DNA of 64,000 nt from Malania oleifera (Eukaryota > Streptophyta > Magnoliopsida > Santalales > Ximeniaceae): positions 93,725,691 through 93,789,690 of the forward strand of contig NC_080423.1 of NCBI RefSeq assembly GCF_029873635.1, in the 5' to 3' direction. The position numbers and the translations under genes are program-made. Positions within the stretch are counted from its first letter, which is position 1; every line of letters starts with the position of its first letter. The notes under the pieces were generated by a model. That model made no database searches. It had not been told where the DNA came from and saw only the letters and a list, made by a program, of their open reading frames with translations. Of this stretch, positions 1 to 64,000 are shown piece after piece.

Positions 1-1020
1 TGTATGTAACGATAAGATTGTTATATGAATGATATGCTTCACAAATTTACCTTTTAAATCAATATCTCCCAAAAATGATTTTATAAATAAATGCTTTGGA
101 GAAACGTATGATTCGATTTCAAAATACTTTATGCAAGATTAGAAAATAGGATCCTTTCAAAAATAATATTTCATAATGCGCAGATCTATATTCTTGCTAT
201 CAATAATCTGTAAAGTTGAATCTTTGAATAAATATAGGACTTCGAATATTGAAAATATTTAAACACTATGTTTCAAAAAATAATATCCCTCAAGAATATG
301 TATTTAGAGGCTCTTAGGATTTGCAATCTAAAACTTCTTACACTAATCAAATAGCAAATCTTTGAATGAAGATATATTTAAAACTTTCTTCAAGATTTTA
401 GTTTTAAAAAAAAACTTTTCTCAAGAAGTGATCTTTCACAAAAGTATATATAATTAATAACTCAAGATCAATCTCTCAAAATGAATATTCAAGAATAAGT
501 TTGTGAGATGAAAAAGTGTTTGAGTATTATGCAGATCTAAGTTCTTGCTATCAAATAACTCGCATGATTAAATCTTTGAATAAAAATATGACTTTGAATA
601 TATCAAAGATTTAAACAATGTTTTTCAAATACTTTTTGCACCAATAAGATAGATCTCTTTAAATAAAAAAATGCAACTTTGAATATCACTGGGATTCAAA
701 CTTTAGAATGCTATTCCCAAAAGATTTTTCAAATAAATAACTATAGGAAAATAAGATTCTTGCTCCCAAAAAGATTTTTCAGTAAATGATTAATAGAGAA
801 GATGATCAATTAATAAAAAATTGAAAGCTCAATAAAATATTTTTCCAAACCTCAAGATCAAACCTAGATTTAGTATAAGTTGCTCATGTATTTGCTCAGG
901 TCTTGAATATGCGAATGCCCAAGTAAATGTGTGTTCTTTGCAGTGCAGGCGATGATTCTTAGCAATAGTATTCAAAGCTTCTCAAGAGATGTCAAGAATG
1001 TTCAAGGCTCCTCAATCATA
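1..1020. other. AT-rich non-coding sequence
   Basis: No convincing reading frame, RNA gene or LTR boundary is visible here. The sequence is strongly AT-rich and contains degenerate direct repeats (see 178-628). It may be the decayed interior or untranslated part of an older retroelement, because the gag fragment that follows has no visible 5' LTR, but nothing proves that. Confidence 0.5.
178..628 (+). repeat. Imperfect direct repeat, two copies of about 100 bp
   Basis: The stretches 178-280 and 531-628 line up along their length: both start with a GCAGATCTA word followed by TTCTTGCTATCAA, then a TTGAATCTTTGAATAAA-like or AAATCTTTGAATAAA word, then ATTTAAACA. They differ by scattered substitutions and small indels. 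A weaker third relative may lie at about 645-760. This is an old segmental duplication in non-coding DNA. Confidence 0.5.
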
Positions 1021-1059
1021 TGCAAAAAGTGAGGCACTAGGGTTTAGAGGTTGCAGGTT

Positions 1060-1331
1060 AGGGGTCGGAAAAGAATGATCGAGGATGACAAGGTGATTCA
1101 TCACGCCCCCACTGCCCTAGATGTAACTGGCGGCATTGGGGAGAATGCCGGTCTAGGGGTGTCATGTGTTATAAAAGCGGAAAATATGGTCATATAGCTT
1201 GGAAATGTCGAGAACCAATGAACAACGCACCAGCTTCAAATCAAAATCAGAGGAACAACCCGGTGCCTCGCGGTGGCGGTGCCCTAGCACGTGTTTATAT
1301 GTTGAGTACACCTGAAGAAGGACGACACTAA
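1060..1331 (+). pseudogene. Ty3/gypsy gag C-terminal fragment (zinc knuckles)
   Basis: In one frame the translation shows CPRCNWRHWGEC followed about ten residues later by CYKSGKYGHIAWKC, the paired CCHC-type knuckle region of Tekay/Del-type gag that binds packaged RNA. The second cysteine of the second knuckle is serine. After a basic linker comes ARVYMLSTPEE, the conserved gag-protease junction of these elements, and then a stop. Upstream the frame is broken by stops, and the capsid part of gag is not recognisable. Downstream the sequence jumps at once to the element's 3' end, so protease, reverse transcriptase and integrase are deleted. It is a non-functional remnant. Confidence 0.8.
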
Positions 1332-1508
1332 AGGCGCAGGTAATATGTCTACGTTAGCATGAGTTTTAATTTTGTTTGAATTTTCATAATTCGGTGTTGC
1401 ATATGTTTAAATTGATTGAAATGTATGAATATGGTTAATTAGCTTTTTAGTTGCGAAAATGGGTGATTAAAGAATTTCGAGGACAAAATTCTTTTTAGGA
1501 GGGGAGAA
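1332..1508 (+). other. 3' end of deleted gypsy element with polypurine tract
   Basis: The last bases before the LTR are the purine-rich AGGAGGGGAGAA, preceded by GAATTTCGAGGACAAAATT. This pair (a FEDE-like remnant and the plus-strand primer tract) also ends the B and C elements of this window, which fixes the 3' boundary of the internal region. Some 5 kb of pol normally expected before this point is absent. Confidence 0.75.
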
Positions 1509-1827
1509 TGTAATGACCTGGAAAATTTTAACTATTTAAAATAATAATTAAGATAATAAAAAGGAAAAAGGGAAATAGAAGAAAGGGAAAAGAAATTTTA
1601 AAAAGGAACCAAGCAGGCACTTGTCGACGAACTTGCTTTTCTCGTCGACGAGCAATCTTCTGAGCCTCATCGCCGAGTATGTATGTCTCGTCGATGAGGG
1701 TTTACTAAGAGAGGTTCTCATATTTTTGAATTTCATAGACAAGTGCCCGATTTCGTCCACCAACTGTGTTCTTTGGCTCGTCGACGAGTCCAGATGTCTC
1801 ATCGACGAGGCCACGTGGCAAGTTGCC

Positions 1828-1836
1828 TATAAATAG
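1828..1836 (+). promoter_or_regulatory. LTR TATA box (family A)
   Basis: TATAAATAG sits in CCTATAAATAGGC, the usual plant LTR promoter form, about 320 bp from the LTR start. A CT-rich leader follows 30-70 bp downstream. The same arrangement recurs in the B LTRs (9209-9217, 16028-16036, 22857-22865). Confidence 0.75.
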
Positions 1837-2540
1837 GCAAAAATCAGAATTTCAAGGATTTCATTTTCTCTTATGTTTCTCTCTCTAAAAATGGCCTCTC
1901 TACTTTCTCTCTTCAAATATGGCCCGGTTTAGCCCGATTCGACGATCAGAAGTTACCACGAGACTCTTGAAAAGATTCTCTACAACATAGGCGAAGTAGA
2001 ATTTCGATTTAAGAAATTTGGGAAACATCCCAAAATTAGGGTAAGTGAGATATTTTGGGGTATTATTATTATTTTGAAATATATGGAACCTAAGAAGCAT
2101 TAAATGAGTGTTTTTATGAGATTTGAGTAAGTTGGAATTCTTGGAATATAGGGTCTCATGTTTGTTTGATTTTAGGCAGAATCCCGAGGAGCAGGTAAGC
2201 GGAAATACTTTATAACAAATTTTTATTAATTTTTAAATTTTCTAATATTGGTATAAAATTCTATATATTTATGTATAATTTTCTAAACAGTACATGCTTT
2301 GAAAGTATTGTATTTGATTATATAATATATAGGGAAAATCGTGTGGCATGAAAACAACTTTGATAACTAAATGGTTGCGGGTGCTGCTTGATTTTGATTG
2401 ATGCTCGCTTGTGTATACTGTTTGGATTGTGAATATTGTTTCGTATTGATGTTGATTGGATGAATAAATTTTGGGAATGGAAATGCGTTGATGTGTTTAC
2501 TTGTACCGAATATGTATTGTGTTGTGGTTGAGTAAAATTG

Positions 2541-2690
2541 TGATATAACGTTGGTAATGGTATGAGGAGGTCATTATATCGTACCAGATATAAATTGCGA
2601 TATAACGTTAGCAGTGGTATGAGGAGGTCATTATATGGGCGTTTATATGGGGGGTAAAACATTGGTAGTGGTATGAGGAGTTTGTTTTAC
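2541..2690 (+). repeat. 57-bp minisatellite, about 2.6 units, in LTR A
   Basis: Units start at 2541, 2598 and about 2655. Each carries GATATAACGTT (lost in the third unit), then GGTATGAGGAGGTCATTATAT or a variant ending in TTTGTTTTACC. The array lies in the transcribed leader part of the LTR. Confidence 0.7.
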
Positions 2691-3247
2691 CTATTTACCC
2701 TGAATAGAGTTGTGTGTGTGTGTATGGGAGTGTATGAAGATTGTGTGAGTAATTCTGTGTGGATTGTGATACCTGCGCGGTTATGAACCCTTTGTGGGTG
2801 TGATTGAGAAGCTTGTATTATAACCTGTGTGGTTAAGAATATTATGTGTGTATCCTGTGTGGATTGGTTGTGGTATGTGTACATGTAGAACTTGTTAAAT
2901 GATTTGCGTTGGTTACGTTTAACTTTAACTGCATAAGTATTTTTAGTAAAGTTGAACTCTCCACTCGAGGGCTTGTTGAGGAAGGTGAGTGCTCTGGTAA
3001 ATATCTGTAGATACCAGAGTAGAGAAAAGTTACTTGTATGGGCAGGTGGACTTTTCTATTCTTAGGAATTATCAGTAAAAATAATTATGGATGTGTGTAT
3101 GTGATTGGGTGACAGAGAAGTCGACAATGTTGTGATTATGAATGCGTTTTCTTGGCTATTATTGATAATGAAATATGATCGCATGTGTATTTTGTAATTA
3201 TATTAAACACTTCAGCCACACACTATTGTAACTTATTTCTTCCTTAC

Positions 3248-3261
3248 TGAGAGGTGTCTCA
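3248..3261 (+). promoter_or_regulatory. Conserved LTR near-palindrome TGAGAGGTGTCTCA
   Basis: Five-base arms TGAGA and TCTCA are separated by GGTG. The word is preceded by CTTAC and lies about 300 bp before the LTR end. The same element recurs in every near-complete gypsy LTR of this window (see the finding for all positions). In RNA it could form a five-base-pair hairpin. Its role is unknown. Confidence 0.6.
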
Positions 3262-3566
3262 CTTTGGCGAATATTTAATCTTTTCAGGTCTTCCAGTTGA
3301 TCGAGCTTAGATAGCTCGAGGGCGGAGTTAGTTTTTGTGAGTGGTTACCAAAATGGATATGTGTTTAGTTTTATGTTTAATATATTTTATTATGGTTATG
3401 TAATATGAAAAATGAGATTGTATTTTATGGGTCTGCATTTGTAAATATAGAACTCTGGTATTTTGTTTGAGATTATTTAATTAATTCAACTATGTAAATG
3501 GTATCAAAGACGTATGATTGGTCTCATAACATTCTGGGCCCCACGTGGCGGGTCTGGGACGTTACA

Positions 3567-4622
3567 AATACAGTCATTAAAGTTTAAAAGTTTATGTGAG
3601 TATCAACATGTGTCATGTATCTATAACAAAATTTAACATGCAATCACCATGCTTTGAGTTTAATACCAAATGTGAACAAATGAGCCAAATTTGAAAATTC
3701 TACCCAATTGTGAATATTAATTGATGTTGCTCCCCCTGAATTATGTAATCTAATATAATTCTAGGCAACTATATTTATTTTAGCTCAGAAAAACTCTCCC
3801 CATTTTTATTTATTTAAGCTCATACACATTGTAGACTATGCAATTTTAAAAAATATCTCTCCCCCTTTTTATCTCAAAAAAAATTTCTCTCGCCCTTTAG
3901 TTCTTATAAAAAATTTACTCTAGTATATATCTCTCACCTTTTGGATCTTCAAAACAAATTGTGCTCTAGATTTTTTGTTTAAGTACATTCCAAAAAGAAT
4001 TATAACCAGAAAGACTAACCATACATATCTGAATTATATCAATGCATTTTAAAACAAGATCATATGGTTAACTCAAGAAACTTGTGATAAAGCAATATAT
4101 TTTTCATTTAGAGTATTCAATAGGATCATCATAATTGAATGCATGCCACGGAAAGTTCACTGCACATCTAAGCAAAAGAAATATTGGTAAGCATAATAAG
4201 ATAAGAAATAATTTCCAAAGGCTCCCCCTATGAATTTGAATACTTGCGTAAATGAAATAAAATGTTTATACCTAATAAAAATTAATTTCACTACAAGTTC
4301 GAAGTCATATAAGCAATCATTGTAAAATATTTTAGACCAACTATAGTGATACTATGATGCACATGAGTTCTTTATGCTCTTTCTCTAGGAATGGAGCTCG
4401 GCTCCCTTGAATATTTTCAAGCATGCAATTTAGTTCAATATAGTTTAAAAAAATTCATGTGGTTAACAAGCTGCATCAAATATGCACAGAAGAATGTACA
4501 TATACCATTCATGAGTTGATACCAGATGTAAATACAAAATATGATACTAAATGTGATTATGCATATTTTTTAGAGCCACGGTATTTTCAAGTTAATTTGC
4601 TCCCCTTCAGTTATGCACTTAT
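3567..4622. other. AT-rich sequence with scattered CTCCCC words
   Basis: No coding frame is seen. Phrases such as GCTCCCCCTGAATTATG (3731), GGCTCCCCCTATGAATT (4203) and GCTCCCCTTCAGTTATG (4599) recur. Similar phrases are known from SIRE/Maximus-type copia untranslated regions, and a SIRE-type gag lies further right on the minus strand (8051-8928), so this may be part of the same old element. That link is weak. Confidence 0.35.
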
Positions 4623-5482
4623 TGTAACGACCTGAACCTGTGGGTAATGGGGACACCTGCCAATCACAGCAGAAACTTAAGCAGCAGCAAATATAAAATC
4701 TCAATCATCCATCCATAACGCATAATACCAGAGTTATCTACATTCCCTTAATACTGTATTTATTTACTTTCTTCCAAAATATTTCAAAATACATCTAGGA
4801 TCTCATAACCAAAACAAGTCTGATCCTAGTACATTGCTTACCCTCCTAACAGAGTAATATATATATCTGACTCAACGGCGGTCACGACCTGCCGGTCTCT
4901 CAAGGTCTCTTGAAAAATTAATTTAGTTCGGGGGTGAGACACTTCTCAGTAAGGGAAAATAAACTAAATACAGTTGTGTGACAACATAAACATTTAAGGC
5001 AATTATATATATACAGTACATTTCATATTTCTGTAACCGTTCATCATATCGTACTGAATAATCACATGCTTTCATATTTGCTAATAAGTCATATCGTACA
5101 TAAAACATCTGTTATAACTAATAATACTGAAAATATACTCATGATGAATAGCTAGTTGATGTCACGTATTACCCCCCGTGACGAGTTGTGCAGCCTGAAG
5201 GCGGGACCTAACAATGGCTGGCCGACCACTGTCGAGTCAAAAATGTTTGTAAGTACGATGGGCCCGCCACACCCTGGTCGGGACTGCCAGGTGCACGTCC
5301 ACACTCTACTGAAAGCCACGTCGACTATCTATCTCCCACCCCCTCGTGGGGTGGTTAGCACTAATCTAAACATAGATATCTGATCTATATATAGCTCTAG
5401 TTCCATGCTCCTGAACTGAACTAACATCTGGGTTCTGATAACATATAGCACATGATAATATAGCATCTTTCATAATTTCATA

Positions 5483-5660
5483 AATACAGCCTCACGCCAA
5501 ACATTTCATAAATACGATCTTGTGCCGTAATCATTTCATATATACATGGCTTCACGTCGGAATCATACATATATACGGCTTCGTACCGAAAACATACATA
5601 AATACAACCTCGCGCCAATCATCTCATAAATACGGCCTCACGCCAAAATCATACATAAAT
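5483..5660 (-). repeat. Degenerate 27-30-bp minisatellite in LTR E
   Basis: About six units each carry a CCTCACGCC-like core (minus strand GGCGTGAGG) followed by a CATAAATAC-type spacer. The homologous array in the LTR at 54829 is longer and better kept (56205-56482). Confidence 0.65.
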
Positions 5661-6303
5661 ACATCATTCTGAAAATAATCAATTTATCATGTATTTGTCA
5701 ACCTCATAACGTATTGTATACTTTCATAATTTCTCAAACCGCACTTCATTCATATCATTATCATATCATAATAATCCTCCATGTAAAATAATATTCATGC
5801 CACACATTTGTCGTATAAAACCATAGATTGTATTCTAAAAATCATAATTTCTGGCATCTCATACATATATATACATTTCAACATAGTAGCAGTATTTTTC
5901 TCAAACGTACATTTCCTTTGTATTATACAGATATAATACATGCTTTCTAGAAAATAACTTTTCTCAAAAATAATAATAATTTGCATGAAAATAACTACTT
6001 TAATTTATTCCCTTACTTGACTACTGAGAAAAGCCTCTATAAACTCTGGTCTCACACCCGTAGGATTTCCTAATCAATACCCTGAAAATGAAAACTCCCA
6101 GTATTAAATTTCAGTATTTTCACACGTATATCATTTCTTATAACTACCGTAAGACCAAATTTGGCTTAAAAAGTCTTACCTCAACTCAGGGATGAATTCC
6201 AACTTGCTTCCACTAACAATCCGCTCCGGCAGAATTGGAGAGAATTTCCCCAGGAGCATCGTGGTGGCTTCGGATTGTCAAACTGGCGTAAATTTGGCCT
6301 AAG

Positions 6304-6308
<5 letters not shown>

Positions 6309-6344
<36 letters not shown>
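6309..6344. repeat. (GA)n microsatellite in LTR leader
   Basis: A pure GA tract, read as CT on the LTR's own strand, just downstream of the promoter region. The B and C LTRs have matching tracts at 9255-9281, 16076-16130, 22900-22956 and 28290-28334. Confidence 0.9.
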
Positions 6345-6347
<3 letters not shown>

Positions 6348-6645
6348 GAACCGAAGGAAGGAGAGTGAGGATGAGAGTTTACTTAACCTTGAAGTTAAAA
6401 TCCGGATGATATTTATAGGATTGGATTCGTTGACGAAATCCACTCCTTGTCGACAAAATTCAGTCTGCCCAAATACCTCTCTCGATATTTCCTCATCGAC
6501 GAATCCTGTTTTCGTCGATGAATCCTTTTATACCCTTGTCGACGAATCCCCTGTATTCGTCGATGAACGCCTTCCTTCTTCTGTTACTGTTTCCATTTCC
6601 CTTCCTCTTTATTATTTAAATCCCATTATTATTCAGGTTGTCACA

Positions 6646-8050
6646 CTTATCATATTCTTATGTATTTTTCTTTTAATCATTTTTCACCAGTTTAGCCAAG
6701 TGTTCTAAGATTTTCAATGATTTAGACTTGGCTTTATCTTCTTTAGCTTAGAGAACCAAAAAATCATAAACAATTCTACTTTAGGGTCATAAGTCTATAT
6801 TGCTTCTTTTCTAATGGATCTCAACCTATAGGTTTCCTAATCATTTGCATTATCATATAGATTGAAACCTATAGCATATAACTTAGCCATTTGACATATT
6901 CAAAATCTTCTAATAGATTTGACTTGAAGTTTGAGAGCTTGTGAAGTGAGATTTTGCAAATTCTCTTAACAATTTAATTATCATTAAGTTCAGAAGAATT
7001 TTCATTGTGTGGACAATATTCAAAATATTTTCGTGGATGTGAATATATCCAACTACTTAGACAACAAGCAAATTAGGAGAATGTTAATTTTTGAATACTG
7101 CTCTTTGGGTATTTCTAATTATCCAATCATTGGACAGTACCTTATAAGTATGTCTTCAATTTTAAGCAAGGGTACGAGCTAAGGATAGATAATATTTTCC
7201 GAATATGATCGTGATATGGTAAGATTTCTTAAGAAAGAGATAGCTTTAGTGTGAATCAAAATTAGGGAATTTTATATTTTAAGCACAAAGGGAATATTTA
7301 TTAAACTGTTTTGATAAACCATTTGGATCCCTTAGAGAATTCCACTGATTTGATTATAACGGGATATCTTTTAATGAGCACTTTCCAGATATAAAATTTA
7401 TGATTTATTAGTGCTTGTGGCTAGAGTGATGACTAATTTAACCATATGAGGCTCCAAGAATGAGTTTAAGATTAGATGATGTTTAATATATGATTTATTT
7501 CCTAAGGCTCAGAGTTATGCATTGGACATTATCTGCTTAACTTAATATTTTAATATTTAAGCATGGGTTAAGCGATAAGAATTATTCGTTAAACAACAAT
7601 GCTTTAATTGTTTTGGAAGTGGATTTATTCTTCAATGTTATGATTTATGTTACTCATTGTAAAGATATAAGGTTCCTGATATTTTAACTAGTTTAGCCTT
7701 CAACCTTATACTTTTAACAACTCGAAGTTAGCATGCTTTAACCAATATTTTATATCTTACCCAATCATTATGATATATATATATATATTCATTAAGTAGT
7801 CAGATTGGATATATTGCTTAAAGAGATCATATTTACTTAACTTTCTTGTAGGATTCTTAGTATAGTAATAGTGTAGTAAATACATATACTAAGATTTTAT
7901 ATTTTAAGCATATAGTATTCCCTAAGCTTATTAGTCATCACAACCCCTTTTTGTTTATGTGGCTAATTCCACTAAATTTTCAATCCTAAAGTTTAAAGAG
8001 GAGTTTTTGGGGTTTGTTTTTGGTACCCATTTTTCTTTGACTCTCCAAAC
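6646..8050. other. AT-rich non-coding sequence
   Basis: No supported gene. A short TA run lies near 7770. The stretch directly below 8050 continues the copia gag in the minus direction for a few codons (WVPKTNPKN in one frame), then loses coding character. No copia protease, integrase or reverse transcriptase is present where they would be expected, so the gag either belongs to a gag-only derivative or its pol was deleted. Confidence 0.45.
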
Positions 8051-8928
8051 CTATTTAGGTTTCACACCTTTCCTTTTAAAAGGACAAACAAATTTAATGT
8101 GTCCTTTATCTTTACATAATACGCAGGTGGTGTAAGCATACGGACCAGAGGAGGTACTAGCATAGAATTTTGACACTTTAACAAAGTTCCCCATGTATAG
8201 GTTCTTTCTTCTCCTATTTTCAATTCCATTGTAACCTATACCTTCTTTGTCTAAGGTCATCGTTTGAGAACCTAAGAGCTTGTCAAAATTTTCTTTTCCC
8301 TTAGTAAATGTGTGGATGATCTTAGCTTGATCATCTATCTTTCTTTCTAGGTCTTGAATTTTTAAATTCTTTAAGCCTTTGCAAACAACTTGTAATTTTA
8401 CAAATTCATCGGTCATTTTGTTTGCTTTACATTCAAGTTCAGAAATTTGAAGATCTTTTGCATTATCACTCAAAATCTTGGATCTTAACTCTTTCATCTC
8501 TTTTGCCATCATATCATTCTTATTTTCTAATTTCATAATTTTCAAATCATTTCCTTTTTCAAAACTAATTTTTTATTCTAATTCTTTCAGTGATACCTCA
8601 TTTTTGTTTACTAATCTCTTAATTTCTAATTCTTTTTCAACCTTTTCTTTTTCCAAGAAGTATGAGACTCTCTAAAATCTTATAAATGTTTCACTAAGTC
8701 TTTATTTTCATTTTCCAACACTGTTTTCTTTTTAGACATCTTTGTTAAAATTTTATGAGCCATAACAAATCCCTTTTGTAATTCCTCAAAAGATGACATG
8801 TTATCATTATCAAATTCATCATAGGATTCACTACCAGAATTATCACAATATGTATCACAAGATGTATCAAAATCATTGCATGAATCATTTTGAGAATCAT
8901 TATGAGAAGTAGAACGATTAGAGTGCAC
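8051..8928 (-). pseudogene. SIRE/Maximus-type copia gag (C-terminal half), broken
   Basis: Two minus-strand open stretches, 8680-8928 and 8051-8545, join through a frame with one stop and a frameshift. The first part is acidic and serine/asparagine-rich and ends in a helical segment (ELQKGFVMAHKILTKM). The middle is a long lysine/glutamate-rich probable coiled coil. Then comes FTKGKENFDKLLGSQ, a signature of SIRE-type gag, and at the end the nucleic-acid-binding knuckle CVLCKDKGHIKFVC (CX2CX4HX4C complete). The N-terminal capsid part is missing because the B1 LTR inserted at 8930. The family call rests on these motifs and is fairly safe; the gene cannot make an intact product. Confidence 0.8.
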
Positions 8929-8929
8929 T

Positions 8930-9249
8930 TGTAAGAACCCGACCCGAAAATTTCAGATCTAATAAATAAGTAAAGGGTAAAAAGGTAAATTAGGAGGCTT
9001 CATCAACGAAGCCATTGTTCTCGTCAACGAAGGCCCTTACACTCTTTGTCGCCGAAATTCAGAGCCTCGTCAATAAAGAGATACCAAATGAGTTTTAAAA
9101 TATCATAATAGGGTTCATCACCAAAGGAACCGACTAGTCGACGAAATGCTTGAATGGTTCATCGACGAAGGCGCCATCTCGTAGACGAATTGGACCTAGT
9201 CAAACGTCTATAAATAGGATATTTTCATTTCTTCATTGCTAAGAAAACT

Positions 9250-9280
<31 letters not shown>

Positions 9281-10733
9281 AGGGATTTGGGCCATCTATT
9301 ACTGGAATAAACAATCCAATGTTACCACATGGATTAGGAGGGGAATCTCTACATTTATAGGGGATCGAAATTTCGTTTCGAGGATTTTCAGGTTTTGACC
9401 CAAAATTGAGGTAAGGGTCCGATTTCGTTTTTGTTTTGGTATATATATAGTAGTGAGAATTGTAGTAAAGTATAGTTCTTTGATGTTTAGGTTTTGGGAA
9501 CTCGGTTCGTAGTTTTGGAGTTGTAGAGTTCAGGTTTTGGTATTCGGGCAATGGTAAGGGGATTCTATTTATATAAGTTATTTTTGAAATATGAATCGAT
9601 AAAACTGTAATTTACGATTCTACGTATGTTTTGACTACTTATTTGGGAAAATTTATCGAGTGAAAATACGAGATTTTCGGGTTACAGTTCTGGGAAAATT
9701 GGGGATTTCGGGTATCATCTTCGTTTCTGTTTGAAAACGTATGTTTGTATAAATTGAGGTATCAAGATGACCGTACCTGTATTTGTATTAAATTATATTC
9801 TCAAATTGAAAATGATATGATTTGTTGTATACCCATATAAGTGTGGAATGAACTGTTGTATGTAAAATGTTCCAGGTTTTGTGAAACATCCATGACGACT
9901 AATTACCATAAATTGAGAGGCATAGGAACATGAGTTCCAAAGGGTTCCAAGTTTTTTGAAATTTCCATGTCTCGACTAAATACCATGGGCAAATGCCACG
10001 TCTCAGCTAAATGTCGTGGGTAAGAGTGTCCGGCTCTATATCTGTGGGTGTGAAATACCACTTGTATACCGGTTGGTCACCGATGAGTGTTTTGACACCA
10101 TATTAGCAATGATATCGATGTGGGGCTTTGGCTAATGCCAGTTTATTAGGTGCTCCATGTAATGCAGCCTGACTTAGGCCGAAGAGTGTGATGACACTGA
10201 CCATATGTTTGGTGATAGGTATACTAGAACTGCGTTGTGAAAATACTGGAACTATATTTTGTTATGTTTTATGTCGAAATAACACTTATGTGCCACACAC
10301 TGATATAACCTATTTCTTCCTTACTGAGAGGTGTCTCGCCCCGACTATACAAATGTGTTTCATGTCCTTTGAGTAGCCGAAACTAGCGTCCTAGCATTCG
10401 GGAGCATGATTATTGGTTTGCCTCGTATAGTACTTGTGTAAGTATTGATTTTTAACTAGGTTTCCGTTGTTGGGTTTTGTAAACACCGGGGGTATGTACT
10501 ATATCTTGGAGCATAGACTCTGGTTATGTATAGACTCTAGTATGGTACGTCTTATGTACTAGAAAGAACATTTCCGTTGCGTATCTGATTTGTATGTGAA
10601 TGTGTATAGGTTTCGTTTACCTCATGGGGATAGACCCTCATTCAGTGTAGTATCATGTATTTTAAATGATACAGAGACAGGTTAGGTTACTAAATCACAC
10701 CCTGGGGGCCATCTACGGGTTCGGAGCGTGACA
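8930..10733 (+). repeat. B1: 5' LTR of chromovirus family B
   Basis: It starts TGTAAGAACCCGACCC and ends TCGGAGCGTGACA, 1804 bp. TATAAATAG is at 9209-9217, followed by a CT microsatellite (about 9255-9281). TCGTCGACGA-type words precede the TATA box, most of them mutated at CpG. TGAGAGGTGTCTCG is at 10325-10338. The sequence ahead of it is the interrupted copia gag. It is closely similar to B2 at 15748-17558 along its whole length. Confidence 0.9.
9209..9217 (+). promoter_or_regulatory. LTR B1 TATA box
   Basis: TATAAATAG about 280 bp into the LTR, followed by GATATTTTCATTTCTTCATT and a CT-rich leader. Copies with the same spacing occur in B2 (16028-16036) and B3 (22857-22865). Confidence 0.75.
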
Positions 10734-10736
10734 ACT

Positions 10737-10755
10737 TGGTATCAAAATTAACCAG
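10737..10755 (+). other. Primer-binding site of B1 (decayed)
   Basis: TGGTATCAAAATTAACCAG lies 3 bp after the LTR end. The expected initiator-Met complement is TGGTATCAGAGC; B2 still has that form. The changes at positions 9-12 fit simple decay. Confidence 0.75.
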
Positions 10756-11062
10756 GTTGTTAGGTCTTGTAGACTTGGTTAGGCATAGTTATGTGAATAT
10801 ACCAGAGTATAGGATGTAGGAAATGGGTAGAGTAGGTAGAGGGTTGTCTTGTAGCTAGACAGGGATTCATTGGCGGCGTTCTGTGTTTTTTCCTAGAATG
10901 ACGATTTCAGTAAAATCATGGCAAACCATTGATGGTTTCATGTTTGTGCGGTAGGACAGACTTAGGCCTGAGAGTCTAGAGTTTAACATGATTATTCTAT
11001 AATGATTGTGTTAACTACGCTATGATGTAGGAATGCTAATATATTCCTATACTATTTTCAGT
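10756..11062 (+). other. B1 leader between primer site and gag
   Basis: About 300 bp of untranslated leader, closely matched by 17581-17887 in B2. No reading frame is supported. Confidence 0.6.
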
Positions 11063-12005
11063 ATGAAGCCTAAAGATAGCAATTGGGATAGTAGTTTGGA
11101 GGGGACTGCGAGTGAAGGGTCACCTTCCATGCCTCTGGGTTTGACTAAGCATATCATGTGAGAGATCGGGCGAAGTGTTAGGGGACGGGAGTTTCCACCT
11201 ATAGCTGCAGGTTGCACCATTGAAAAGTTCACCCACATGCATCCTCCGATGTTTATTAGAGGGTCCGATCCGATTGTAGCGGAGAACTGGGTGCAGAAGA
11301 CAAAAAAAATATTGAAAGTTCTGCACTACACCGACGAACAAAAGGTTCTCTACGCTATGTTTTAGCTTGCAGGAGAAGCTAAGAGGTGGTGGGTGGCTAT
11401 GAGTACGCTTGAGGAGCAGAGGACTGATTCATCAGGGATGACGTGGGGCCGTTTTAAGGAGGTGTTCTTTGAGAGATACTTCCCAGCATCCATCCGTGAT
11501 GCGAAGGCATACGAGTTCTCGAGTATGACTTAGGGGACCCTGACAGTGCGGAGTTACGCAGCTAGATACATTGAGCTATTTTGCTTTGCGTCGTGTATGA
11601 TCTCGAATGAGTGCAAAAAGGCTCGAAGGTTCAAGAAGAGCCTGAGGAAGGACATTCGTAGGTAGGTGGGAATGCTACAGATACAGAAATTTTCTATTCT
11701 AATGGAGAAGGCCTCCGTAGTTAAGGCTGGTCTCCGAGAGGATGAGGTGGCACAGGATCAGAAGAAGAGGTCGGTACCTTCTGGTTCTTAGACAGGTTCA
11801 AGACAGGGGCAGTGGAAGAAGAGGAACCATGGTGTAGGAAATCGCCAGAACATGGAACGGTAGGGTCCACAAGGGGATCCATCTCCCGAGCGTTGTACTA
11901 AATGCCATACGTGGCATGATGGGGAGTGTCAGCCATTCATGTGTAACTGTTACTGCTGTGGCTAACCAACCATGTGTCTTGGAACTGTCCTACACCGATG
12001 ACTGG
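11063..12005 (+). pseudogene. B1 gag (capsid and zinc knuckle), broken
   Basis: Starting at the ATG of MKPKDSNWDSSLEG, the frame follows the gag of B2 closely: GCTIEKFTHMHPPMF, ENWVQKTKKILKVLH, LAGEAKRWWVAMSTLEEQR and MTWGRFKEVFFERYFPASIRDAK are the retrotransposon-gag (capsid) motifs. In-frame stops interrupt it after KHIM, after LYAMF and after SSMT. Near 11894-11965 a CCHC-type knuckle CTKCHTWHDGEC is followed by a damaged second one (CNCYCCG then a stop). Gag would package element RNA in virus-like particles; this copy cannot. Confidence 0.85.
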
Positions 12006-12059
12006 TACGGCTGCACCGAGCTAGAACTGGGGACAAAATCAGGTGCCTCGGGGAAACAC

Positions 12060-12440
12060 AGCTCAGGCGAGAGTGTATACACTTACTCCAGTGGACATAG
12101 AACATGCTGGCAACATGGTGACATGTATCATGTTACTGTTTTTAAATAAAGCTGTTGTTTTATTCGATTGAAGAGAAACCCACTCCTTTATATCTACGAA
12201 TTTTGTGAAAATATGTGGAGCTGAAACCATAGTGATGGATGAGGGGTTGTCTGTGGCTACACCATCTTGGAGTGTGTTGATCTGTAGGAAGATGTTAGAG
12301 AATGGCCTAGTGAATATGGTAGTATACGACATGTATGGGTTTGATGTTATACTGGGGATGAATTGGTTATCTTCCAATTTTTTGGTGATTTACTATCGTA
12401 GGAAAGTGGTGATGTTCAGACCTCCTGGGGAGCAGGAATG
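12060..12440 (+). pseudogene. B1 protease region, broken
   Basis: The retroviral-type aspartic protease is expected here. The active-site segment survives as LFD, then a stop, then THSFIS in place of the family's FDSGATHSFIS, so the catalytic triplet is lost. Further on, VVYDMYGFDVILGMNWLSSNF is the conserved C-terminal part of the domain (usually MGMDWL). Several frameshifts separate the pieces. No function remains. Confidence 0.75.
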
Positions 12441-12508
12441 AGTTCGTGGGATCGTGTGTGCGTTCAATACCACATATTCTATCGGCTACGTAGACGAGAA
12501 GGTTACTC

Positions 12509-13350
12509 TTGGACAGTTGTCAGGGGTACCTAGCTTGTGTGAAGGAACCACCACGGGATGATCTTAAACTTGAAGATATCCAAGTGGTTGATGATTTTCC
12601 GGATATATTCCCGGAAGACTTACCTGGTTTACCTTCTAATCGTGAGGCGGAGTTTACTATTGAATTGCTGCTAGGCAAGACACCAATTTCTAAAGCTCCA
12701 TACTGGATGGCTCCAGCTGAACATAAAGAGTTGAAGGAGCAATTACAGGAACTACTGGGTAAAGGCTTTATCCGACCTAGTGTTTCGCCCTGGGGAGCTC
12801 CAGTGTTGTTCGTGAAGGAGAAGGATAGCTCAATGAGAATGTGCATTGATTACTGTGAGATCAACAAGGTAACAGTGAAGAACCAATACATGTTGCCTCG
12901 TATAGATGATCTATTTGACCAGCCACAGGGAACGTAGGTCTTTTCAAAGATCGATCTACAGTTAGGGTATCATCAGGTGAAAGTTAGGACTGAGGATGTT
13001 GTGAAAACTGCTTTCCGAACTAAATAAGGTCACTATGAGTTTCTGGTCATGCCTTTTGGGTTGACTAATGCCCTGACGGTATTTATGGGCCTAATGAATA
13101 GGGTTTTCCATGAATACATGGATCAGTTTGTAGTGGTGTTTAATGATGATATCCTGGTATATTCTAAGAGTTCAGAAGAGCACGAAATCCATCTGAGGTT
13201 GGTACTTCAAGTACTACAGGAAAAGAAGTTGTATGCCAAGTTTAAGAAATGTGAGTTCTGGTTGAAGTAGATCGAATTTCTTCGCCATGTCATGTCGAGA
13301 GGTGGTATCTCAGTTGATCTAGGTAAGATAGAAGTAGAGGATGACTGGGT
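12509..13350 (+). pseudogene. B1 reverse transcriptase, broken
   Basis: Recognisable blocks in order: [24 protein letters not shown] (inter-domain linker), a [26 protein letters not shown] block (quoted here in two parts: [22 protein letters not shown]), [57 protein letters not shown] and the active-site block FNDDILVYS (usually FIDDIL; both aspartates kept). A stop follows QPQGT, another precedes GHYEFLV, and one follows CEFWLK. The polymerase copied element RNA into DNA; this copy is inactive. Confidence 0.85.
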
Positions 13351-13965
13351 GAAACTAAAGAGCGTGTAAGATGTTTGGAGTTTTCTAGGACTAGCTGGGT
13401 ATGACCGGTGGTTTGTGGAAGGATTCCCTAAGTTATCTGGCCCTATGACACGGATGATGAGGAAGGGTGTGAGATTTGATTGGACCGACGAGTGTGAGCA
13501 GAGTTTCCAGGAGTTGAAACACCAATTGGTCACTGCTCTGATTTTAACCATCCCATCTGGGGACGGTGGTTTTTTAATTTACAATGATGCATCGCTGAAG
13601 GGTTTGGGATGTGTGCTAATACAATAGGGGAAAGTAATTGCTTATACTTCTTAGCAACTCAAGGAGTACGAGAAGAATTACCCCACACATGATCTAGAGT
13701 TGGCAATAGTGGTATATGCGCTGAAGGTCTGGAGACACTACTTATACAGTGAATAGTATAAGATCTTCACGGAACACAAGAGCCTCAAATACTTTTTCAC
13801 ACAAAAGGAATTGAACATGAGGCAGAGAAGGTGGTTGGAACTGATCAAAGACTACGATTGCACCATTAGCTATCATCCATGGAAAGCTAATGTGGTAGCT
13901 GATGCGTTGAATCGGAAGTCAGAGCACACGTTAGTATCTACAATAGTAGGTCAACATCATATTAG
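13351..13965 (+). pseudogene. B1 connection and RNase H domains, broken
   Basis: The connection region shows a decayed FLGLAGYYRRFVEGF-type block (read here as FLGLAGYDRWFVEGFPKLSG). RNase H begins with YNDASLKGLGCVLIQ (first catalytic Asp in DAS), then a stop, then [20 protein letters not shown] and a decayed [22 protein letters not shown] block (TEHKS here), ending [24 protein letters not shown]. The domain removes RNA from RNA-DNA hybrids. At least three in-frame stops make it inactive. Confidence 0.82.
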
Positions 13966-14960
13966 ACGGGATCTGGAGAGTCTTGGCGTGGAGTTGGTGG
14001 ATGGTAATCATCAGGCTTTCATTACTAGGTTGGTAATCCAACCGACATTATTAGAGCCGCGCGGACTAACGATGAGGAGTTAGTCAAGGTAGTAGAGAAG
14101 TTGCAACAGGGACTGGCTACAGAGTTTAACATCTCCGAGGGAGGTGTCTTGAGGTTTAGAAACAGACTGTGTGTTCCAAACGAAGAAGGATAACGAGGAA
14201 GATTCTGAAATAGGTGCATCGTTCCTTGTATACAGTAAATCCGGGTAGCACAAAGATGTATCAGGATTTGCTCAAATCATTCTGGTGGAGTGGCATAAAA
14301 AGGGAGATTGCTCGATTTGTGGAACAATACCTGATGTGTCACAAGTAAAGGCTGAACATTAGAGGCCAGCAGGCCCATTGCAGCCATTGAGTATTCCAGA
14401 GTGGAAATGGGAGCATATTTCCTTGGACTTTGTTACCATATTTCTGATAGCGCTTCATGGGCAGAATGCAATTTGGGTGATCATGGACAGGTTGACAAAA
14501 TCTACTCACTTTGTACTGATAAAGGTTAGCTACACTTTGAGTAGGCTAGCAGACCTGTATGTGCAAGAGATAGTTAGAATACACGAGGAACCAGTTTCTA
14601 TTGTTTCAGATCGAGACCCAAGGTTCACTTCTCGGTTCTAGAAGAGCTTGCAGGAAGCACTAGGGACGAAGCTTACTTTCAGTACATCGTTCCACCCCCA
14701 AACTGATGGACAGTCAAAGAGGACAATACAGATCTTGGAGGATATGTTACGGGCTTGTGTATTAGACTTCGGTTGTAGTTGGATTTAGTTTCTACCATTA
14801 GTGGAGTTTGCCTATAACAATAGCTTCCAAGCTAGTATCGGGATGGCACCGTTTAAGGCATTCTATGGTCGGAGGTGTCGGTCTCCTTTGTATTGGGATG
14901 AGGTCGGTGAATGACAGGTATTGGGGTTCGAACTCGTGCAGCAGGCATCTGAGAAGGTTG
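13966..14960 (+). pseudogene. B1 integrase, broken; catalytic Glu replaced
   Basis: After a decayed HHCC zinc region (14140-14350), the core reads WEHISLDFVTIFLIALHG (first Asp), then VSIVSDRDPRFTSRF (second Asp), then after a stop [20 protein letters not shown]. The family has GQSERTIQ here, so the catalytic glutamate is lysine. The GPY-side segment continues with [21 protein letters not shown] and [12 protein letters not shown]. Stops occur after SRF and after WI. Integrase would join element ends to host DNA; this copy could not. Confidence 0.85.
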
Positions 14961-15459
14961 GTTTGATCAAGGATAGGATTAGATCAGCTTATAGTCGGCA
15001 GAAGAGTTACGCGGATGTTTGCCGCCGTGAGTTAGAAATCGGGGTGGGGGTAAGATATTCTTGAGGATCACTCCGATGAAATGAGTGATAAGGTTTAGGA
15101 AGAAGGTCACGTTAAGCCCGAGGTATATCAGACTGTTCGAGGTACTAGAACAAGTGGGTCCGGTGGCCTACAAGATTGCACTACCCCCAACGTTCTCGAG
15201 GATCCACGATGTGTTCCACGTATCCATATTGAGAAGGTATGTGCCGGATCCGTCACATAAGATTAGTTACGAATCTTTAGAGATTGGGGATACTATGGCG
15301 TATGAGGAGATACCCGTTCAGATTCTGGACCAGAAAGTTCAAAAGATGCATACCAAGGAGATACCATTAGTGAGAGTACTGTGGTGGAATCATGCGGTTG
15401 AGGAAACTTCTTGGAAATTGGAGATGGAAATACACAAGAAATATCCACATTTGTTCTGA
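14961..15459 (+). pseudogene. B1 integrase C-terminus with chromodomain
   Basis: An open stretch from about 15085 reads LSPRYIRLFEVLEQVGPVAYKIALPP (quoted parts: LSPRYIRLFEVLEQ, VGPVAYKIALPP), DVFHVSILRRYVPDPSH, then the chromodomain: EEIPVQILDQKVQKMHTK, EIPLVRVLWWNHAVEETSW, EIHKKYPHLF and a stop at 15457-15459. The chromodomain marks the element as a Tekay/Del-type chromovirus; such domains are thought to steer insertion into heterochromatin. Upstream frames are broken. Confidence 0.85.
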
Positions 15460-15747
15460 GGGTAATGTTTACAGGTACAGTTTAGGTAAGTATTTGATGT
15501 ATCTGTTAAAGTATTAATGTGTGGTTAGTCTCTAGGAGGGTTTTGTGATATTATGAACTCCCGTGACACTGTATATGTAACCACGGTATTCCTCCGCCAT
15601 AAGTGAGGGTATGTATGTATTTGGGACAGGGCAACAATGTGGGTGGTTGTCGACTCTTTCTAGATTCAAGTATGTGTTTGAGTTTTTGATGAGTTATCTA
15701 GTGGGAGATTACGAATTTCGAGGACGAAATTTTTTAATGAGGGGAGG
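15460..15747 (+). other. B1 3' untranslated region and polypurine tract
   Basis: Non-coding sequence ending in GAATTTCGAGGACGAAATTT and the polypurine tract GAGGGGAGG directly before the next LTR. The match in B2 is 22288-22577. Confidence 0.75.
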
Positions 15748-17558
15748 TGGTAAGAACCCGACCCAAGAATATCATATCTAATAAAAAAGTAAAGGGTAAA
15801 AAGGTAAATTAGCAGGATTCATCGACGAAGCCATTGTTCTCATCGACGAAGGCCCTTACACTCTTCGTTGCAGAAATTCAAAGCCTCTTCGATGAAGAGA
15901 TACCGAAAGAGTTGTAAAATATCGAAATAGGGTTCATTGCCAAAGGAACCGGCTCGTCGACGAAATGCTTGAATGGTTCGTCGACGAAGGCGCCGTCTCG
16001 TCGACAAATTGGACAGGATCAAGGATCTATAAATAGGATATTTTCATTTCTTCATTGCTAAGAAAACTCAAATCTCTCTTTCTCTCTCTCTCTCTAGAAC
16101 TCAAATCTATCTCTCTCTCTCTCTCTAGGGATTTGGGCTATCCGTTACCCGAATAAACAATCCAATGTTACCACGTGGATCAAGAGGGGAATCTCTACTT
16201 TTATAGCGGATCGGAATTTCGTTTCGAGGATTTTCGGGTTTTGAACCAAAATCGAGGTAAGGGTCTGACTTCATTTTTGTTTTGGTATATATGTAATAGT
16301 GAGAATTATAATGAAGTATAGTTCTTTGATGTTTAGGTTTTGGGAACTTGATTTGTAGTTTTGGAGCCGTAGAGTTCAGGTTTTGGTATTCGGGGGAAGG
16401 TAAGGGGATTCTATTTATATCAATTATTTTTGAAATCTGAATCAATAAAACTATAGTTTACGATTCTACGTATGTTTTGGCTACTTATTTGGGAAAATCT
16501 ATCGAGTGAAAATACAGGATTTTCGGGTTACAGTTTTGGAAAAATTAGGGGTTTCGGGTATCATCTCTGTTTCTATTTGAAAACGTATGTTTGTATAAAC
16601 TGAGATATCGAGATTACCATACCTGTATTTGTATTAAATTATATTCTTGAATTGAAAACGATCTAATTTGTTGTATACCCAAATAAGTGTGGAATGAGCT
16701 GTTGTATGTAAAATGTTCCAGGTTTTGTGAAACATCCGTGATGGCTAATTACTGTAAACTGAGTTCCAAAATGTTCCAAGTTTTGTGAAATTTCCATGTC
16801 TCGGCTAAATATCATGGGAAAATGCCACGTCTCGGCTAAATACCATGGGTAAGAGTATCCGGCTCTATATCCAAGGGTGTGAAATACCACCTGTATATAG
16901 GTTGGTCTCCGATGGGTGTTTTGACATCGTATTAGCGACGATATCGCTGTGGGGCTTCGGCTAATGTCAGGTTATCAAGTGCTCCGTGTAATGCGGCTAG
17001 ACTTAGGCTGAAGAGTGTGACGACACTGACTGTTAGTGATAGGTATACTGGAACTGCGTTGTGAAAATACTGGAATTGTATTGTGTTATGTTTTATGTCA
17101 AAATAACACTTATGTGCCACACACTGATATAACTTGTTTCTTTCTTACTGAGAGGTGTCTCACTCTAATTATACAAATGTGTTTTAGGTCCCTCAAGTAG
17201 CCAAAACTAGCGTCCTAGCGTTCGGGAACGTGGTTATTGGTTTGCCTCGTATAGTACTTGTGTAAGTACTATTTTTTTAACCGGGTTGTCATTGTCAGGT
17301 TTTGTAGAAACCTGAGGTATGTATTGTATCTTGAAGCGTAGACTCTTGTTATGCATAAACTCTAGTATGGTACATTGTATGTATTAGAAAGAACATTTTC
17401 GCTGCGTATGTGATGTGTATGTGAATGTGTATAGGGTACCTTTACCCTACGGGGACGGATCCTCATCCAGTGTAGTATCATGTATGTTAAATGATACAGA
17501 GACAGGCTAGGTTACTAAATCACACCCTTGAGCCCATGTGCGGGTTCGGAGCATGACA
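15748..17558 (+). repeat. B2: middle LTR shared by two family-B internal regions
   Basis: It starts TGGTAAGAACCC (B1 has TGTAAGAACCC) and ends TCGGAGCATGACA, 1811 bp. It serves as 3' LTR of the B1 internal region and as 5' LTR of the next one. TATAAATAG is at 16028-16036 with a double CT tract after it (16076-16130, a longer duplicated form than in B1). TGAGAGGTGTCTCA is at 17149-17162. Confidence 0.9.
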
Positions 17559-17561
17559 ACT

Positions 17562-17579
17562 TGGTATCAGAGCTAACCA
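17562..17579 (+). other. Primer-binding site of B2 (initiator tRNA-Met)
   Basis: TGGTATCAGAGCTAACCA lies 3 bp beyond the LTR end. The first 12 bases are a perfect complement to the 3' end of plant initiator tRNA-Met, the usual primer in this lineage. Confidence 0.85.
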
Positions 17580-17887
17580 GGTTGTTAGGTCTTGTAGACT
17601 TGGTTAAGCGTCGTTATGTGAACATACCAAAGTATAGGATGTACGAAATGGGTAGAGTAGGTCGAGGGTTGTCTTATAGCTAGACAGGGATTCATTGGTG
17701 GCGTTCTGTGTTTTTTCCTGGAATGACGATTTCAGTAAAGTCACGGCAAACCATTGATGGTTTCGTGTTTGTGCGGTAAGGCAGACCTAGACCTAAGAGT
17801 TTGGAGTTTAACAGGATTATACTATAATGATTGTGTTAACTGTGCTATGATGTAGGAATGCTAATATATTCCTATACTATTTTCAGT

Positions 17888-18586
17888 ATGGAGCCTAAAG
17901 ATAGCAACTGGTATAGTAGTTTAGAGGGGATTGCAAGTGAAGGGTCACCTTTCATGCCTCGGGGTTTGACCAAGCATATCATACGAGAGATCGGGCGAAG
18001 TGTTAGGGGATGGGAGTGTCCACCTACAGCAGCAGGTTGCACCATTGAGAAGTTCACCCGCATGCATTCTCCGATGTTTACTGGAGGGTCCGACTCGATT
18101 GTAGCGGAGAACTGGGTGCAGAAGGCAAAAAAGATATTAAAAGTTCTACACTGCACTGACAAGCAAAATGTTCTCTACGCTAAGTTTCAACTGGCAGGAG
18201 AAGCTGAGAGGTGGTGGGTGGCTATGAGTCTGCTTGAGGAGCAGAGAACTAATTCATCAGGGATGACGTGGGGCCGTTTTAAGGAGGTGTTCTTTAAGAG
18301 ATACTTCCCAGCTTCCGTCCGTGATGCGAAGGCAGACGGGTTCTCGAGTCTGACTCAGAGGACCCTGACAGTGCAGAGTTACGTAGCTAGATACATCAAG
18401 TTGTCTTGCTTTGCGCCATATATGATCTTTAACAAGTATGAAACGGCTCAAAGGTTCGAGAAGGGCCTAATGAAGGACATCCGTAGGCTGGTGGGAATGC
18501 TGCAGATTCGAGATTTTTCTGTTCTAGGGGAGAAGGCCACCTTAGTTGAGGTTTTTCTTCAGGAGGATGAGGTGGCAAAGGATTAG
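17888..18586 (+). CDS. B2 gag, open for 232 codons, truncated before the zinc knuckle
   Basis: I start at the ATG of MEPKDSNWYSSLEG because B1 and the gag of element C start at matching places; the frame is also open for ten codons upstream. Capsid motifs in order: GCTIEKFTRMHSPMF (about residue 55), ENWVQKAKKILKVLHCTDKQ (75), LAGEAERWWVAMSLLEEQR (103), MTWGRFKEVFFKRYFPASVR (128), LTVQSYVARYIKLSCFAP (158). The frame stops at LQEDEVAKD, just where basic linker and zinc knuckle should begin; the knuckle lies out of reach at 18715-18790. Gag forms the particle that holds element RNA. It is the best-kept frame in the window, though truncated. Confidence 0.82.
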   Translation: MEPKDSNWYSSLEGIASEGSPFMPRGLTKHIIREIGRSVRGWECPPTAAGCTIEKFTRMHSPMFTGGSDSIVAENWVQKAKKILKVLHCTDKQNVLYAKFQLAGEAERWWVAMSLLEEQRTNSSGMTWGRFKEVFFKRYFPASVRDAKADGFSSLTQRTLTVQSYVARYIKLSCFAPYMIFNKYETAQRFEKGLMKDIRRLVGMLQIRDFSVLGEKATLVEVFLQEDEVAKD

Positions 18587-19270
18587 AAGAAGAGGTCGGT
18601 ACCTTCTGGTTCTAAGATTGGTTCTAAATAGGGGCAGTGGAAGAAGAGGAACTATGGTGCAGGAAATCACCAGAACATGGACTGGCAAGGTCTACAAGGG
18701 GATCCATCTCCCGAGCGTTGTACCAAGTGCCATACGTGGCATGATGGGGAGTGCCAGCTATTCATGGGTAACTATTACCGTTGTGGCTAACCAAGCCATG
18801 TGTATCGGAACTATCCTACACTGATGACTGGTATGACTACCTTGAGCTAGAACCGGGGACAGAACCAGGTTCCTCAAGGAAACAAAGCTTAGGCGAGAGT
18901 GTACTCGCTTACTCCAGCAGACACAAAATGTGCTGGCAACATGGTGACAAGTATCATGATGCTGCTTTTAAATAAAGCTATTGTTTTATTCTATTCAAGA
19001 GCAACCCACTCCTTTGTATCTACGAATTTTGTGAAAATGTGTGGAGTTGAAACCCCACCGTCTGGGAGTGTGTTGATTTGTAAGAAGATGTTATAGAACT
19101 GCCTAGTGGTAATTCAGGGAAGATCCCTACCGGTGAATCTGGTAGTATACGACATGTACGGGTTTGATGTTATACTGGGGATGGATTGGTTATCTTCCAA
19201 TTTTGCAGTGATTGACTGTCGTAGGAAAGTGGTGGTGTTCAGACCTCCTGGGAAGTAGGAATATGAGTTC
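18587..19270 (+). pseudogene. B2 zinc knuckle and protease, broken
   Basis: CTKCHTWHDGEC (near 18720) is followed by YYRCG and a stop. RVYSLTPADTKCAGNMVTS marks the gag-protease junction. The protease active site reads VLFYSRATHSFVS where the family has FDSGATHSF; catalytic Asp and the Gly are replaced by Tyr and Arg. VYDMYGFDVILGMDWLSSNF closes the domain (19146-19202). Stops and frameshifts separate the parts. Confidence 0.8.
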
Positions 19271-20194
19271 GTGGGATCGTGTGTGCGTTCAACGCCACAG
19301 ATTCTGTCGGCTATGCAGGCGAGAAGGTTATTCTTGGACGGTTGTCAAGGGTACCTAGCTTGTGTGAAGGAACCACCACGGGATGATCTTAAACTTGAAG
19401 ATTTCCAAGTGGTTGATGAATTTTCAGATGTATTCCTGGAAGACTTACCTGTTTTACCTCCTGATCATGAGGTAGAGTTTGCTATTGAATTTCTGTTAGC
19501 CAAGATACCAATTTTTAAAACTCCATACCGGATGACTTCAGCTGAACTTAAAGAGTTGAAGGAGCGGTTATAGGAACTACTGGATAAGGGCTTTATCCGA
19601 CCTAGTGTTTCACCCTTGGGAGCTCCAGTGTTGTTCATGGAGAAGAAGGACAGCTCAATGAGAATGTGCATTGATTACCATGAGATCAACAAGGTAACAG
19701 TGAAGAACCGTTACCCGTTGCCTCGTATAGATGATCTATTAGACCAGCTGCAGGGAACACAGGTCTTTTCAAAGATCGATCTACGGTCAGGGTATCATCA
19801 AGTGAAATTTAAGACTGAGGATGTTGCAAAAACTGCTTTCCAAACCATAGACAATCACAAAGAGTTTCTGGTCATGCCTTTTGGGTTAACTAATGCCCTG
19901 GCGATATTTATGGACCTAATGAATAGGGTTTTCCATGAATACCTAGATCAGTTTGTAGCGGTGTTTAATGACGATATCCTGGTATATTCTAAGAGTTCAA
20001 AAGAGCAAGAAAACAATCTGAGGTTGGTACTTCAGGTACTACGAGAAAATAAGTTGTATGCCAAGTTGAAGAAATATGAGTTATGGTTTAAGCAAATCGC
20101 ATTTCTTGGTCATGTCGTGTTGGGAGGTGGTATCTCAGTTAATCTAGGTAAGGTAGAAGCAGTGGTTGAATGGGTGAAACTGAAGAGCATGTAA
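19271..20194 (+). pseudogene. B2 reverse transcriptase, nearly intact but split
   Basis: The frame 19271-19573 holds the linker (DEFSDVFLEDLPVLPPDHEV) and ends at a stop after LKERL; from 19616 a 192-codon open frame carries [80 protein letters not shown] and FNDDILVYS. The aspartate pair of the active site is present, with Asn in place of the usual Ile before it. The frame stops after WVKLKSM, in the connection region. Confidence 0.85.
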
Positions 20195-20800
20195 GATGTT
20201 TGGAGTTTCCTAGGACTGGCTGGGTATTACCGGCAATTTGTGGAGGGATTTTCTAAGTTATATGGCCCTATGACACGATTGACGAGGAAGGGTGCGAGAT
20301 TTGATTGGACTGACGAGTGCGAGTAGAGTTTCCAAGAGTTGAAATACCGATTGGTCACTGCTCCGATTTTAACCATCCCATTTTGGGACGATGGTTTTGT
20401 GATTTACGGCGACGCATTGCTGAAAGGTTTGGGATGTGTGCTAATGTAACAGGGGAAAATAATTGCTTATGCTTCTCGGCAACTCAAAGAGTATAAGAAG
20501 AATTACCCCACGCATGATCTGGAGTTGGCAGCAGCAGTATATGCGTTGAAGATCTGGAAACACTACTTATACAGTGAACAGTGTGAGATCTTCATGGACC
20601 ACGAAAGCCTCAAATACTTTTTCACACAAAAGGAGTTGAACATGAGGCAAAGAAGGTGGTTGGAACTAATCAAAGACTACGATTGCACCATTAGCTATCA
20701 TCCATGGAAAGCTAATGTGGTAGCTAATGCGTTGAACCGGAAGTCAGAGCACACGTCAGTATCTACAATAGTATGTCAGCATCATATCAGATGAGATCTG
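20195..20800 (+). pseudogene. B2 connection and RNase H, broken
   Basis: FLGLAGYYRQFVEGFSKLYG is the connection block. RNase H starts YGDALLKGLGCVLM (DAS changed to DAL, first Asp kept), then a stop. A second open stretch (20525-20794) has [39 protein letters not shown] and [17 protein letters not shown], where the family's VADALSRKS has Asp replaced by Asn. Inactive. Confidence 0.82.
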
Positions 20801-21747
20801 GAGAGTCTTGGTGTGGAGTTGGTGGATGGTAATCATCAGGCTTTCATTGCTAGGTTGGTAATCCAACTGACATTATTAGAGTCGCGCAGACTAACGATGA
20901 GGAGTTAGTCGAGGTCGTAGAGAAGGTGCAGCAAGGACTGGCTACAGAGTTTAGCATCTCCAAGGGAGGTGTATTGAGGTTTGAAAATAGACTGTGTGTT
21001 CCAAACGATGAAGGGATAAGGAGGACGATTCCGGAAGAGGCGCATCGTTCCTTGTATATAGTACATCCAAATAGAATGAAGATGTATCGGGATTTGCGCG
21101 AATCATTTTGGTGGAGTGGCATAAAAAGGGAGATTTCTCAATTTTTGGAATAATGTCTGACGTGTCAATAGGTAAAGGCTAAACATCAGAGGCTGACAGG
21201 GCCATTGCAGCCATTAAGTATTTCAGAGTGGAAATGGGAGCATATTTCCATGGACTTTGTCACCGGATTGCCACTAGCGCTTTATAAGCAGAATGCAATT
21301 TGGGTGATCATGGACAGGTTGACAAAATCTGCTCACATTGTACTGATGAAGGTTAGCTATCCTTTGATTAGGCTAGCAGACCTGTACGTGCAAGAGATAT
21401 TTAGAATGCATGGGGTACCGGTGTCCATTGTTACAGATTGAGACCCAAGGTTCACTTCTCGATTCTAAAAAAGCTTATAGGAAGCACTGGGGACGAAGCT
21501 TACTTTCAGTATAGCGTTCTACCCCCATACTAATGGACAGTCAGAGAGGACGATACATATATTGGAGGATATGTTACGGGCTTGTGTATTAGACTTCGGT
21601 GGTAGTTGGATTTAGTTTCTACCATTAGTGGAGTTTGCATATAACAATAGCTTCCAGGCTAGTATTGGGATGGCACCATTTGAGGCATTGTATGGTCGGA
21701 GGTGTTGGTCTCCTCTGTATTGAGATGAGATCAGTGAACAACAGGTA
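20801..21747 (+). pseudogene. B2 integrase core, broken
   Basis: The N-terminal zinc region reads EEAHRSLYIVHPNRMKMYRD and SFWWSGIKREISQFLE with conserved histidines, followed by a decayed CX2C. The core has [20 protein letters not shown] (first Asp), SIVTD then a stop then DPRFTSRF (second Asp), and [20 protein letters not shown] with the catalytic Glu kept. Stops occur after TD, after SRF and elsewhere. Confidence 0.82.
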
Positions 21748-22287
21748 TTGGGGCCCGAACTCGTGCAGCATGCTTTTGAGATGGTTGGTTTGATCAAGGA
21801 TAGGATTAAATCGGCTCAGAGTTGGCAGAAGAGTTTCGCAGATGTTCACCGCTGTGAGTTGGAATTCGAGGTAGGGGGTAAGATATTCTTGAGGATCACT
21901 CCGATGAAAGGAGTGATGAGGTTCAGGGAGAAGGTCAAGCTGAGCCCGAGGTACATCGGACCATTCGAGGTACTGGAACAAGTAGGTCCAATGGCCTACA
22001 AGATTGCACTACCCCCAGCACTCTCGAGGACCCACCATGTGTTCCACGTATCCATGTTAAGAAGGTACGTGCCGGATCCGTCACATGTGATTAGTTACAA
22101 ATCTTTAGAGATTAGGGATACTTTGGAGTATGAAGAGATACCCATTCAAATTCTGGACCAGAAAGTTCAAAAGTTGCGTACCAAGGAGATACCATTAGTG
22201 AAAGTACTGTGGCGGAATCATACGGTTGAGGAAGCTTCTTGGGAATTGGAGATGGAAATACACCAGAAATATCCACATTTGGTCTGA
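21748..22287 (+). pseudogene. B2 integrase C-terminus with chromodomain (179-codon open frame)
   Basis: The open frame starts in the integrase C-terminal region (LVQHAFEMVGLIKDRIKSAQ), passes LSPRYIGPFEVLEQVGPMAY and HVFHVSMLRRYVPDPSH, and ends with the chromodomain EEIPIQILDQKVQKLRTKEI, PLVKVLWRNHTVEEASWELE and EIHQKYPHLV plus stop. The aromatic and acidic residues expected of the group-II chromodomain of Tekay-type elements are present. It is part of a polyprotein, so the upstream stops make it a pseudogene. Confidence 0.85.
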
Positions 22288-22577
22288 AGGGTAATGTTTA
22301 CAGGTACGATTTAGGTAAGTATTTGATGTATCTGTTTAGAGAATTAATGTGTGGTTAGTCTTTGGGAGGGTTTTGTGATATTTGAACTCCTGAGACACTG
22401 TATATGTAACCACGGTATTCCTCTGCCATAAGTAAGGGTATGTATGTATTTGGGACGAGGCTGCTATGTGGGTGGCTACCGACTCTTTCTAAAGTCGGGT
22501 ATGTGTTTGAGTTTTTGACGAGTTATCTAGTGGGAGATTATGAATTTCGAGGACGAAATTTTGTCATGAGGGGAGGT
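22288..22577 (+). other. B2 3' untranslated region and polypurine tract
   Basis: Matches 15460-15747, ending GAATTTCGAGGACGAAATTT and GAGGGGAGG before the LTR start. Confidence 0.75.
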
Positions 22578-23007
22578 TGTAAGAATCCAACCTGAGATCT
22601 TCATATCTAATAATTAAGTAAAGAATAAAAAGGTAAATTAGTAGGCTTCGTTAACGAAGTCATTGTTCTCGTCAACGAAGGCCCTTACACTCTTCGTCGC
22701 CGAAATTTAAAGCCTTGTCAATGTAGAGATACCGAACGAGTTGTAAAATTTCGAAAAAGGGTTCATCGCCGAAGGAACCGGCTCGTCGACGAAACACTTG
22801 AATGGTTCGTCAATGAAGGCGCCGTCTCGTCGAAAAATTGGACAGGATCAAGGATCTATAAATAGGATATTTTCATTTCTTTAAAACTAAGAAAACTCAA
22901 ATCTCTCTCTCTATCTCTCTCTCTCTTTAGAACTCAAATCTCTCTCTCTCTCTCTAGGGATCTAGGCTATTTGTTACCCGAATAAACAATCCAACGTTAC
23001 CACGTGG
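22578..23007 (+). repeat. B3: 5' 430 bp of a third family-B LTR
   Basis: It starts TGTAAGAATCCAACC and follows B2 through the TCGTCGACGA cluster, TATAAATAG (22857-22865) and the double CT tract. The match ends at CCACGTGG (23007). The remaining 1.4 kb of LTR is missing and a minus-strand gag fragment begins at once, so this is a deletion or recombination junction; both partners have a TCAA word near the break. Confidence 0.85.
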
Positions 23008-23008
23008 T

Positions 23009-23490
23009 CAAATTAGTGAACACTTCAATCTTCTTCTCTCTAACAAACGAAGTAAAATACCTGTCAAAGAACAGCTCCTTGAATCTCTCCTAGGTAAAAG
23101 CTATATTTTCCAGCCTCCGGTCCTCTAGCAGTTTTGCAGATAGCCACCAACGTTTCACTTCTCCAGTCATCTTGAAAGCATCATAACGGACCTACTACTC
23201 GTCCGTGCAGTCGAGTACAGTCATGATCTCCTCTATTGTACCCAATTCTCTACAGCCAATGAATCAGGTCCTCCTACAAAAATTGGAGGGTTCATCCTCA
23301 TAAACTCCTTAATACTGCAGCCCTGACTTGCAAGTGGACAGTTATGTTCTTTAGGTTCCTTCTTCATCTCTGCCCTAACCTGGCGGGCTATAACCCGTAG
23401 CACCTTGGAGGTATCAACATCCTCTTCACTAGAAGTATCTGAACCTTTCCTTCCTTTAGCCTATACGTCCTCATCTTTAGGATCCATCAT
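23009..23490 (-). pseudogene. Gypsy family A gag (N-terminal part), broken
   Basis: Read on the minus strand from MMDPKDEDV at 23490, it shows an acidic start (SDTSSEEDVDTSKVLRV), ARQVRAEMKKEPKEHNCPLA, GCSIKEFMRMNPPIFVGGPD, EKWWLSAKLLEDRRLEN and FTWERFKELFFDRYF, all capsid motifs of Tekay-like gag. There are in-frame stops and a frameshift near 23260-23200. The gene is cut off at 23009 where LTR B3 is joined. Confidence 0.8.
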
Positions 23491-23836
23491 GAAAATAGGA
23501 CAGAAAAGAGATAAGAATTTCATATCATAACTCCAAACATCATAATCATTAAATTAAATCCAATAAAAATCCAAAATCTCCATATAAGGACCAATCTCAT
23601 AGCTAAGAAACATCACCGTTGATGGATTTACCGTGGTTTTCTGAAACCATCAATTGAATCAGAAAATCACAGAAGTCTGCCAATGGATTTCTGCCTCCAA
23701 GCTATAAGACAAAATCCTATACTTATCAACACCTAACCTACCCATCTCCTATTTTTCATCCTAACTCATTCCTATACTCTAGTATAAATCATTTCTCATT
23801 TCTCAAAATCCCAAAATCATTACTCTAATGCCAAAA
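23491..23836 (-). other. Leader and decayed primer site of family A element
   Basis: Untranslated leader. Next to the LTR the minus strand reads TTTTGGCATTAGAGT where TGGTATCAGAGC would be expected, a decayed initiator-Met primer site. This shows the LTR at 23837-26028 is a 5' LTR and the element points leftward. Confidence 0.65.
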
Positions 23837-26028
23837 TGTAACGCCCCAAACCCGTAAACTCGACCAATGCGTTATATCTGATTAAATTCTGATAAACCAT
23901 AATTAAATCATACATATGTAGCGGAAAACATAATTATGATCCTCAATCATAAAAATAAATACCAGAGTTTACTAATTCTATCCATATTCCATAATAGCCA
24001 TTCATCACCCGTATTCTCATATATACACATCTCCAAAAATACACAGTATTCCCAAACACCAGTATGTTCCTCAACTATCCATAAAATCCAAAAGATTTAC
24101 AATATAAAACATAAAATACAACTTATTTACATCCCAAATATCATCAAAAATATTTATGCCCTTTTCTTTATCTAGAACCCCAAAAATGCTATCAACACCG
24201 AGCTTCTCTAAGCTCATTTACGTTGTGATCCTGAAAAGATAAATTTGTAATCGAGTGAGACACTTCTCAGTAAAGGAAAGAAAAAATATATACTAAAAAC
24301 AGTGTGTGGTCCACATAAGATTATAATCAACATTTTAATATCATTTGCAAACCCTTAACATAAATTCTTAAAAAAAATTTCGTGATCCTATTCAAACACA
24401 TGCAAAGTATTTACCCACAAGATTACCCAAGGATAAGGGTGATTACCCGCTCATACAAGTAGCACCCCTCTACTTTAATACATTAGGCAACCCAAAGGTC
24501 ACAACTGAAGCATACCAGAGCACTCACCTTACTCAGTAAGCCCTCAAGTGTTAGATTAATCTTGCACACACACAGTTCATACAAAGTTTACCAGCGAAGG
24601 GCCCCAAGAAAAAGGAAATCTACCCGCCCATACAAGTAGTTTCCCTCTACCCTAGTGCACTATGTAGCCTACTGTTACATCTGATACTATTAGTGCACTT
24701 GCCTTTCTCAGCAAGTTCTCAAGCGAAGAGTTTGCCCTGCCCTAGCGTAACATGTTCTACTAACATAAATACTTGACAATACCATAATACATTCTTCTGT
24801 ATGTCGTTATTCAACCATCCGTAAATGTTCATGTTCATAACTTCAGCATTTCTTGGCATTTCACTTTACATAACCTTTCACATTTACATCGTTCACATTT
24901 CATATTTCATATCCATTTCATTCACATTCCCATTTCATTTCATTTTAATTTCATTCATTCGTACTACAACTCCTTTTAGTTGTACATCAAATAGTCCACA
25001 TAGATATGTGTTAGAATATGCTAACACAGCTCCTTTTAGCAGAAAAGTTCATACATTGCCTATAAAATAAGCCAACCAACATTTAACGTTTAATACTAAA
25101 AATAAACCTTCATTTCTTACATAATTATCCTGAAAATATTTTCCACTTTCATCGCTTCATTTTCACATATACATAGCTAAATAAGCAACCCTAAACTAAA
25201 AAAAACATCATTTAAATGGTTGACATTTTATACCCACATGAAACATATATACATATATAACATAATCCATATTTATTTAATATGAGAAAATCCTGGTTTA
25301 ATATATAAATTTACCCCTTACCTGAATCATCAAACTACACCAACAAGTATTCCAAACTGATGCTTGTGATGCTCACCCGGTCCCAGGTTCAAAAACTTAA
25401 TTTAATTAAATAATCTCAAATAAACGGCTGTTTCTACAATTTCTCAATTTATAAACCTTAAATAACCTTTTAAAAACCCAAAATTAAGATTCCAGACCCT
25501 TACCTCAACTTAGGAGCATTTCCTGAAATGCCTAGTTTAAGAAACTGATCCGCTAGATGTGTAGAGAATCTTCCCTAGAACACCGTAGCGACTTCCATTT
25601 AGCGATTTGGGATGAATTCGAGTCAGATTCTTAGAGAGAAGGGAGAGAGACGCGTTTAGAGAAAGAGAGCTGAAAAGAAAATGTTTTCCTCCGTAAGAAA
25701 GTAACCTTAGATCTTAATATACTCGTCCTTGCCACGTGGACTTGTCAATAAGAAGATAAGACTAGTCAACGAACCACTGAAGAATGCTCGTCGATGAGTT
25801 TTAGAACAGCCCAAAGCCTCTCAGTTAATCCTCATCGACGAGACATACTTACTCGGTGACGAGGCACACAACATCACTCATCGACGATAAAATTTTGCTC
25901 ATCAACGAGCACCTGCTTATTATCCCTTTTTAAATTATTTTCCTCTCTTTTCCTTTATTCCTTATTTATCTTTTCCATTTATAATTTTTTATAATTATTT
26001 TATCATTAAATTTTTTCGAGTCATTACA
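23837..26028 (-). repeat. 5' LTR of gypsy family A (minus strand)
   Basis: On the minus strand it begins TGTAATGACTCG (26028) and ends TTTGGGGCGTTACA (23837), 2192 bp. Near its start are several decayed CTCGTCGACGAG-type words (25760-25910). TGAGAAGTGTCTCA lies at 24256-24269. It resembles the LTR at 1509-3566 in start, promoter region, module order and end. The rest of the element beyond the gag start has been lost. Confidence 0.85.
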
Positions 26029-26667
26029 GCTTTGCATATTGAGATTTTACCACGTAATATACACAAAAATCTCATTTAAAATAATATCGCATACACCTTC
26101 AATTATTTGAAACAACCTTTATAAAGTAAAATCTCACTTAGTAGGGCAAAGCGAACAATACCTCACCAATCATCGGAGTTCGGTCAAGATTATTATACAT
26201 AGTACCACAAGTGCCCTACATGTTAAGATTTTGCCACATAATATGCAACAAGATATCATTTAAAAACAACTTCACATCACTAACTCGCATTAATATCCTA
26301 TTATTAAATGTGATATTTAAGGCTCCGAAGCATCAATGTTATGCACAAGTGTAAAGCTTATGTGCAAGAGCCCATTCACAGGAATGTGAATATATGCCAT
26401 TTAATATAGTTCCAATATTAGATATCATTAAATATCGGTTATTCACGTTTCTTTAATGTGGTAACGTATTTTATAATGCGCGCAAAGAGTTACAAAATAA
26501 AGTTATGTTTTTCTCTATATTTGAAGGAAAGATATTACATTTTAATGCTCCCTTCAATTTAGAATTTTGTGAGAAAAAATGAAAGTGAAAAAAAAAAAAG
26601 ATAGAACTCAAATTTTGTTTTGTAATTTCTCTCTTTCTAAAAAATAATTAAGAACAAAAATGTAATC
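26029..26667. other. AT-rich non-coding sequence between two elements
   Basis: No gene. An imperfect direct repeat stands out: about 26033-26084 and 26222-26264 both read like TTGAGATTTTACCACGTAAT followed by an ATGC/ACAC and ATTT stretch. Origin unknown. Confidence 0.45.
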
Positions 26668-27143
26668 TGTAACGCCTCGACCCTCTAAGTTGGCTCGGAG
26701 TGCTACTATACATACATAACATGCATATCTTTGATACCATACATATACAACCCGCCTAAACAAGGAAAAAACAGGTGTTTCATACTAATATGTATAAACA
26801 TACATAGCGGAATTACATCATCAACTATCACTTACCAGAGTTTCTAACTGTTTCTCTCATATACATCCTTACATAATTAAAACATAATTTGATACTACAA
26901 TGACCAAAAGACAAACACTAACTAACATCTCACGAGCTCTGACAAGGACTGTCTGCTATCTAACTCAACCCAAAAGATTGTTAGGCTCAATCCCTCGGAA
27001 GACCAAAAATACATTTGTATGATAGGGTGAGACACCTCTCAGTAAGATGGATTACATTATTATCAGAGTGTAGTTAACATGAGATTTTTTTTTTACAAAA
27101 TACTTCTAACATTAATCATTTAACTGGCATTTAAAACTCTACT

Positions 27144-27200
<57 letters not shown>

Positions 27201-28292
27201 TTTCTATAGTAAATGTGCTCATATATGCCTAGAAGATATAGCCTGGTCTGTAGGACTAGCGTCGTTATGCCATCACATACATGTAAGACATGCTTCCCCC
27301 CATAACGAGTTGTGTAGCCTGAAGGCTAGACCTAGCAAATAGTCGGCCGACTAATGCTAAGTCAAACATAAAGTAGCACGACGGTGCCTATTCAATCTGT
27401 GCCCTAAGTCACCAATCGCCTTTCCCATCCACACCCTCGTCGTATGAATTGTACCTCTACATACATTTAGCTACGGTACCGAGCTTTAACATGAGAGCAT
27501 AATAACAGGGTTCTACTATCATATATGGCAATTTACATCATATAAAAAATGTAATTATAATTCATTTCATAAATCTATACATAACTCTACTGCATATATG
27601 CTAGATACTAACTCGGTAAAAACCGGCATATCATATCATTTCTCATATCTCGGCGTATAGCCGTTACATTTCAGTATTTCATAAAACCTGCTCATTTAAT
27701 ACCAACTACAAACTACACTCATGCCACAAAATATTTTCATCATTTAATTCATAAATACATCATCTATTTAATAACGTAGTTTCTGCTGCTAAAATAGAGG
27801 TATGAATATCTCCAGGATATTATTTTTATTAAATATAGATATATAACTAAATATAAGAAAAATGGAGAAAATCAACCCTACCGTCTTTGGTTAATTTTAA
27901 AATAATCTTATGGTTCGAAATAACAATTTCCCAACCGGTGAAAACATTAATAAAGACCAATACCACATTTTAAAAATATCATACATAAATTTAAATGGTT
28001 AATTTTGAAAATAAAGTCGGTTAGCTAAATCGTAGGCCCGAAAACCTTAGAAAAATTGTAACTAAATATATAAAAATCATTTTAACATTCCATTCGGGTA
28101 AAACTCTTAAATATAGCTGACATAATATAATCCCCTTACCTTATTCCTAGAAACGACCCGAGACACTCGAAAACCAAACCCAAACTTTTTCTCGAGTTCT
28201 AGAATCTACTCCACTAGACTCATAGAGATTTGTCCCCTGATCCTCGGGGTATCTTCCGATTGTCGAAACGTGTAATGAACGATGAATGATCG

Positions 28293-28336
<44 letters not shown>

Positions 28337-28686
28337 GGGCGTGGGTTCTAGAGAGAGATTTTTTAGATTTCTTAATGAAGAAGCAAACAAAAATCTTATT
28401 TATAGCTTCGTTGACCTGGTCAAATTCGTTGACAAAATGACATCTTCGTCGACAAGCCAAACAAGGTCGTTCGTCGACGAAGGAAGGACTTCATCGACGA
28501 ACCCCAAGCCTGATATTTTTCGGACGTTTTGGACCTCTTTATCGACGAGGCACTGAATTTCGATGACTAAGCACAGAAGGGACTTTGTCAAAGAGAACAT
28601 TGGCTTCGTCAACAAATCCTACTGCTCCATGTTTAAATTTTCATTTCTTTCCTTCTTATTTAATTTTCAGGTTTTGGGTCTCTACA
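26668..28686 (-). repeat. 3' LTR of element C
   Basis: Minus strand starts TGTAGAGACCC (28686) and ends GGTCGAGGCGTTACA (26668), 2019 bp. TCGTCGACGA-type words occur at 28400-28615, a CT leader tract at 28290-28334 (as GA on plus), a long TA tract at about 27148-27198, TGAGAGGTGTCTCA (minus) at 27028-27041, and the GTTGTGTAGCCTGAAGGC block near 27307-27324. The pair at 39977-42023 matches along its length but lacks about 25 bp of the GA tract and differs in the TA tract. Confidence 0.9.
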
Positions 28687-28985
28687 ATCTCCCCTCCTTA
28701 TAAAATTCCGTCCTCGAAATTTGTTACTGGTTTCTAACACATCATCTGAACTATCACTACTCTGACTCTAGGGAAAGCCAGCGGCCACCCACATAGCAGC
28801 CCCGTCCCAAATTTATTACCTACCCTCACTTATAGCGGAGGAATACCGTGGTTACACATAATGTCTCACGAGATTACAATATCCATACAAAATTCTCCCG
28901 AAGACCAATTATATTCTAAATCATAAACAAACTTACTATAGTGTAATATATACATACCACTTACTTACCATTCTACTTACCTACC
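28687..28985 (-). other. Element C 3' untranslated region and polypurine tract
   Basis: On the minus strand it ends with AAATTTCGAGGACGGAATTT and AAGGAGGGGAGAT just before the 3' LTR, the same signature as in the A and B elements. Confidence 0.75.
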
Positions 28986-30112
28986 TAGCTCTAAGCGTCT
29001 CTGAATAACTAAGGATACCTCTAATGTATCTCTGATTCTAGCTCCCATGAAGCCTCCTCTATTGCATGATTACGCCACAATACCTTTACTAATGGAATCC
29101 TCTTTGTATGTAGTTCCTACTCTCTATAGTCTAGGATCTGAACTAGTATTTCCTTATATGCTAATGTGTCCTTGAGCTCCAACGACTTGTAACTGATCAC
29201 ATGTGAAGGATCTGGAACATACTTCCTAAGCATAGACACATGGAATACGTCATGAATCCTAGGCAATGCGGGTGGTAATGCTATCCTATACGCCACCGAA
29301 CCAACTTTCTCCAAAATCTCGAACGGTCCGATGTACCTAGGGCTCAGCTTGCCCTTTTTACTAAATCTCATCACTCCTTTCATCAGAGCAATCCTCAGAA
29401 ATGTAGCATCACCTACCTCGAATTCTAGCTCCCATCGGCATACATTTGCGTAGCTCTTCTGCCGACACTGAGCTGCTTTAATCTGTTCTCTGATGAGCTT
29501 TACCTTCTCTGAAGCCTATTGAACCAACTCTGGTCCCAAAATTTGCTGCTCACCAACCTTATCCCAAAACAACAGAGATTGACATCTCCGGCCATACAGT
29601 GCCTCATACGGTGCTACCTTGACACTGGACTAGAAACTATTGTTGTAGGCAAACTCAACCAATGGTAGATGTCTAATCCAACTGCCATCTAAATCCAGTA
29701 CACACGCCCATAACATATCGTCTAAAATCTGGATGGTCCTCTCAGACTGGCCATCTGTCTGTGGGTGAAACAATGTACTGAACGTAAGCTGAGATCCCAA
29801 TACTTCTTGAAGACTTTTCCAGAACTGGGAAGTAAACCGTGGATCCTTATATGAGACAATTGACACCGGCACTCCATGCAACCTGACTATCTCCTAAGCA
29901 TAAAGCTTTGTCAGCTTATCCATGGAATAACTACCTTTCACCAGGATAAAATGGGCTGTCTTCGTCAATCTGTCAACCACAACCCAAATTGCATTCTACC
30001 CGTGAAGCGCTAACGGCAACCTCGTGACAAAGTCCATGGAGATGTGCTCCCACTTCCATTTAGGAATAGGAAGTGGTAGCAACGGTCCCACTGGCCTTTG
30101 ATGCTCGACCTT
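28986..30112 (-). pseudogene. Element C integrase core, C-terminus and chromodomain, broken
   Basis: From high to low coordinate: [18 protein letters not shown] (first Asp), HGVPVSIVSYKDPRFTSQFW (the family's SDRDPRF is SYKDPRF, so the second catalytic Asp is lost), [19 protein letters not shown] (Glu kept), [12 protein letters not shown], then LSPRYIGPFEILEKVGSVAY and HDVFHVSMLRKYVPDPSH, and a chromodomain (RIPLVKVLWRNHAIEEASWE). Several in-frame stops occur. It continues from 30566-30770 across the foldback element. Confidence 0.82.
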
Positions 30113-30117
30113 CACCT

Positions 30118-30560
30118 TGATAAGAATTGACAAGCACCACAAAAGGATCCATTGCAAGTTCCAGATGGGTCAATCACAAGGTCAAGAGCTAAGAAGATCA
30201 AGGAATCGATGTAAGGATTGGTGCAATCCATTACAACGGGTGACGACATAGCCTAGTGTTTAGTGTAGACTTTTTATTTCAATAAGTATAGGCATGTTTG
30301 AATTTAATTTTAATTTTAATTTAATTCAAATTTAAATTCAAATAACGTAACCCTAAACACCTATAACTAATAAACATAAAATAGGCCCACATGCCTATAC
30401 TTATTGAAATAAAAAGTCTACACTAAACACTAGGCTATGTCGTCACCCGTTGTAATGGATTGCACCAATCCTTACATCGATTCCTTGATCTTCTTAGCTC
30501 TTGACCTTCCCATCTGGAACTTGCAATGGATCCTTTTGTGGTGCTTGTCAATTCTTATCA
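30118..30560. mobile_element. 443-bp foldback element with TG...CA ends and 5-bp TSD
   Basis: It splits the integrase frame between CQQV and KVEH and is flanked by CACCT on both sides (30113-30117 and 30561-30565). Its ends are TGATAAGAATTGACAAGCAC and the exact inverted complement. The arms, 30118-30296 and 30390-30560, are identical by eye except for one 8-bp insertion (TCAATCAC, near 30171) in the left arm. The loop (30297-30389) is AT-rich and contains a smaller inverted repeat. There is no coding capacity. It could be a hairpin MITE, but a 5-bp duplication and TG...CA ends are what LTR-element integrase leaves. Identical arms suggest youth or arm-to-arm conversion. Confidence 0.85.
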
Positions 30561-30565
30561 CACCT

Positions 30566-30770
30566 GCTGGCATGTCAGGCACTACTCGACGAAATGGGCG
30601 ATCTCTCTTTTCATGTTAGACCACCAAAAAGATTCTCGTAAATCCCTGTACATCTTCATATTCCCTAGATGTACTGTGTAGAGCGAGCGATGTGCCTCCT
30701 CTAGAATAACCCATTGAATCTCGATGTCATTCAATACGCAAATCCTGATGTGGAATCTCAACACCCGTCA
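30566..30770 (-). pseudogene. Element C integrase zinc-binding N-terminus
   Basis: Minus strand: EEAHRSLYTVHLGNMKMYRD then SFWWSNMKREIAHFVE and CLTCQQ. These are the HHCC residues (His in EEAHRSLYTVH, Cys in CLTC) of gypsy integrase. A stop splits FVE from CLTC. The reading continues at 30112 beyond the foldback element. Confidence 0.8.
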
Positions 30771-31390
30771 TATGAGATGTTGAAATCCAGCTTCAATCCA
30801 ACCCGAACTCCCTCCCAAATCCTTCCATAACCTCTACCAGCTCTGCATCTGTCATTTGAGCTACTCTAATCCTCTCCTATAAGGTCGACTGTAACATCAA
30901 GCTAGCAATGAAGGCCTAGTGATTTTCTTCCACTACCTCCAAGCCCAACCTTTCTAGGTCCTTACAGATCTAATGTTGAATTCCCACTACTAAAATCGAC
31001 GCATCAACTGACTTCCGACTCAGAGCATCTGCTATCACATTAGCTTTTCCTGGGTGATAGCTAATGGTACAGTCGTAGTCCTTTATCAGTTCAAGCCACC
31101 TACGTTGCCTCATATTCAGCTCCTTTTGGGTGAAAATGTACTTAAGGCTTTTATGATCAGTAAAAATCTCGCACCTTTCACCATACAGGTAGTGCCTCCA
31201 GATCTTTAGTGCATACACCACCGTTACTAATTCGATATCATGTATCGGGTAGTTCTTATCGTACTTTTTGAGTTGACGAGAGGCATAAGCTATTACCTTA
31301 ACCAGCTACATTAGAACACACCTGAGACCCTTCTTTGAGGCATCACTGAAAATAACAAATCCACCCTCCCCTGACGGATTGGTTAGCATT
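30771..31390 (-). pseudogene. Element C RNase H and linker to integrase
   Basis: The 83-codon open stretch 30970-31221 reads [40 protein letters not shown] and [18 protein letters not shown], the C-terminal half of gypsy RNase H with the DHKS and ADALSRKS motifs intact. The N-terminal half (31222-31390) is present but full of stops. 30771-30969 is the decayed tether to integrase. Confidence 0.8.
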
Positions 31391-31955
31391 AGGGCAGTAA
31401 CAGTCGCTGCTTTAGTTCTTGGAAACTCTACTCACACTCATCAGTCCAATCATACTTCACGTTCTTCCTCATGAGTCGTGTCAATGAACCTGATAAACTG
31501 GAGAATCCTTCTACAAACCATCGGTAATATCTTGCAAGACCCAGAAAACTCCTGACCTCCTAAACATTCCTCGGTCTTGTCCATTCCACTACCGCTTCTA
31601 TTTTGCTCGGGTCCATTGATACCCCTTCCTTGGACACTACATGCCCCAGAAATGCCACTTGCTCTAACCAAAACTCGCATTTCTTGAACTTGGCAAACAG
31701 CTTCTTCTCCCTGAGCACCTAAAGTATCAATCTCAAATAAACTGCATGCTCCTCGAGACTCCTCAAATACACAGAATGTCGTCAATAAAAACGACCACGA
31801 ATTCATCCAGATACTCATGGAACACCCTATTCATTAAGTTCATAAATGCTGCAGGAGCATTGCTCAATCCGAAAGACATAACTAGAAATTCATAATGGTC
31901 ATACCTAGTCAGGAATGCAGTTTTTGGTACATCCTCCGATCTCACCTTCGACAAT
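31391..31955 (-). pseudogene. Element C reverse transcriptase, N-terminal part deleted
   Basis: From 31954 the frame reads [60 protein letters not shown]: the palm and active site FIDDIL are intact. A frameshift after FIDDIL precedes the thumb and connection (KKCEFWLEQVAFLGHVVSKE, SFLGLARYYRWFVEGFSSLS in another frame). Fingers and the first palm Asp (the [11 protein letters not shown] block) are missing because the sequence jumps from protease directly to this point. Confidence 0.83.
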
Positions 31956-32310
31956 CAATGCTGGCGTAACTGGCTGTTAGCCAATCCATCCCCATAATAA
32001 TGTCGAAGTCGTTCATCTCAAACACAATTAAGCTAACTGGCAAAACCCTCACCTGAATCTCCACTGGGAAATCCTGAATCACCCTACTACACATAACTAG
32101 TGACCCTGACGGTGTAGCCACTGATAATACAGCAACTAGTAGTTGTACCCCTAACACTACATAACCTGACGAATCCCTGGGAGATAAAGGAATGTGTCGC
32201 TCCTGAATCAAATAATATCACAACTTTATTCAAAAGCATAAAAATATTACATGTCACCACGTCACCTGCGTTCTCGACGTCGCCAGGAGTCAAGGAATAC
32301 ACCCTCACTT
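31956..32310 (-). pseudogene. Element C protease
   Basis: RVYSLTPGDVENAGDVVT marks the gag boundary, followed by VILFDSGATHSFISQGFV: the aspartic-protease active site is fully conserved, unlike in B1 and B2. After a frameshift near 32190 the frame continues to [20 protein letters not shown], the end of the domain, and then meets the deletion junction at about 31950. Confidence 0.8.
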
Positions 32311-32518
32311 GGGTCGTACCCCTCTGATAACCACCACGTGGCGCTTGAACACCTCCTTGATGTTGCTGCTATAGGGGTACATTGCTCCTCGGCATGCCAA
32401 AATCACGTACCTAATGCCCTGGTTTACCACAACGAAAGCACACACCTAAACCCATCAGACACTTCCCTACATGCCGCTTACCGCAAGTTGGACAAGCTGA
32501 GGAAGATGTGATACCCTG
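32311..32518 (-). pseudogene. Element C gag zinc-knuckle region
   Basis: Minus strand: SSSACPTCGKRHVGKCLMGL then GVCFRCGKPGH followed by a stop. This is the paired CCHC region, CPTCGKRHVGKC being complete and the second lacking its last Cys. It is separated from the rest of gag (34246 onward) by the SIRE-like solo LTR. Confidence 0.8.
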
Positions 32519-32523
32519 AGATG

Positions 32524-34240
32524 TGTTGGCCTAATAAGGCTTACAATTCTTATTTTGATGATAACAAATCATGATATGTTTAATATGGTTCAAGTGAAAG
32601 TTTTTCAGGAAAAAGGCAAAGATTAAAGGAAGTGACAAAGTTCAAGAGGATGATAAAGCTTATGGATTAAAAAGAGATCTTAAAGAGCATGAGGATTAAA
32701 AATGACTTTATGAAAGCTCAAAGAAAAGATCGAAAACACAAAGATGATGAAAGAACAAGATTGAATAACAAAATATTTAATTAAGGATGTTTTGAATGTA
32801 AGTACTTCAAGTTAATTTCAAGTATAAATTGATTTGAAGCTCTCATAAAATCTAAAGAAACTCATAAATATGTTTTTAAGGAAACTCTAAAGAAAAATTT
32901 TATAATCAATGAAAAGAAAAGGTTTTGAAAAAGTAAAGTTGTTGAAAAACAGAAGGGCTAGGCAACTATCCTATTGTGGCAGGCGACTACCAAAATAAGT
33001 GAAGTATTTTTCATAGAGAAAGTAGCATGACAGGCGACTGCCTGAACATGCCAGGTGCCTGGGTGGTCATGCTAGGAGACTGCCAGTGTTCTGTGTTGTG
33101 AGTTTGTTCTATGACAGGCGACTGCCAAGTCGTGGCAGGCGATTATCACTCGAACGTGGGCTTAAAAACTCTCAACGGGAAGATTTTTTAAATGATGTTT
33201 TTGGACACTATTATTTTGAAAAATTTGGAAACTACTTCAAGGAAACTTTGGTGGTAAGGAATTACTCTTAAACATCTATAAATAGCCCCAAACTTCAAAG
33301 ATTTTATACACCAAGAAATTTCTCAAGCAATCAAAGTTCTCAAAGGCTCTCAAACTCTCTTGTGTTCAACTACTAAATTGCTACTAATTCAAACTCCGAA
33401 GTAAAGCTTTCAAAGTCAGAATCTTTCAAATTGTGGAAGATATTTGGTGATCTATATTGAGTGTTAAGCCTCAAATTCTTTTATATTTGAATTACTTTAA
33501 AGTATTATTATGCTGAATGTTGTACTAACATACTCTGCTGTGAGAGTGTTTTTCTTGTACACAAAATCTTCTTTATCTTGGTTCTTATTCATATACGATT
33601 CAGGGTTGTTGGATCGTTGACCAAACAAGGGTATATTGTTTGGAGAAGGCGGGCTCTAGCCTTGGCCAAGGAGTGATTGTAAACAGGTGTTGTACCACCC
33701 GGTAACGGAACTGCTATAGTGGAACCCTTCGGTGTTTTGCCAAGGGAGAGGATGTAGGCTGTGTTGAAGCCGAACCTTGTAAAAACCTTGTGTCTTTCTC
33801 TCTTCTTTACTTTCTATTTTCTACACTTGCTGTTATTGTGTGATTCAAAGTGCAGGTTGCAGGTTTAAAAAGTTAGACATAAACAAAGACTCTTGATATT
33901 TAGAAAGTACATTTTGATTAACCATTTGTGGAAACCCAAAAGGGAGTACATTGGTTAATCTAGGGAAATCTTGATCAAGAAAAGTGCATACAAAGAGCTT
34001 ACTTAAAGAAGGTGGTAAACAATCACAGGGAAATTGACAAAAGTACTAAAATTCTTGGTTGAGTGGTTGAATTGTTTTGGTTTCATTGATTGGCTTGTGA
34101 ATTTAAATTTCAGTATTTTCAAGTGTGATTATCAGTTATTAATTGTGTTTTTCTTGGTATCATAAACAAAAACTCAAAAATTATTAAAATAAAAAAGAAT
34201 CCAATTCACCCCTCCTCTTGGGAAGCTATTCTTAATTTCA
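32524..34240 (+). mobile_element. SIRE-like copia solo LTR, TSD AGATG
   Basis: It starts TGTTGGCCTAATAAGGC and ends CTTAATTTCA, 1717 bp, flanked by AGATG on both sides (32519-32523 and 34241-34245). Its start, the CACCCCTCCTCTTGG phrase near the end and the degenerate CAGGCGACTGCC repeats at 32960-33155 are typical of SIRE-type copia LTRs. No internal region is present. It sits in gag of element C between capsid and zinc knuckle. Orientation is inferred from the TGTTGG start. Confidence 0.85.
32960..33155 (+). repeat. Dispersed CAGGCGACTGCC repeats within the SIRE-like LTR
   Basis: At least five variants of the 12-mer occur (near 32970, 33022, 33065-33093, 33117 and 33139), some inverted or changed, with irregular spacing. 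They lie in the first third of the LTR, ahead of CTATAAATAG (33269-33278), so they are in U3. Confidence 0.6.
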
Positions 34241-34245
34241 AGATG

Positions 34246-34630
34246 TACCACCACCAGTCTCTCACCACTGGCCTTTACCACCACTAAATTTCTTCCAAGT
34301 GCCCTGCCTCACACCTGAATAAGAATTGGGAGGCGCTGGCCTCTTCTTCGAGTTCTAGACCTCTATGTCATCCTGCAGACTCTCCTCTGCCACAGTGGCT
34401 TTATCCACTAACGTAGCAAAGTCCCGAAGTTGCAATATTGTTGTTTGCTTCCGGATCCCCTTCTTTAGACCCCTCTCAAACTTCTAAGCTTTCCTCGCCT
34501 CATACGGTACCATAAATGGAGCAAAGCGTGATAACTCCATGAATCAAGCGGCATACTGTTGAACTGTCAGCTGCCCCCGAGTCAGGATCATGAAGTCCTC
34601 CATCTTCACATTTCCGACAGTGGCTGTAAA
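34246..34630 (-). pseudogene. Element C gag, second half of capsid and linker
   Basis: Minus strand: VGNVKMEDFMILTRGQLTVQ, QYAA then a stop, FMELSRFAPFMVPYEARKA, KFERGLKKGIRKQTTILQLR, DFATLVDKATVAEESLQDDI, then a basic linker (KKRPAPPNSYSGVRQGTWKK). It continues the capsid frame that breaks off at 39101 and stops at the solo-LTR boundary 34245. Confidence 0.82.
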
Positions 34631-34867
34631 GTACCTATGACGACCCGAAAAATAATGGTATTTAAATAATAAAGAGAGAGGGAAATGGAAACAGAAACAG
34701 AAGGAGGCATTAGGCTTCGTCGATGAATGCTTTGCGTTCGTCGATAACATTGCACTTTGAAGATAATAACCCGAAAGATTTTTCCACAGGGCCTCGTCGA
34801 CGAACTTCCGACGAACACAGGAAGTTCGTCGACGAGTGCATAAGGGGACCTCGTCGACGAAGCCATA

Positions 34868-37006
34868 TGTAACATCCTCAAAATTCTTACTTTTTTTTTT
34901 TTTAATCTATATATATATATATATATATATATCCATACCTAAGCAGCGAAACACAAATCACATAACCACATCTATATGTAAATATTATACAATACCAGAA
35001 TCCAATATATATTAACCATAGCCATACAAAATAACCCCTCCAGCATCATTTTCCTCAAAATACAAAACTTTATCAAAAACTCACCCTATAACCAAAGTAA
35101 TCTAAATACTTTCTATCCGCGAGCCTAATCTGCTCGCCTAACTGGCTCACCTAAAAAATGTTAAAGTAATGGGGTGAGTCGACGCTCAGTAAGTGGAAAT
35201 ATGCTATTACTAGTGTGTGGAAACTAAGTTAGGAATACTGTTTAAATAGCGACTGAACTATAATGCAATAAATAATCTGTAAAGCATATCTTTCTTTTCA
35301 CAATTTAAAATATAACTGTATCATCTATATTTTCTACTTTTTATACTGCTAATATCATACTATACTCATCATATACTGTAAAACTGTATACATATACATG
35401 ACTGTGCTTATCCCTGGGACTCTGTATGTCATGATTTGACCCCTCATGATAGGGTTGTGCGGCCCGTAGGCAGGACTTAATCTAGTCGGCCATCTAGATG
35501 AGTCAATATACTCTACACTACCTCAGCCCGGCCAAACTGCATCCACTCCTAGGCTCGGGACTGGCTACTACCTCGTCAAATCAGCCCCCTCCACCTAGCG
35601 AACTAGGGAGCTACATACTCTCCGAGCATGGCTGACAGTACCCACACACTATCTGAGATATATGGTTGCACTCTATCTATATATAGCAACGGTATCGTGC
35701 TCTGTATTCTATATCTATACTATATCTGTCTGTAATCGTTTTACAAGGATCTGATACTATATATATATATATATACATATATACTCTTTTATTGTTTTCA
35801 TTGTGTTTCCAAAATTACCATAACGCTATTTTTCTAGTACTGTAAATACTGTAATCTCTGTATACTGTATCTGTAGCATCTTGATGCTACCTTTATATAT
35901 CTGTCTGTATACTCTGTCTATATACTATGTTTGTATACTATGTATGTTATGGTAATAGGAACACATGGCATGCTATAACACTGTACGTACTGTTCTGTAT
36001 AAAGCGGTAATATATATACTGATCTGAGTAAAACTGTATACATATATATATGTATATATATTTATATCTGTTTCATGAGACTATTCGTATAAAAGTTGTA
36101 TATACATGTAAATTTCTCTGTATAATCTCTATGAATATATATCTATATCTGTATATTCTATATAACTCCATATACTGGGAAAAATTATATAAACTGTATA
36201 TATTGTCTATATCTGTGTATTCAGTATAGTATGATACTTTATAAAAGTTATATAAGTTTTCCAACACATGAAAATCTACTCAGGCCACACAAGCATTTAA
36301 ACTCATATTCTGTAAAAACTGTATAATAAACTGGTATAAATATGTATCTATAAAATCTCTGTTAACATTATTAAAACTCTTAGCATAGCATATTTTTCTT
36401 ACCTTAACTCTGAAAAACCCCTATAAAATTCTGACTCTATACCCGCAAGGTTCCTAACTCAACATCCTGAAAATAAAATCCCCCAGAACAAAATATCAGT
36501 ATTTTCTTACCTACATCATTTCTCATAACTGAGGGAAAGACAAATACTGAATAAAATGTCTTGCCCTGAGATTGGGACGAAATCCAAACCAACTTTTCCA
36601 ACGATCAACTCCGGCAGACTTGCAAAGAACTTTGCCAAGAGCTTCGTGATAGCCTCAGATCTTCGATCCGGCGAGAAACGGGCTTGGAAAAGAACAGAGA
36701 AGTGAGAGAGACCGTATGAGGGAGAGAGGAGAGAGAGAGAAGCACTAAAATTAGATAAAAATTCGAGTTTTTCGTTATTTATAGGGTCAGATTCGTTGAT
36801 GAGACACGTCACCTCATCGACGAGTTCTTCAATAATTTCGCCGACGAGCTTCGTCCCTCGTCGACGAATTTCAGGCTGCCCCAAAACCTCTCTCGGTATT
36901 TTCTCTTCGAGGAGACGAGTCTTCATCAACGAAGTCCCTTATGCGCTCATCAACGAATCCGCTGTATTCGTCAACGAACCCTGTGCAAAAATCTCGGGTT
37001 GTTACA
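34868..37006 (-). mobile_element. Solo LTR D' (minus strand) nested in solo LTR D
   Basis: On the minus strand it starts TGTAACAACCCGAG (37006) and ends TTTTGAGGATGTTACA (34868), 2139 bp. It is flanked by CCATA (34863-34867) and CCACG (37007-37011); the two differences are transitions at a CpG, so a decayed target duplication is plausible. It belongs to the same family as its host LTR, in opposite orientation, giving an apparent palindrome with arms of about 2 kb. TGAGCGTCGACTCA (minus) is at 35175-35188. Confidence 0.82.
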
Positions 37007-37619
37007 CCACGCCTCGTCGATGAGGTGACGTGTCTCGTCAACAAATTCGGCTCTATAAATAGTGAAAACCCGAATTTTTCAACAGAATTTAGCGTGAAAC
37101 TCTCTCTCTCTAAAATGTTACTCCCTCCTTCTCTCTTCGATCTCGGCCCCGTTTTACATCAGATTGAAGATCTGAGGCCAACATGACGCTCTTGGTGAAG
37201 TTCTCTGCAAGTCTGCTGGAGCTAATCGTGGGAGAAGTTGGTTTTGATTTCGTCCTAATCTCAGGGTAAGACATTTTATTCAGTATTTGTCTTTCCCTCA
37301 ATTATAAGAAATACTATACACGAAGGAATACTGATATTTTGTTCTAGAGGATATTGTTTTCAGGGTGTTAAGCTAGGAACCCTGCGAGTATAGGGCCAGA
37401 ATTTAGTAGGGGCTTTTCAGATTTAAGGTAAGGGAAATATGCTATGTTAGGAATTTTTACAATATTATCAGAGATTTTACACCTATGTGTATACCAGCTT
37501 ATTACCTAGTTTTACAAAATATGAGTTTTAAATGCTTGTGTGGCCTGAGTAGATTTTTATGTGATGAAGAACTTGTATAGTTTTTATAGTATATCATACT
37601 ATACTAATTACACAGATAT

Positions 37620-37960
37620 TTATCTAGAATAGTAAATTACAATTTTTCTCAGATCAGTATATTACAGCTTTATTCAGAACAGTACATATATACAATATTA
37701 CATAGATATAGACAGTATGTTATAGTTTTATACAGAACAGTATATCACAAATATTTTTCCAGAATAGTATATTACAGTTTTACTCAGATCAGTATATTAC
37801 AGCTTTATTCAAAACAGTACATATATACAGTATTACACAAATATAGACAGTATGTTATAGTTTTATCCAGAATAGTATATTACTGATATTTTCCCAGAAT
37901 AGTATATTACAATTTTACCCTGATCAGTATATTACAACTTTATTTAGAACAGTATATACA
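37620..37960 (+). repeat. About 135-bp tandem repeat in LTR D
   Basis: AGATCAGTATATTACAGCTT recurs at 37651 and 37786, and a variant begins near 37920, each followed by TTATTCAGAACAGTACATAT-like sequence. Smaller CAGTATATTACA words make up each unit. LTR D' shows no comparable expansion. Confidence 0.65.
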
Positions 37961-39100
37961 ATGTTTATAGTATGTCATGTTTCCTATTACCATCACATAA
38001 AGAGTATACAGACAAAATATATAGACAGAGTATACAGACAGATATACAGAGATAGCATCAAGATGCTACAAATACAGTATATAGAGATTACGGTATTTAC
38101 AGTACAGAAAGATAACATTATGGTAATTTTGGAAACATGATGAAAACAGTAAAATAGTATATATGTATATATATAGTATCAGATCCCTGTACAAAGATTA
38201 CAGACAGATACAGATAAAGAATACAGAGCACAGTACCGTTGCTATATACAGATAGAGTGTAACCACATATCTCAGATAGTGTGTAGGTACCGTCGATCAT
38301 GCTCGAAGAGTATGCAGCTCCCCAGTTCACTAGGTGGAGGGGGCCAGTTTGACGAGGTAGTAGCCAGTACCGAGCCTAGGAATGGATGCAGTTTGGCTGG
38401 GCTGAGGTAGTGTAGAGTCTATTGACTTATCTGGAGGGCCGACCAGATTAAGTCCCGCCTACGGACCGCACGATCCTGTCATGAAGGGTCAAATCATGAC
38501 ATACAGAGTTCCATGGATAAAGCATAGTTATGTATATGTATACAGTTTTACAGTATATGATAAGTATAGTATGATATTAGCAGTATGAAAAGTAGAAAAT
38601 ATAGATGATACAAATATATTTTAAATTGTGAAAAAAAAGATATGCTTTACAGATTTACTATTGTATTATAGTTCAGTGATTATTTAAACAGTATTCCTAA
38701 CTTAGCTTCCACACACTAGTAATAGCATATTTCCACTTACTGAGCATTGACTCACCCCATGACTTTAACATTTTTTAGGTGAGCCAAATGGGCAAGCATA
38801 TCAGGCTCGCGAATAGAGAATATATTGATTACCCTGGTTTAGAGGGTAAGTTTGTGCAGGGTTTTTGTATTTTGGGACAGGTATTTTGGAGAGATGTGTA
38901 TTATATAGTTATGTTTTAGAAATACAGATTTCTGGTATTATATGATGTGTATGGATGTATGGATTACGTTTCCGCTGCATAGGTGTAATTTTATTTTCAG
39001 ATTTACCCCAGTGCCTTCCGAGGCTCGAGTTTCATAGCAGGGGGTATCAAAGTAGTTCATATATATATAATGATGTAAATTTTGAGGTTGTTAAAGTACC

Positions 39101-39530
39101 GCTCAAAGAATACCTCTTTGAAACGGCCCCATGACATCGCCACTTGTACTGGCCTCTGCTCCTCCAACATCCTCACTGATTCCCACCATCTCTCGGCTTC
39201 ACCCACTAGCTTATACGTCACGTAGAGCACCTTTTGCTCATCAATGCAATGTAGAACAGTCAAGATCTTCTCGATCTCCCCAATCCAGTTCTTTGCTCGG
39301 ATCGGGTCAGTATTCCCTGCAAAGCTAGGGGGCTTCAGTCTAGTAAACCTCTTGATAGAATCACCCAGCTTAGTTGTGGGTCGATCCTGCCCTCTGGACC
39401 TTCGCACCACCTCAACCATAAGCTGTTGGGCGAAATCTCACAGTACCACTGTGGAGTCACTGCTAGTCTTATGGCCGGCTCCCTTACTACTACTACCTCC
39501 AGCGTTCGCAGTATTATCTCTGGATTCCAT
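39101..39530 (-). pseudogene. Element C gag, N-terminal half
   Basis: Starting from MESRDNTANAGGSSS at 39530, with one in-frame stop after STVVL, the frame continues FAQQLMVEVVRRSRGQDRP, SIKRFTRLKPPSFAGNTDPI, AKNWIGEIEKILTVLHCIDE, LVGEAERWWESVRMLEEQRP and MSWGRFKEVFFERYF. These are the standard capsid motifs of chromoviral gag. The frame ends at the solo-LTR target site and resumes at 34630. Confidence 0.85.
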
Positions 39531-39976
39531 CTTGAAAAGACAATCATGAAACTTGTTTAGAATCTTGGTACCCTACATATCTACTACAACTATAACACTA
39601 TAAGACCCATTTCAATGAATTAACGTTCCTACTAACGACATACTCTGCTAACTTGACACTCTTATTCTAACTCAAGTTCCGCCCCTCCACTCGGAAACAA
39701 AACCGTTAATGGATTGTCGTGATTTTCTAAACCCGTCGACTGATCTAGAAAAACACAAAAGTTCGCCAATGGATTTCTATCTCCAGGCTTACAAAGCCAA
39801 ACTCGAAAGTCCTATCATACCCATTCCTATCCTTGTCCTACTCTGACACCTAAACTCTGGTAAGACTCTCTAACTTACTCTACAGAACCTAGTAAACCTA
39901 GTGCTCTGAACATTACCAAACCCAAGCGATGTGAATCTCATCACATTTCCGGTTGGGTAATAGCTTTGATACCATC
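39531..39976 (-). other. Element C leader and primer-binding site
   Basis: Untranslated leader, with the primer site TGGTATCAAAGCTATTACC on the minus strand at 39956-39974, directly inside the 5' LTR. The initiator-Met complement is kept apart from one change (CAAAGC for CAGAGC). Confidence 0.78.
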
Positions 39977-40452
39977 TGTAATGCCCCGACCCTTTAAGTG
40001 GGCCCGGAGTGCTACTATACATACATAACATGCATATATCTAATACCATACATATACAACCCGCCCAGATAAGGGAAAAACATGTGTTTCATACTAATCT
40101 ATATAAACATACATAGCGTAACTACATCATCAACTATCACTTACTAAAGTTTCTAACTGTTTCTGTCATATACATCCATACATAATTAAAACATAATCTG
40201 ATACTATAATCCCCAAAAGATAGACACTGACTAACATTTCACCAGCTCTGACAAGGATTATCAGCTATCTGACTCAGCCTAGAAGAACACTAGACTCGAT
40301 CCCTCAGAGGACCTGAAATACATTTGTTTGCTAGGGTGAGACACCTCTCAATAAGATGGATTACATTATTATCAGTGTATGGTTAACATGAGATTTTGTG
40401 TTTACATAATACTACTAACATTAATCATTTAACTAGAATTTAAAACTGTACT

Positions 40453-40491
<39 letters not shown>

Positions 40492-42023
40492 CATGCTTTC
40501 GTAATAACATATTGCTGGCTCAATATAGCCCTTTTCTATAGTAAATATACCCATATATGCCTAAAAGATACAGTCTGGTCTATAGGACTAGCATTGTCGC
40601 GCCATCACATACATGTGATACATGTTTTCCCCCCATGACAGGTTATGCGTCCCGAAGGCTGAACTTAGCAAATAGCTAGCCAACTAATGTCAAGTCAAAC
40701 ATAAAGTAGTACGATGGTGCCTACTCAATTCATCTGGGATTACCACATTGGATGGAGCCCAAGAAAACCTTTAGTGAGTACTTTACCTAGGTCACCAATC
40801 GCCTTTCCCATCCACACCCTCGTGGTATGAATTGAACCTCTACATATATTTAGCTACGGTACTGAGCTTTAACATGAGAACATAATAACAGGATTCTACT
40901 ATCACATATGACAATTTACATCATATAAAAACTGCAATTATAATTCATTTCATAAATCTGTATATAACTCTATTGCATATCTGCTAGATAGTAACTCGGT
41001 AAAAACTAGCATATCATATCATATCATTTCTCATATCTCGGCATATACTTGTTACATTTCAGTATTTCACAAAACCTGCTCATTTAATGCCAATTACAAA
41101 CTATACTCATGCCACACAATATTTTCATCAATTAATTCATAAATACATCATCTGCTTAATAACGTAGTTTCTACTGCTAAAACGAAGGTATGAATATCTC
41201 CAGGATATTATTTTTATTAAATATAGATATATAACTAAATATAAGAAAAATGGAGAAAATCAGCCCTACTGTCTTTGGTTAATTTTAAAATAATATTATG
41301 GTTCGAAATAACAATTTCCCAACGGGTGAAAATGTTCATAAAGACCAATACCATATTTTAAAAATATCATACTTAAATTTAAATGGTTGGTTTTGAAAAT
41401 AAAGTCAGTTAGCCAAACCCTAGGCCCAGAAACCTTAGAAAAACCATAACTAAATATATAAAAATCATTTTAACATTCCATTTGATTAAAACCCTTAAAT
41501 ATAGCTGACATAATATAATCCCCATACCTGATTCCTAGAAATGACTCGAGACGCTCAAAAATCAAACCCAAACTTTTTCCCTAGTTCTAGAATCTACTCC
41601 GCTAGACTTGTAGAGATTTGTCCCCTGATCCTCGTGGTATCTTCCAATCGTCGAAACGGGCAACGAACAACGAACGATCGAAGAGAGAGAGAGTGAGGGT
41701 GTGGGTTCTAGAGAGAGAAAGAGAGAGTTATCTTATTTATAACCCCCTTGACCCGGTCAAATTTGTCAACGAAATGACGTCTTCGTCGACGAGCCACACA
41801 AGGTTGTTCGTTAATGGAGGAAGGACCTCGTCGACGAACCCCAAGCCTGATATTTTCCAAACATTCTGGATCTCTTTGTCGACGAGGTACTGAATTTCGA
41901 CAACGAAGCACAAAAGGAACTTCGTAGACGAGAACATTGACTTCATCGGCGAATCCTGCTATTCCATATTGAAATTTTTCTTTCTTTCTTTCTTATTTAA
42001 TTTTCGGGTTTCAGGTCTTTACA
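39977..42023 (-). repeat. 5' LTR of element C
   Basis: Minus strand starts TGTAAAGACCTG (42023) and ends GGTCGGGGCATTACA (39977), 2047 bp. It matches the 3' LTR at 26668-28686. It has an extra segment of about 70 bp near 40735-40800 ('CATCTGGGATTACC' onward) missing from the other copy. TGAGAGGTGTCTCA (minus) is at 40337-40350; a TA tract at 40457-40488. Confidence 0.88.
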
Positions 42024-42056
42024 TATTCAAATATAGTTGAAACTCAAGAAAAATTA

Positions 42057-42925
42057 AGGGTCTGCTTAGTTTTGCAAAAAAAAAAAAAGTTAGCTATTTT
42101 TTTTCATTTTTACAGCATTTTGAATAAAATAAATGAACAACATAAAATAGTTTTAGCCTTTTGACACTATTTGCTTAAGGAAATACTTTTATTTTTCATT
42201 TTAAGTTTTTTAATAATTTAAAAAATGACAGGTTATTTTTCAATTTTTCAAATTTATATAGGCTCGTTTGGAACTCAAAAAATATCAAGGAAAATATCAA
42301 GGAATTCATATTTTCATATTTGGTTATCGATGAAAGTAAGAAAAAAAATAAAAATATACCAAACTCATGAAAAATAAATTGATTTTACAAATCATTAACA
42401 TTTAATTTTTCTTAATTTTCATCATATAATTTTTTCATTTTTAATAAAATTTAATATCGAAGGAAAAATATAATGAAAAATGAATTCTTCCTTATTTTCC
42501 TTTCCTTTATTTTTCTCAAGTAAAATTCTTAATCCAAACGGACCCATAGAAAAGTTGAAAAACATGTTTTCATTATTTTTACAAAATTTTAACTCTTACT
42601 TTATGTTTGGAAATATGGAATCTAGGTTTTAAACTTTAATTTGCGAGGTTTATGCATATAGTTTTTTCAGGTCCACAAAAATTTTAATTCAAATTTCAAA
42701 ATTGATGGTTACAAAATCTCATATAAATTTTAAAAAATCAGAAGACAAGTTGTATTTTTTGTGATTATTTTGAAGTCTTGAAATAAAACAAAATGAAATT
42801 TTATTTTACACATTTAAAGAATTTTTTATTTTCTACTTTTTTTAATATGAATGATAAACAAATTTTTACCACTCTTCAAAAAATTTAAAAATAAAAAAAA
42901 TATTTTTCATAACTAAGAAAACCCT
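42057..42925. mobile_element. hAT-like non-autonomous element (MITE-type) with a nested MITE
   Basis: The ends AGGGTCTGCTTAGTTTTG and, inverted, AGGGTTTTCTTAGTTATG match at 14 of 18 positions. The flanks AAAAATTA (42049-42056) and AAAGATTA (42926-42933) are an 8-bp duplication with one mismatch, as hAT transposases make. The interior is AT-rich without genes and shares phrases with 47491-48035 (for example AAATGAACAA, and AAAAATATTTTTCA before the right end). Confidence 0.6.
42261..42545. mobile_element. MITE with GGGTCCGTTTGG-type ends
   Basis: It begins GGCTCGTTTGGAAC and ends CCAAACGGACCC, giving imperfect inverted ends of about 12 bp, flanked by ATA on both sides. The interior is AT-rich and itself partly foldable. 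Ends of this type occur in common plant MITEs. It lies within the hAT-like element, whose other copy (47491-48035) lacks it. Confidence 0.55.
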
Positions 42926-43198
42926 AAAGATTAATAACGTGTATAATAAAAAAATTTGTTCTTGCTACGTGTTTTTTACTTACTTTCTTTGGTAACAATG
43001 CATGCTGACAAGGAAATTAAGACAGATTACTTCACATTTTCTTTTTATTTTCTTCGTGATGCTATTCAAGGAGAAACTAGTAATGTTATGAATAGTTTAT
43101 GAGTTGAGTCAATTGGGGCACACATACACACGCATGTATCAATTAAGGCTGATCATGATTCAAGTAAATGAAGCAAACTTCACAAAGCATGTACTGGA

Positions 43199-43258
<60 letters not shown>

Positions 43259-44180
43259 CCTAGCTTATAATTTTTGATAGTATGTCGTCGGTCCCATTCA
43301 ATTCAAATTTTTTTATCATCAATTTTAAAATATTTTTGAACAGTAATATTATCAACATATAGTAACGAGAAGCACAAAAGACTCTAATATCTCCAAAGGT
43401 TCCAAAAAAAGAGTGACCCTTTCTTGAAATTTCAAAATTTTCAATTATCTTACTTATGATTTAGTTAAGAAAATGTAAATTTTCCTAAAGTTTTAGAAAT
43501 TCCACAAATCTCAATTGACATTTGATTTGGGATACTTATCACCCTTCCTAAACTTTTTTTTTTTTTTTCTTTTTTCACCAATCATCAAGAGATGTACATA
43601 TCTTCATGCCAAACTTAAGAGAAAGTAAAATTTTTGAAATCTTAAAGATGTCCACATGTTTTTGTCAAACCTTATTAGAGGTTAACAAAAATTTTGAAGT
43701 CTCAAGGAACATTACATCTTTTTATCAAACCTCATAAGAGGTTAGTATTTTTTAACCTAATAAGTATCAGGATTACAAGGTGTTAGGGGAATAAATTAAG
43801 AAAAATTTATGTGGTTTGAGGCATGAATATCACTATCATTAAGGTGGCATTTCCTCTGCTTAGATGAAATTTCTACCCAAAAAAAAAATGATGTGCATCA
43901 TCACAAGATTTAACAAACCCACTAAAATATCGTAAGGGCAAGGCAATACTAATGGTAAAAGATATAACCCAAATATCACGTTTCAATAATAAGAAGCGAT
44001 TGATGAGTTGACTTGCATCTCGATCATCAGTCAGGAGGGACCCATTTTCAATAAGTGTATAATTAAAAAAACAGATACACAGACATGTGGAGGAAGAGGT
44101 CCCCTGTATAATTTCTCCTCAATAAGACTAGAAGACTGCTACCATACATTCATCAATATTTTTTTTTTTTTTTGCATATA
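42926..44180. other. AT-rich intergenic sequence with microsatellites
   Basis: No gene is supported. A TA tract passing into a GA tract lies at about 43201-43257, and T-runs at 43553-43575 and 44160-44173. The stretch 43560-43760 has two related phrases (CATCTTTTTGTCAAACCT-like) that could be a small duplication. Confidence 0.45.
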
Positions 44181-44195
44181 TAGTTATTCACTAAT

Positions 44196-44612
44196 TTTTT
44201 TTTTTTTTATTACATAGGAACTTCAGCTACCAACGAGTCCTTCGGACCCCCTGGTGCAACACCAAACCTACGGATCAGCGTCCTCCGCCCCCAAGTCTCA
44301 CTGATAAGGTTAAAGTCAGGAATCTGGACACGGCTTCTATGCATCAGTTGGACGTTCGGCCAACCCGACCCCTGGAACACATCTTCATTACCATCTACAG
44401 TCTCCGCTGGCTAATAGAGAACTCTCACCATATACGGTCCCCACTGGCTCACAAAGTGAACTCTCACCATCCACGGTCCCCGCTGACTCATAGAGTAAAC
44501 TCTCACCATCCACAGGTATTATTGTATCCGTGAGTGTATCTACCTGGAATTGAACCCCCGATACTTCTTCTTACTTGCTGATACCTTTTGACCGCGCCAT
44601 GCCCGTGGGGGC
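44196..44612 (-). mobile_element. tRNA-derived SINE, copy 1, with 15-bp TSD
   Basis: The direct repeats TAGTTATTCACTAAT at 44181-44195 and 44613-44627 flank a body that ends on the minus strand in a poly(A) tail (T-run 44196-44208 on plus). The minus-strand head, near 44612, reads GGGCATGGCGCGGTCAAAAG, then about 35 bp later GGGGGTTCAATTCCAGG, which fit RNA polymerase III box A and box B. Inside, a roughly 36-bp unit with CTCTCACCATCCACGGTCCC is repeated three times (44411-44515). No open frame is meaningful. At 417 bp it is longer than most plant tRNA SINEs, mostly because of this repeat. Confidence 0.78.
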
Positions 44613-44627
44613 TAGTTATTCACTAAT

Positions 44628-46647
44628 ATTGATCATATGTTTGGTATATATTTGAATAGAATGAAGTGAGAATAGAATGACATGATAAATTATATAACTC
44701 ATATGTAAAATTATAAAGGCTAATTATATTTTATTCCATTTAAATTTTGTGTATGAAATAAATCATGAGGGTTGAATGCCAATACCACTTATTAGGTCAA
44801 TCATTTGTTGCTACATTAAAAGTTGAATTGATAGTGAAAAAAAAAAGTCCAAGCATCACTTTTTTTTTTATTCGAGCTCCACACTCAACTTGGGTTAGAC
44901 TAGTCCATCTCATATTCAAGACAACACAATATTCAAACTTAAAAACCTTTAATATGAAATTCTCAAACATTCTTCATTAGAACATCTCCCAAAAAGTCAA
45001 GAATCACCTAAGAGTTGTCCGGTTCGCATCATAAAAAATATCTACATGATATTATTTCGGGGGATCTCATTAATTCCTAGTAACTATCTCATGAAATATT
45101 TTTGTTTAATTTGCGATGTAAGATTCTCAAATGGTTCAACATGGGAATCTAATAAGTATTTTAAGAAAATGATCATTATACCCTTGACATGTGTGTAACA
45201 AATATATAAAAAATAATTATATTTTTCAATACAAAACCTATTAAGAATATGTACTTAATTAAATTTCATATCTTAAAATTTATAAAAATTATAAATTTAA
45301 AACATTTAACACTTAATAATTGATTAACAGAAATGTTTGAGGGCAATATAGTGCCTAAATATTAACTATAGTATTAAATTTTTATAACATAATAATAATA
45401 ATATTGATTTTATATAATTAATTAAAAATATCAATTAAAATGTTAATTAACATAATATTTAACACCCATAATAGAAATTTTTAATATTATCTAATAAAAA
45501 ATTAAATAAAATTTCTTACTTAAAATTTCTAATTAAAAAGTAAACCAAATTTTATGTTAATTAATTTCTTTAATTTCCATTTCAATATTTTTGTAATTTT
45601 AATTTTAATTTTTTGCTAATGTTCATAATTAATATCTTTAATTATTATTATTATTATTATATATGTCGTCTAATCAAAATAATTAATAATTATGCTAATT
45701 TAAATTTTTATTTTAATTTATTCGTAATTTATTATTTTAAATCTAATAATAGAGTATGATTATATTATATTATATTATAGAGACAATATTGTCCAAAAGT
45801 CAAAATAGTGAAAGTAATTCGGTTCAAAATGTAGGATTCGGGAATAGGATTTTCATAAATTTTATCCATGGAGGAGATGAGAATAGTATGCATATGTCTC
45901 ATGAGAATTTTTACATTCTCATAAATGTGAATATGTCTGTCAGGTTAAATTTTTATACTCAAACAAACACGAGAATGATACGTCATTAACATAACATCTC
46001 GAGAATCTTAAAACTTGCTATAAAATAATTGCTCCTTCTAAGTATGACTCAATAACAACTCGACCTCTACCACATGAGCTAGTTGGCACTGCATAATGGT
46101 CGGCATCGCTTATAAACTATATTTTACACACTTTTAGGGCACCATGGTAGATTAATACATGAGATATTTATATTAATTTAAATTTTAAGTAAATAAATAT
46201 TCTTGTCAAGGATTTGAGAATTTTAGATTTTAGATATTTGGTTTGAAATTGACCAAAATAAAGTACAGGATTATATTAAATTTTATCTAAATTTATACAA
46301 ATTTATAATCAAAACTTGGAATATATATTTCTAGACATAATGAAATTTAGTAATTTTATTTTAAGTGACTGAACTTAATATAATTTTGAATTTCATTATG
46401 TTCAAATCTATACAAATAAAAATTCAATAGCTAAATTTCGAACTCCCAAACACAATGTTAAATTGTTAGGGATACAATTTTCGAGCATTAAAATTTAGAG
46501 TTATGTGGATTTAAACAAAACTCAATATAATTTTGTATCATTTTGTCTAAACCCAAAAAAATCCATATCTTAAAGAATTAAATTCCAAATCTAAACTCTC
46601 AAATACAAAATTAAAATTTTTAAACATAGATCCCTTGATATTAATGA
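44628..46647. other. AT-rich intergenic sequence
   Basis: Very AT-rich with ATT/TTA microsatellites (45638-45662, 45755-45780). No coding frame, RNA gene or clear transposon boundary. Segments at 46200-46600 share phrases (TTAAATTTTATYYAAATTTATACAA) with 49020-49065, so a degenerate MITE family may be present. Confidence 0.4.
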
Positions 46648-46666
46648 CAATTATTCTTCATTATTA

Positions 46667-46991
46667 TTATTATTATTTTGGATATCGCGAGAACTCCTGC
46701 CACCGATGAGCCCTTCGGACCTCTCGGTGCAGCACCAAATCTGCGGAACAATGTCCTCCTCCCTCAAGTCTCGCTTACTCAAGTAAAGGTCGGATGTGGT
46801 CACGGTATCTTTTTCAGCCGATTCGACTTTTAGACAACTCGCTTCCCAAGACATATCGCAAGATACATACTCCAGGATGCAGTCGTACTGTATTAGACAA
46901 AAAGCATCAACTACGTGGCATCAACCAAAAATAGAACCCTTGATATTCCTACTTGATTACCAACATCTTTTCTACCGTGCCATGTACGGGT
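46667..46991 (-). mobile_element. tRNA-derived SINE, copy 2, with 19-bp TSD
   Basis: The direct repeats CAATTATTCTTCATTATTA (46648-46666) and CAATTCTTCTTCATTATTA (46992-47010) match at 18 of 19 positions. The body is related to copy 1: CCTTCGGACCTCTCGGTGCA, GCACCAAATCTGCGG and, at the minus-strand head, CATGGCACGGTAGAAAAG with a weaker box B. The tail is a TAA-type repeat rather than poly(A). It lacks the internal tandem repeat of copy 1. Confidence 0.75.
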
Positions 46992-47010
46992 CAATTCTTC
47001 TTCATTATTA

Positions 47011-47118
47011 GTCGAACACAAATAGCACGTGACTTAAAAATTAAATAATTAGAAACAATGATCATAATATTTTAGTTTTAAGCTAAATAGATCATATCAT
47101 CATATTTTTTTATGCAAC

Positions 47119-47153
<35 letters not shown>

Positions 47154-47490
47154 TTTTAAAGGGATTTTTGAATATATTAAACATGCCAGCTCATGTGCCC
47201 AAGAATCATTACAGATGAGACAGGTCCACGCATGCTAAAATGCGCGGCGTGCACATGGGGGCTTACCTTTCCAAGGCAGAAAGAAGCGAAGCATCCAACT
47301 TAGGAACTTCACTGCTCTGGTGTGTTGTCCCCTTCTTTCGCAAGCAATCATCAGCTCGGTAACAAATTAAAAGTAGGTACAGCCAAGCAAACCTGCCACT
47401 GCCACTCCGTTCAACCCACCCTCGCAATTACCATTTTACCCCTTCAAATAAAATACACTTTTCTTTTCTTTTTTTGAGAAAAAAAAATTT
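47011..47490. other. Intergenic sequence, partly less AT-rich
   Basis: A TA tract at 47122-47150 is followed by a stretch (47210-47450) of clearly higher GC content than its surroundings. It may be a remnant of low-copy host DNA, but no frame or motif supports a gene. Confidence 0.35.
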
Positions 47491-48035
47491 AGACTCCGTT
47501 TAGCCCTGAAAAATAATTTTCATTTTTTGTTTTAGGGTTTTTAAAAAAATATTAAAAAATTAACTAATTTTAAATTTTAAAAATATTTGTATGACATAAA
47601 TGAACAATAATAAACAATTTATGCACTATTTGCTTGTGGTAATAATTTTGTTTAAAAATAATAATTATAAAAATATCATATTATTTTTAAATTTTTCAAA
47701 TTTTACAGAAAAGTTGAAAAATATTTTTCATTATTTTTCCAGATTTCTAACTCTTATTTTTTATGGAAGCATGGGTTTCAGATCGTGGATTATGTATAGA
47801 GTTTATTTTAAATTTACAAAAATCGAAATTCAAAATCTGAAATTCATGATTATAAATATTGTCTTATATAGAATTGAAAAATTAGAAAACAAATTGTATA
47901 TAAATAAACTATTTATTTTCTATGCTTTTAAAATACAGATCTTGAAAATTTTAAAAATAAGTTAAAATTTTATAAATTCTTTAGAAAATTAAAAATTAAA
48001 AAATAAAAAATATTTTTCACAGTTAAATAAGTCCT
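47491..48035. mobile_element. Second copy of the hAT-like non-autonomous element
   Basis: The ends AGACTCCGTTTAGCCCTG and, inverted, AGGACTTATTTAACTG resemble each other and those of 42057-42925. Interior phrases (AAATGAACAATAAT; AAAAATATTTTTCA just before the right end) match that copy. The 8-bp flanks are not convincingly alike, so the boundaries are approximate. Confidence 0.4.
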
Positions 48036-49200
48036 TAGCATTTACACATAAAATTGAATTGGAGATTTAAATGGTGTTTGTTTCGGTGACTAGAAAAAAA
48101 TCAAAGGTAATTTAGTTCTTTAGTAAAAAAAAAAATTGTTAAAAACCACATATAAAAAGGCAAGTTAATTATGTAAAGAAAAAAATTTATTAATGCCCCT
48201 TGAGTTTTACAAAAATGACATTGCACCCCTTGAATTTTTCAAAACTATCAAGAAACCCCTAAAACAATTTATTATGGATGGAAAGTTTAACTTTTCGTTT
48301 ATTTGGACAATACTATCCTTGCCCCTTAAATGAAATCATTTTGTGTCCAAAAAACAGGAGGCGAGGAAGGGGAAAACGCATAAGCGTCGCTGGAGATGGA
48401 GAATTAGGGTTTTGAAGAGAGACCCCGCGCCTCCTCTGCCATGGGTCGTCTTGGAGCTTATGCAACCCTAGAAGCACTAACAACAAAAACCCCAACAGAG
48501 GACCTAACCCCTCCAGCCTCACATGACCTCAACCCTATTCCTTCCCCAAAAAACAGCTTCCTCTCTCGGTCTCTCTCCCTCTCTCTCTCTCTCTCATCAA
48601 TTAGAGAGCTGCACGGAGGTGAGAACTTGGGGGACGGTGGTGTTGTTCCAGAGACGAAGGCCCAACATGAGGGAAAACACAAAGACGAAGGAGCTAGGTT
48701 TTCCGGAGTTCGGTTTGGGGAATATCATCTTTTTTTAATTTTTTTTTTTTGTATAAAATGTCTTTCTTTTTTTTTTTTTGCAAATATAAGATTGTTAAAG
48801 AAATAAGAAGGTTACACGGTTTTTATTTTTTTCTTTTTTGGAATAATGAATTACCAGGAAATTTTAGGAAACCACATGTAAAAAATTTAGAATGAATTGA
48901 TAAAATCCTTTTTTTTTTGGGGGGGCAAATTAATTCTCTCTAGTTTTATATTGGTCCTATGTTTTAGGGCTTAGATTTTAGTGTTTGAATTTAGTTTTGT
49001 GTGAGTTTGAACAAAATATAGTAAAAAGTATATTAAATTTTATTCAAATTTATACAAATCTAAATTCAGTGCAGTGCAAGTTCATGTATTCGGTTGTGTT
49101 TAGGACCTAGAAAAAATTAGGAAAAATGCAAGAATGTGTTACTTTCAAGTGTCTGGGTTATTAAGACATCACAGATTATTTGTGCTAACTTTTTTTTTTT
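48036..49200. other. Probable 5' region of a Mutator-like element
   Basis: 48190-48275 reads like the long terminal inverted region of some plant MULEs (alternating ATGCCCCTTGAGTTTTAC and ACATTGCACCCCTTGAATTT phrases), but I could not find the partner end. A GC-richer part (48355-48720) with ATG, CT-rich tracts and an open stretch of 121 codons at 48441-48806 looks like a promoter or leader more than a known protein. An acceptor-like TTTAATGCAG precedes the first transposase segment (49240). Confidence 0.35.
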
Positions 49201-49258
49201 CAATTGAATATGACGCCTATCTTTTCCTCATTTAATGCAGGCTTGATATTCTACATGG

Positions 49259-49790
49259 ATGGAAATGGCTGGGGGTGATCGTTTGGTTGATGTGGGGCTT
49301 GATATTAATAGTGAAATATATGCATTTAGCACCTATGAAGATGATAACTTCAACCAAAATGACACTTGAAGATGAAATACATTAGAGTGAAGATGGTCTT
49401 TGTGATTACAATTCTAATAATAGTCAAGTTGAACTAGGTAAAAGTTTTGATTCTGATAGTGATGGTCCTTATAGTTCAAGTGTGGATGCGCCTATAAGTA
49501 CAAGATTCAACGGTAAGGAATGAGAAACAAGTAATGTGCAATTGATGAAGAGAATGCTTTTTAAGAATATGCAATAATTTAGGGATGCCTTGAAAGCATA
49601 TTCGACTAAGGAAGGGTTTAATTTTCATATGATGAAAAATGAGCATATAAGGGTAACTGCGCAATGTGATGCAAATGGCTACCCATAGAGAATGCGTGCC
49701 TCCCTGTTGCTTGATGATTGAACTCTCCAAATTATAACATGTACGATCAATTTGAGTGCATTAGGATCAATAAAAATGCAAACGCCAACA
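49259..49790 (+). pseudogene. MuDR-like transposase, N-terminal region, broken
   Basis: An acidic first part (MEMAGGDRLVDVGLDINSEI then YEDDNFNQNDT and a stop) is followed near 49575 by FRDALKAYSTKEGFNFHMMK, NEHIRVTAQCDANGYP, a stop, then RMRASLLLDD. That is the MuDR DNA-binding domain, with the usual FR.A...Y...G pattern and the start of the C...C...H.C zinc ligands. Stops and at least one frameshift disrupt it. Confidence 0.7.
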
Positions 49791-49851
49791 GCAAGTGGAT
49801 GGTCGAAAACTTGAAGACACTTTGGGCTAATCCAAACATGAGTGTAGGGCA

Positions 49852-50340
49852 ATGAAGTTGGAGGTGCAAGAGAAATTTGGTATCAAAGCAAGTGAGAGAC
49901 AACTATATAGGGCAAGGCAAAGGGTGAAAGAGAAAATAGATGGTAGTCACTATGAGTCTTATGGCAAGCTTCCAAGGTATGGAGCTATAGTGCTTGTGAG
50001 AAATATGGGAAGTTTGTGCAAACTTGAATGCGATAGACCTTGTATTAATATCGTCCTAGTGTTTAAGAGGGTTTTCATGTCATTTCATGCGCATATGAGG
50101 GGGTTTTAAAGGGTTGTCGACCATTAATTGGCCTTGATGGATGTCGCCTAAAGGGTCCATATGGAGGAGTTCTTTTGTTTGTTGTTGCTTTAGATGGAAA
50201 CATGGTTATTTTCCCAACTGATATTATAGTGGTCGAATGTGAAGACAATGGTTGTTGGGAATTTTCTCTGCACCACTTACAATATTATTGCAAGTTGGAC
50301 AAAATAGGTTATGGTGTTTCATGTCAAATGTTCAAAACAT
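49852..50340 (+). pseudogene. MuDR-like transposase, linker and start of catalytic domain, broken
   Basis: The open stretch 49852-50109 reads KLEVQEKFGIKASERQLYRA, RQRVKEKIDGSHYESYGKLP, the linker ahead of the MULE catalytic domain, and ends HAHMRGF with a stop. In the next frame come RPLIGLDGCRLKGPYGGVLL and FVVALDGNMVIFPT: GLDGC carries the first catalytic Asp. After VVECEDNGCWEF the similarity fades at about 50340, before the second catalytic residue. Confidence 0.82.
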
Positions 50341-50344
50341 AAAC

Positions 50345-51015
50345 TTGGTAGTTTTTTATTTTTTTTACTTTATTTTTTTTATTGTTATTACTTGTAACTC
50401 CATACATGTTCATATGTTTTATGTCAGATGCATAAATAAAACCTAAAAGCATAGGGTGGACTCCACGCCATCTCTTATTTATTTATGAAACCTAAAACCT
50501 ATTCACTTATATGAATTTTCCCTAATTATGCATTGTCGCAACGTCTTAAAGAAAAAATTCAAATGGTGAGGGATAATAATAACAAAGGTTTGATAAAGTC
50601 GTTACTAACATGTTATTTACCTAGGTGCAGTCAGTTCACCTAATTAATACTCGTTTATTGGTCTTTGAACTAGTCTTAAGGCCAAGGAATCAATAATCTC
50701 GGTCTATTTTTACTAAAATTGGTATCGGAAGTGAAGTTATGCGAGAAAAGATATTGGCACCCCCTACAGACTCATTCTATAAATGATACCTAATTAATTA
50801 TGAAATATCTTTAAATTGAATTGAATAGTTCTTAATTAACTCATCAATAAACAAATAAACATTGAAAATTCAAAACGAAAATGAAAAAAAAAATGCAATT
50901 TAAGAATGTCTAATAAGACATCCAAATGAGGAATCTTGTTAGATAAACCCTCCTCGGAACTAACATAGGTGAGGTTTAAAACAATTCTTTACCCTTAATT
51001 TAATTATTGGGAAGC

Positions 51016-51050
<35 letters not shown>

Positions 51051-52004
51051 CAAATTAAAAAATGCATGAAATAATTAAGAAAATTCATCACACTCAATAA
51101 AAGTCTTTAAGAGCTTCCCAAATTTTTCTAAAATTTTCAAGATTCTTTTTTCAAAATTTTTTAGTATTTTCTTGCATTTGTTTTTTAGGATTTTTTTTAG
51201 GAAATTTCCTCTATTTCATTTATTTTTGGTATTTTATTTTTCTATTTTTTATCTGAGCCAAAAATAACTCAAATAATTTTTATTTATTTTTTCTATATAT
51301 ATGTATTTTTTACAATTTTCCTTTTTTTTTTATTACTATTTTTCAATATTTAAAAATTAAAAATTATTTTTTTTAATTTAAAAATAAATCAGCAGTCCAA
51401 AGGAAGTCAAATCAGTTCAATTTGTCTAAACTAGGGTCAACTCAGGTTCACCCAAGTCAAACTAGTTCAGGAAGGGATTGCCACGTGTCAGCTAGCTGCC
51501 ACAACACAAGGCATAAGATATTTTTATTTTATTTTTTATTTTTAAAAATTTATTGCAGTAGGGTAATATTAACGTGACGTCACCTACCAAGTGGCAAAGA
51601 ATAATGGGTTCTGGGCTTGAGATACGGAGCTGACATGGTAGCGATTTGATCATCCGAAGAAAACACATATTGGACTGTCAGGATTGCGTCGCATCAACCC
51701 TTAAATGTGTGGCCCTGATTGCGCCACATGTCACCGCTCATATGATGACATGTGTCACACTTAATTTTTTTAAATATATATATATAAATATGTTATTTCT
51801 TTTTTCTTTTTCTTCCTTTCTTTTCCTTTTCTTAAAAAAATTAATATATATATATATGCTATTTCTTTTTTCTTTCTTTTCCTTTTCTTTTCTTTCAAAC
51901 ACTCATATTTCTTTCTCTCTCCTTTCTGCCTCCCTCTCTCTCTCTCTCTCTCGCTCTCTCGCAAACCTCTCTCTCTCTCCTCCCTTTCTTTCTCTTCAAA
52001 CTCC

Positions 52005-52044
<40 letters not shown>

Positions 52045-52590
52045 CCTTCCTCCCAGTCTCCCTTTTCTATATCTAATTCTTTCTCAATTTTTCCTCTCAC
52101 TTTTTCCTAATAACCAACTCCTCTCAAATTTTTCCCCCTCCACACCTTTTCAGATAATCAATTCTCCTTTAATATTTTTTCCTCCCCCTTTGCTTTTTGA
52201 AACTTACTAATTATAGGCTCAAAGAGTAACAACCCAATTAATCTTGATTGATCAATTAAATTTAAATTTGATTGATTGATTTTTGTTCCTTTTAATTCTA
52301 ATTTTGCAATTATCCACATGTCTAATTGAAATTTCATCTTGTGTGCAAGTGCAAATATAAAGATGTTGGCCCACCAGACCTTCAATTTTTTCTATTTTTT
52401 TCATTTATCTTTTATTTTCCATGTATTCAAATTTTTTTGTATTTTCCCATTTTTCATGTGTTAATGAATATTTACACAACCATGTACAAATTTGAAATTG
52501 GACTAGGAAAAAGACCCAAATGGATATCAAAATTAAATCTAAAAACCCATATAAGCATTAGACAAAATGGGGTATATACATGCATCACTC
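50345..52590. other. Non-coding 2.2-kb stretch inside the transposase gene
   Basis: The part of the catalytic domain with the second Asp and the Glu is missing; in its place is AT-rich sequence with a TA tract (51019-51048), a segment with an apparent promoter or leader character (51560-51770) and long CT tracts (51919-52040). It could be an intron plus deletion, or an inserted element whose ends I cannot define. The 154-codon frame at 51646-52110 is a translation of the CT tracts, not a gene. Confidence 0.45.
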
Positions 52591-52920
52591 AAAGTCGCAT
52601 GAATTCTAATATTGTCTTTCTTAATAGGGGTATACTTAATATGCCATGTCACAATGCTTGATACAAATAGACTGTATTGTAGACACATGTTCAGCAACCT
52701 TAAGAAAAGATATAATTGTTTGGAGCTTAGGAAACTTTTCTGGTTAGCAACTAGAGTGCCAAATGAAGAATCATTTAGAGAAGTTATGGAATAAATTCAA
52801 AGGATAGATCCCGATGTTACTGTAACTTTAAAGAAAATACCTCTTAAATATTGATGTAGGCATCTATTTGACATGAGAGCCCAAGCTGACAATGTTAATG
52901 ACTTCACAAAAGCTTCAACA
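52590..52920 (+). pseudogene. MuDR-like transposase, end of catalytic domain, broken
   Basis: The translation LYCRHMFSNLKKRYNCLELR, KLFWLATRVPNEESFREVME and IQRIDPDV matches the segment after the third catalytic residue of MULE transposases (HRYC.RH.Y.NF......L...FW.AA pattern). A stop separates REVME from IQRI. A frame at 52840-52920 continues CRHLFDMRAQADNVND. Confidence 0.78.
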
Positions 52921-53149
52921 AATGGATTGGTGACATAAGGGGGAAGTCTATATTGACCTTATTTAACTCTATTAGGATGAACGTGATCATAATGTTGAGG
53001 AAAAGCCTAGACAAAGCTATATCATGGGAGTATAGTGTGTCTTCTACAGTTTAAAAAAGATTGATGAAGATAAGCCAAGTTGCTAGGTTTTGTAAGGTCA
53101 TTTATGGTGGAGGGATAAACTATGAAGTTTTAGATGGATCAGAACGATA

Positions 53150-53570
53150 TGTTGTTTCACTTGAATAGTAGTCTTGAGATTGTCATTATTGACAAATTAG
53201 TGGAATCCCTTGTCAACATTGTGTTGCTATTGTGCAGTATGAGAAGTTGAAATTGGAGGATAACACACACCCATTTTATCACAAAAGATATATTTTGAGA
53301 ACATATGACCAAACCGTCAATCCTTTACCTAATAAAAATCAATGGCTTAATGGACTTGGAGACCCTATACAACCACCACCACTAAGGAGGCTTCCAAGTA
53401 AACCAAGGAAAAATCGTAGGAGAGAACATGATGAAGCTATCCTAAGAATGATGCAAGGAGAAGCACCACTATTAGGTGTACTTATTATAAGCAGCTTGAC
53501 CACAACAAAAGAACCAGCCAAAGGGCCCTAGTTGGGAGTAATCAAATGGCTGCTAGTGCTAGAAGAGAGA
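53150..53570 (+). pseudogene. MuDR-like transposase, SWIM zinc finger and C-terminus, broken
   Basis: A SWIM-type zinc finger spans 53170-53240 (CHYWQISGIPCQHCVAI-like across a frameshift), then the open stretch 53232-53531 reads QYEKLKLEDNTHPFYHKRYI, LRTYDQTVNPLPNKNQWLNG and RRLPSKPRKNRRREHDEA. The last part is typical of MULE transposases, and is followed in another frame by a CTYYKQLDHNKRT knuckle (second Cys lost). This fixes strand and family well. Confidence 0.82.
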
Positions 53571-54823
53571 GGCTTGGAAATGTTTGTAGAAGTAGGGAAA
53601 GACACTATATTACATGTAATCTTTGTTTATGTAAGCACATGCAATTTTTACTACTAGTTTGTTGTGTTATGTTGTTGAATTCTTATGTTTTTCCTTTAAT
53701 ATTGATTTTAAGTTTTTTAGTTGTTTTAAATTTTCTCTCAAATTCTAAAATAAATATTTATGTAGTTGGCTTAGGGATTTTAAACCTTAATCACTATTAT
53801 GTTTGTAGGTCGAACAAAGGGTTATGCAAAGAGATGTGGATGGCTCCATAATAAGGCATGATGGATGGCCAAATCATGAGGTTGTGATGCAGCTACTGAC
53901 GTATTACAAGTGGCATCACAATTTTTTGTGTGCATCTTTTATTTAAATATAGGATTGGTATTTAATGATAACATTGGATATCAGCTCCTGGTTTATACTC
54001 AATAATATAGGACTGGTATTTAATGATAACATTGGATATCAGCTCTTGATTTATACTCAATAATACATGAGAATTATTGTTCATGAATTTATCTCAGTAA
54101 TACTTGTTAGCAAAAGATGTGTTCTTTTAGTAGGTCTGAATGGTCTTTACCTAGACCAATATGACTTAATATCCCACAAGTTAGATTATTTGATGTGTGA
54201 TATACTCAAGAATCATTATGGTCTAATGGCTTCTTCATGATGTTATTTATGCTAAAGTTTGTTTTATTTTCAAATTGTTTAACTAGGTTGACAAGATCCA
54301 AAGAAGGATAAGAATTTGGAAAAGTTTTGTAGATCGATGACTAATTTTCATTGCACCTCACAAGTGTAACTAGCAAATATATTTCTTATTTATTATATTA
54401 AACTAGCAAATCCTAGTTTAATTTTTAATTAATTTATCAACACACTTTTTTATTGTAATAATAATTATAATAAATGAAGGATTATTTTAAAATTATGCAA
54501 TTGAAGCTATAAGACACAAAGTGGGAGCTCGCCAACTACTTATTTATTTTTTTATTTCAAATGAGAAGCTTGATTTTAGTTTTCTAATTTATCGAGGATT
54601 AAATTTAGAGTCACATTCAGCTTTATAATTGAATAAAAGGTAAAATTGTCATTTTCATTATTTCTTAGTCATGATTTAACGGTAAATTAAGGAAAGGCTC
54701 TCTTTGTCAATGAAATTAAATGTTGGTTCATGGAATCAAGATTAGGATAAAATCGAAAATTTGACGTCAACTCTTATTCCTATGCTTAGTCGAAGATGGG
54801 ATAACATTCATGTTCCCCTATTC
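53571..54823. other. AT-rich sequence 3' of the transposase
   Basis: No gene. It holds the 58-bp tandem pair at 53949-54064. A region at 54590-54720 could contain the right end of the Mutator-like element (GTAAAATTGTCATTTTCATT) but the match to the left side is weak. The last 5 bp, GATAA, are the target duplication of the next element. Confidence 0.4.
53949..54064 (+). repeat. 58-bp tandem duplication, two copies
   Basis: Copies start at 53949 and 54007 with ATAGGAYTGGTATTTAATGA and end with TTTATACTCAATAAT. They differ at three or so positions, so the duplication is fairly recent compared with the surrounding decay. Confidence 0.85.
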
Positions 54824-55031
54824 GATAATGTAAAAACCCAAAAAGAAATATAAAATATGAATGGATTGATTTCCAAAAAATAAAATAAAATAAATAAAAA
54901 ATAATAATAATAATAATAATAATAATAATTAATTAATCGGATTTAAAAGAAAAAGAAAAAAAATTTAATTAAAATTTATTTTATTTTTTTAATAAAATAT
55001 ATTATTATTAATATTAATTAAATATGTATTT

Positions 55032-55080
<49 letters not shown>

Positions 55081-56204
55081 TTCTGATATAAATGATTCAC
55101 GCCCCCCCCTCTTATATTCTATCTTCTTCTTCTTCTTTATTTATTTATTTATTTATTTTGTCCTGCAACTCTCTGTAATCTCTCTCTCTCCTCACGTTCT
55201 CTCTTCCTCTCTCCTCGTTTTCGTGACGGATTTTCGCCTGATCGAAAATCCGAAGATACCATTGGACTCCATTCGCCGTTGCCGTCATTTCTACCGGAGC
55301 GGATCGGTGGTAGGAGCGGCGTAAGCGTATTCCCTGGGGTAAGTCATTTTTCCATTTTTCTTTAATTTCTTGCAAAATATAAGCCCACTTGACGAACGGA
55401 CACCACCACGAGAATCTAGAGATGATTCTCTACAAGTCTAGTGGGACGAAATTCTCATGGGGGTGTCGGGCCAAAACCCCAAATTTGGGGTGCAGCAATT
55501 ATTAAGGGGTTTATTTTTAATTAATTAGAATTAATTTAGAAATGCTAAAATAGTAAGCATCTGAGACTGAAGTAGGATTTCTGAAATTTAGGGTTCGGGT
55601 GAGTGTCGCGGGTGTAATTTTGGGACCCGCAGGTAAAATTTAGAAAATTAAGTAGGGATATTAAATAATAGTTTAAATGTTAATTTGAGGTATATGGAGT
55701 TTAAGGAAGGCTAGATGAGTATTATTTTGGAGAAATAAATTAATTAATCTGGAAAAAAATGTAAATTGCAGGAGTTAAATTTCGGGCGCCAAGGGCGTGA
55801 AATTTTGGATCTTAACGAATTTCTCAGTAGGCAGGTAAGGGAATAAACTAAAGCAGTAATTTTCCATACAAATTATTATTGATTATGAGTAAATTTATTT
55901 TCAGAAAAGCATATGTTATATTGTGTATTACGAATGAAATGTACGATTGGGAAAATATTGCTATGATGATTAAAATGCATATGTATGTATGAGATGTAAG
56001 GATTCACGATTTTAGAATATGAAGTATGACTTTTAACAGCATATGTGTGGCATGAATATTATTTTATGTGAAATGTATTATGTGTGAAAAATTTTACGAA
56101 CCAAGCATGATTTCAGGTATTATGAAAATATGAGTTATGTTGTAATGGTTTTGACGATTATGTAATAAATGATGTATTTTCAGTATATATATACCTGAAA
56201 CAAT

Positions 56205-56482
56205 TTTGGCGCGAGGCCATATATTTATGTTATCGGCACGAGGCCGTATCTATGTTTTTGGCGCGAGGCCATATATTTATGTTATCGGCACGAGGCCATA
56301 TTTATGTTATTGGCGCGAGACCATGTATTTATGTTATCGGCACGAGGCCGTATTTATGCTATCGGCACGAGGCCGTATTTATATTATTGGCGCGAGGCCA
56401 TTATTATGATTTTGGCGCGAGACCATATGTATGATTTTGGGGCGAGGCCGTATCTATGTTTTCGGCACGAGGCCGTAATGAT
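56205..56482 (+). repeat. 24-28-bp minisatellite GGCGCGAGGCC(A/G)TAT, 11 units
   Basis: Units start near 56209, 56237, 56261, 56288, 56312, 56339, 56363, 56387, 56412, 56439 and 56464; a twelfth stands alone at 56575. Each has a GGCRCGAGGCCRTAT core and a TTTATGTTATC-type spacer. GGCGCGAG and GGCACGAG units are mixed, differing by a transition at CpG. The array lies in the transcribed part of the LTR. Three overlapping open frames cross it but only mirror the repeat. Confidence 0.9.
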
Positions 56483-57002
56483 GTTACGTTTGATCATGTA
56501 TTATACGTTTTCACAACCAGGATGTTAGTTTAGTTCAGACCAGAAGCTCGGTACCGTAGTTATGGGTTAATTTTGGCACGAGGCCTTATTAGTGCTACTG
56601 TCTCACGAGGGGATAGGAGATGGATAGTCGATGTGGCTTTCAGTAGAGTGTGAACGTCCACTTGGCAGTCCGGACCAGGGTGTGGCGGGCTCATCGTACT
56701 TACAAACATATTTCATTCGGTAGTGGTCGGCCAGCCATTGTCGGGTCCTGCCTTCGGGCTGTACAACCCATTATGGGGGGTAATACATGACACCAGCTAG
56801 TTAGTCATCCTGGGTTTGTTTTCAGTACTACAGTTATAACAGATGATTTTATGTATGATATGATTTATTAACAGATGTGAAAATATATGTTTACTCAGTA
56901 CGATATGATTATGTTTATAGAATTATGAAATGTACTGTATACGTACAAATGCATTAAATATTTATGTTGCCATACAACTGTATTTAGTTTATTTTCCCTT
57001 AC

Positions 57003-57016
57003 TGAGAAGTGTCTCA
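57003..57016 (+). promoter_or_regulatory. Conserved LTR near-palindrome TGAGAAGTGTCTCA
   Basis: TGAGA and TCTCA arms around AGTG, preceded by CTTAC and followed by CCCC, 330 bp before the LTR end. Same module as at 3248-3261 in an unrelated LTR family. Confidence 0.6.
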
Positions 57017-57349
57017 CCCCCAAACTTAATTAATTTTTCAGGAGCTCCTGAGAGACTGGCGGGTCAGGGCCGCCGCCATTGAGCTAGTGAGATTACCCTG
57101 TGAGAAGGGTAAGATTTTGTAATAGCGTCAGAGTTATTTTGTGTTTGACCCTAGAGATATTTGGATGTATGTGAGGATATAGAGAATGCTCTGTTATTAT
57201 GTTTTATGATTGGATGTTTGAGATTTTATGTTTACTGCTGCTAGGTTTTCCGCTGTGTTTGATAGGTGTCTCCGCTACCCACGGGTTCGGGTTGACCATT
57301 TTATTTATTATGTGATATTTTATGTTAAGAAATTGAGGGACGTTACATT

Positions 57350-57417
57350 TGGTATCAGAGCCAGGTTTCGATCTTGGGACCTGTGGGTTATGGGCCCACC
57401 ACGATTCCGCTACGCAC
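57350..57417 (-). other. Near full-length antisense copy of initiator tRNA-Met (extended primer site)
   Basis: Starting with TGGTATCAGAGCCAGGTTTC, the sequence matches the reverse complement of plant initiator tRNA-Met from its CCA end through T arm (GGTTTCGATC), variable loop, anticodon arm (GGGTTATGGGCCCA, with anticodon CAT as ATG) and D arm almost to the acceptor stem, with about four differences. Usual primer sites hold 12-18 nt. It is not a tRNA gene: the tRNA 5' end is missing or scrambled and it abuts the LTR with a 2-bp gap exactly like a primer site. The tRNA sequence used is from general knowledge. Confidence 0.88.
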
Positions 57418-57720
57418 TATGCTAGCATTGATTGCCATCAGAGAGTGGTAGTGTTTAGACTTCCAGAGGGACAGGAGTACAAATTCGTGGGATCACGTGT
57501 GCGCACCCCACCTCAGTTATTATCTGCTATTCAGGCACATAGATGGCTATCAGAAGGTTGTCAGGGATATTTAGCCTATGTGAAGGCTGTATCAGAATGG
57601 GAACTGAGGGTGGAGGATATCCCAGTGGTGAGGGATTTTCTTGATGTATTCCCCGAGAATTTGCCGGGACTACCTCCTGATCGTGAGGTAGAGTTCGTTA
57701 TTGATCTGGTTCTGGGGAAA
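57418..57720 (+). pseudogene. Gypsy pol fragment (protease end to reverse transcriptase start)
   Basis: The frame reads YASIDCHQRVVVFRLPEGQE, YKFVGSRVRTPPQLLSAIQA, HRWLSEGCQGYLAYVKAVSE, DIPVVRDFLDVFPENLPGLP and DREVEFVIDLVLGK without a stop. It is the linker between the end of protease (normally [15 protein letters not shown]) and the start of reverse transcriptase, the same region as 12400-12690 in B1. It begins exactly where the tRNA copy ends and ends exactly where the LTR start begins. It is the only internal coding sequence of the element. Confidence 0.88.
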
Positions 57721-57915
57721 TGTAAAACCCCAAAAAGAAATATAAAATATTAGTGGATTGATTTCCAAAAAATAAAATAAAATAAAATAATTAAATTTTT
57801 TTTCTTTTTCTTTTAAATCCGATTAATTAATTATTATTATTATTATTAGTATTTTTTATTTTATTTTTTAGAAATCAATCCACTAATATTTTATATTTCT
57901 TTTTGGGTTTTTACA
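57721..57915. repeat. Asymmetric palindrome made of LTR starts
   Basis: 57721-57785 is LTR position 1-65 (TGTAAAACCCCAAAAAGAAA onward). The following 130 bp are the inverted complement of LTR positions 1 to about 150, ending GGGTTTTTACA. The two arms share the variant ATTAGTGGATTG, where the 5' LTR has ATGAATGGATTG, so each arm is closer to the other than to the 5' LTR. That is what copying one arm from the other predicts. Confidence 0.85.
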
Positions 57916-57973
57916 GATAAAATGAGGATTCTTCCTCTTACGGGTAGAATCATAATCACTTCCCTTTTCGAAG

Positions 57974-58012
<39 letters not shown>

Positions 58013-59400
58013 GTATTACCTAATGCTTATATTAGTAATAATAACAATAAAATATGACAAAAATTAAAAACATAATATCATTATTTTTATTATTGTTATT
58101 TAAAATGCAAAATATATTATGATGCTGAAAACGTAAATTTCAATAAATATTGAGAGAATTTTAAAAAAAATAATTATTTTTTCCTTTTATAATTACCATT
58201 GAAACTAAAAATAATAATAAAAAAATTACATTTCTTACAATCCTAATCTAACAATAATCATACGTGCAATTTCATTCCTCCCCCTGTGACCCTGTCCTCT
58301 CTGGCTACAACACCACTGTGCGCACCAGGCGCAGCATAGAAGCAATAGCGTGCAATGCGCCACTTTCGCTGCCGTGAATATATAGGGATCTTTATTATGA
58401 ATTCTTTGAAAAGGAGGTTTAGGCCAGAGCGGAGAAGGCTCGTGATGAATTGCCGTCGTTTTGCTATCCAATGAGTGGAGGTTGGAGCTTGAATTCACCT
58501 TTTGCATTTGTCTTCCTTTTTATAAACCAAACCCCACAAAAAAAAAAAAAAAAAAAAATTTACTTCGGCTGGCAATCATTTGGACTCCATTTAAATTAAT
58601 AATTTTATTTTAAAAAATAAAAAGGATGAGAAATTTTATTTTAAAATAGGGTTATTACTTGTATATTTCTTATTATGTCATCTACTAATTAAAATAATAA
58701 AAAGGAATAGTAATTTTCGTGATGAAATTTTTTAAAATAGACATTTCTTATCTATTTCTTGTTATGAACTCATTAAAATTTCGCTTTTTTTATTTATTTT
58801 ATGATAACAACATTTTTTATATTGCTAACTATAACTAGTTTACTATAAATAATTTATTCATAGAAATAGGTATTTAAGAACCAAACCTAATCTAAATTTC
58901 TTAATATTTTTCTTTCATTTTCTTCAATTTTTTTTAAGTTTCAAATCGATCCTGAATTACTATCAAAAGTGTACTTCTATTTCATACTTTAGTTTGCTAA
59001 GTAATTAGGAATCTTAGGGCATGTTTGGTATTATTGCTATTTTATATTTTTTGTTTCTTTTTTTATACACTGAAAAAATAGATTAAAAAATACATTTATT
59101 TATGTTGTTGGTTTTCTATTTCTATTGTTGGTTTTCAGTTATTTGCGAAAAAATAAAAACTAGATTTTTATAACATCTCTTTTAGACAATTCTCGTCATT
59201 AGTTGGATGCTTATCGTAATGGAAAGAAAAAAAAAAAGATAATCAAATGAAGAAGAAGTGTGTCGAATGCTGGAAGACAAATTTTCAGGGAGAGTCAGCT
59301 TCACTCCAGAAGGTCCTCAAAGTGCATTGCACACCGAAGAGTGGGACTAGAAAGGGTGAGATCATGAAAAATTGGTCCCTCTAAAGAAGTAGCTACAGGT
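57916..59400. other. AT-rich sequence with microsatellite; possible gene fragment
   Basis: After the target duplication the pre-insertion sequence continues (AATGAGGATTCTTCC). A TAA-type microsatellite is at 57978-58012. 58235-58507 on the minus strand is open for 90 codons in GC-richer sequence, with a Cys-rich middle (LLLLCCAWCAQWCC); I do not recognise it and codon pattern alone does not make it a gene. A poly(A) run is at 58537-58558. The rest is AT-rich without features. Confidence 0.4.
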
Positions 59401-59414
59401 GGGATCACCTGGGT

Positions 59415-60105
59415 TTAGGGAGGCTCTATATCTGCCACAGGGGCATCCTCCATCTGAGAAGAATCGCCCTGTAACTCTCTCTTCTTCTTCTTCTTCTTAC
59501 TCGCCCTCTGTTTTTTTGCTTCAGCCATCACGATTTCGTATTGATTGAAGCCCATATCTACAAAAAAAAAAAAAGGTAATAAAAATTGGGCGAAGTAAAA
59601 TACATATGTATAGTACAAAGCTCATGAGCGATGAAGATTGGGGGAGACACGACTGAGTCCACATTGCACAAGAACTCGCTCCTTGAGCTGCTCGCTGTGG
59701 AGGACAATCCCCTATCGGGTACTAGTTTGGAGCTCCTATAGGATGACTTCCTCCAAGGGGGACAAAGTGGGAGCCAAGTGGCGCAACCGGGCTAAAACAA
59801 AGGGTAGAGTTAGATAAATAATATATAACATATACACGCACACAATAAGTAGAGGATAGAGGGAAGAACATCACCATCAAGAGGAGTAGACTAGATGCTG
59901 GGCCCATGATAATCTAGGTCCCCAGATGCAAAAAAGAACTGCAACTTCCAATTATGAATGGAAGAGCTACCAGGGGTGAATAACTTATAATCAGAAAGGG
60001 AGTTAAAATAGTGCAGATCCTTCTTACGAAGTGCTTTTTTATCTGAAAATAGCTTCAAAATAAAGGCACTGTAGGCTGATGACCTCTTTTGATAAGAAGA
60101 ATGGA
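59415..60105 (-). pseudogene. Part of a PF04195-like 'putative gypsy type transposon' gene
   Basis: On the minus strand 60105-59891 reads HSSYQKRSSAYSAFILKLFS, DKKALRKKDLHYFNSLSDYK, SIHNWKLQFFFASGD, then 59790-59650 ELQTSTR, IVLHSEQLKERVLVQCGLS, and 59573-59420 a lysine-rich stretch (MAEAKKQRASKKKKKKRE). The order and the W.L.FFFA and SEQL..R.LVQ.GLS patterns fit the C-terminal part of the plant protein family that is often filed under PF04195 in gypsy-like elements. Possible introns separate the parts. The family assignment is from memory of its motifs. Confidence 0.5.
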
Positions 60106-62255
60106 TGTAACGCCTCGGCCCGTTATACGGCCCCAAAGTGCTACTACACCTGTTTAATACACCTGTCCCTGATAACATACATATACAACCCACCCTGAAT
60201 AGGGACATATGTGTATTTCATACTGATATGCAATTCCATGCACAACGGAAAACATAAACATCCATATGAGAATCTAAAAGACATACCATAGTTTTCTAAC
60301 TGTATCCTCAAATACATACATCCATACTTAAAACATAATTAATTCTTACAACCCAAAAACGTTCTAAACTAGTCTATAGCATATAAAAAATAACTTACGT
60401 AAGCTAAAGACAAAACGACCCTTTCGGGTTCCTCTAGAAACTAGGACCAACGTCTTGTAGGACCTGAAACAAAGGTTGTATGTTGGGGTAAGACACTTCT
60501 CAATAAGGTGGAAGATATTACATTAGTGTGTGACCATATGCATTTATTTCAATTGAAAATAGATACATATAAGGAATATTCTCAATACTATAATATAAGA
60601 GAGATATATAGACATAAACCCTATGATAGATAGTTTAGCATCATAGCAAGTGAGAGTTCCCGAGGTTAGAGTAGGGTACAGGCCCATACACTGTACGATC
60701 TCTTCGCCCGGTACTCAAACCTGTGACTTTGCCCATTTTAGTTTTCAAATCATAAATATGCAAATTTAGAACACTGTCCAGTTTAGATACAATAATAACA
60801 ACTGGCAACACATTACCCCTTGGCCTACAAGTTATGCAATTTACTATAGTCTAACTAGCACCACCTGGTGCATTAATCCACTAATGGCCACTCCAATATC
60901 CAACCAACTATCTCGATACCCACACTAAAAATCATGTGTATGGTTGGCAACGAAACCGCGCTTAACGTTGAGCTTTTTAAGGCTCTCTTATAACGGTGAG
61001 CTTTTTAAGGCTCTCATATAACAGTGAGCTTTTTAGGGCTTTAATAGTAACAAGCTACGATTTCCAAATATCATATATACAACTTACTGTAAAACGAATC
61101 AACTTGTTTTACATTCACAAATCACTTGTACAATTTTCACAAACTCATACAATCTCACTGTGGCATAAACTGGCACACAACCTCGCGGTTTAACCCTTTT
61201 TACGTATACAGCTTGGTATATAACCAACACCTATTTTTCACATAGCAAAATGGAACTCCAGTTCCCATAGTTCATATACGTATTTAAACAGATTTACGTA
61301 TTCCATTTCATATCATATGTCACACCCATTTGATCAAAAATCTGCTATATAGTATACAACTCGATAAATAGCATTTAAATGAAAAATAAAGGATTCAAGC
61401 ATCTCCTACATTAAGATTAATGCAAATAAAGAAGTTTTGAAAATTTTGGAGATCATACGCCAAAACCCCTATTTTTATAAAAACTGTAAAATTGCAAAAT
61501 AGACATCTTTACTCGGGAAAACTTCGCAAATAAGCAGTCATATCATGCACATAAACATAAACTAACTTTTTAGCGGTTTATTTTTATAAAAAGACTGATG
61601 TAAACAAATCCCCTTACCTAAATCCCGAAAATAGAAACACGAACGGATCGGTCCAAAACAATGACCCGAGATCCTCAAAACCTAAAAACCAAAGAACGAT
61701 ACTTCTCTATAATCTTGACTACTACATAACTACCGACTCAAAAACGAAATCATATCCTTACCTTAATTTTAGGGACAATCCTGAAAATCTTCAAAACAAT
61801 GATCTGATCCGCTACAACTGTGGAGTTTCCTCCCCTGATCCACGCAAAAACCTTCGATCGTAGAAACAGACGACGAAGGATCGTGGAAAGAAAGAGAGAA
61901 CTCGTTGGTTCTACAGAAAGAGAGAGAAAGAGAGAGATTTTGGGTTTTCTTAACCCTTAAGAAACTAAAAATGATATTTATAGAGCCTCTGACTGAGTCA
62001 AATTTGTCGACGAGACGGCACCTTCATCGACGAACTAGCCACTCAGTTCATGGACGAAGCTCTAACTTCGTCGACAAACCCCATCCGGATATTTTCTTTG
62101 GCTCGTTTGGTATTTCTTCGTTGACGACACTCTGAATTTCGATGACAAAGAACTGAAGGGACTTCGTCGACAAACATACTGCCGTCATCGACAAACCCTG
62201 CTGTAATTCCCTTTTTACCCTTTTCTTATTTATTTTACGGGTTCAAGTCTCTACA
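60106..62255 (-). mobile_element. Solo LTR related to family C, TSD ATGGA/ATGGC
   Basis: Minus strand starts TGTAGAGACTTGAACCC (62255) and ends GGCCGAGGCGTTACA (60106), 2150 bp. Flanks are ATGGA (60101-60105) and ATGGC (62256-62260), one mismatch. It has TCGTCGACGA-type words (62000-62200), GA/CT tract (61918-61936), and the 14-mer as TGAGAAGTGTCTTA (minus; 60489-60502). Three similar phrases GTGAGCTTTTTAAGGCTCTC (60967-61045) form a short tandem repeat. It splits the PF04195-like frame between ...LVCFA and HSSYQK. Confidence 0.85.
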
Positions 62256-62530
62256 ATGGCAAAGCATACCAAGGTCAAGTATGAGTTGGGAGCTAGCTGC
62301 AAAGGAGCTTCATTATAAAAGTGAAATACATTAGAAAAGAAAGGGGAAAACAACAGTCTAAGGCCTAAGTTAAGAAAGTCGGTGTATAGGCAGATCTCAA
62401 TGGGACTTGGCTCTTGAGCGGACTCAAAGCTGGTGGGGCAGCCTAATTTGGATATTGTCAGGGATGGCAAATAAACGACGCACAGTATGCAAGTCTGCAG
62501 GGGAGAGGTTTGATCGAGCATTCCTTACAG
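62256..62530 (-). pseudogene. N-terminal part of the PF04195-like gene
   Basis: Minus strand: NARSNLSPADLHTVRRLFAI and PDNIQIRLP in one frame, then LNLGLRLLFSPFFSNVFHFY and NEAPLQLAPNSYLTLVCFA in another. The latter is the most recognisable motif of the family (LP..PFF..VL.FY..AP.QL.PNS). The gene continues at 60105 beyond the solo LTR. A frameshift near 62400 and stops show decay. Confidence 0.55.
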
Positions 62531-63164
62531 TAGTCAGAGGCATGGATTGAACCTCAGAAGAATTCATGAGGGTCAAGCTTTAAAAGGTCAAAAAGAAAAA
62601 CAACTTACGTTGTTCAAAGATTTGGATAAACCGTGCCTATTTCCTATAGTTTACTAGGAACACATTCGAAGGAAAGGAAGAACACGAAGAACATTCAAAC
62701 AGAATTTGAAGAACATTAAGAATGTGTGAAGAACAAAGCCAAAATAACACACACAATGCCAAAGAAAGCAAACAAAAGCAACGAAAGACACAAAGAGAAA
62801 GGAGGACGGCGAAGAGTACCCAATAGAAACAAAGGGAACCTTTCAGTCGAGACAAGGAAGAAATGAGCAAGTGAACGCTTTTTATAGAGAAAAGTTAGCT
62901 TGAATCTCCAAAAAGCACACATCACGAAAAGGCGAGAAACCATTAATTCATTTGCGTCTCGAGAAAATAATACAAGTCCCCATACAAGCAAGCAGTCCCA
63001 AGAAGATACATATCTTATCAGGTACAGACTCTGAACAGACGCATGCTGACAAAATTCTATATAACACGCATCCCAAGCAAATGGAACACCAAACAAATGT
63101 GCTTGAAACTCTGCAGGTACGTCCAAAAATAATGAAAGACCTTGAAACTTTGCAAGTACGGCCC
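62531..63164. other. Non-coding upstream region of the PF04195-like gene
   Basis: No gene is supported. 63100-63160 holds two copies of a CTTGAAACTYTGCARGTACG phrase (about 50 bp apart), which link to the repeats that follow. Minus-strand open stretches of 77-179 codons here have no family resemblance and run into the repeats. Confidence 0.4.
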
Positions 63165-63435
63165 AACTGATGAGCAATGCTCGTGAGGCTTGAAAAGAGC
63201 CCAAAAGATGAGCACGACTCATTAGGCAAAGAAGACCAACCCAACTGATGAACAATGTTCATAAGGCCTGAAGACAGCCCAAAAGATGAGCATAAGTCAT
63301 TAGGCGAAGAAAACAGACCCAATTCATGAGCAATGCTCATGAAGCCTGAAAATAACCCAAAAGATGAGCATGACTCATTAGGAAAAGAAAATCGGCCCAA
63401 CTAATGAGTAACGCTCATAAGGCTTAAAGACAAAA
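63165..63435 (+). repeat. 78-bp tandem repeat, about 3.4 units
   Basis: Units start at 63165, 63243, 63321 and 63399, with AACTGATGAGCAATGCTC-like beginnings and GCCCAAAAGATGAGCA in the middle. The units differ at many positions. Confidence 0.88.
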
Positions 63436-63825
63436 GAGCTGCTCGGCACAAAAATTCCCTTGAAGAGTTGCTCGGTACGAAAGTTCCCTCAAAGAGTTGC
63501 TCGGCACAAAAGTTCCCTCGAAGAGCTGTTCGGTACAAAAGTTCTCTTAAAGAGTTGCTCGACACAAAAATGCCCTTAAAGAGCTACTTGGTACAAAAGA
63601 CTCGCAAAGAGCTGTTCAACATAAAAAATGCCCTTGAAGAGCTGCTCGGCACAAAAGTGTCCTTGAAAAGCTGCTCAGCACAAAAAATGCCCTTGAAGAG
63701 CTGCTCGGCATAAAAATGCCCTCGAAGAGCTACTTGGCACAAAAGTTCCCTTGAAGAGCTGCTCAGCACAAAGTGCCCTCGAAAAGCTGCTCGGCATGAA
63801 ATTTCCTCAAAGAGTAGCTCGAAAA
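63436..63825 (+). repeat. 29-bp minisatellite, 14 units
   Basis: GAGCTGCTCGGCACAAAAGT and a TCCCTTGAA-type tail recur every 28-30 bp from 63436 to about 63812. Because 29 is not a multiple of three, all frames are mixed and the open stretches across it have no meaning. It directly follows the 78-bp array, whose last unit runs into it. Confidence 0.92.
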
Positions 63826-63845
63826 AACGCAATGATCATGGCTCT

Positions 63846-64000
63846 GCAAGCGGCATTATCCCTAAACATCAGCTTGGATCTGTAGACACCCTCACGATTT
63901 AGGCTCGGCAAAGTTGGGCACATGTGATACAAGCTGAACAAGCCGCATTATCCCTAAACATCGACTCGGATCGGCCGACACCCTCAGGATTTCGACTCGG
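63846..64000 (+). repeat. 92-bp tandem repeat, start of array cut by window end
   Basis: GCATTATCCCTAAACATC begins both units (63852 and 63944), followed by CTYGGATC and GACACCCTCA. The second unit runs to the window edge, so the array may continue. Confidence 0.8.

What the first reader, a model, noticed from the sequence alone, without database searches (positions are those of the whole stretch)
54829..57915. Retroelement inserted with two U3 ends: palindromic right terminus and perfect target duplication
Seen: GATAA flanks the unit exactly at TGTAAAAACCC on the left and at its inverted complement GGGTTTTTACA on the right. The right end is not a U5 end but an inverted copy of the LTR start, preceded by a direct copy of the same start. 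Known: LTR integrases make 5-bp duplications and act on TG...CA ends. Inferred: a cDNA end snapped back, primed on itself, and integrase accepted the resulting U3-U3 molecule. The two right-hand arms share a variant (ATTAGTGG) missing from the 5' LTR, as a self-copy would.
Basis: partly seen in the sequence, partly recalled or inferred. Interest (0 to 1): 0.9.

Follow-up and report, generated by a model that had tools for sequence, protein, structure and literature searches.

The report
Retroelement integrated by two U3 ends
A plant retrotransposon copy was inserted with the start of its long terminal repeat at both ends, after reverse transcription went wrong in a way that can still be read in the sequence; a second such copy lies elsewhere in the same genome.

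Summary
A 3,087-bp LTR-retrotransposon copy (54829-57915), flanked by GATAA, starts at U3 nt 1 and ends at U3 nt 1 inverted. The host is very probably Malania oleifera.

The copy is: LTR; a nearly complete reverse copy of the primer tRNA-iMet (57350-57418); 303 bp of pol (57416-57718); AATG-U3(1-62); inverted U3(161-1). The pol|U3 joint keeps AA before TG, as at the family's PPT/U3 border (30 of 30 PPTs read); the outer ends are trimmed to TG/CA.

A second U3-U3 insertion lies on C12: 4,175 bp, TSD TTATG, inside an LTR whose relatives show the empty site. It has U3 palindromes at both ends, U6 snRNA copies and pol.

Best reading: both termini are 5' ends of PPT-primed plus-strand strong-stop DNAs. 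One read through the tRNA, the other folded back; template jumps joined them through pol, and integrase accepted two U3 ends. U3-U3 integration is well supported; the route is inferred. Read support was not testable, and no empty site was found for the window copy.

The parts
54824..54828 (.). left target duplication GATAA
   Evidence: equal to 57916-57920
54829..57347 (+). 5' LTR, TGTAAAAACCC...GGGACGTTACA, 2,519 bp; left terminus is U3 nt 1
   Evidence: solo LTRs of the family (L023, L024, L027) have matching ends and 5-bp duplications
57348..57349 (+). TT between LTR end and PBS
   Evidence: sequence
57350..57418 (-). reverse copy of initiator tRNA-Met: PBS (TGG... includes CCA) and nearly the whole tRNA body, to about tRNA nt 6-8; last three bases ACT shared with pol
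   Evidence: Rfam RF00005, 26.8 bits at 57353-57423 minus, gathering score 29; alignment to genomic tRNA-Met(cat) genes L070, L071
57416..57718 (+). pol fragment (protease/RT spacer), 303 bp, gag and most of pol missing
   Evidence: 96.0% to full-length relative L029:4781-5083; protein relatives
57719..57720 (+). AA kept between pol and TG, as at the PPT/U3 border of the family
   Evidence: 30 of 30 PPTs read end AGAA before the LTR; 0 of 14 other pol copies read have AA here
57721..57782 (+). inner (direct) arm, U3 nt 1-62
57767..57781 (.). 15-nt tract (U3 47-61) complementary to U3 147-161, where the strand switch lies
57767..57915 (-). outer (inverted) arm, U3 nt 161-1; right terminus is U3 nt 1
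57916..57920 (.). right target duplication GATAA

Best explanation
The copy is an aberrant reverse-transcription product that was integrated in the normal way. Both termini are the 5' ends of PPT-primed plus-strand strong-stop DNAs, so both are U3 ends. Left: one such strand copied U3-R-U5, ran through the primer binding site and nearly the whole primer tRNA, and jumped at the shared ACT into pol. Right: another such strand stopped in a T-rich tract near U3 nt 161, annealed to the complementary U3 47-61 of itself or of a sister strand, copied back to that strand's 5' end (...ACATT) and jumped into pol at GGGGA. The finished duplex had AATG.../...CATT at both ends; integrase trimmed these to TG/CA and inserted it with a 5-bp duplication. 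Shown: the anatomy, the duplication, the tRNA copy, the kept AA, and a second U3-U3 insertion elsewhere. Inferred: the order of events, jumps rather than end joining, displaced strong-stop strands as the material, and that integrase did the joining.
For: Target duplication with two exact U3 termini (chance 0.0016). Second insertion at C12:85915120-85919294 with TSD TTATG, both outer ends U3 nt 1, empty site in related LTRs. Joints keep AA/TT: the window pol|U3 joint, and three informative joints at C12, two of which may be copies of each other. tRNA-iMet copy after the PBS. Fold-back complementarity. Inner arm shorter than outer arm in both asymmetric palindromes: 62 against 161 nt, about 113 against 139 nt (read). 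No other place crosses the pol|U3 joint (40 of 3963 candidates scored). Ty3 makes several plus-strand starts per PPT and accumulates dead-end strong-stop DNA (PMC5371799 section 2.2).
Against: No reads examined; no empty site for the window copy. Pol and PPT share GGGGA, so a deletion there plus loss of one G gives the same joint. At C12 the pol|U3 joint is ambiguous because pol itself supplies AA, and a joint inside p1 lies in a T run. The two C12 terminal palindromes differ in how alike their arms are although they share one age, which speaks against self-priming in at least one. Only two loci were found in the lengths scanned. In Ty3 only 12 nt of the tRNA are copied, here about 69.
Confidence: 0.75

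Rival explanations
1. Same U3-U3 integration, but the pieces (a tRNA-ended strong-stop, a pol fragment, a folded-back U3 piece) were joined by host end joining before integration, not by template jumps.
For: The pol|AATG joint has no clear microhomology and keeps an intact cDNA end, as end joining would.
Against: ACT is shared at the tRNA|pol joint; at C12 U3 ends are joined to the exact 3' end of U6 and one joint shares ACTA with pol, which fits copying of RNA templates. tRNA copies stop near the tRNA 5' end in four of five other places read.
Confidence: 0.12
2. An ordinary insertion was rearranged later: repair copied inverted U3 into the 3' LTR and returned at TTACA, which the U5 end (GGGACGTTACA) and inverted U3 (GGGTTTTTACA) share next to GATAA.
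For: The shared TTACA is real and would keep the duplication.
Against: Needs two switches, the second within 5 bp of the LTR end; does not explain the kept AA at the pol joint or the tRNA copy; a second locus with both ends U3 and U6 RNA copies inside would need it again, twice.
Confidence: 0.07
3. Two separate insertions in opposite orientation were fused by a deletion between their U3 parts; equal GATAA is chance.
For: Nested and facing LTR copies are common in plants (general knowledge).
Against: Chance of equal 5-mers 0.0016, and it would have to happen at C12 too. The forward U3 is preceded by pol, not by the PPT.
Confidence: 0.04
4. Assembly or read artefact that created the inverted repeat.
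For: Chimeric inverted reads exist (general knowledge); no reads could be examined here.
Against: The arms carry different private changes (sites 8 and 46, a 15-nt microsatellite difference), and the inverted arm ends exactly at the duplication. A similar structure lies on another contig.
Confidence: 0.02

Closest known systems
Template-switching complex LTR elements of Triticeae, rice and maize (Sabot and Schulman 2007, PMC1950507; main text read)
   Same: Unusual LTR insertions flanked by one target duplication, used there to infer a reverse-transcription origin instead of later recombination.
   Different: Those have three LTRs and two internal domains with normal outer LTRs; here one end is an inverted U3 and there is no U5 terminus.
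Ty3/Ty1 PPT recycling and plus-strand strong-stop transfer (review PMC5371799; passages and section 2.2 read)
   Same: Repeated plus-strand starts from one PPT, a first strand that copies into the primer tRNA, displaced and dead-end strong-stop strands.
   Different: Described for yeast particles and 12 nt of tRNA; here inferred from genomic insertions in a plant, with about 69 nt of tRNA copied and strands found integrated.
U6 chimeras made by template switching (PMC4476161, passages read)
   Same: U6 RNA captured by a reverse transcriptase jumping to its 3' end.
   Different: Mostly LINE-made; the paper mentions only a few old snRNA copies with LTR elements. Here U6 lies between U3 palindromes of a U3-U3 insertion on C12.
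In vitro joining of U3-U3 donors by avian retroviral integrase (recalled, not read here)
   Same: Two U3 ends used in one concerted integration.
   Different: Designed donors and purified enzyme; here natural insertions.

Membership tests
LTR retrotransposon, Ty3/gypsy type | LTR with TG...CA ends and 5-bp target duplication | tested here: met
   LTR 54829-57347 TG...CA; GATAA on both sides of the insert; three relatives with 5-bp duplications. The right end is not an LTR end of the U5 kind.
LTR retrotransposon, Ty3/gypsy type | PBS complementary to a tRNA | tested here: met
   TGGTATCAGAGC at 57350 continuing as a tRNA-Met copy
LTR retrotransposon, Ty3/gypsy type | pol of the Ty3/gypsy kind with its domain order | tested here: inconclusive
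   The internal ORF has no Pfam match; several of its protein relatives carry PF08284 or PF00078; integrase order was not tested
LTR retrotransposon, Ty3/gypsy type | two LTRs with PPT before the 3' LTR | tested here: not met
   No PPT and only U3 nt 1-62 forward at the right end: a defective derivative
Template-switching complex element (Sabot and Schulman) | three LTRs, two internal domains, similar outer LTRs | tested here: not met
   One LTR, one short internal piece, inverted U3 end
Template-switching complex element (Sabot and Schulman) | one target duplication around the whole | tested here: met
   GATAA
Product of PPT recycling (Ty3 model) | termini at PPT-primed plus-strand starts | tested here: met
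   Inner joint keeps AA as at the PPT border, outer ends at U3 nt 1; a GGGGA deletion with loss of one G is not excluded
Product of PPT recycling (Ty3 model) | several plus-strand starts from one PPT in one particle | not testable with these tools
   needs cDNA from particles
Solo LTR | single LTR between the duplications | tested here: not met
   tRNA copy, pol and palindrome follow the LTR

The most novel reading that the evidence does not exclude
Reverse transcription of plant Ty3/gypsy elements makes several displaced plus-strand strong-stop DNAs per cycle (PPT recycling). These fold back and jump end to end onto tRNA, U6 and pol templates, and integrase accepts pairs of U3 ends. The result is a class of genomic insertions with two U3 termini whose inner joints preserve the unprocessed cDNA ends.
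Probability: 0.42. Interest if true: 0.75.

Novelty: new variant of a known kind. Interest (0 to 1): 0.62.

Why it matters
PPT recycling and plus-strand transfer were worked out in yeast Ty1/Ty3. These insertions look like genomic fossils of such intermediates in a plant, readable to the base: plus-strand start two bases before TG, copying through the tRNA, fold-back, end-of-template jumps. They also suggest that integrase in vivo can use two U3 ends, perhaps because the U3 and U5 cDNA ends share AATGTAA/TTACATT. Programs that demand two LTRs would probably overlook such copies, so how common they are is open and easy to test.

Tried and rejected
Rejected: the shared ATTAGTGG as a sign of self-copying (family state). 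Corrected: my notes put the end of the tRNA copy near 57424; alignments give 57415-57418. My note gave the solo LTR as 4625-6642; the sequence gives 4623-6645.

Led nowhere: U3 patterns in viral contigs, 0 matches in two scans; Pfam on the internal ORF, no family; ARAGORN on the window, no tRNA. Left flank against the genome: 8 places with itself, none of the other 7 reaching the junction, so no empty site. The stretch downstream of one other tRNA copy (L072, L075) runs into gag and pol; its right end was not reached.

Literature: ten searches for U3-U3 integration, inverted LTRs, self-priming, retrosequences and U6 chimeras (openly licensed PubMed Central papers only; 5 to 20 rows asked for or returned) listed no natural U3-U3 insertion that I recognised by title or abstract. 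Subscription journals were not searched, and no search was made for tRNA read-through copies.

Limits: palindrome patterns need exact tips; total lengths 121-271 with TGTAAAANCCC and inner gaps 31-152 with GTGGATTGATTTC were scanned, longer ones were not. DNA searches scored 40 candidates (of 1603, 3963, 2879), so uniqueness of the right end and of the joint is what the ranking shows, not proof. The 30 PPTs are the first 30 loci of a search whose query held the PPT, so they are biased towards it. A first count of U3 starts (39 rows) held duplicates and spurious rows; one search replaced it.

Full report
What was claimed and what is there. The window lies at C7:93725691-93789690 of a 1.49-Gb assembly. 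The best protein relative of the internal ORF is from Malania oleifera, and another hit of that name sits on a contig of 88,385,804 bp, the length of C12 here. The element runs from 54829 to 57915 with GATAA on both sides. Its left part is a 2,519-bp LTR ending GGGACGTTACA at 57347. Other LTRs of the family have the ordinary form: L023, L024 and L027 are single LTRs with CTTAT, GGTAG and CCATA on both sides. Two random 5-mers of the window agree with probability 0.0016.

The right end. From 57721 U3 is read forward for 62 nt and then backward from nt 161 to nt 1, ending at the target duplication. The switch lies on AAAAAATAAAATAAA (U3 47-61), the reverse complement of U3 147-161. Some self-complementary tracts of this U3 are as long or longer, but those listed are ATA or TA repeats. 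No other place matched the whole 231-base right end (40 of 1603 candidates scored), and no other place crossed the pol|U3 joint (40 of 3963).

The variant argument. In 33 distinct U3 starts that hold the motif, the two sites behind ATTAGTGG read TTAGT in 31, ATAGT in 1, TTAAT in 1; none has the 5' LTR's GAAT. The arms carry the family state and the 5' LTR has changed. The substitutions in the first 62 nt (two private to the LTR, one private to each arm) fit three sister copies of one age and do not show that one arm was copied from the other.

The inside. After the LTR and TT, 57350-57418 is a reverse copy of initiator tRNA-Met including CCA: Rfam tRNA 26.8 bits, a little below its gathering score of 29, with CAU at the anticodon, and alignment to genomic tRNA-Met(cat) genes L070 and L071. 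Three relatives (L025, L029, L030) have no tRNA body behind their PBS. Then 57416-57718 is pol, 96.0% identical to the full-length relative L029, with ACT shared at the joint. The left half thus looks like plus-strand strong-stop DNA that ran through the PBS and nearly the whole primer tRNA and then jumped. Of 28 tRNA matches in the genome one is the window itself; of the other 27, 15 include the CCA-derived TGG, 3 begin at the last G of it, and 9 begin later. I read 5 of the 15: four run to near the tRNA 5' end and one (L074) stops about halfway. Four of the five are preceded by TCACA, the shape of an LTR end, which I did not test further. L072 continues into gag and pol. Read-through copies therefore recur in this genome.

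The pol|U3 joint. The first 30 loci of a search with the PPT in its query all read AGAA before the LTR (30 of 30; one has CG for TG). The window reads TTCTGGGGA|AATG, and none of 14 other pol copies read has AA after that point. The joint keeps exactly the two bases between PPT and TG, as expected of an unprocessed plus-strand 5' end. The caveat: pol and PPT share GGGGA, so a deletion there with loss of one G would look the same.

A second case. Pattern scans for facing U3 starts (backward controls 0 in each) found two loci: the window and C12:85915120-85919294. At C12 an LTR breaks after TTATG and resumes with TTATG. Five other LTRs show the uninterrupted site (GATTTTATG in four, GATTTTATA in one), so the empty site is known. 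The 4,175-bp insert starts with U3 nt 1 and ends with inverted U3 nt 1. It holds a 252-bp U3 palindrome, U6 copies (Rfam 91.9 and 73.5 bits), further U3 pieces, 3.3 kb of inverted pol (92% to L029) and a 180-bp U3 palindrome. Inner joints keep AA/TT: palindrome|U6, U6|U3 and U3|U6 are informative, though the first two may be copies of one another. Two joints are ambiguous: one in a T run, and pol|U3, where pol itself supplies AA. AA has a frequency of 0.09-0.11. The outer ends lack these two bases, as after integrase processing. The U3-U6 joint pattern was found nowhere else (3 exact matches, all in this insert).

Mechanism. In both inserts each terminus is the 5' end of a PPT-primed plus strand, and no terminus comes from tRNA-primed minus-strand DNA. 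Ty3 is described as priming several times from one PPT, with the first strand copying 12 nt of the tRNA, strands displaced by later ones, and dead-end strong-stop DNA accumulating (PMC5371799, section 2.2). Such free strands could fold back or jump. Fold-back predicts an inner arm no longer than the outer arm: 62 against 161 nt in the window, about 113 against 139 nt in the left C12 palindrome (read); the right one is nearly symmetric and says nothing. The U3 and U5 cDNA ends share AATGTAA/TTACATT, which may be why integrase accepts two U3 ends. Against strict self-priming: the arms of the right C12 palindrome differ at several sites while those of the left are identical over 50 nt, so at least one fold-back may have used a sister strand.

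Shown: the anatomy, two U3 termini with duplications at two loci, the tRNA and U6 copies, the kept AA. Inferred: order of steps, jumps rather than ligation, displaced strong-stop strands as material, integrase as the joining enzyme. Not shown: read support; an empty site for the window copy; frequency beyond the scanned lengths. Ten searches of openly licensed papers listed no natural U3-U3 insertion that I recognised. The nearest reasoning in print that I read is that of Sabot and Schulman, who use an outer duplication to separate reverse-transcription products from recombination (PMC1950507).

Noticed in passing
L068 (C2:66063070-66063370), L069 (C11:33844620-33844920), L072 (C5:42399300-42399600), L073 (C9:79645290-79645540), L074 (C4:117393060-117393260): Reverse copies of tRNA-iMet with CCA, four of five behind TCACA like an LTR end; copies run to near the tRNA 5' end in four, about halfway in L074.
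   Followed up: partly
L062 3121-7295 (C12:85915120-85919294): U3-U3 insertion with U6 snRNA copies in inverted arrangement between U3 palindromes, TSD TTATG.
   Followed up: yes
window 8931-23011: Three related LTR stretches in a row (8931-10734, 15750-17559, 22579-23011 partial) around two internal regions, like a shared-LTR complex element; outer duplications not examined.
   Followed up: no
window 4623-6645, minus strand: Single LTR of a related family with ATAAG on both sides (read).
   Followed up: partly
window 56206-56486: Tandem array of 25- and 27-nt units with GGCRCGAGGCC inside the LTR; similar units in the related LTR at 5574-5658.
   Followed up: no
window 57349-57753: A 134-aa open frame runs across the tRNA copy, pol and the U3 palindrome; no Pfam match, probably an accident of the joints.
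   Followed up: partly
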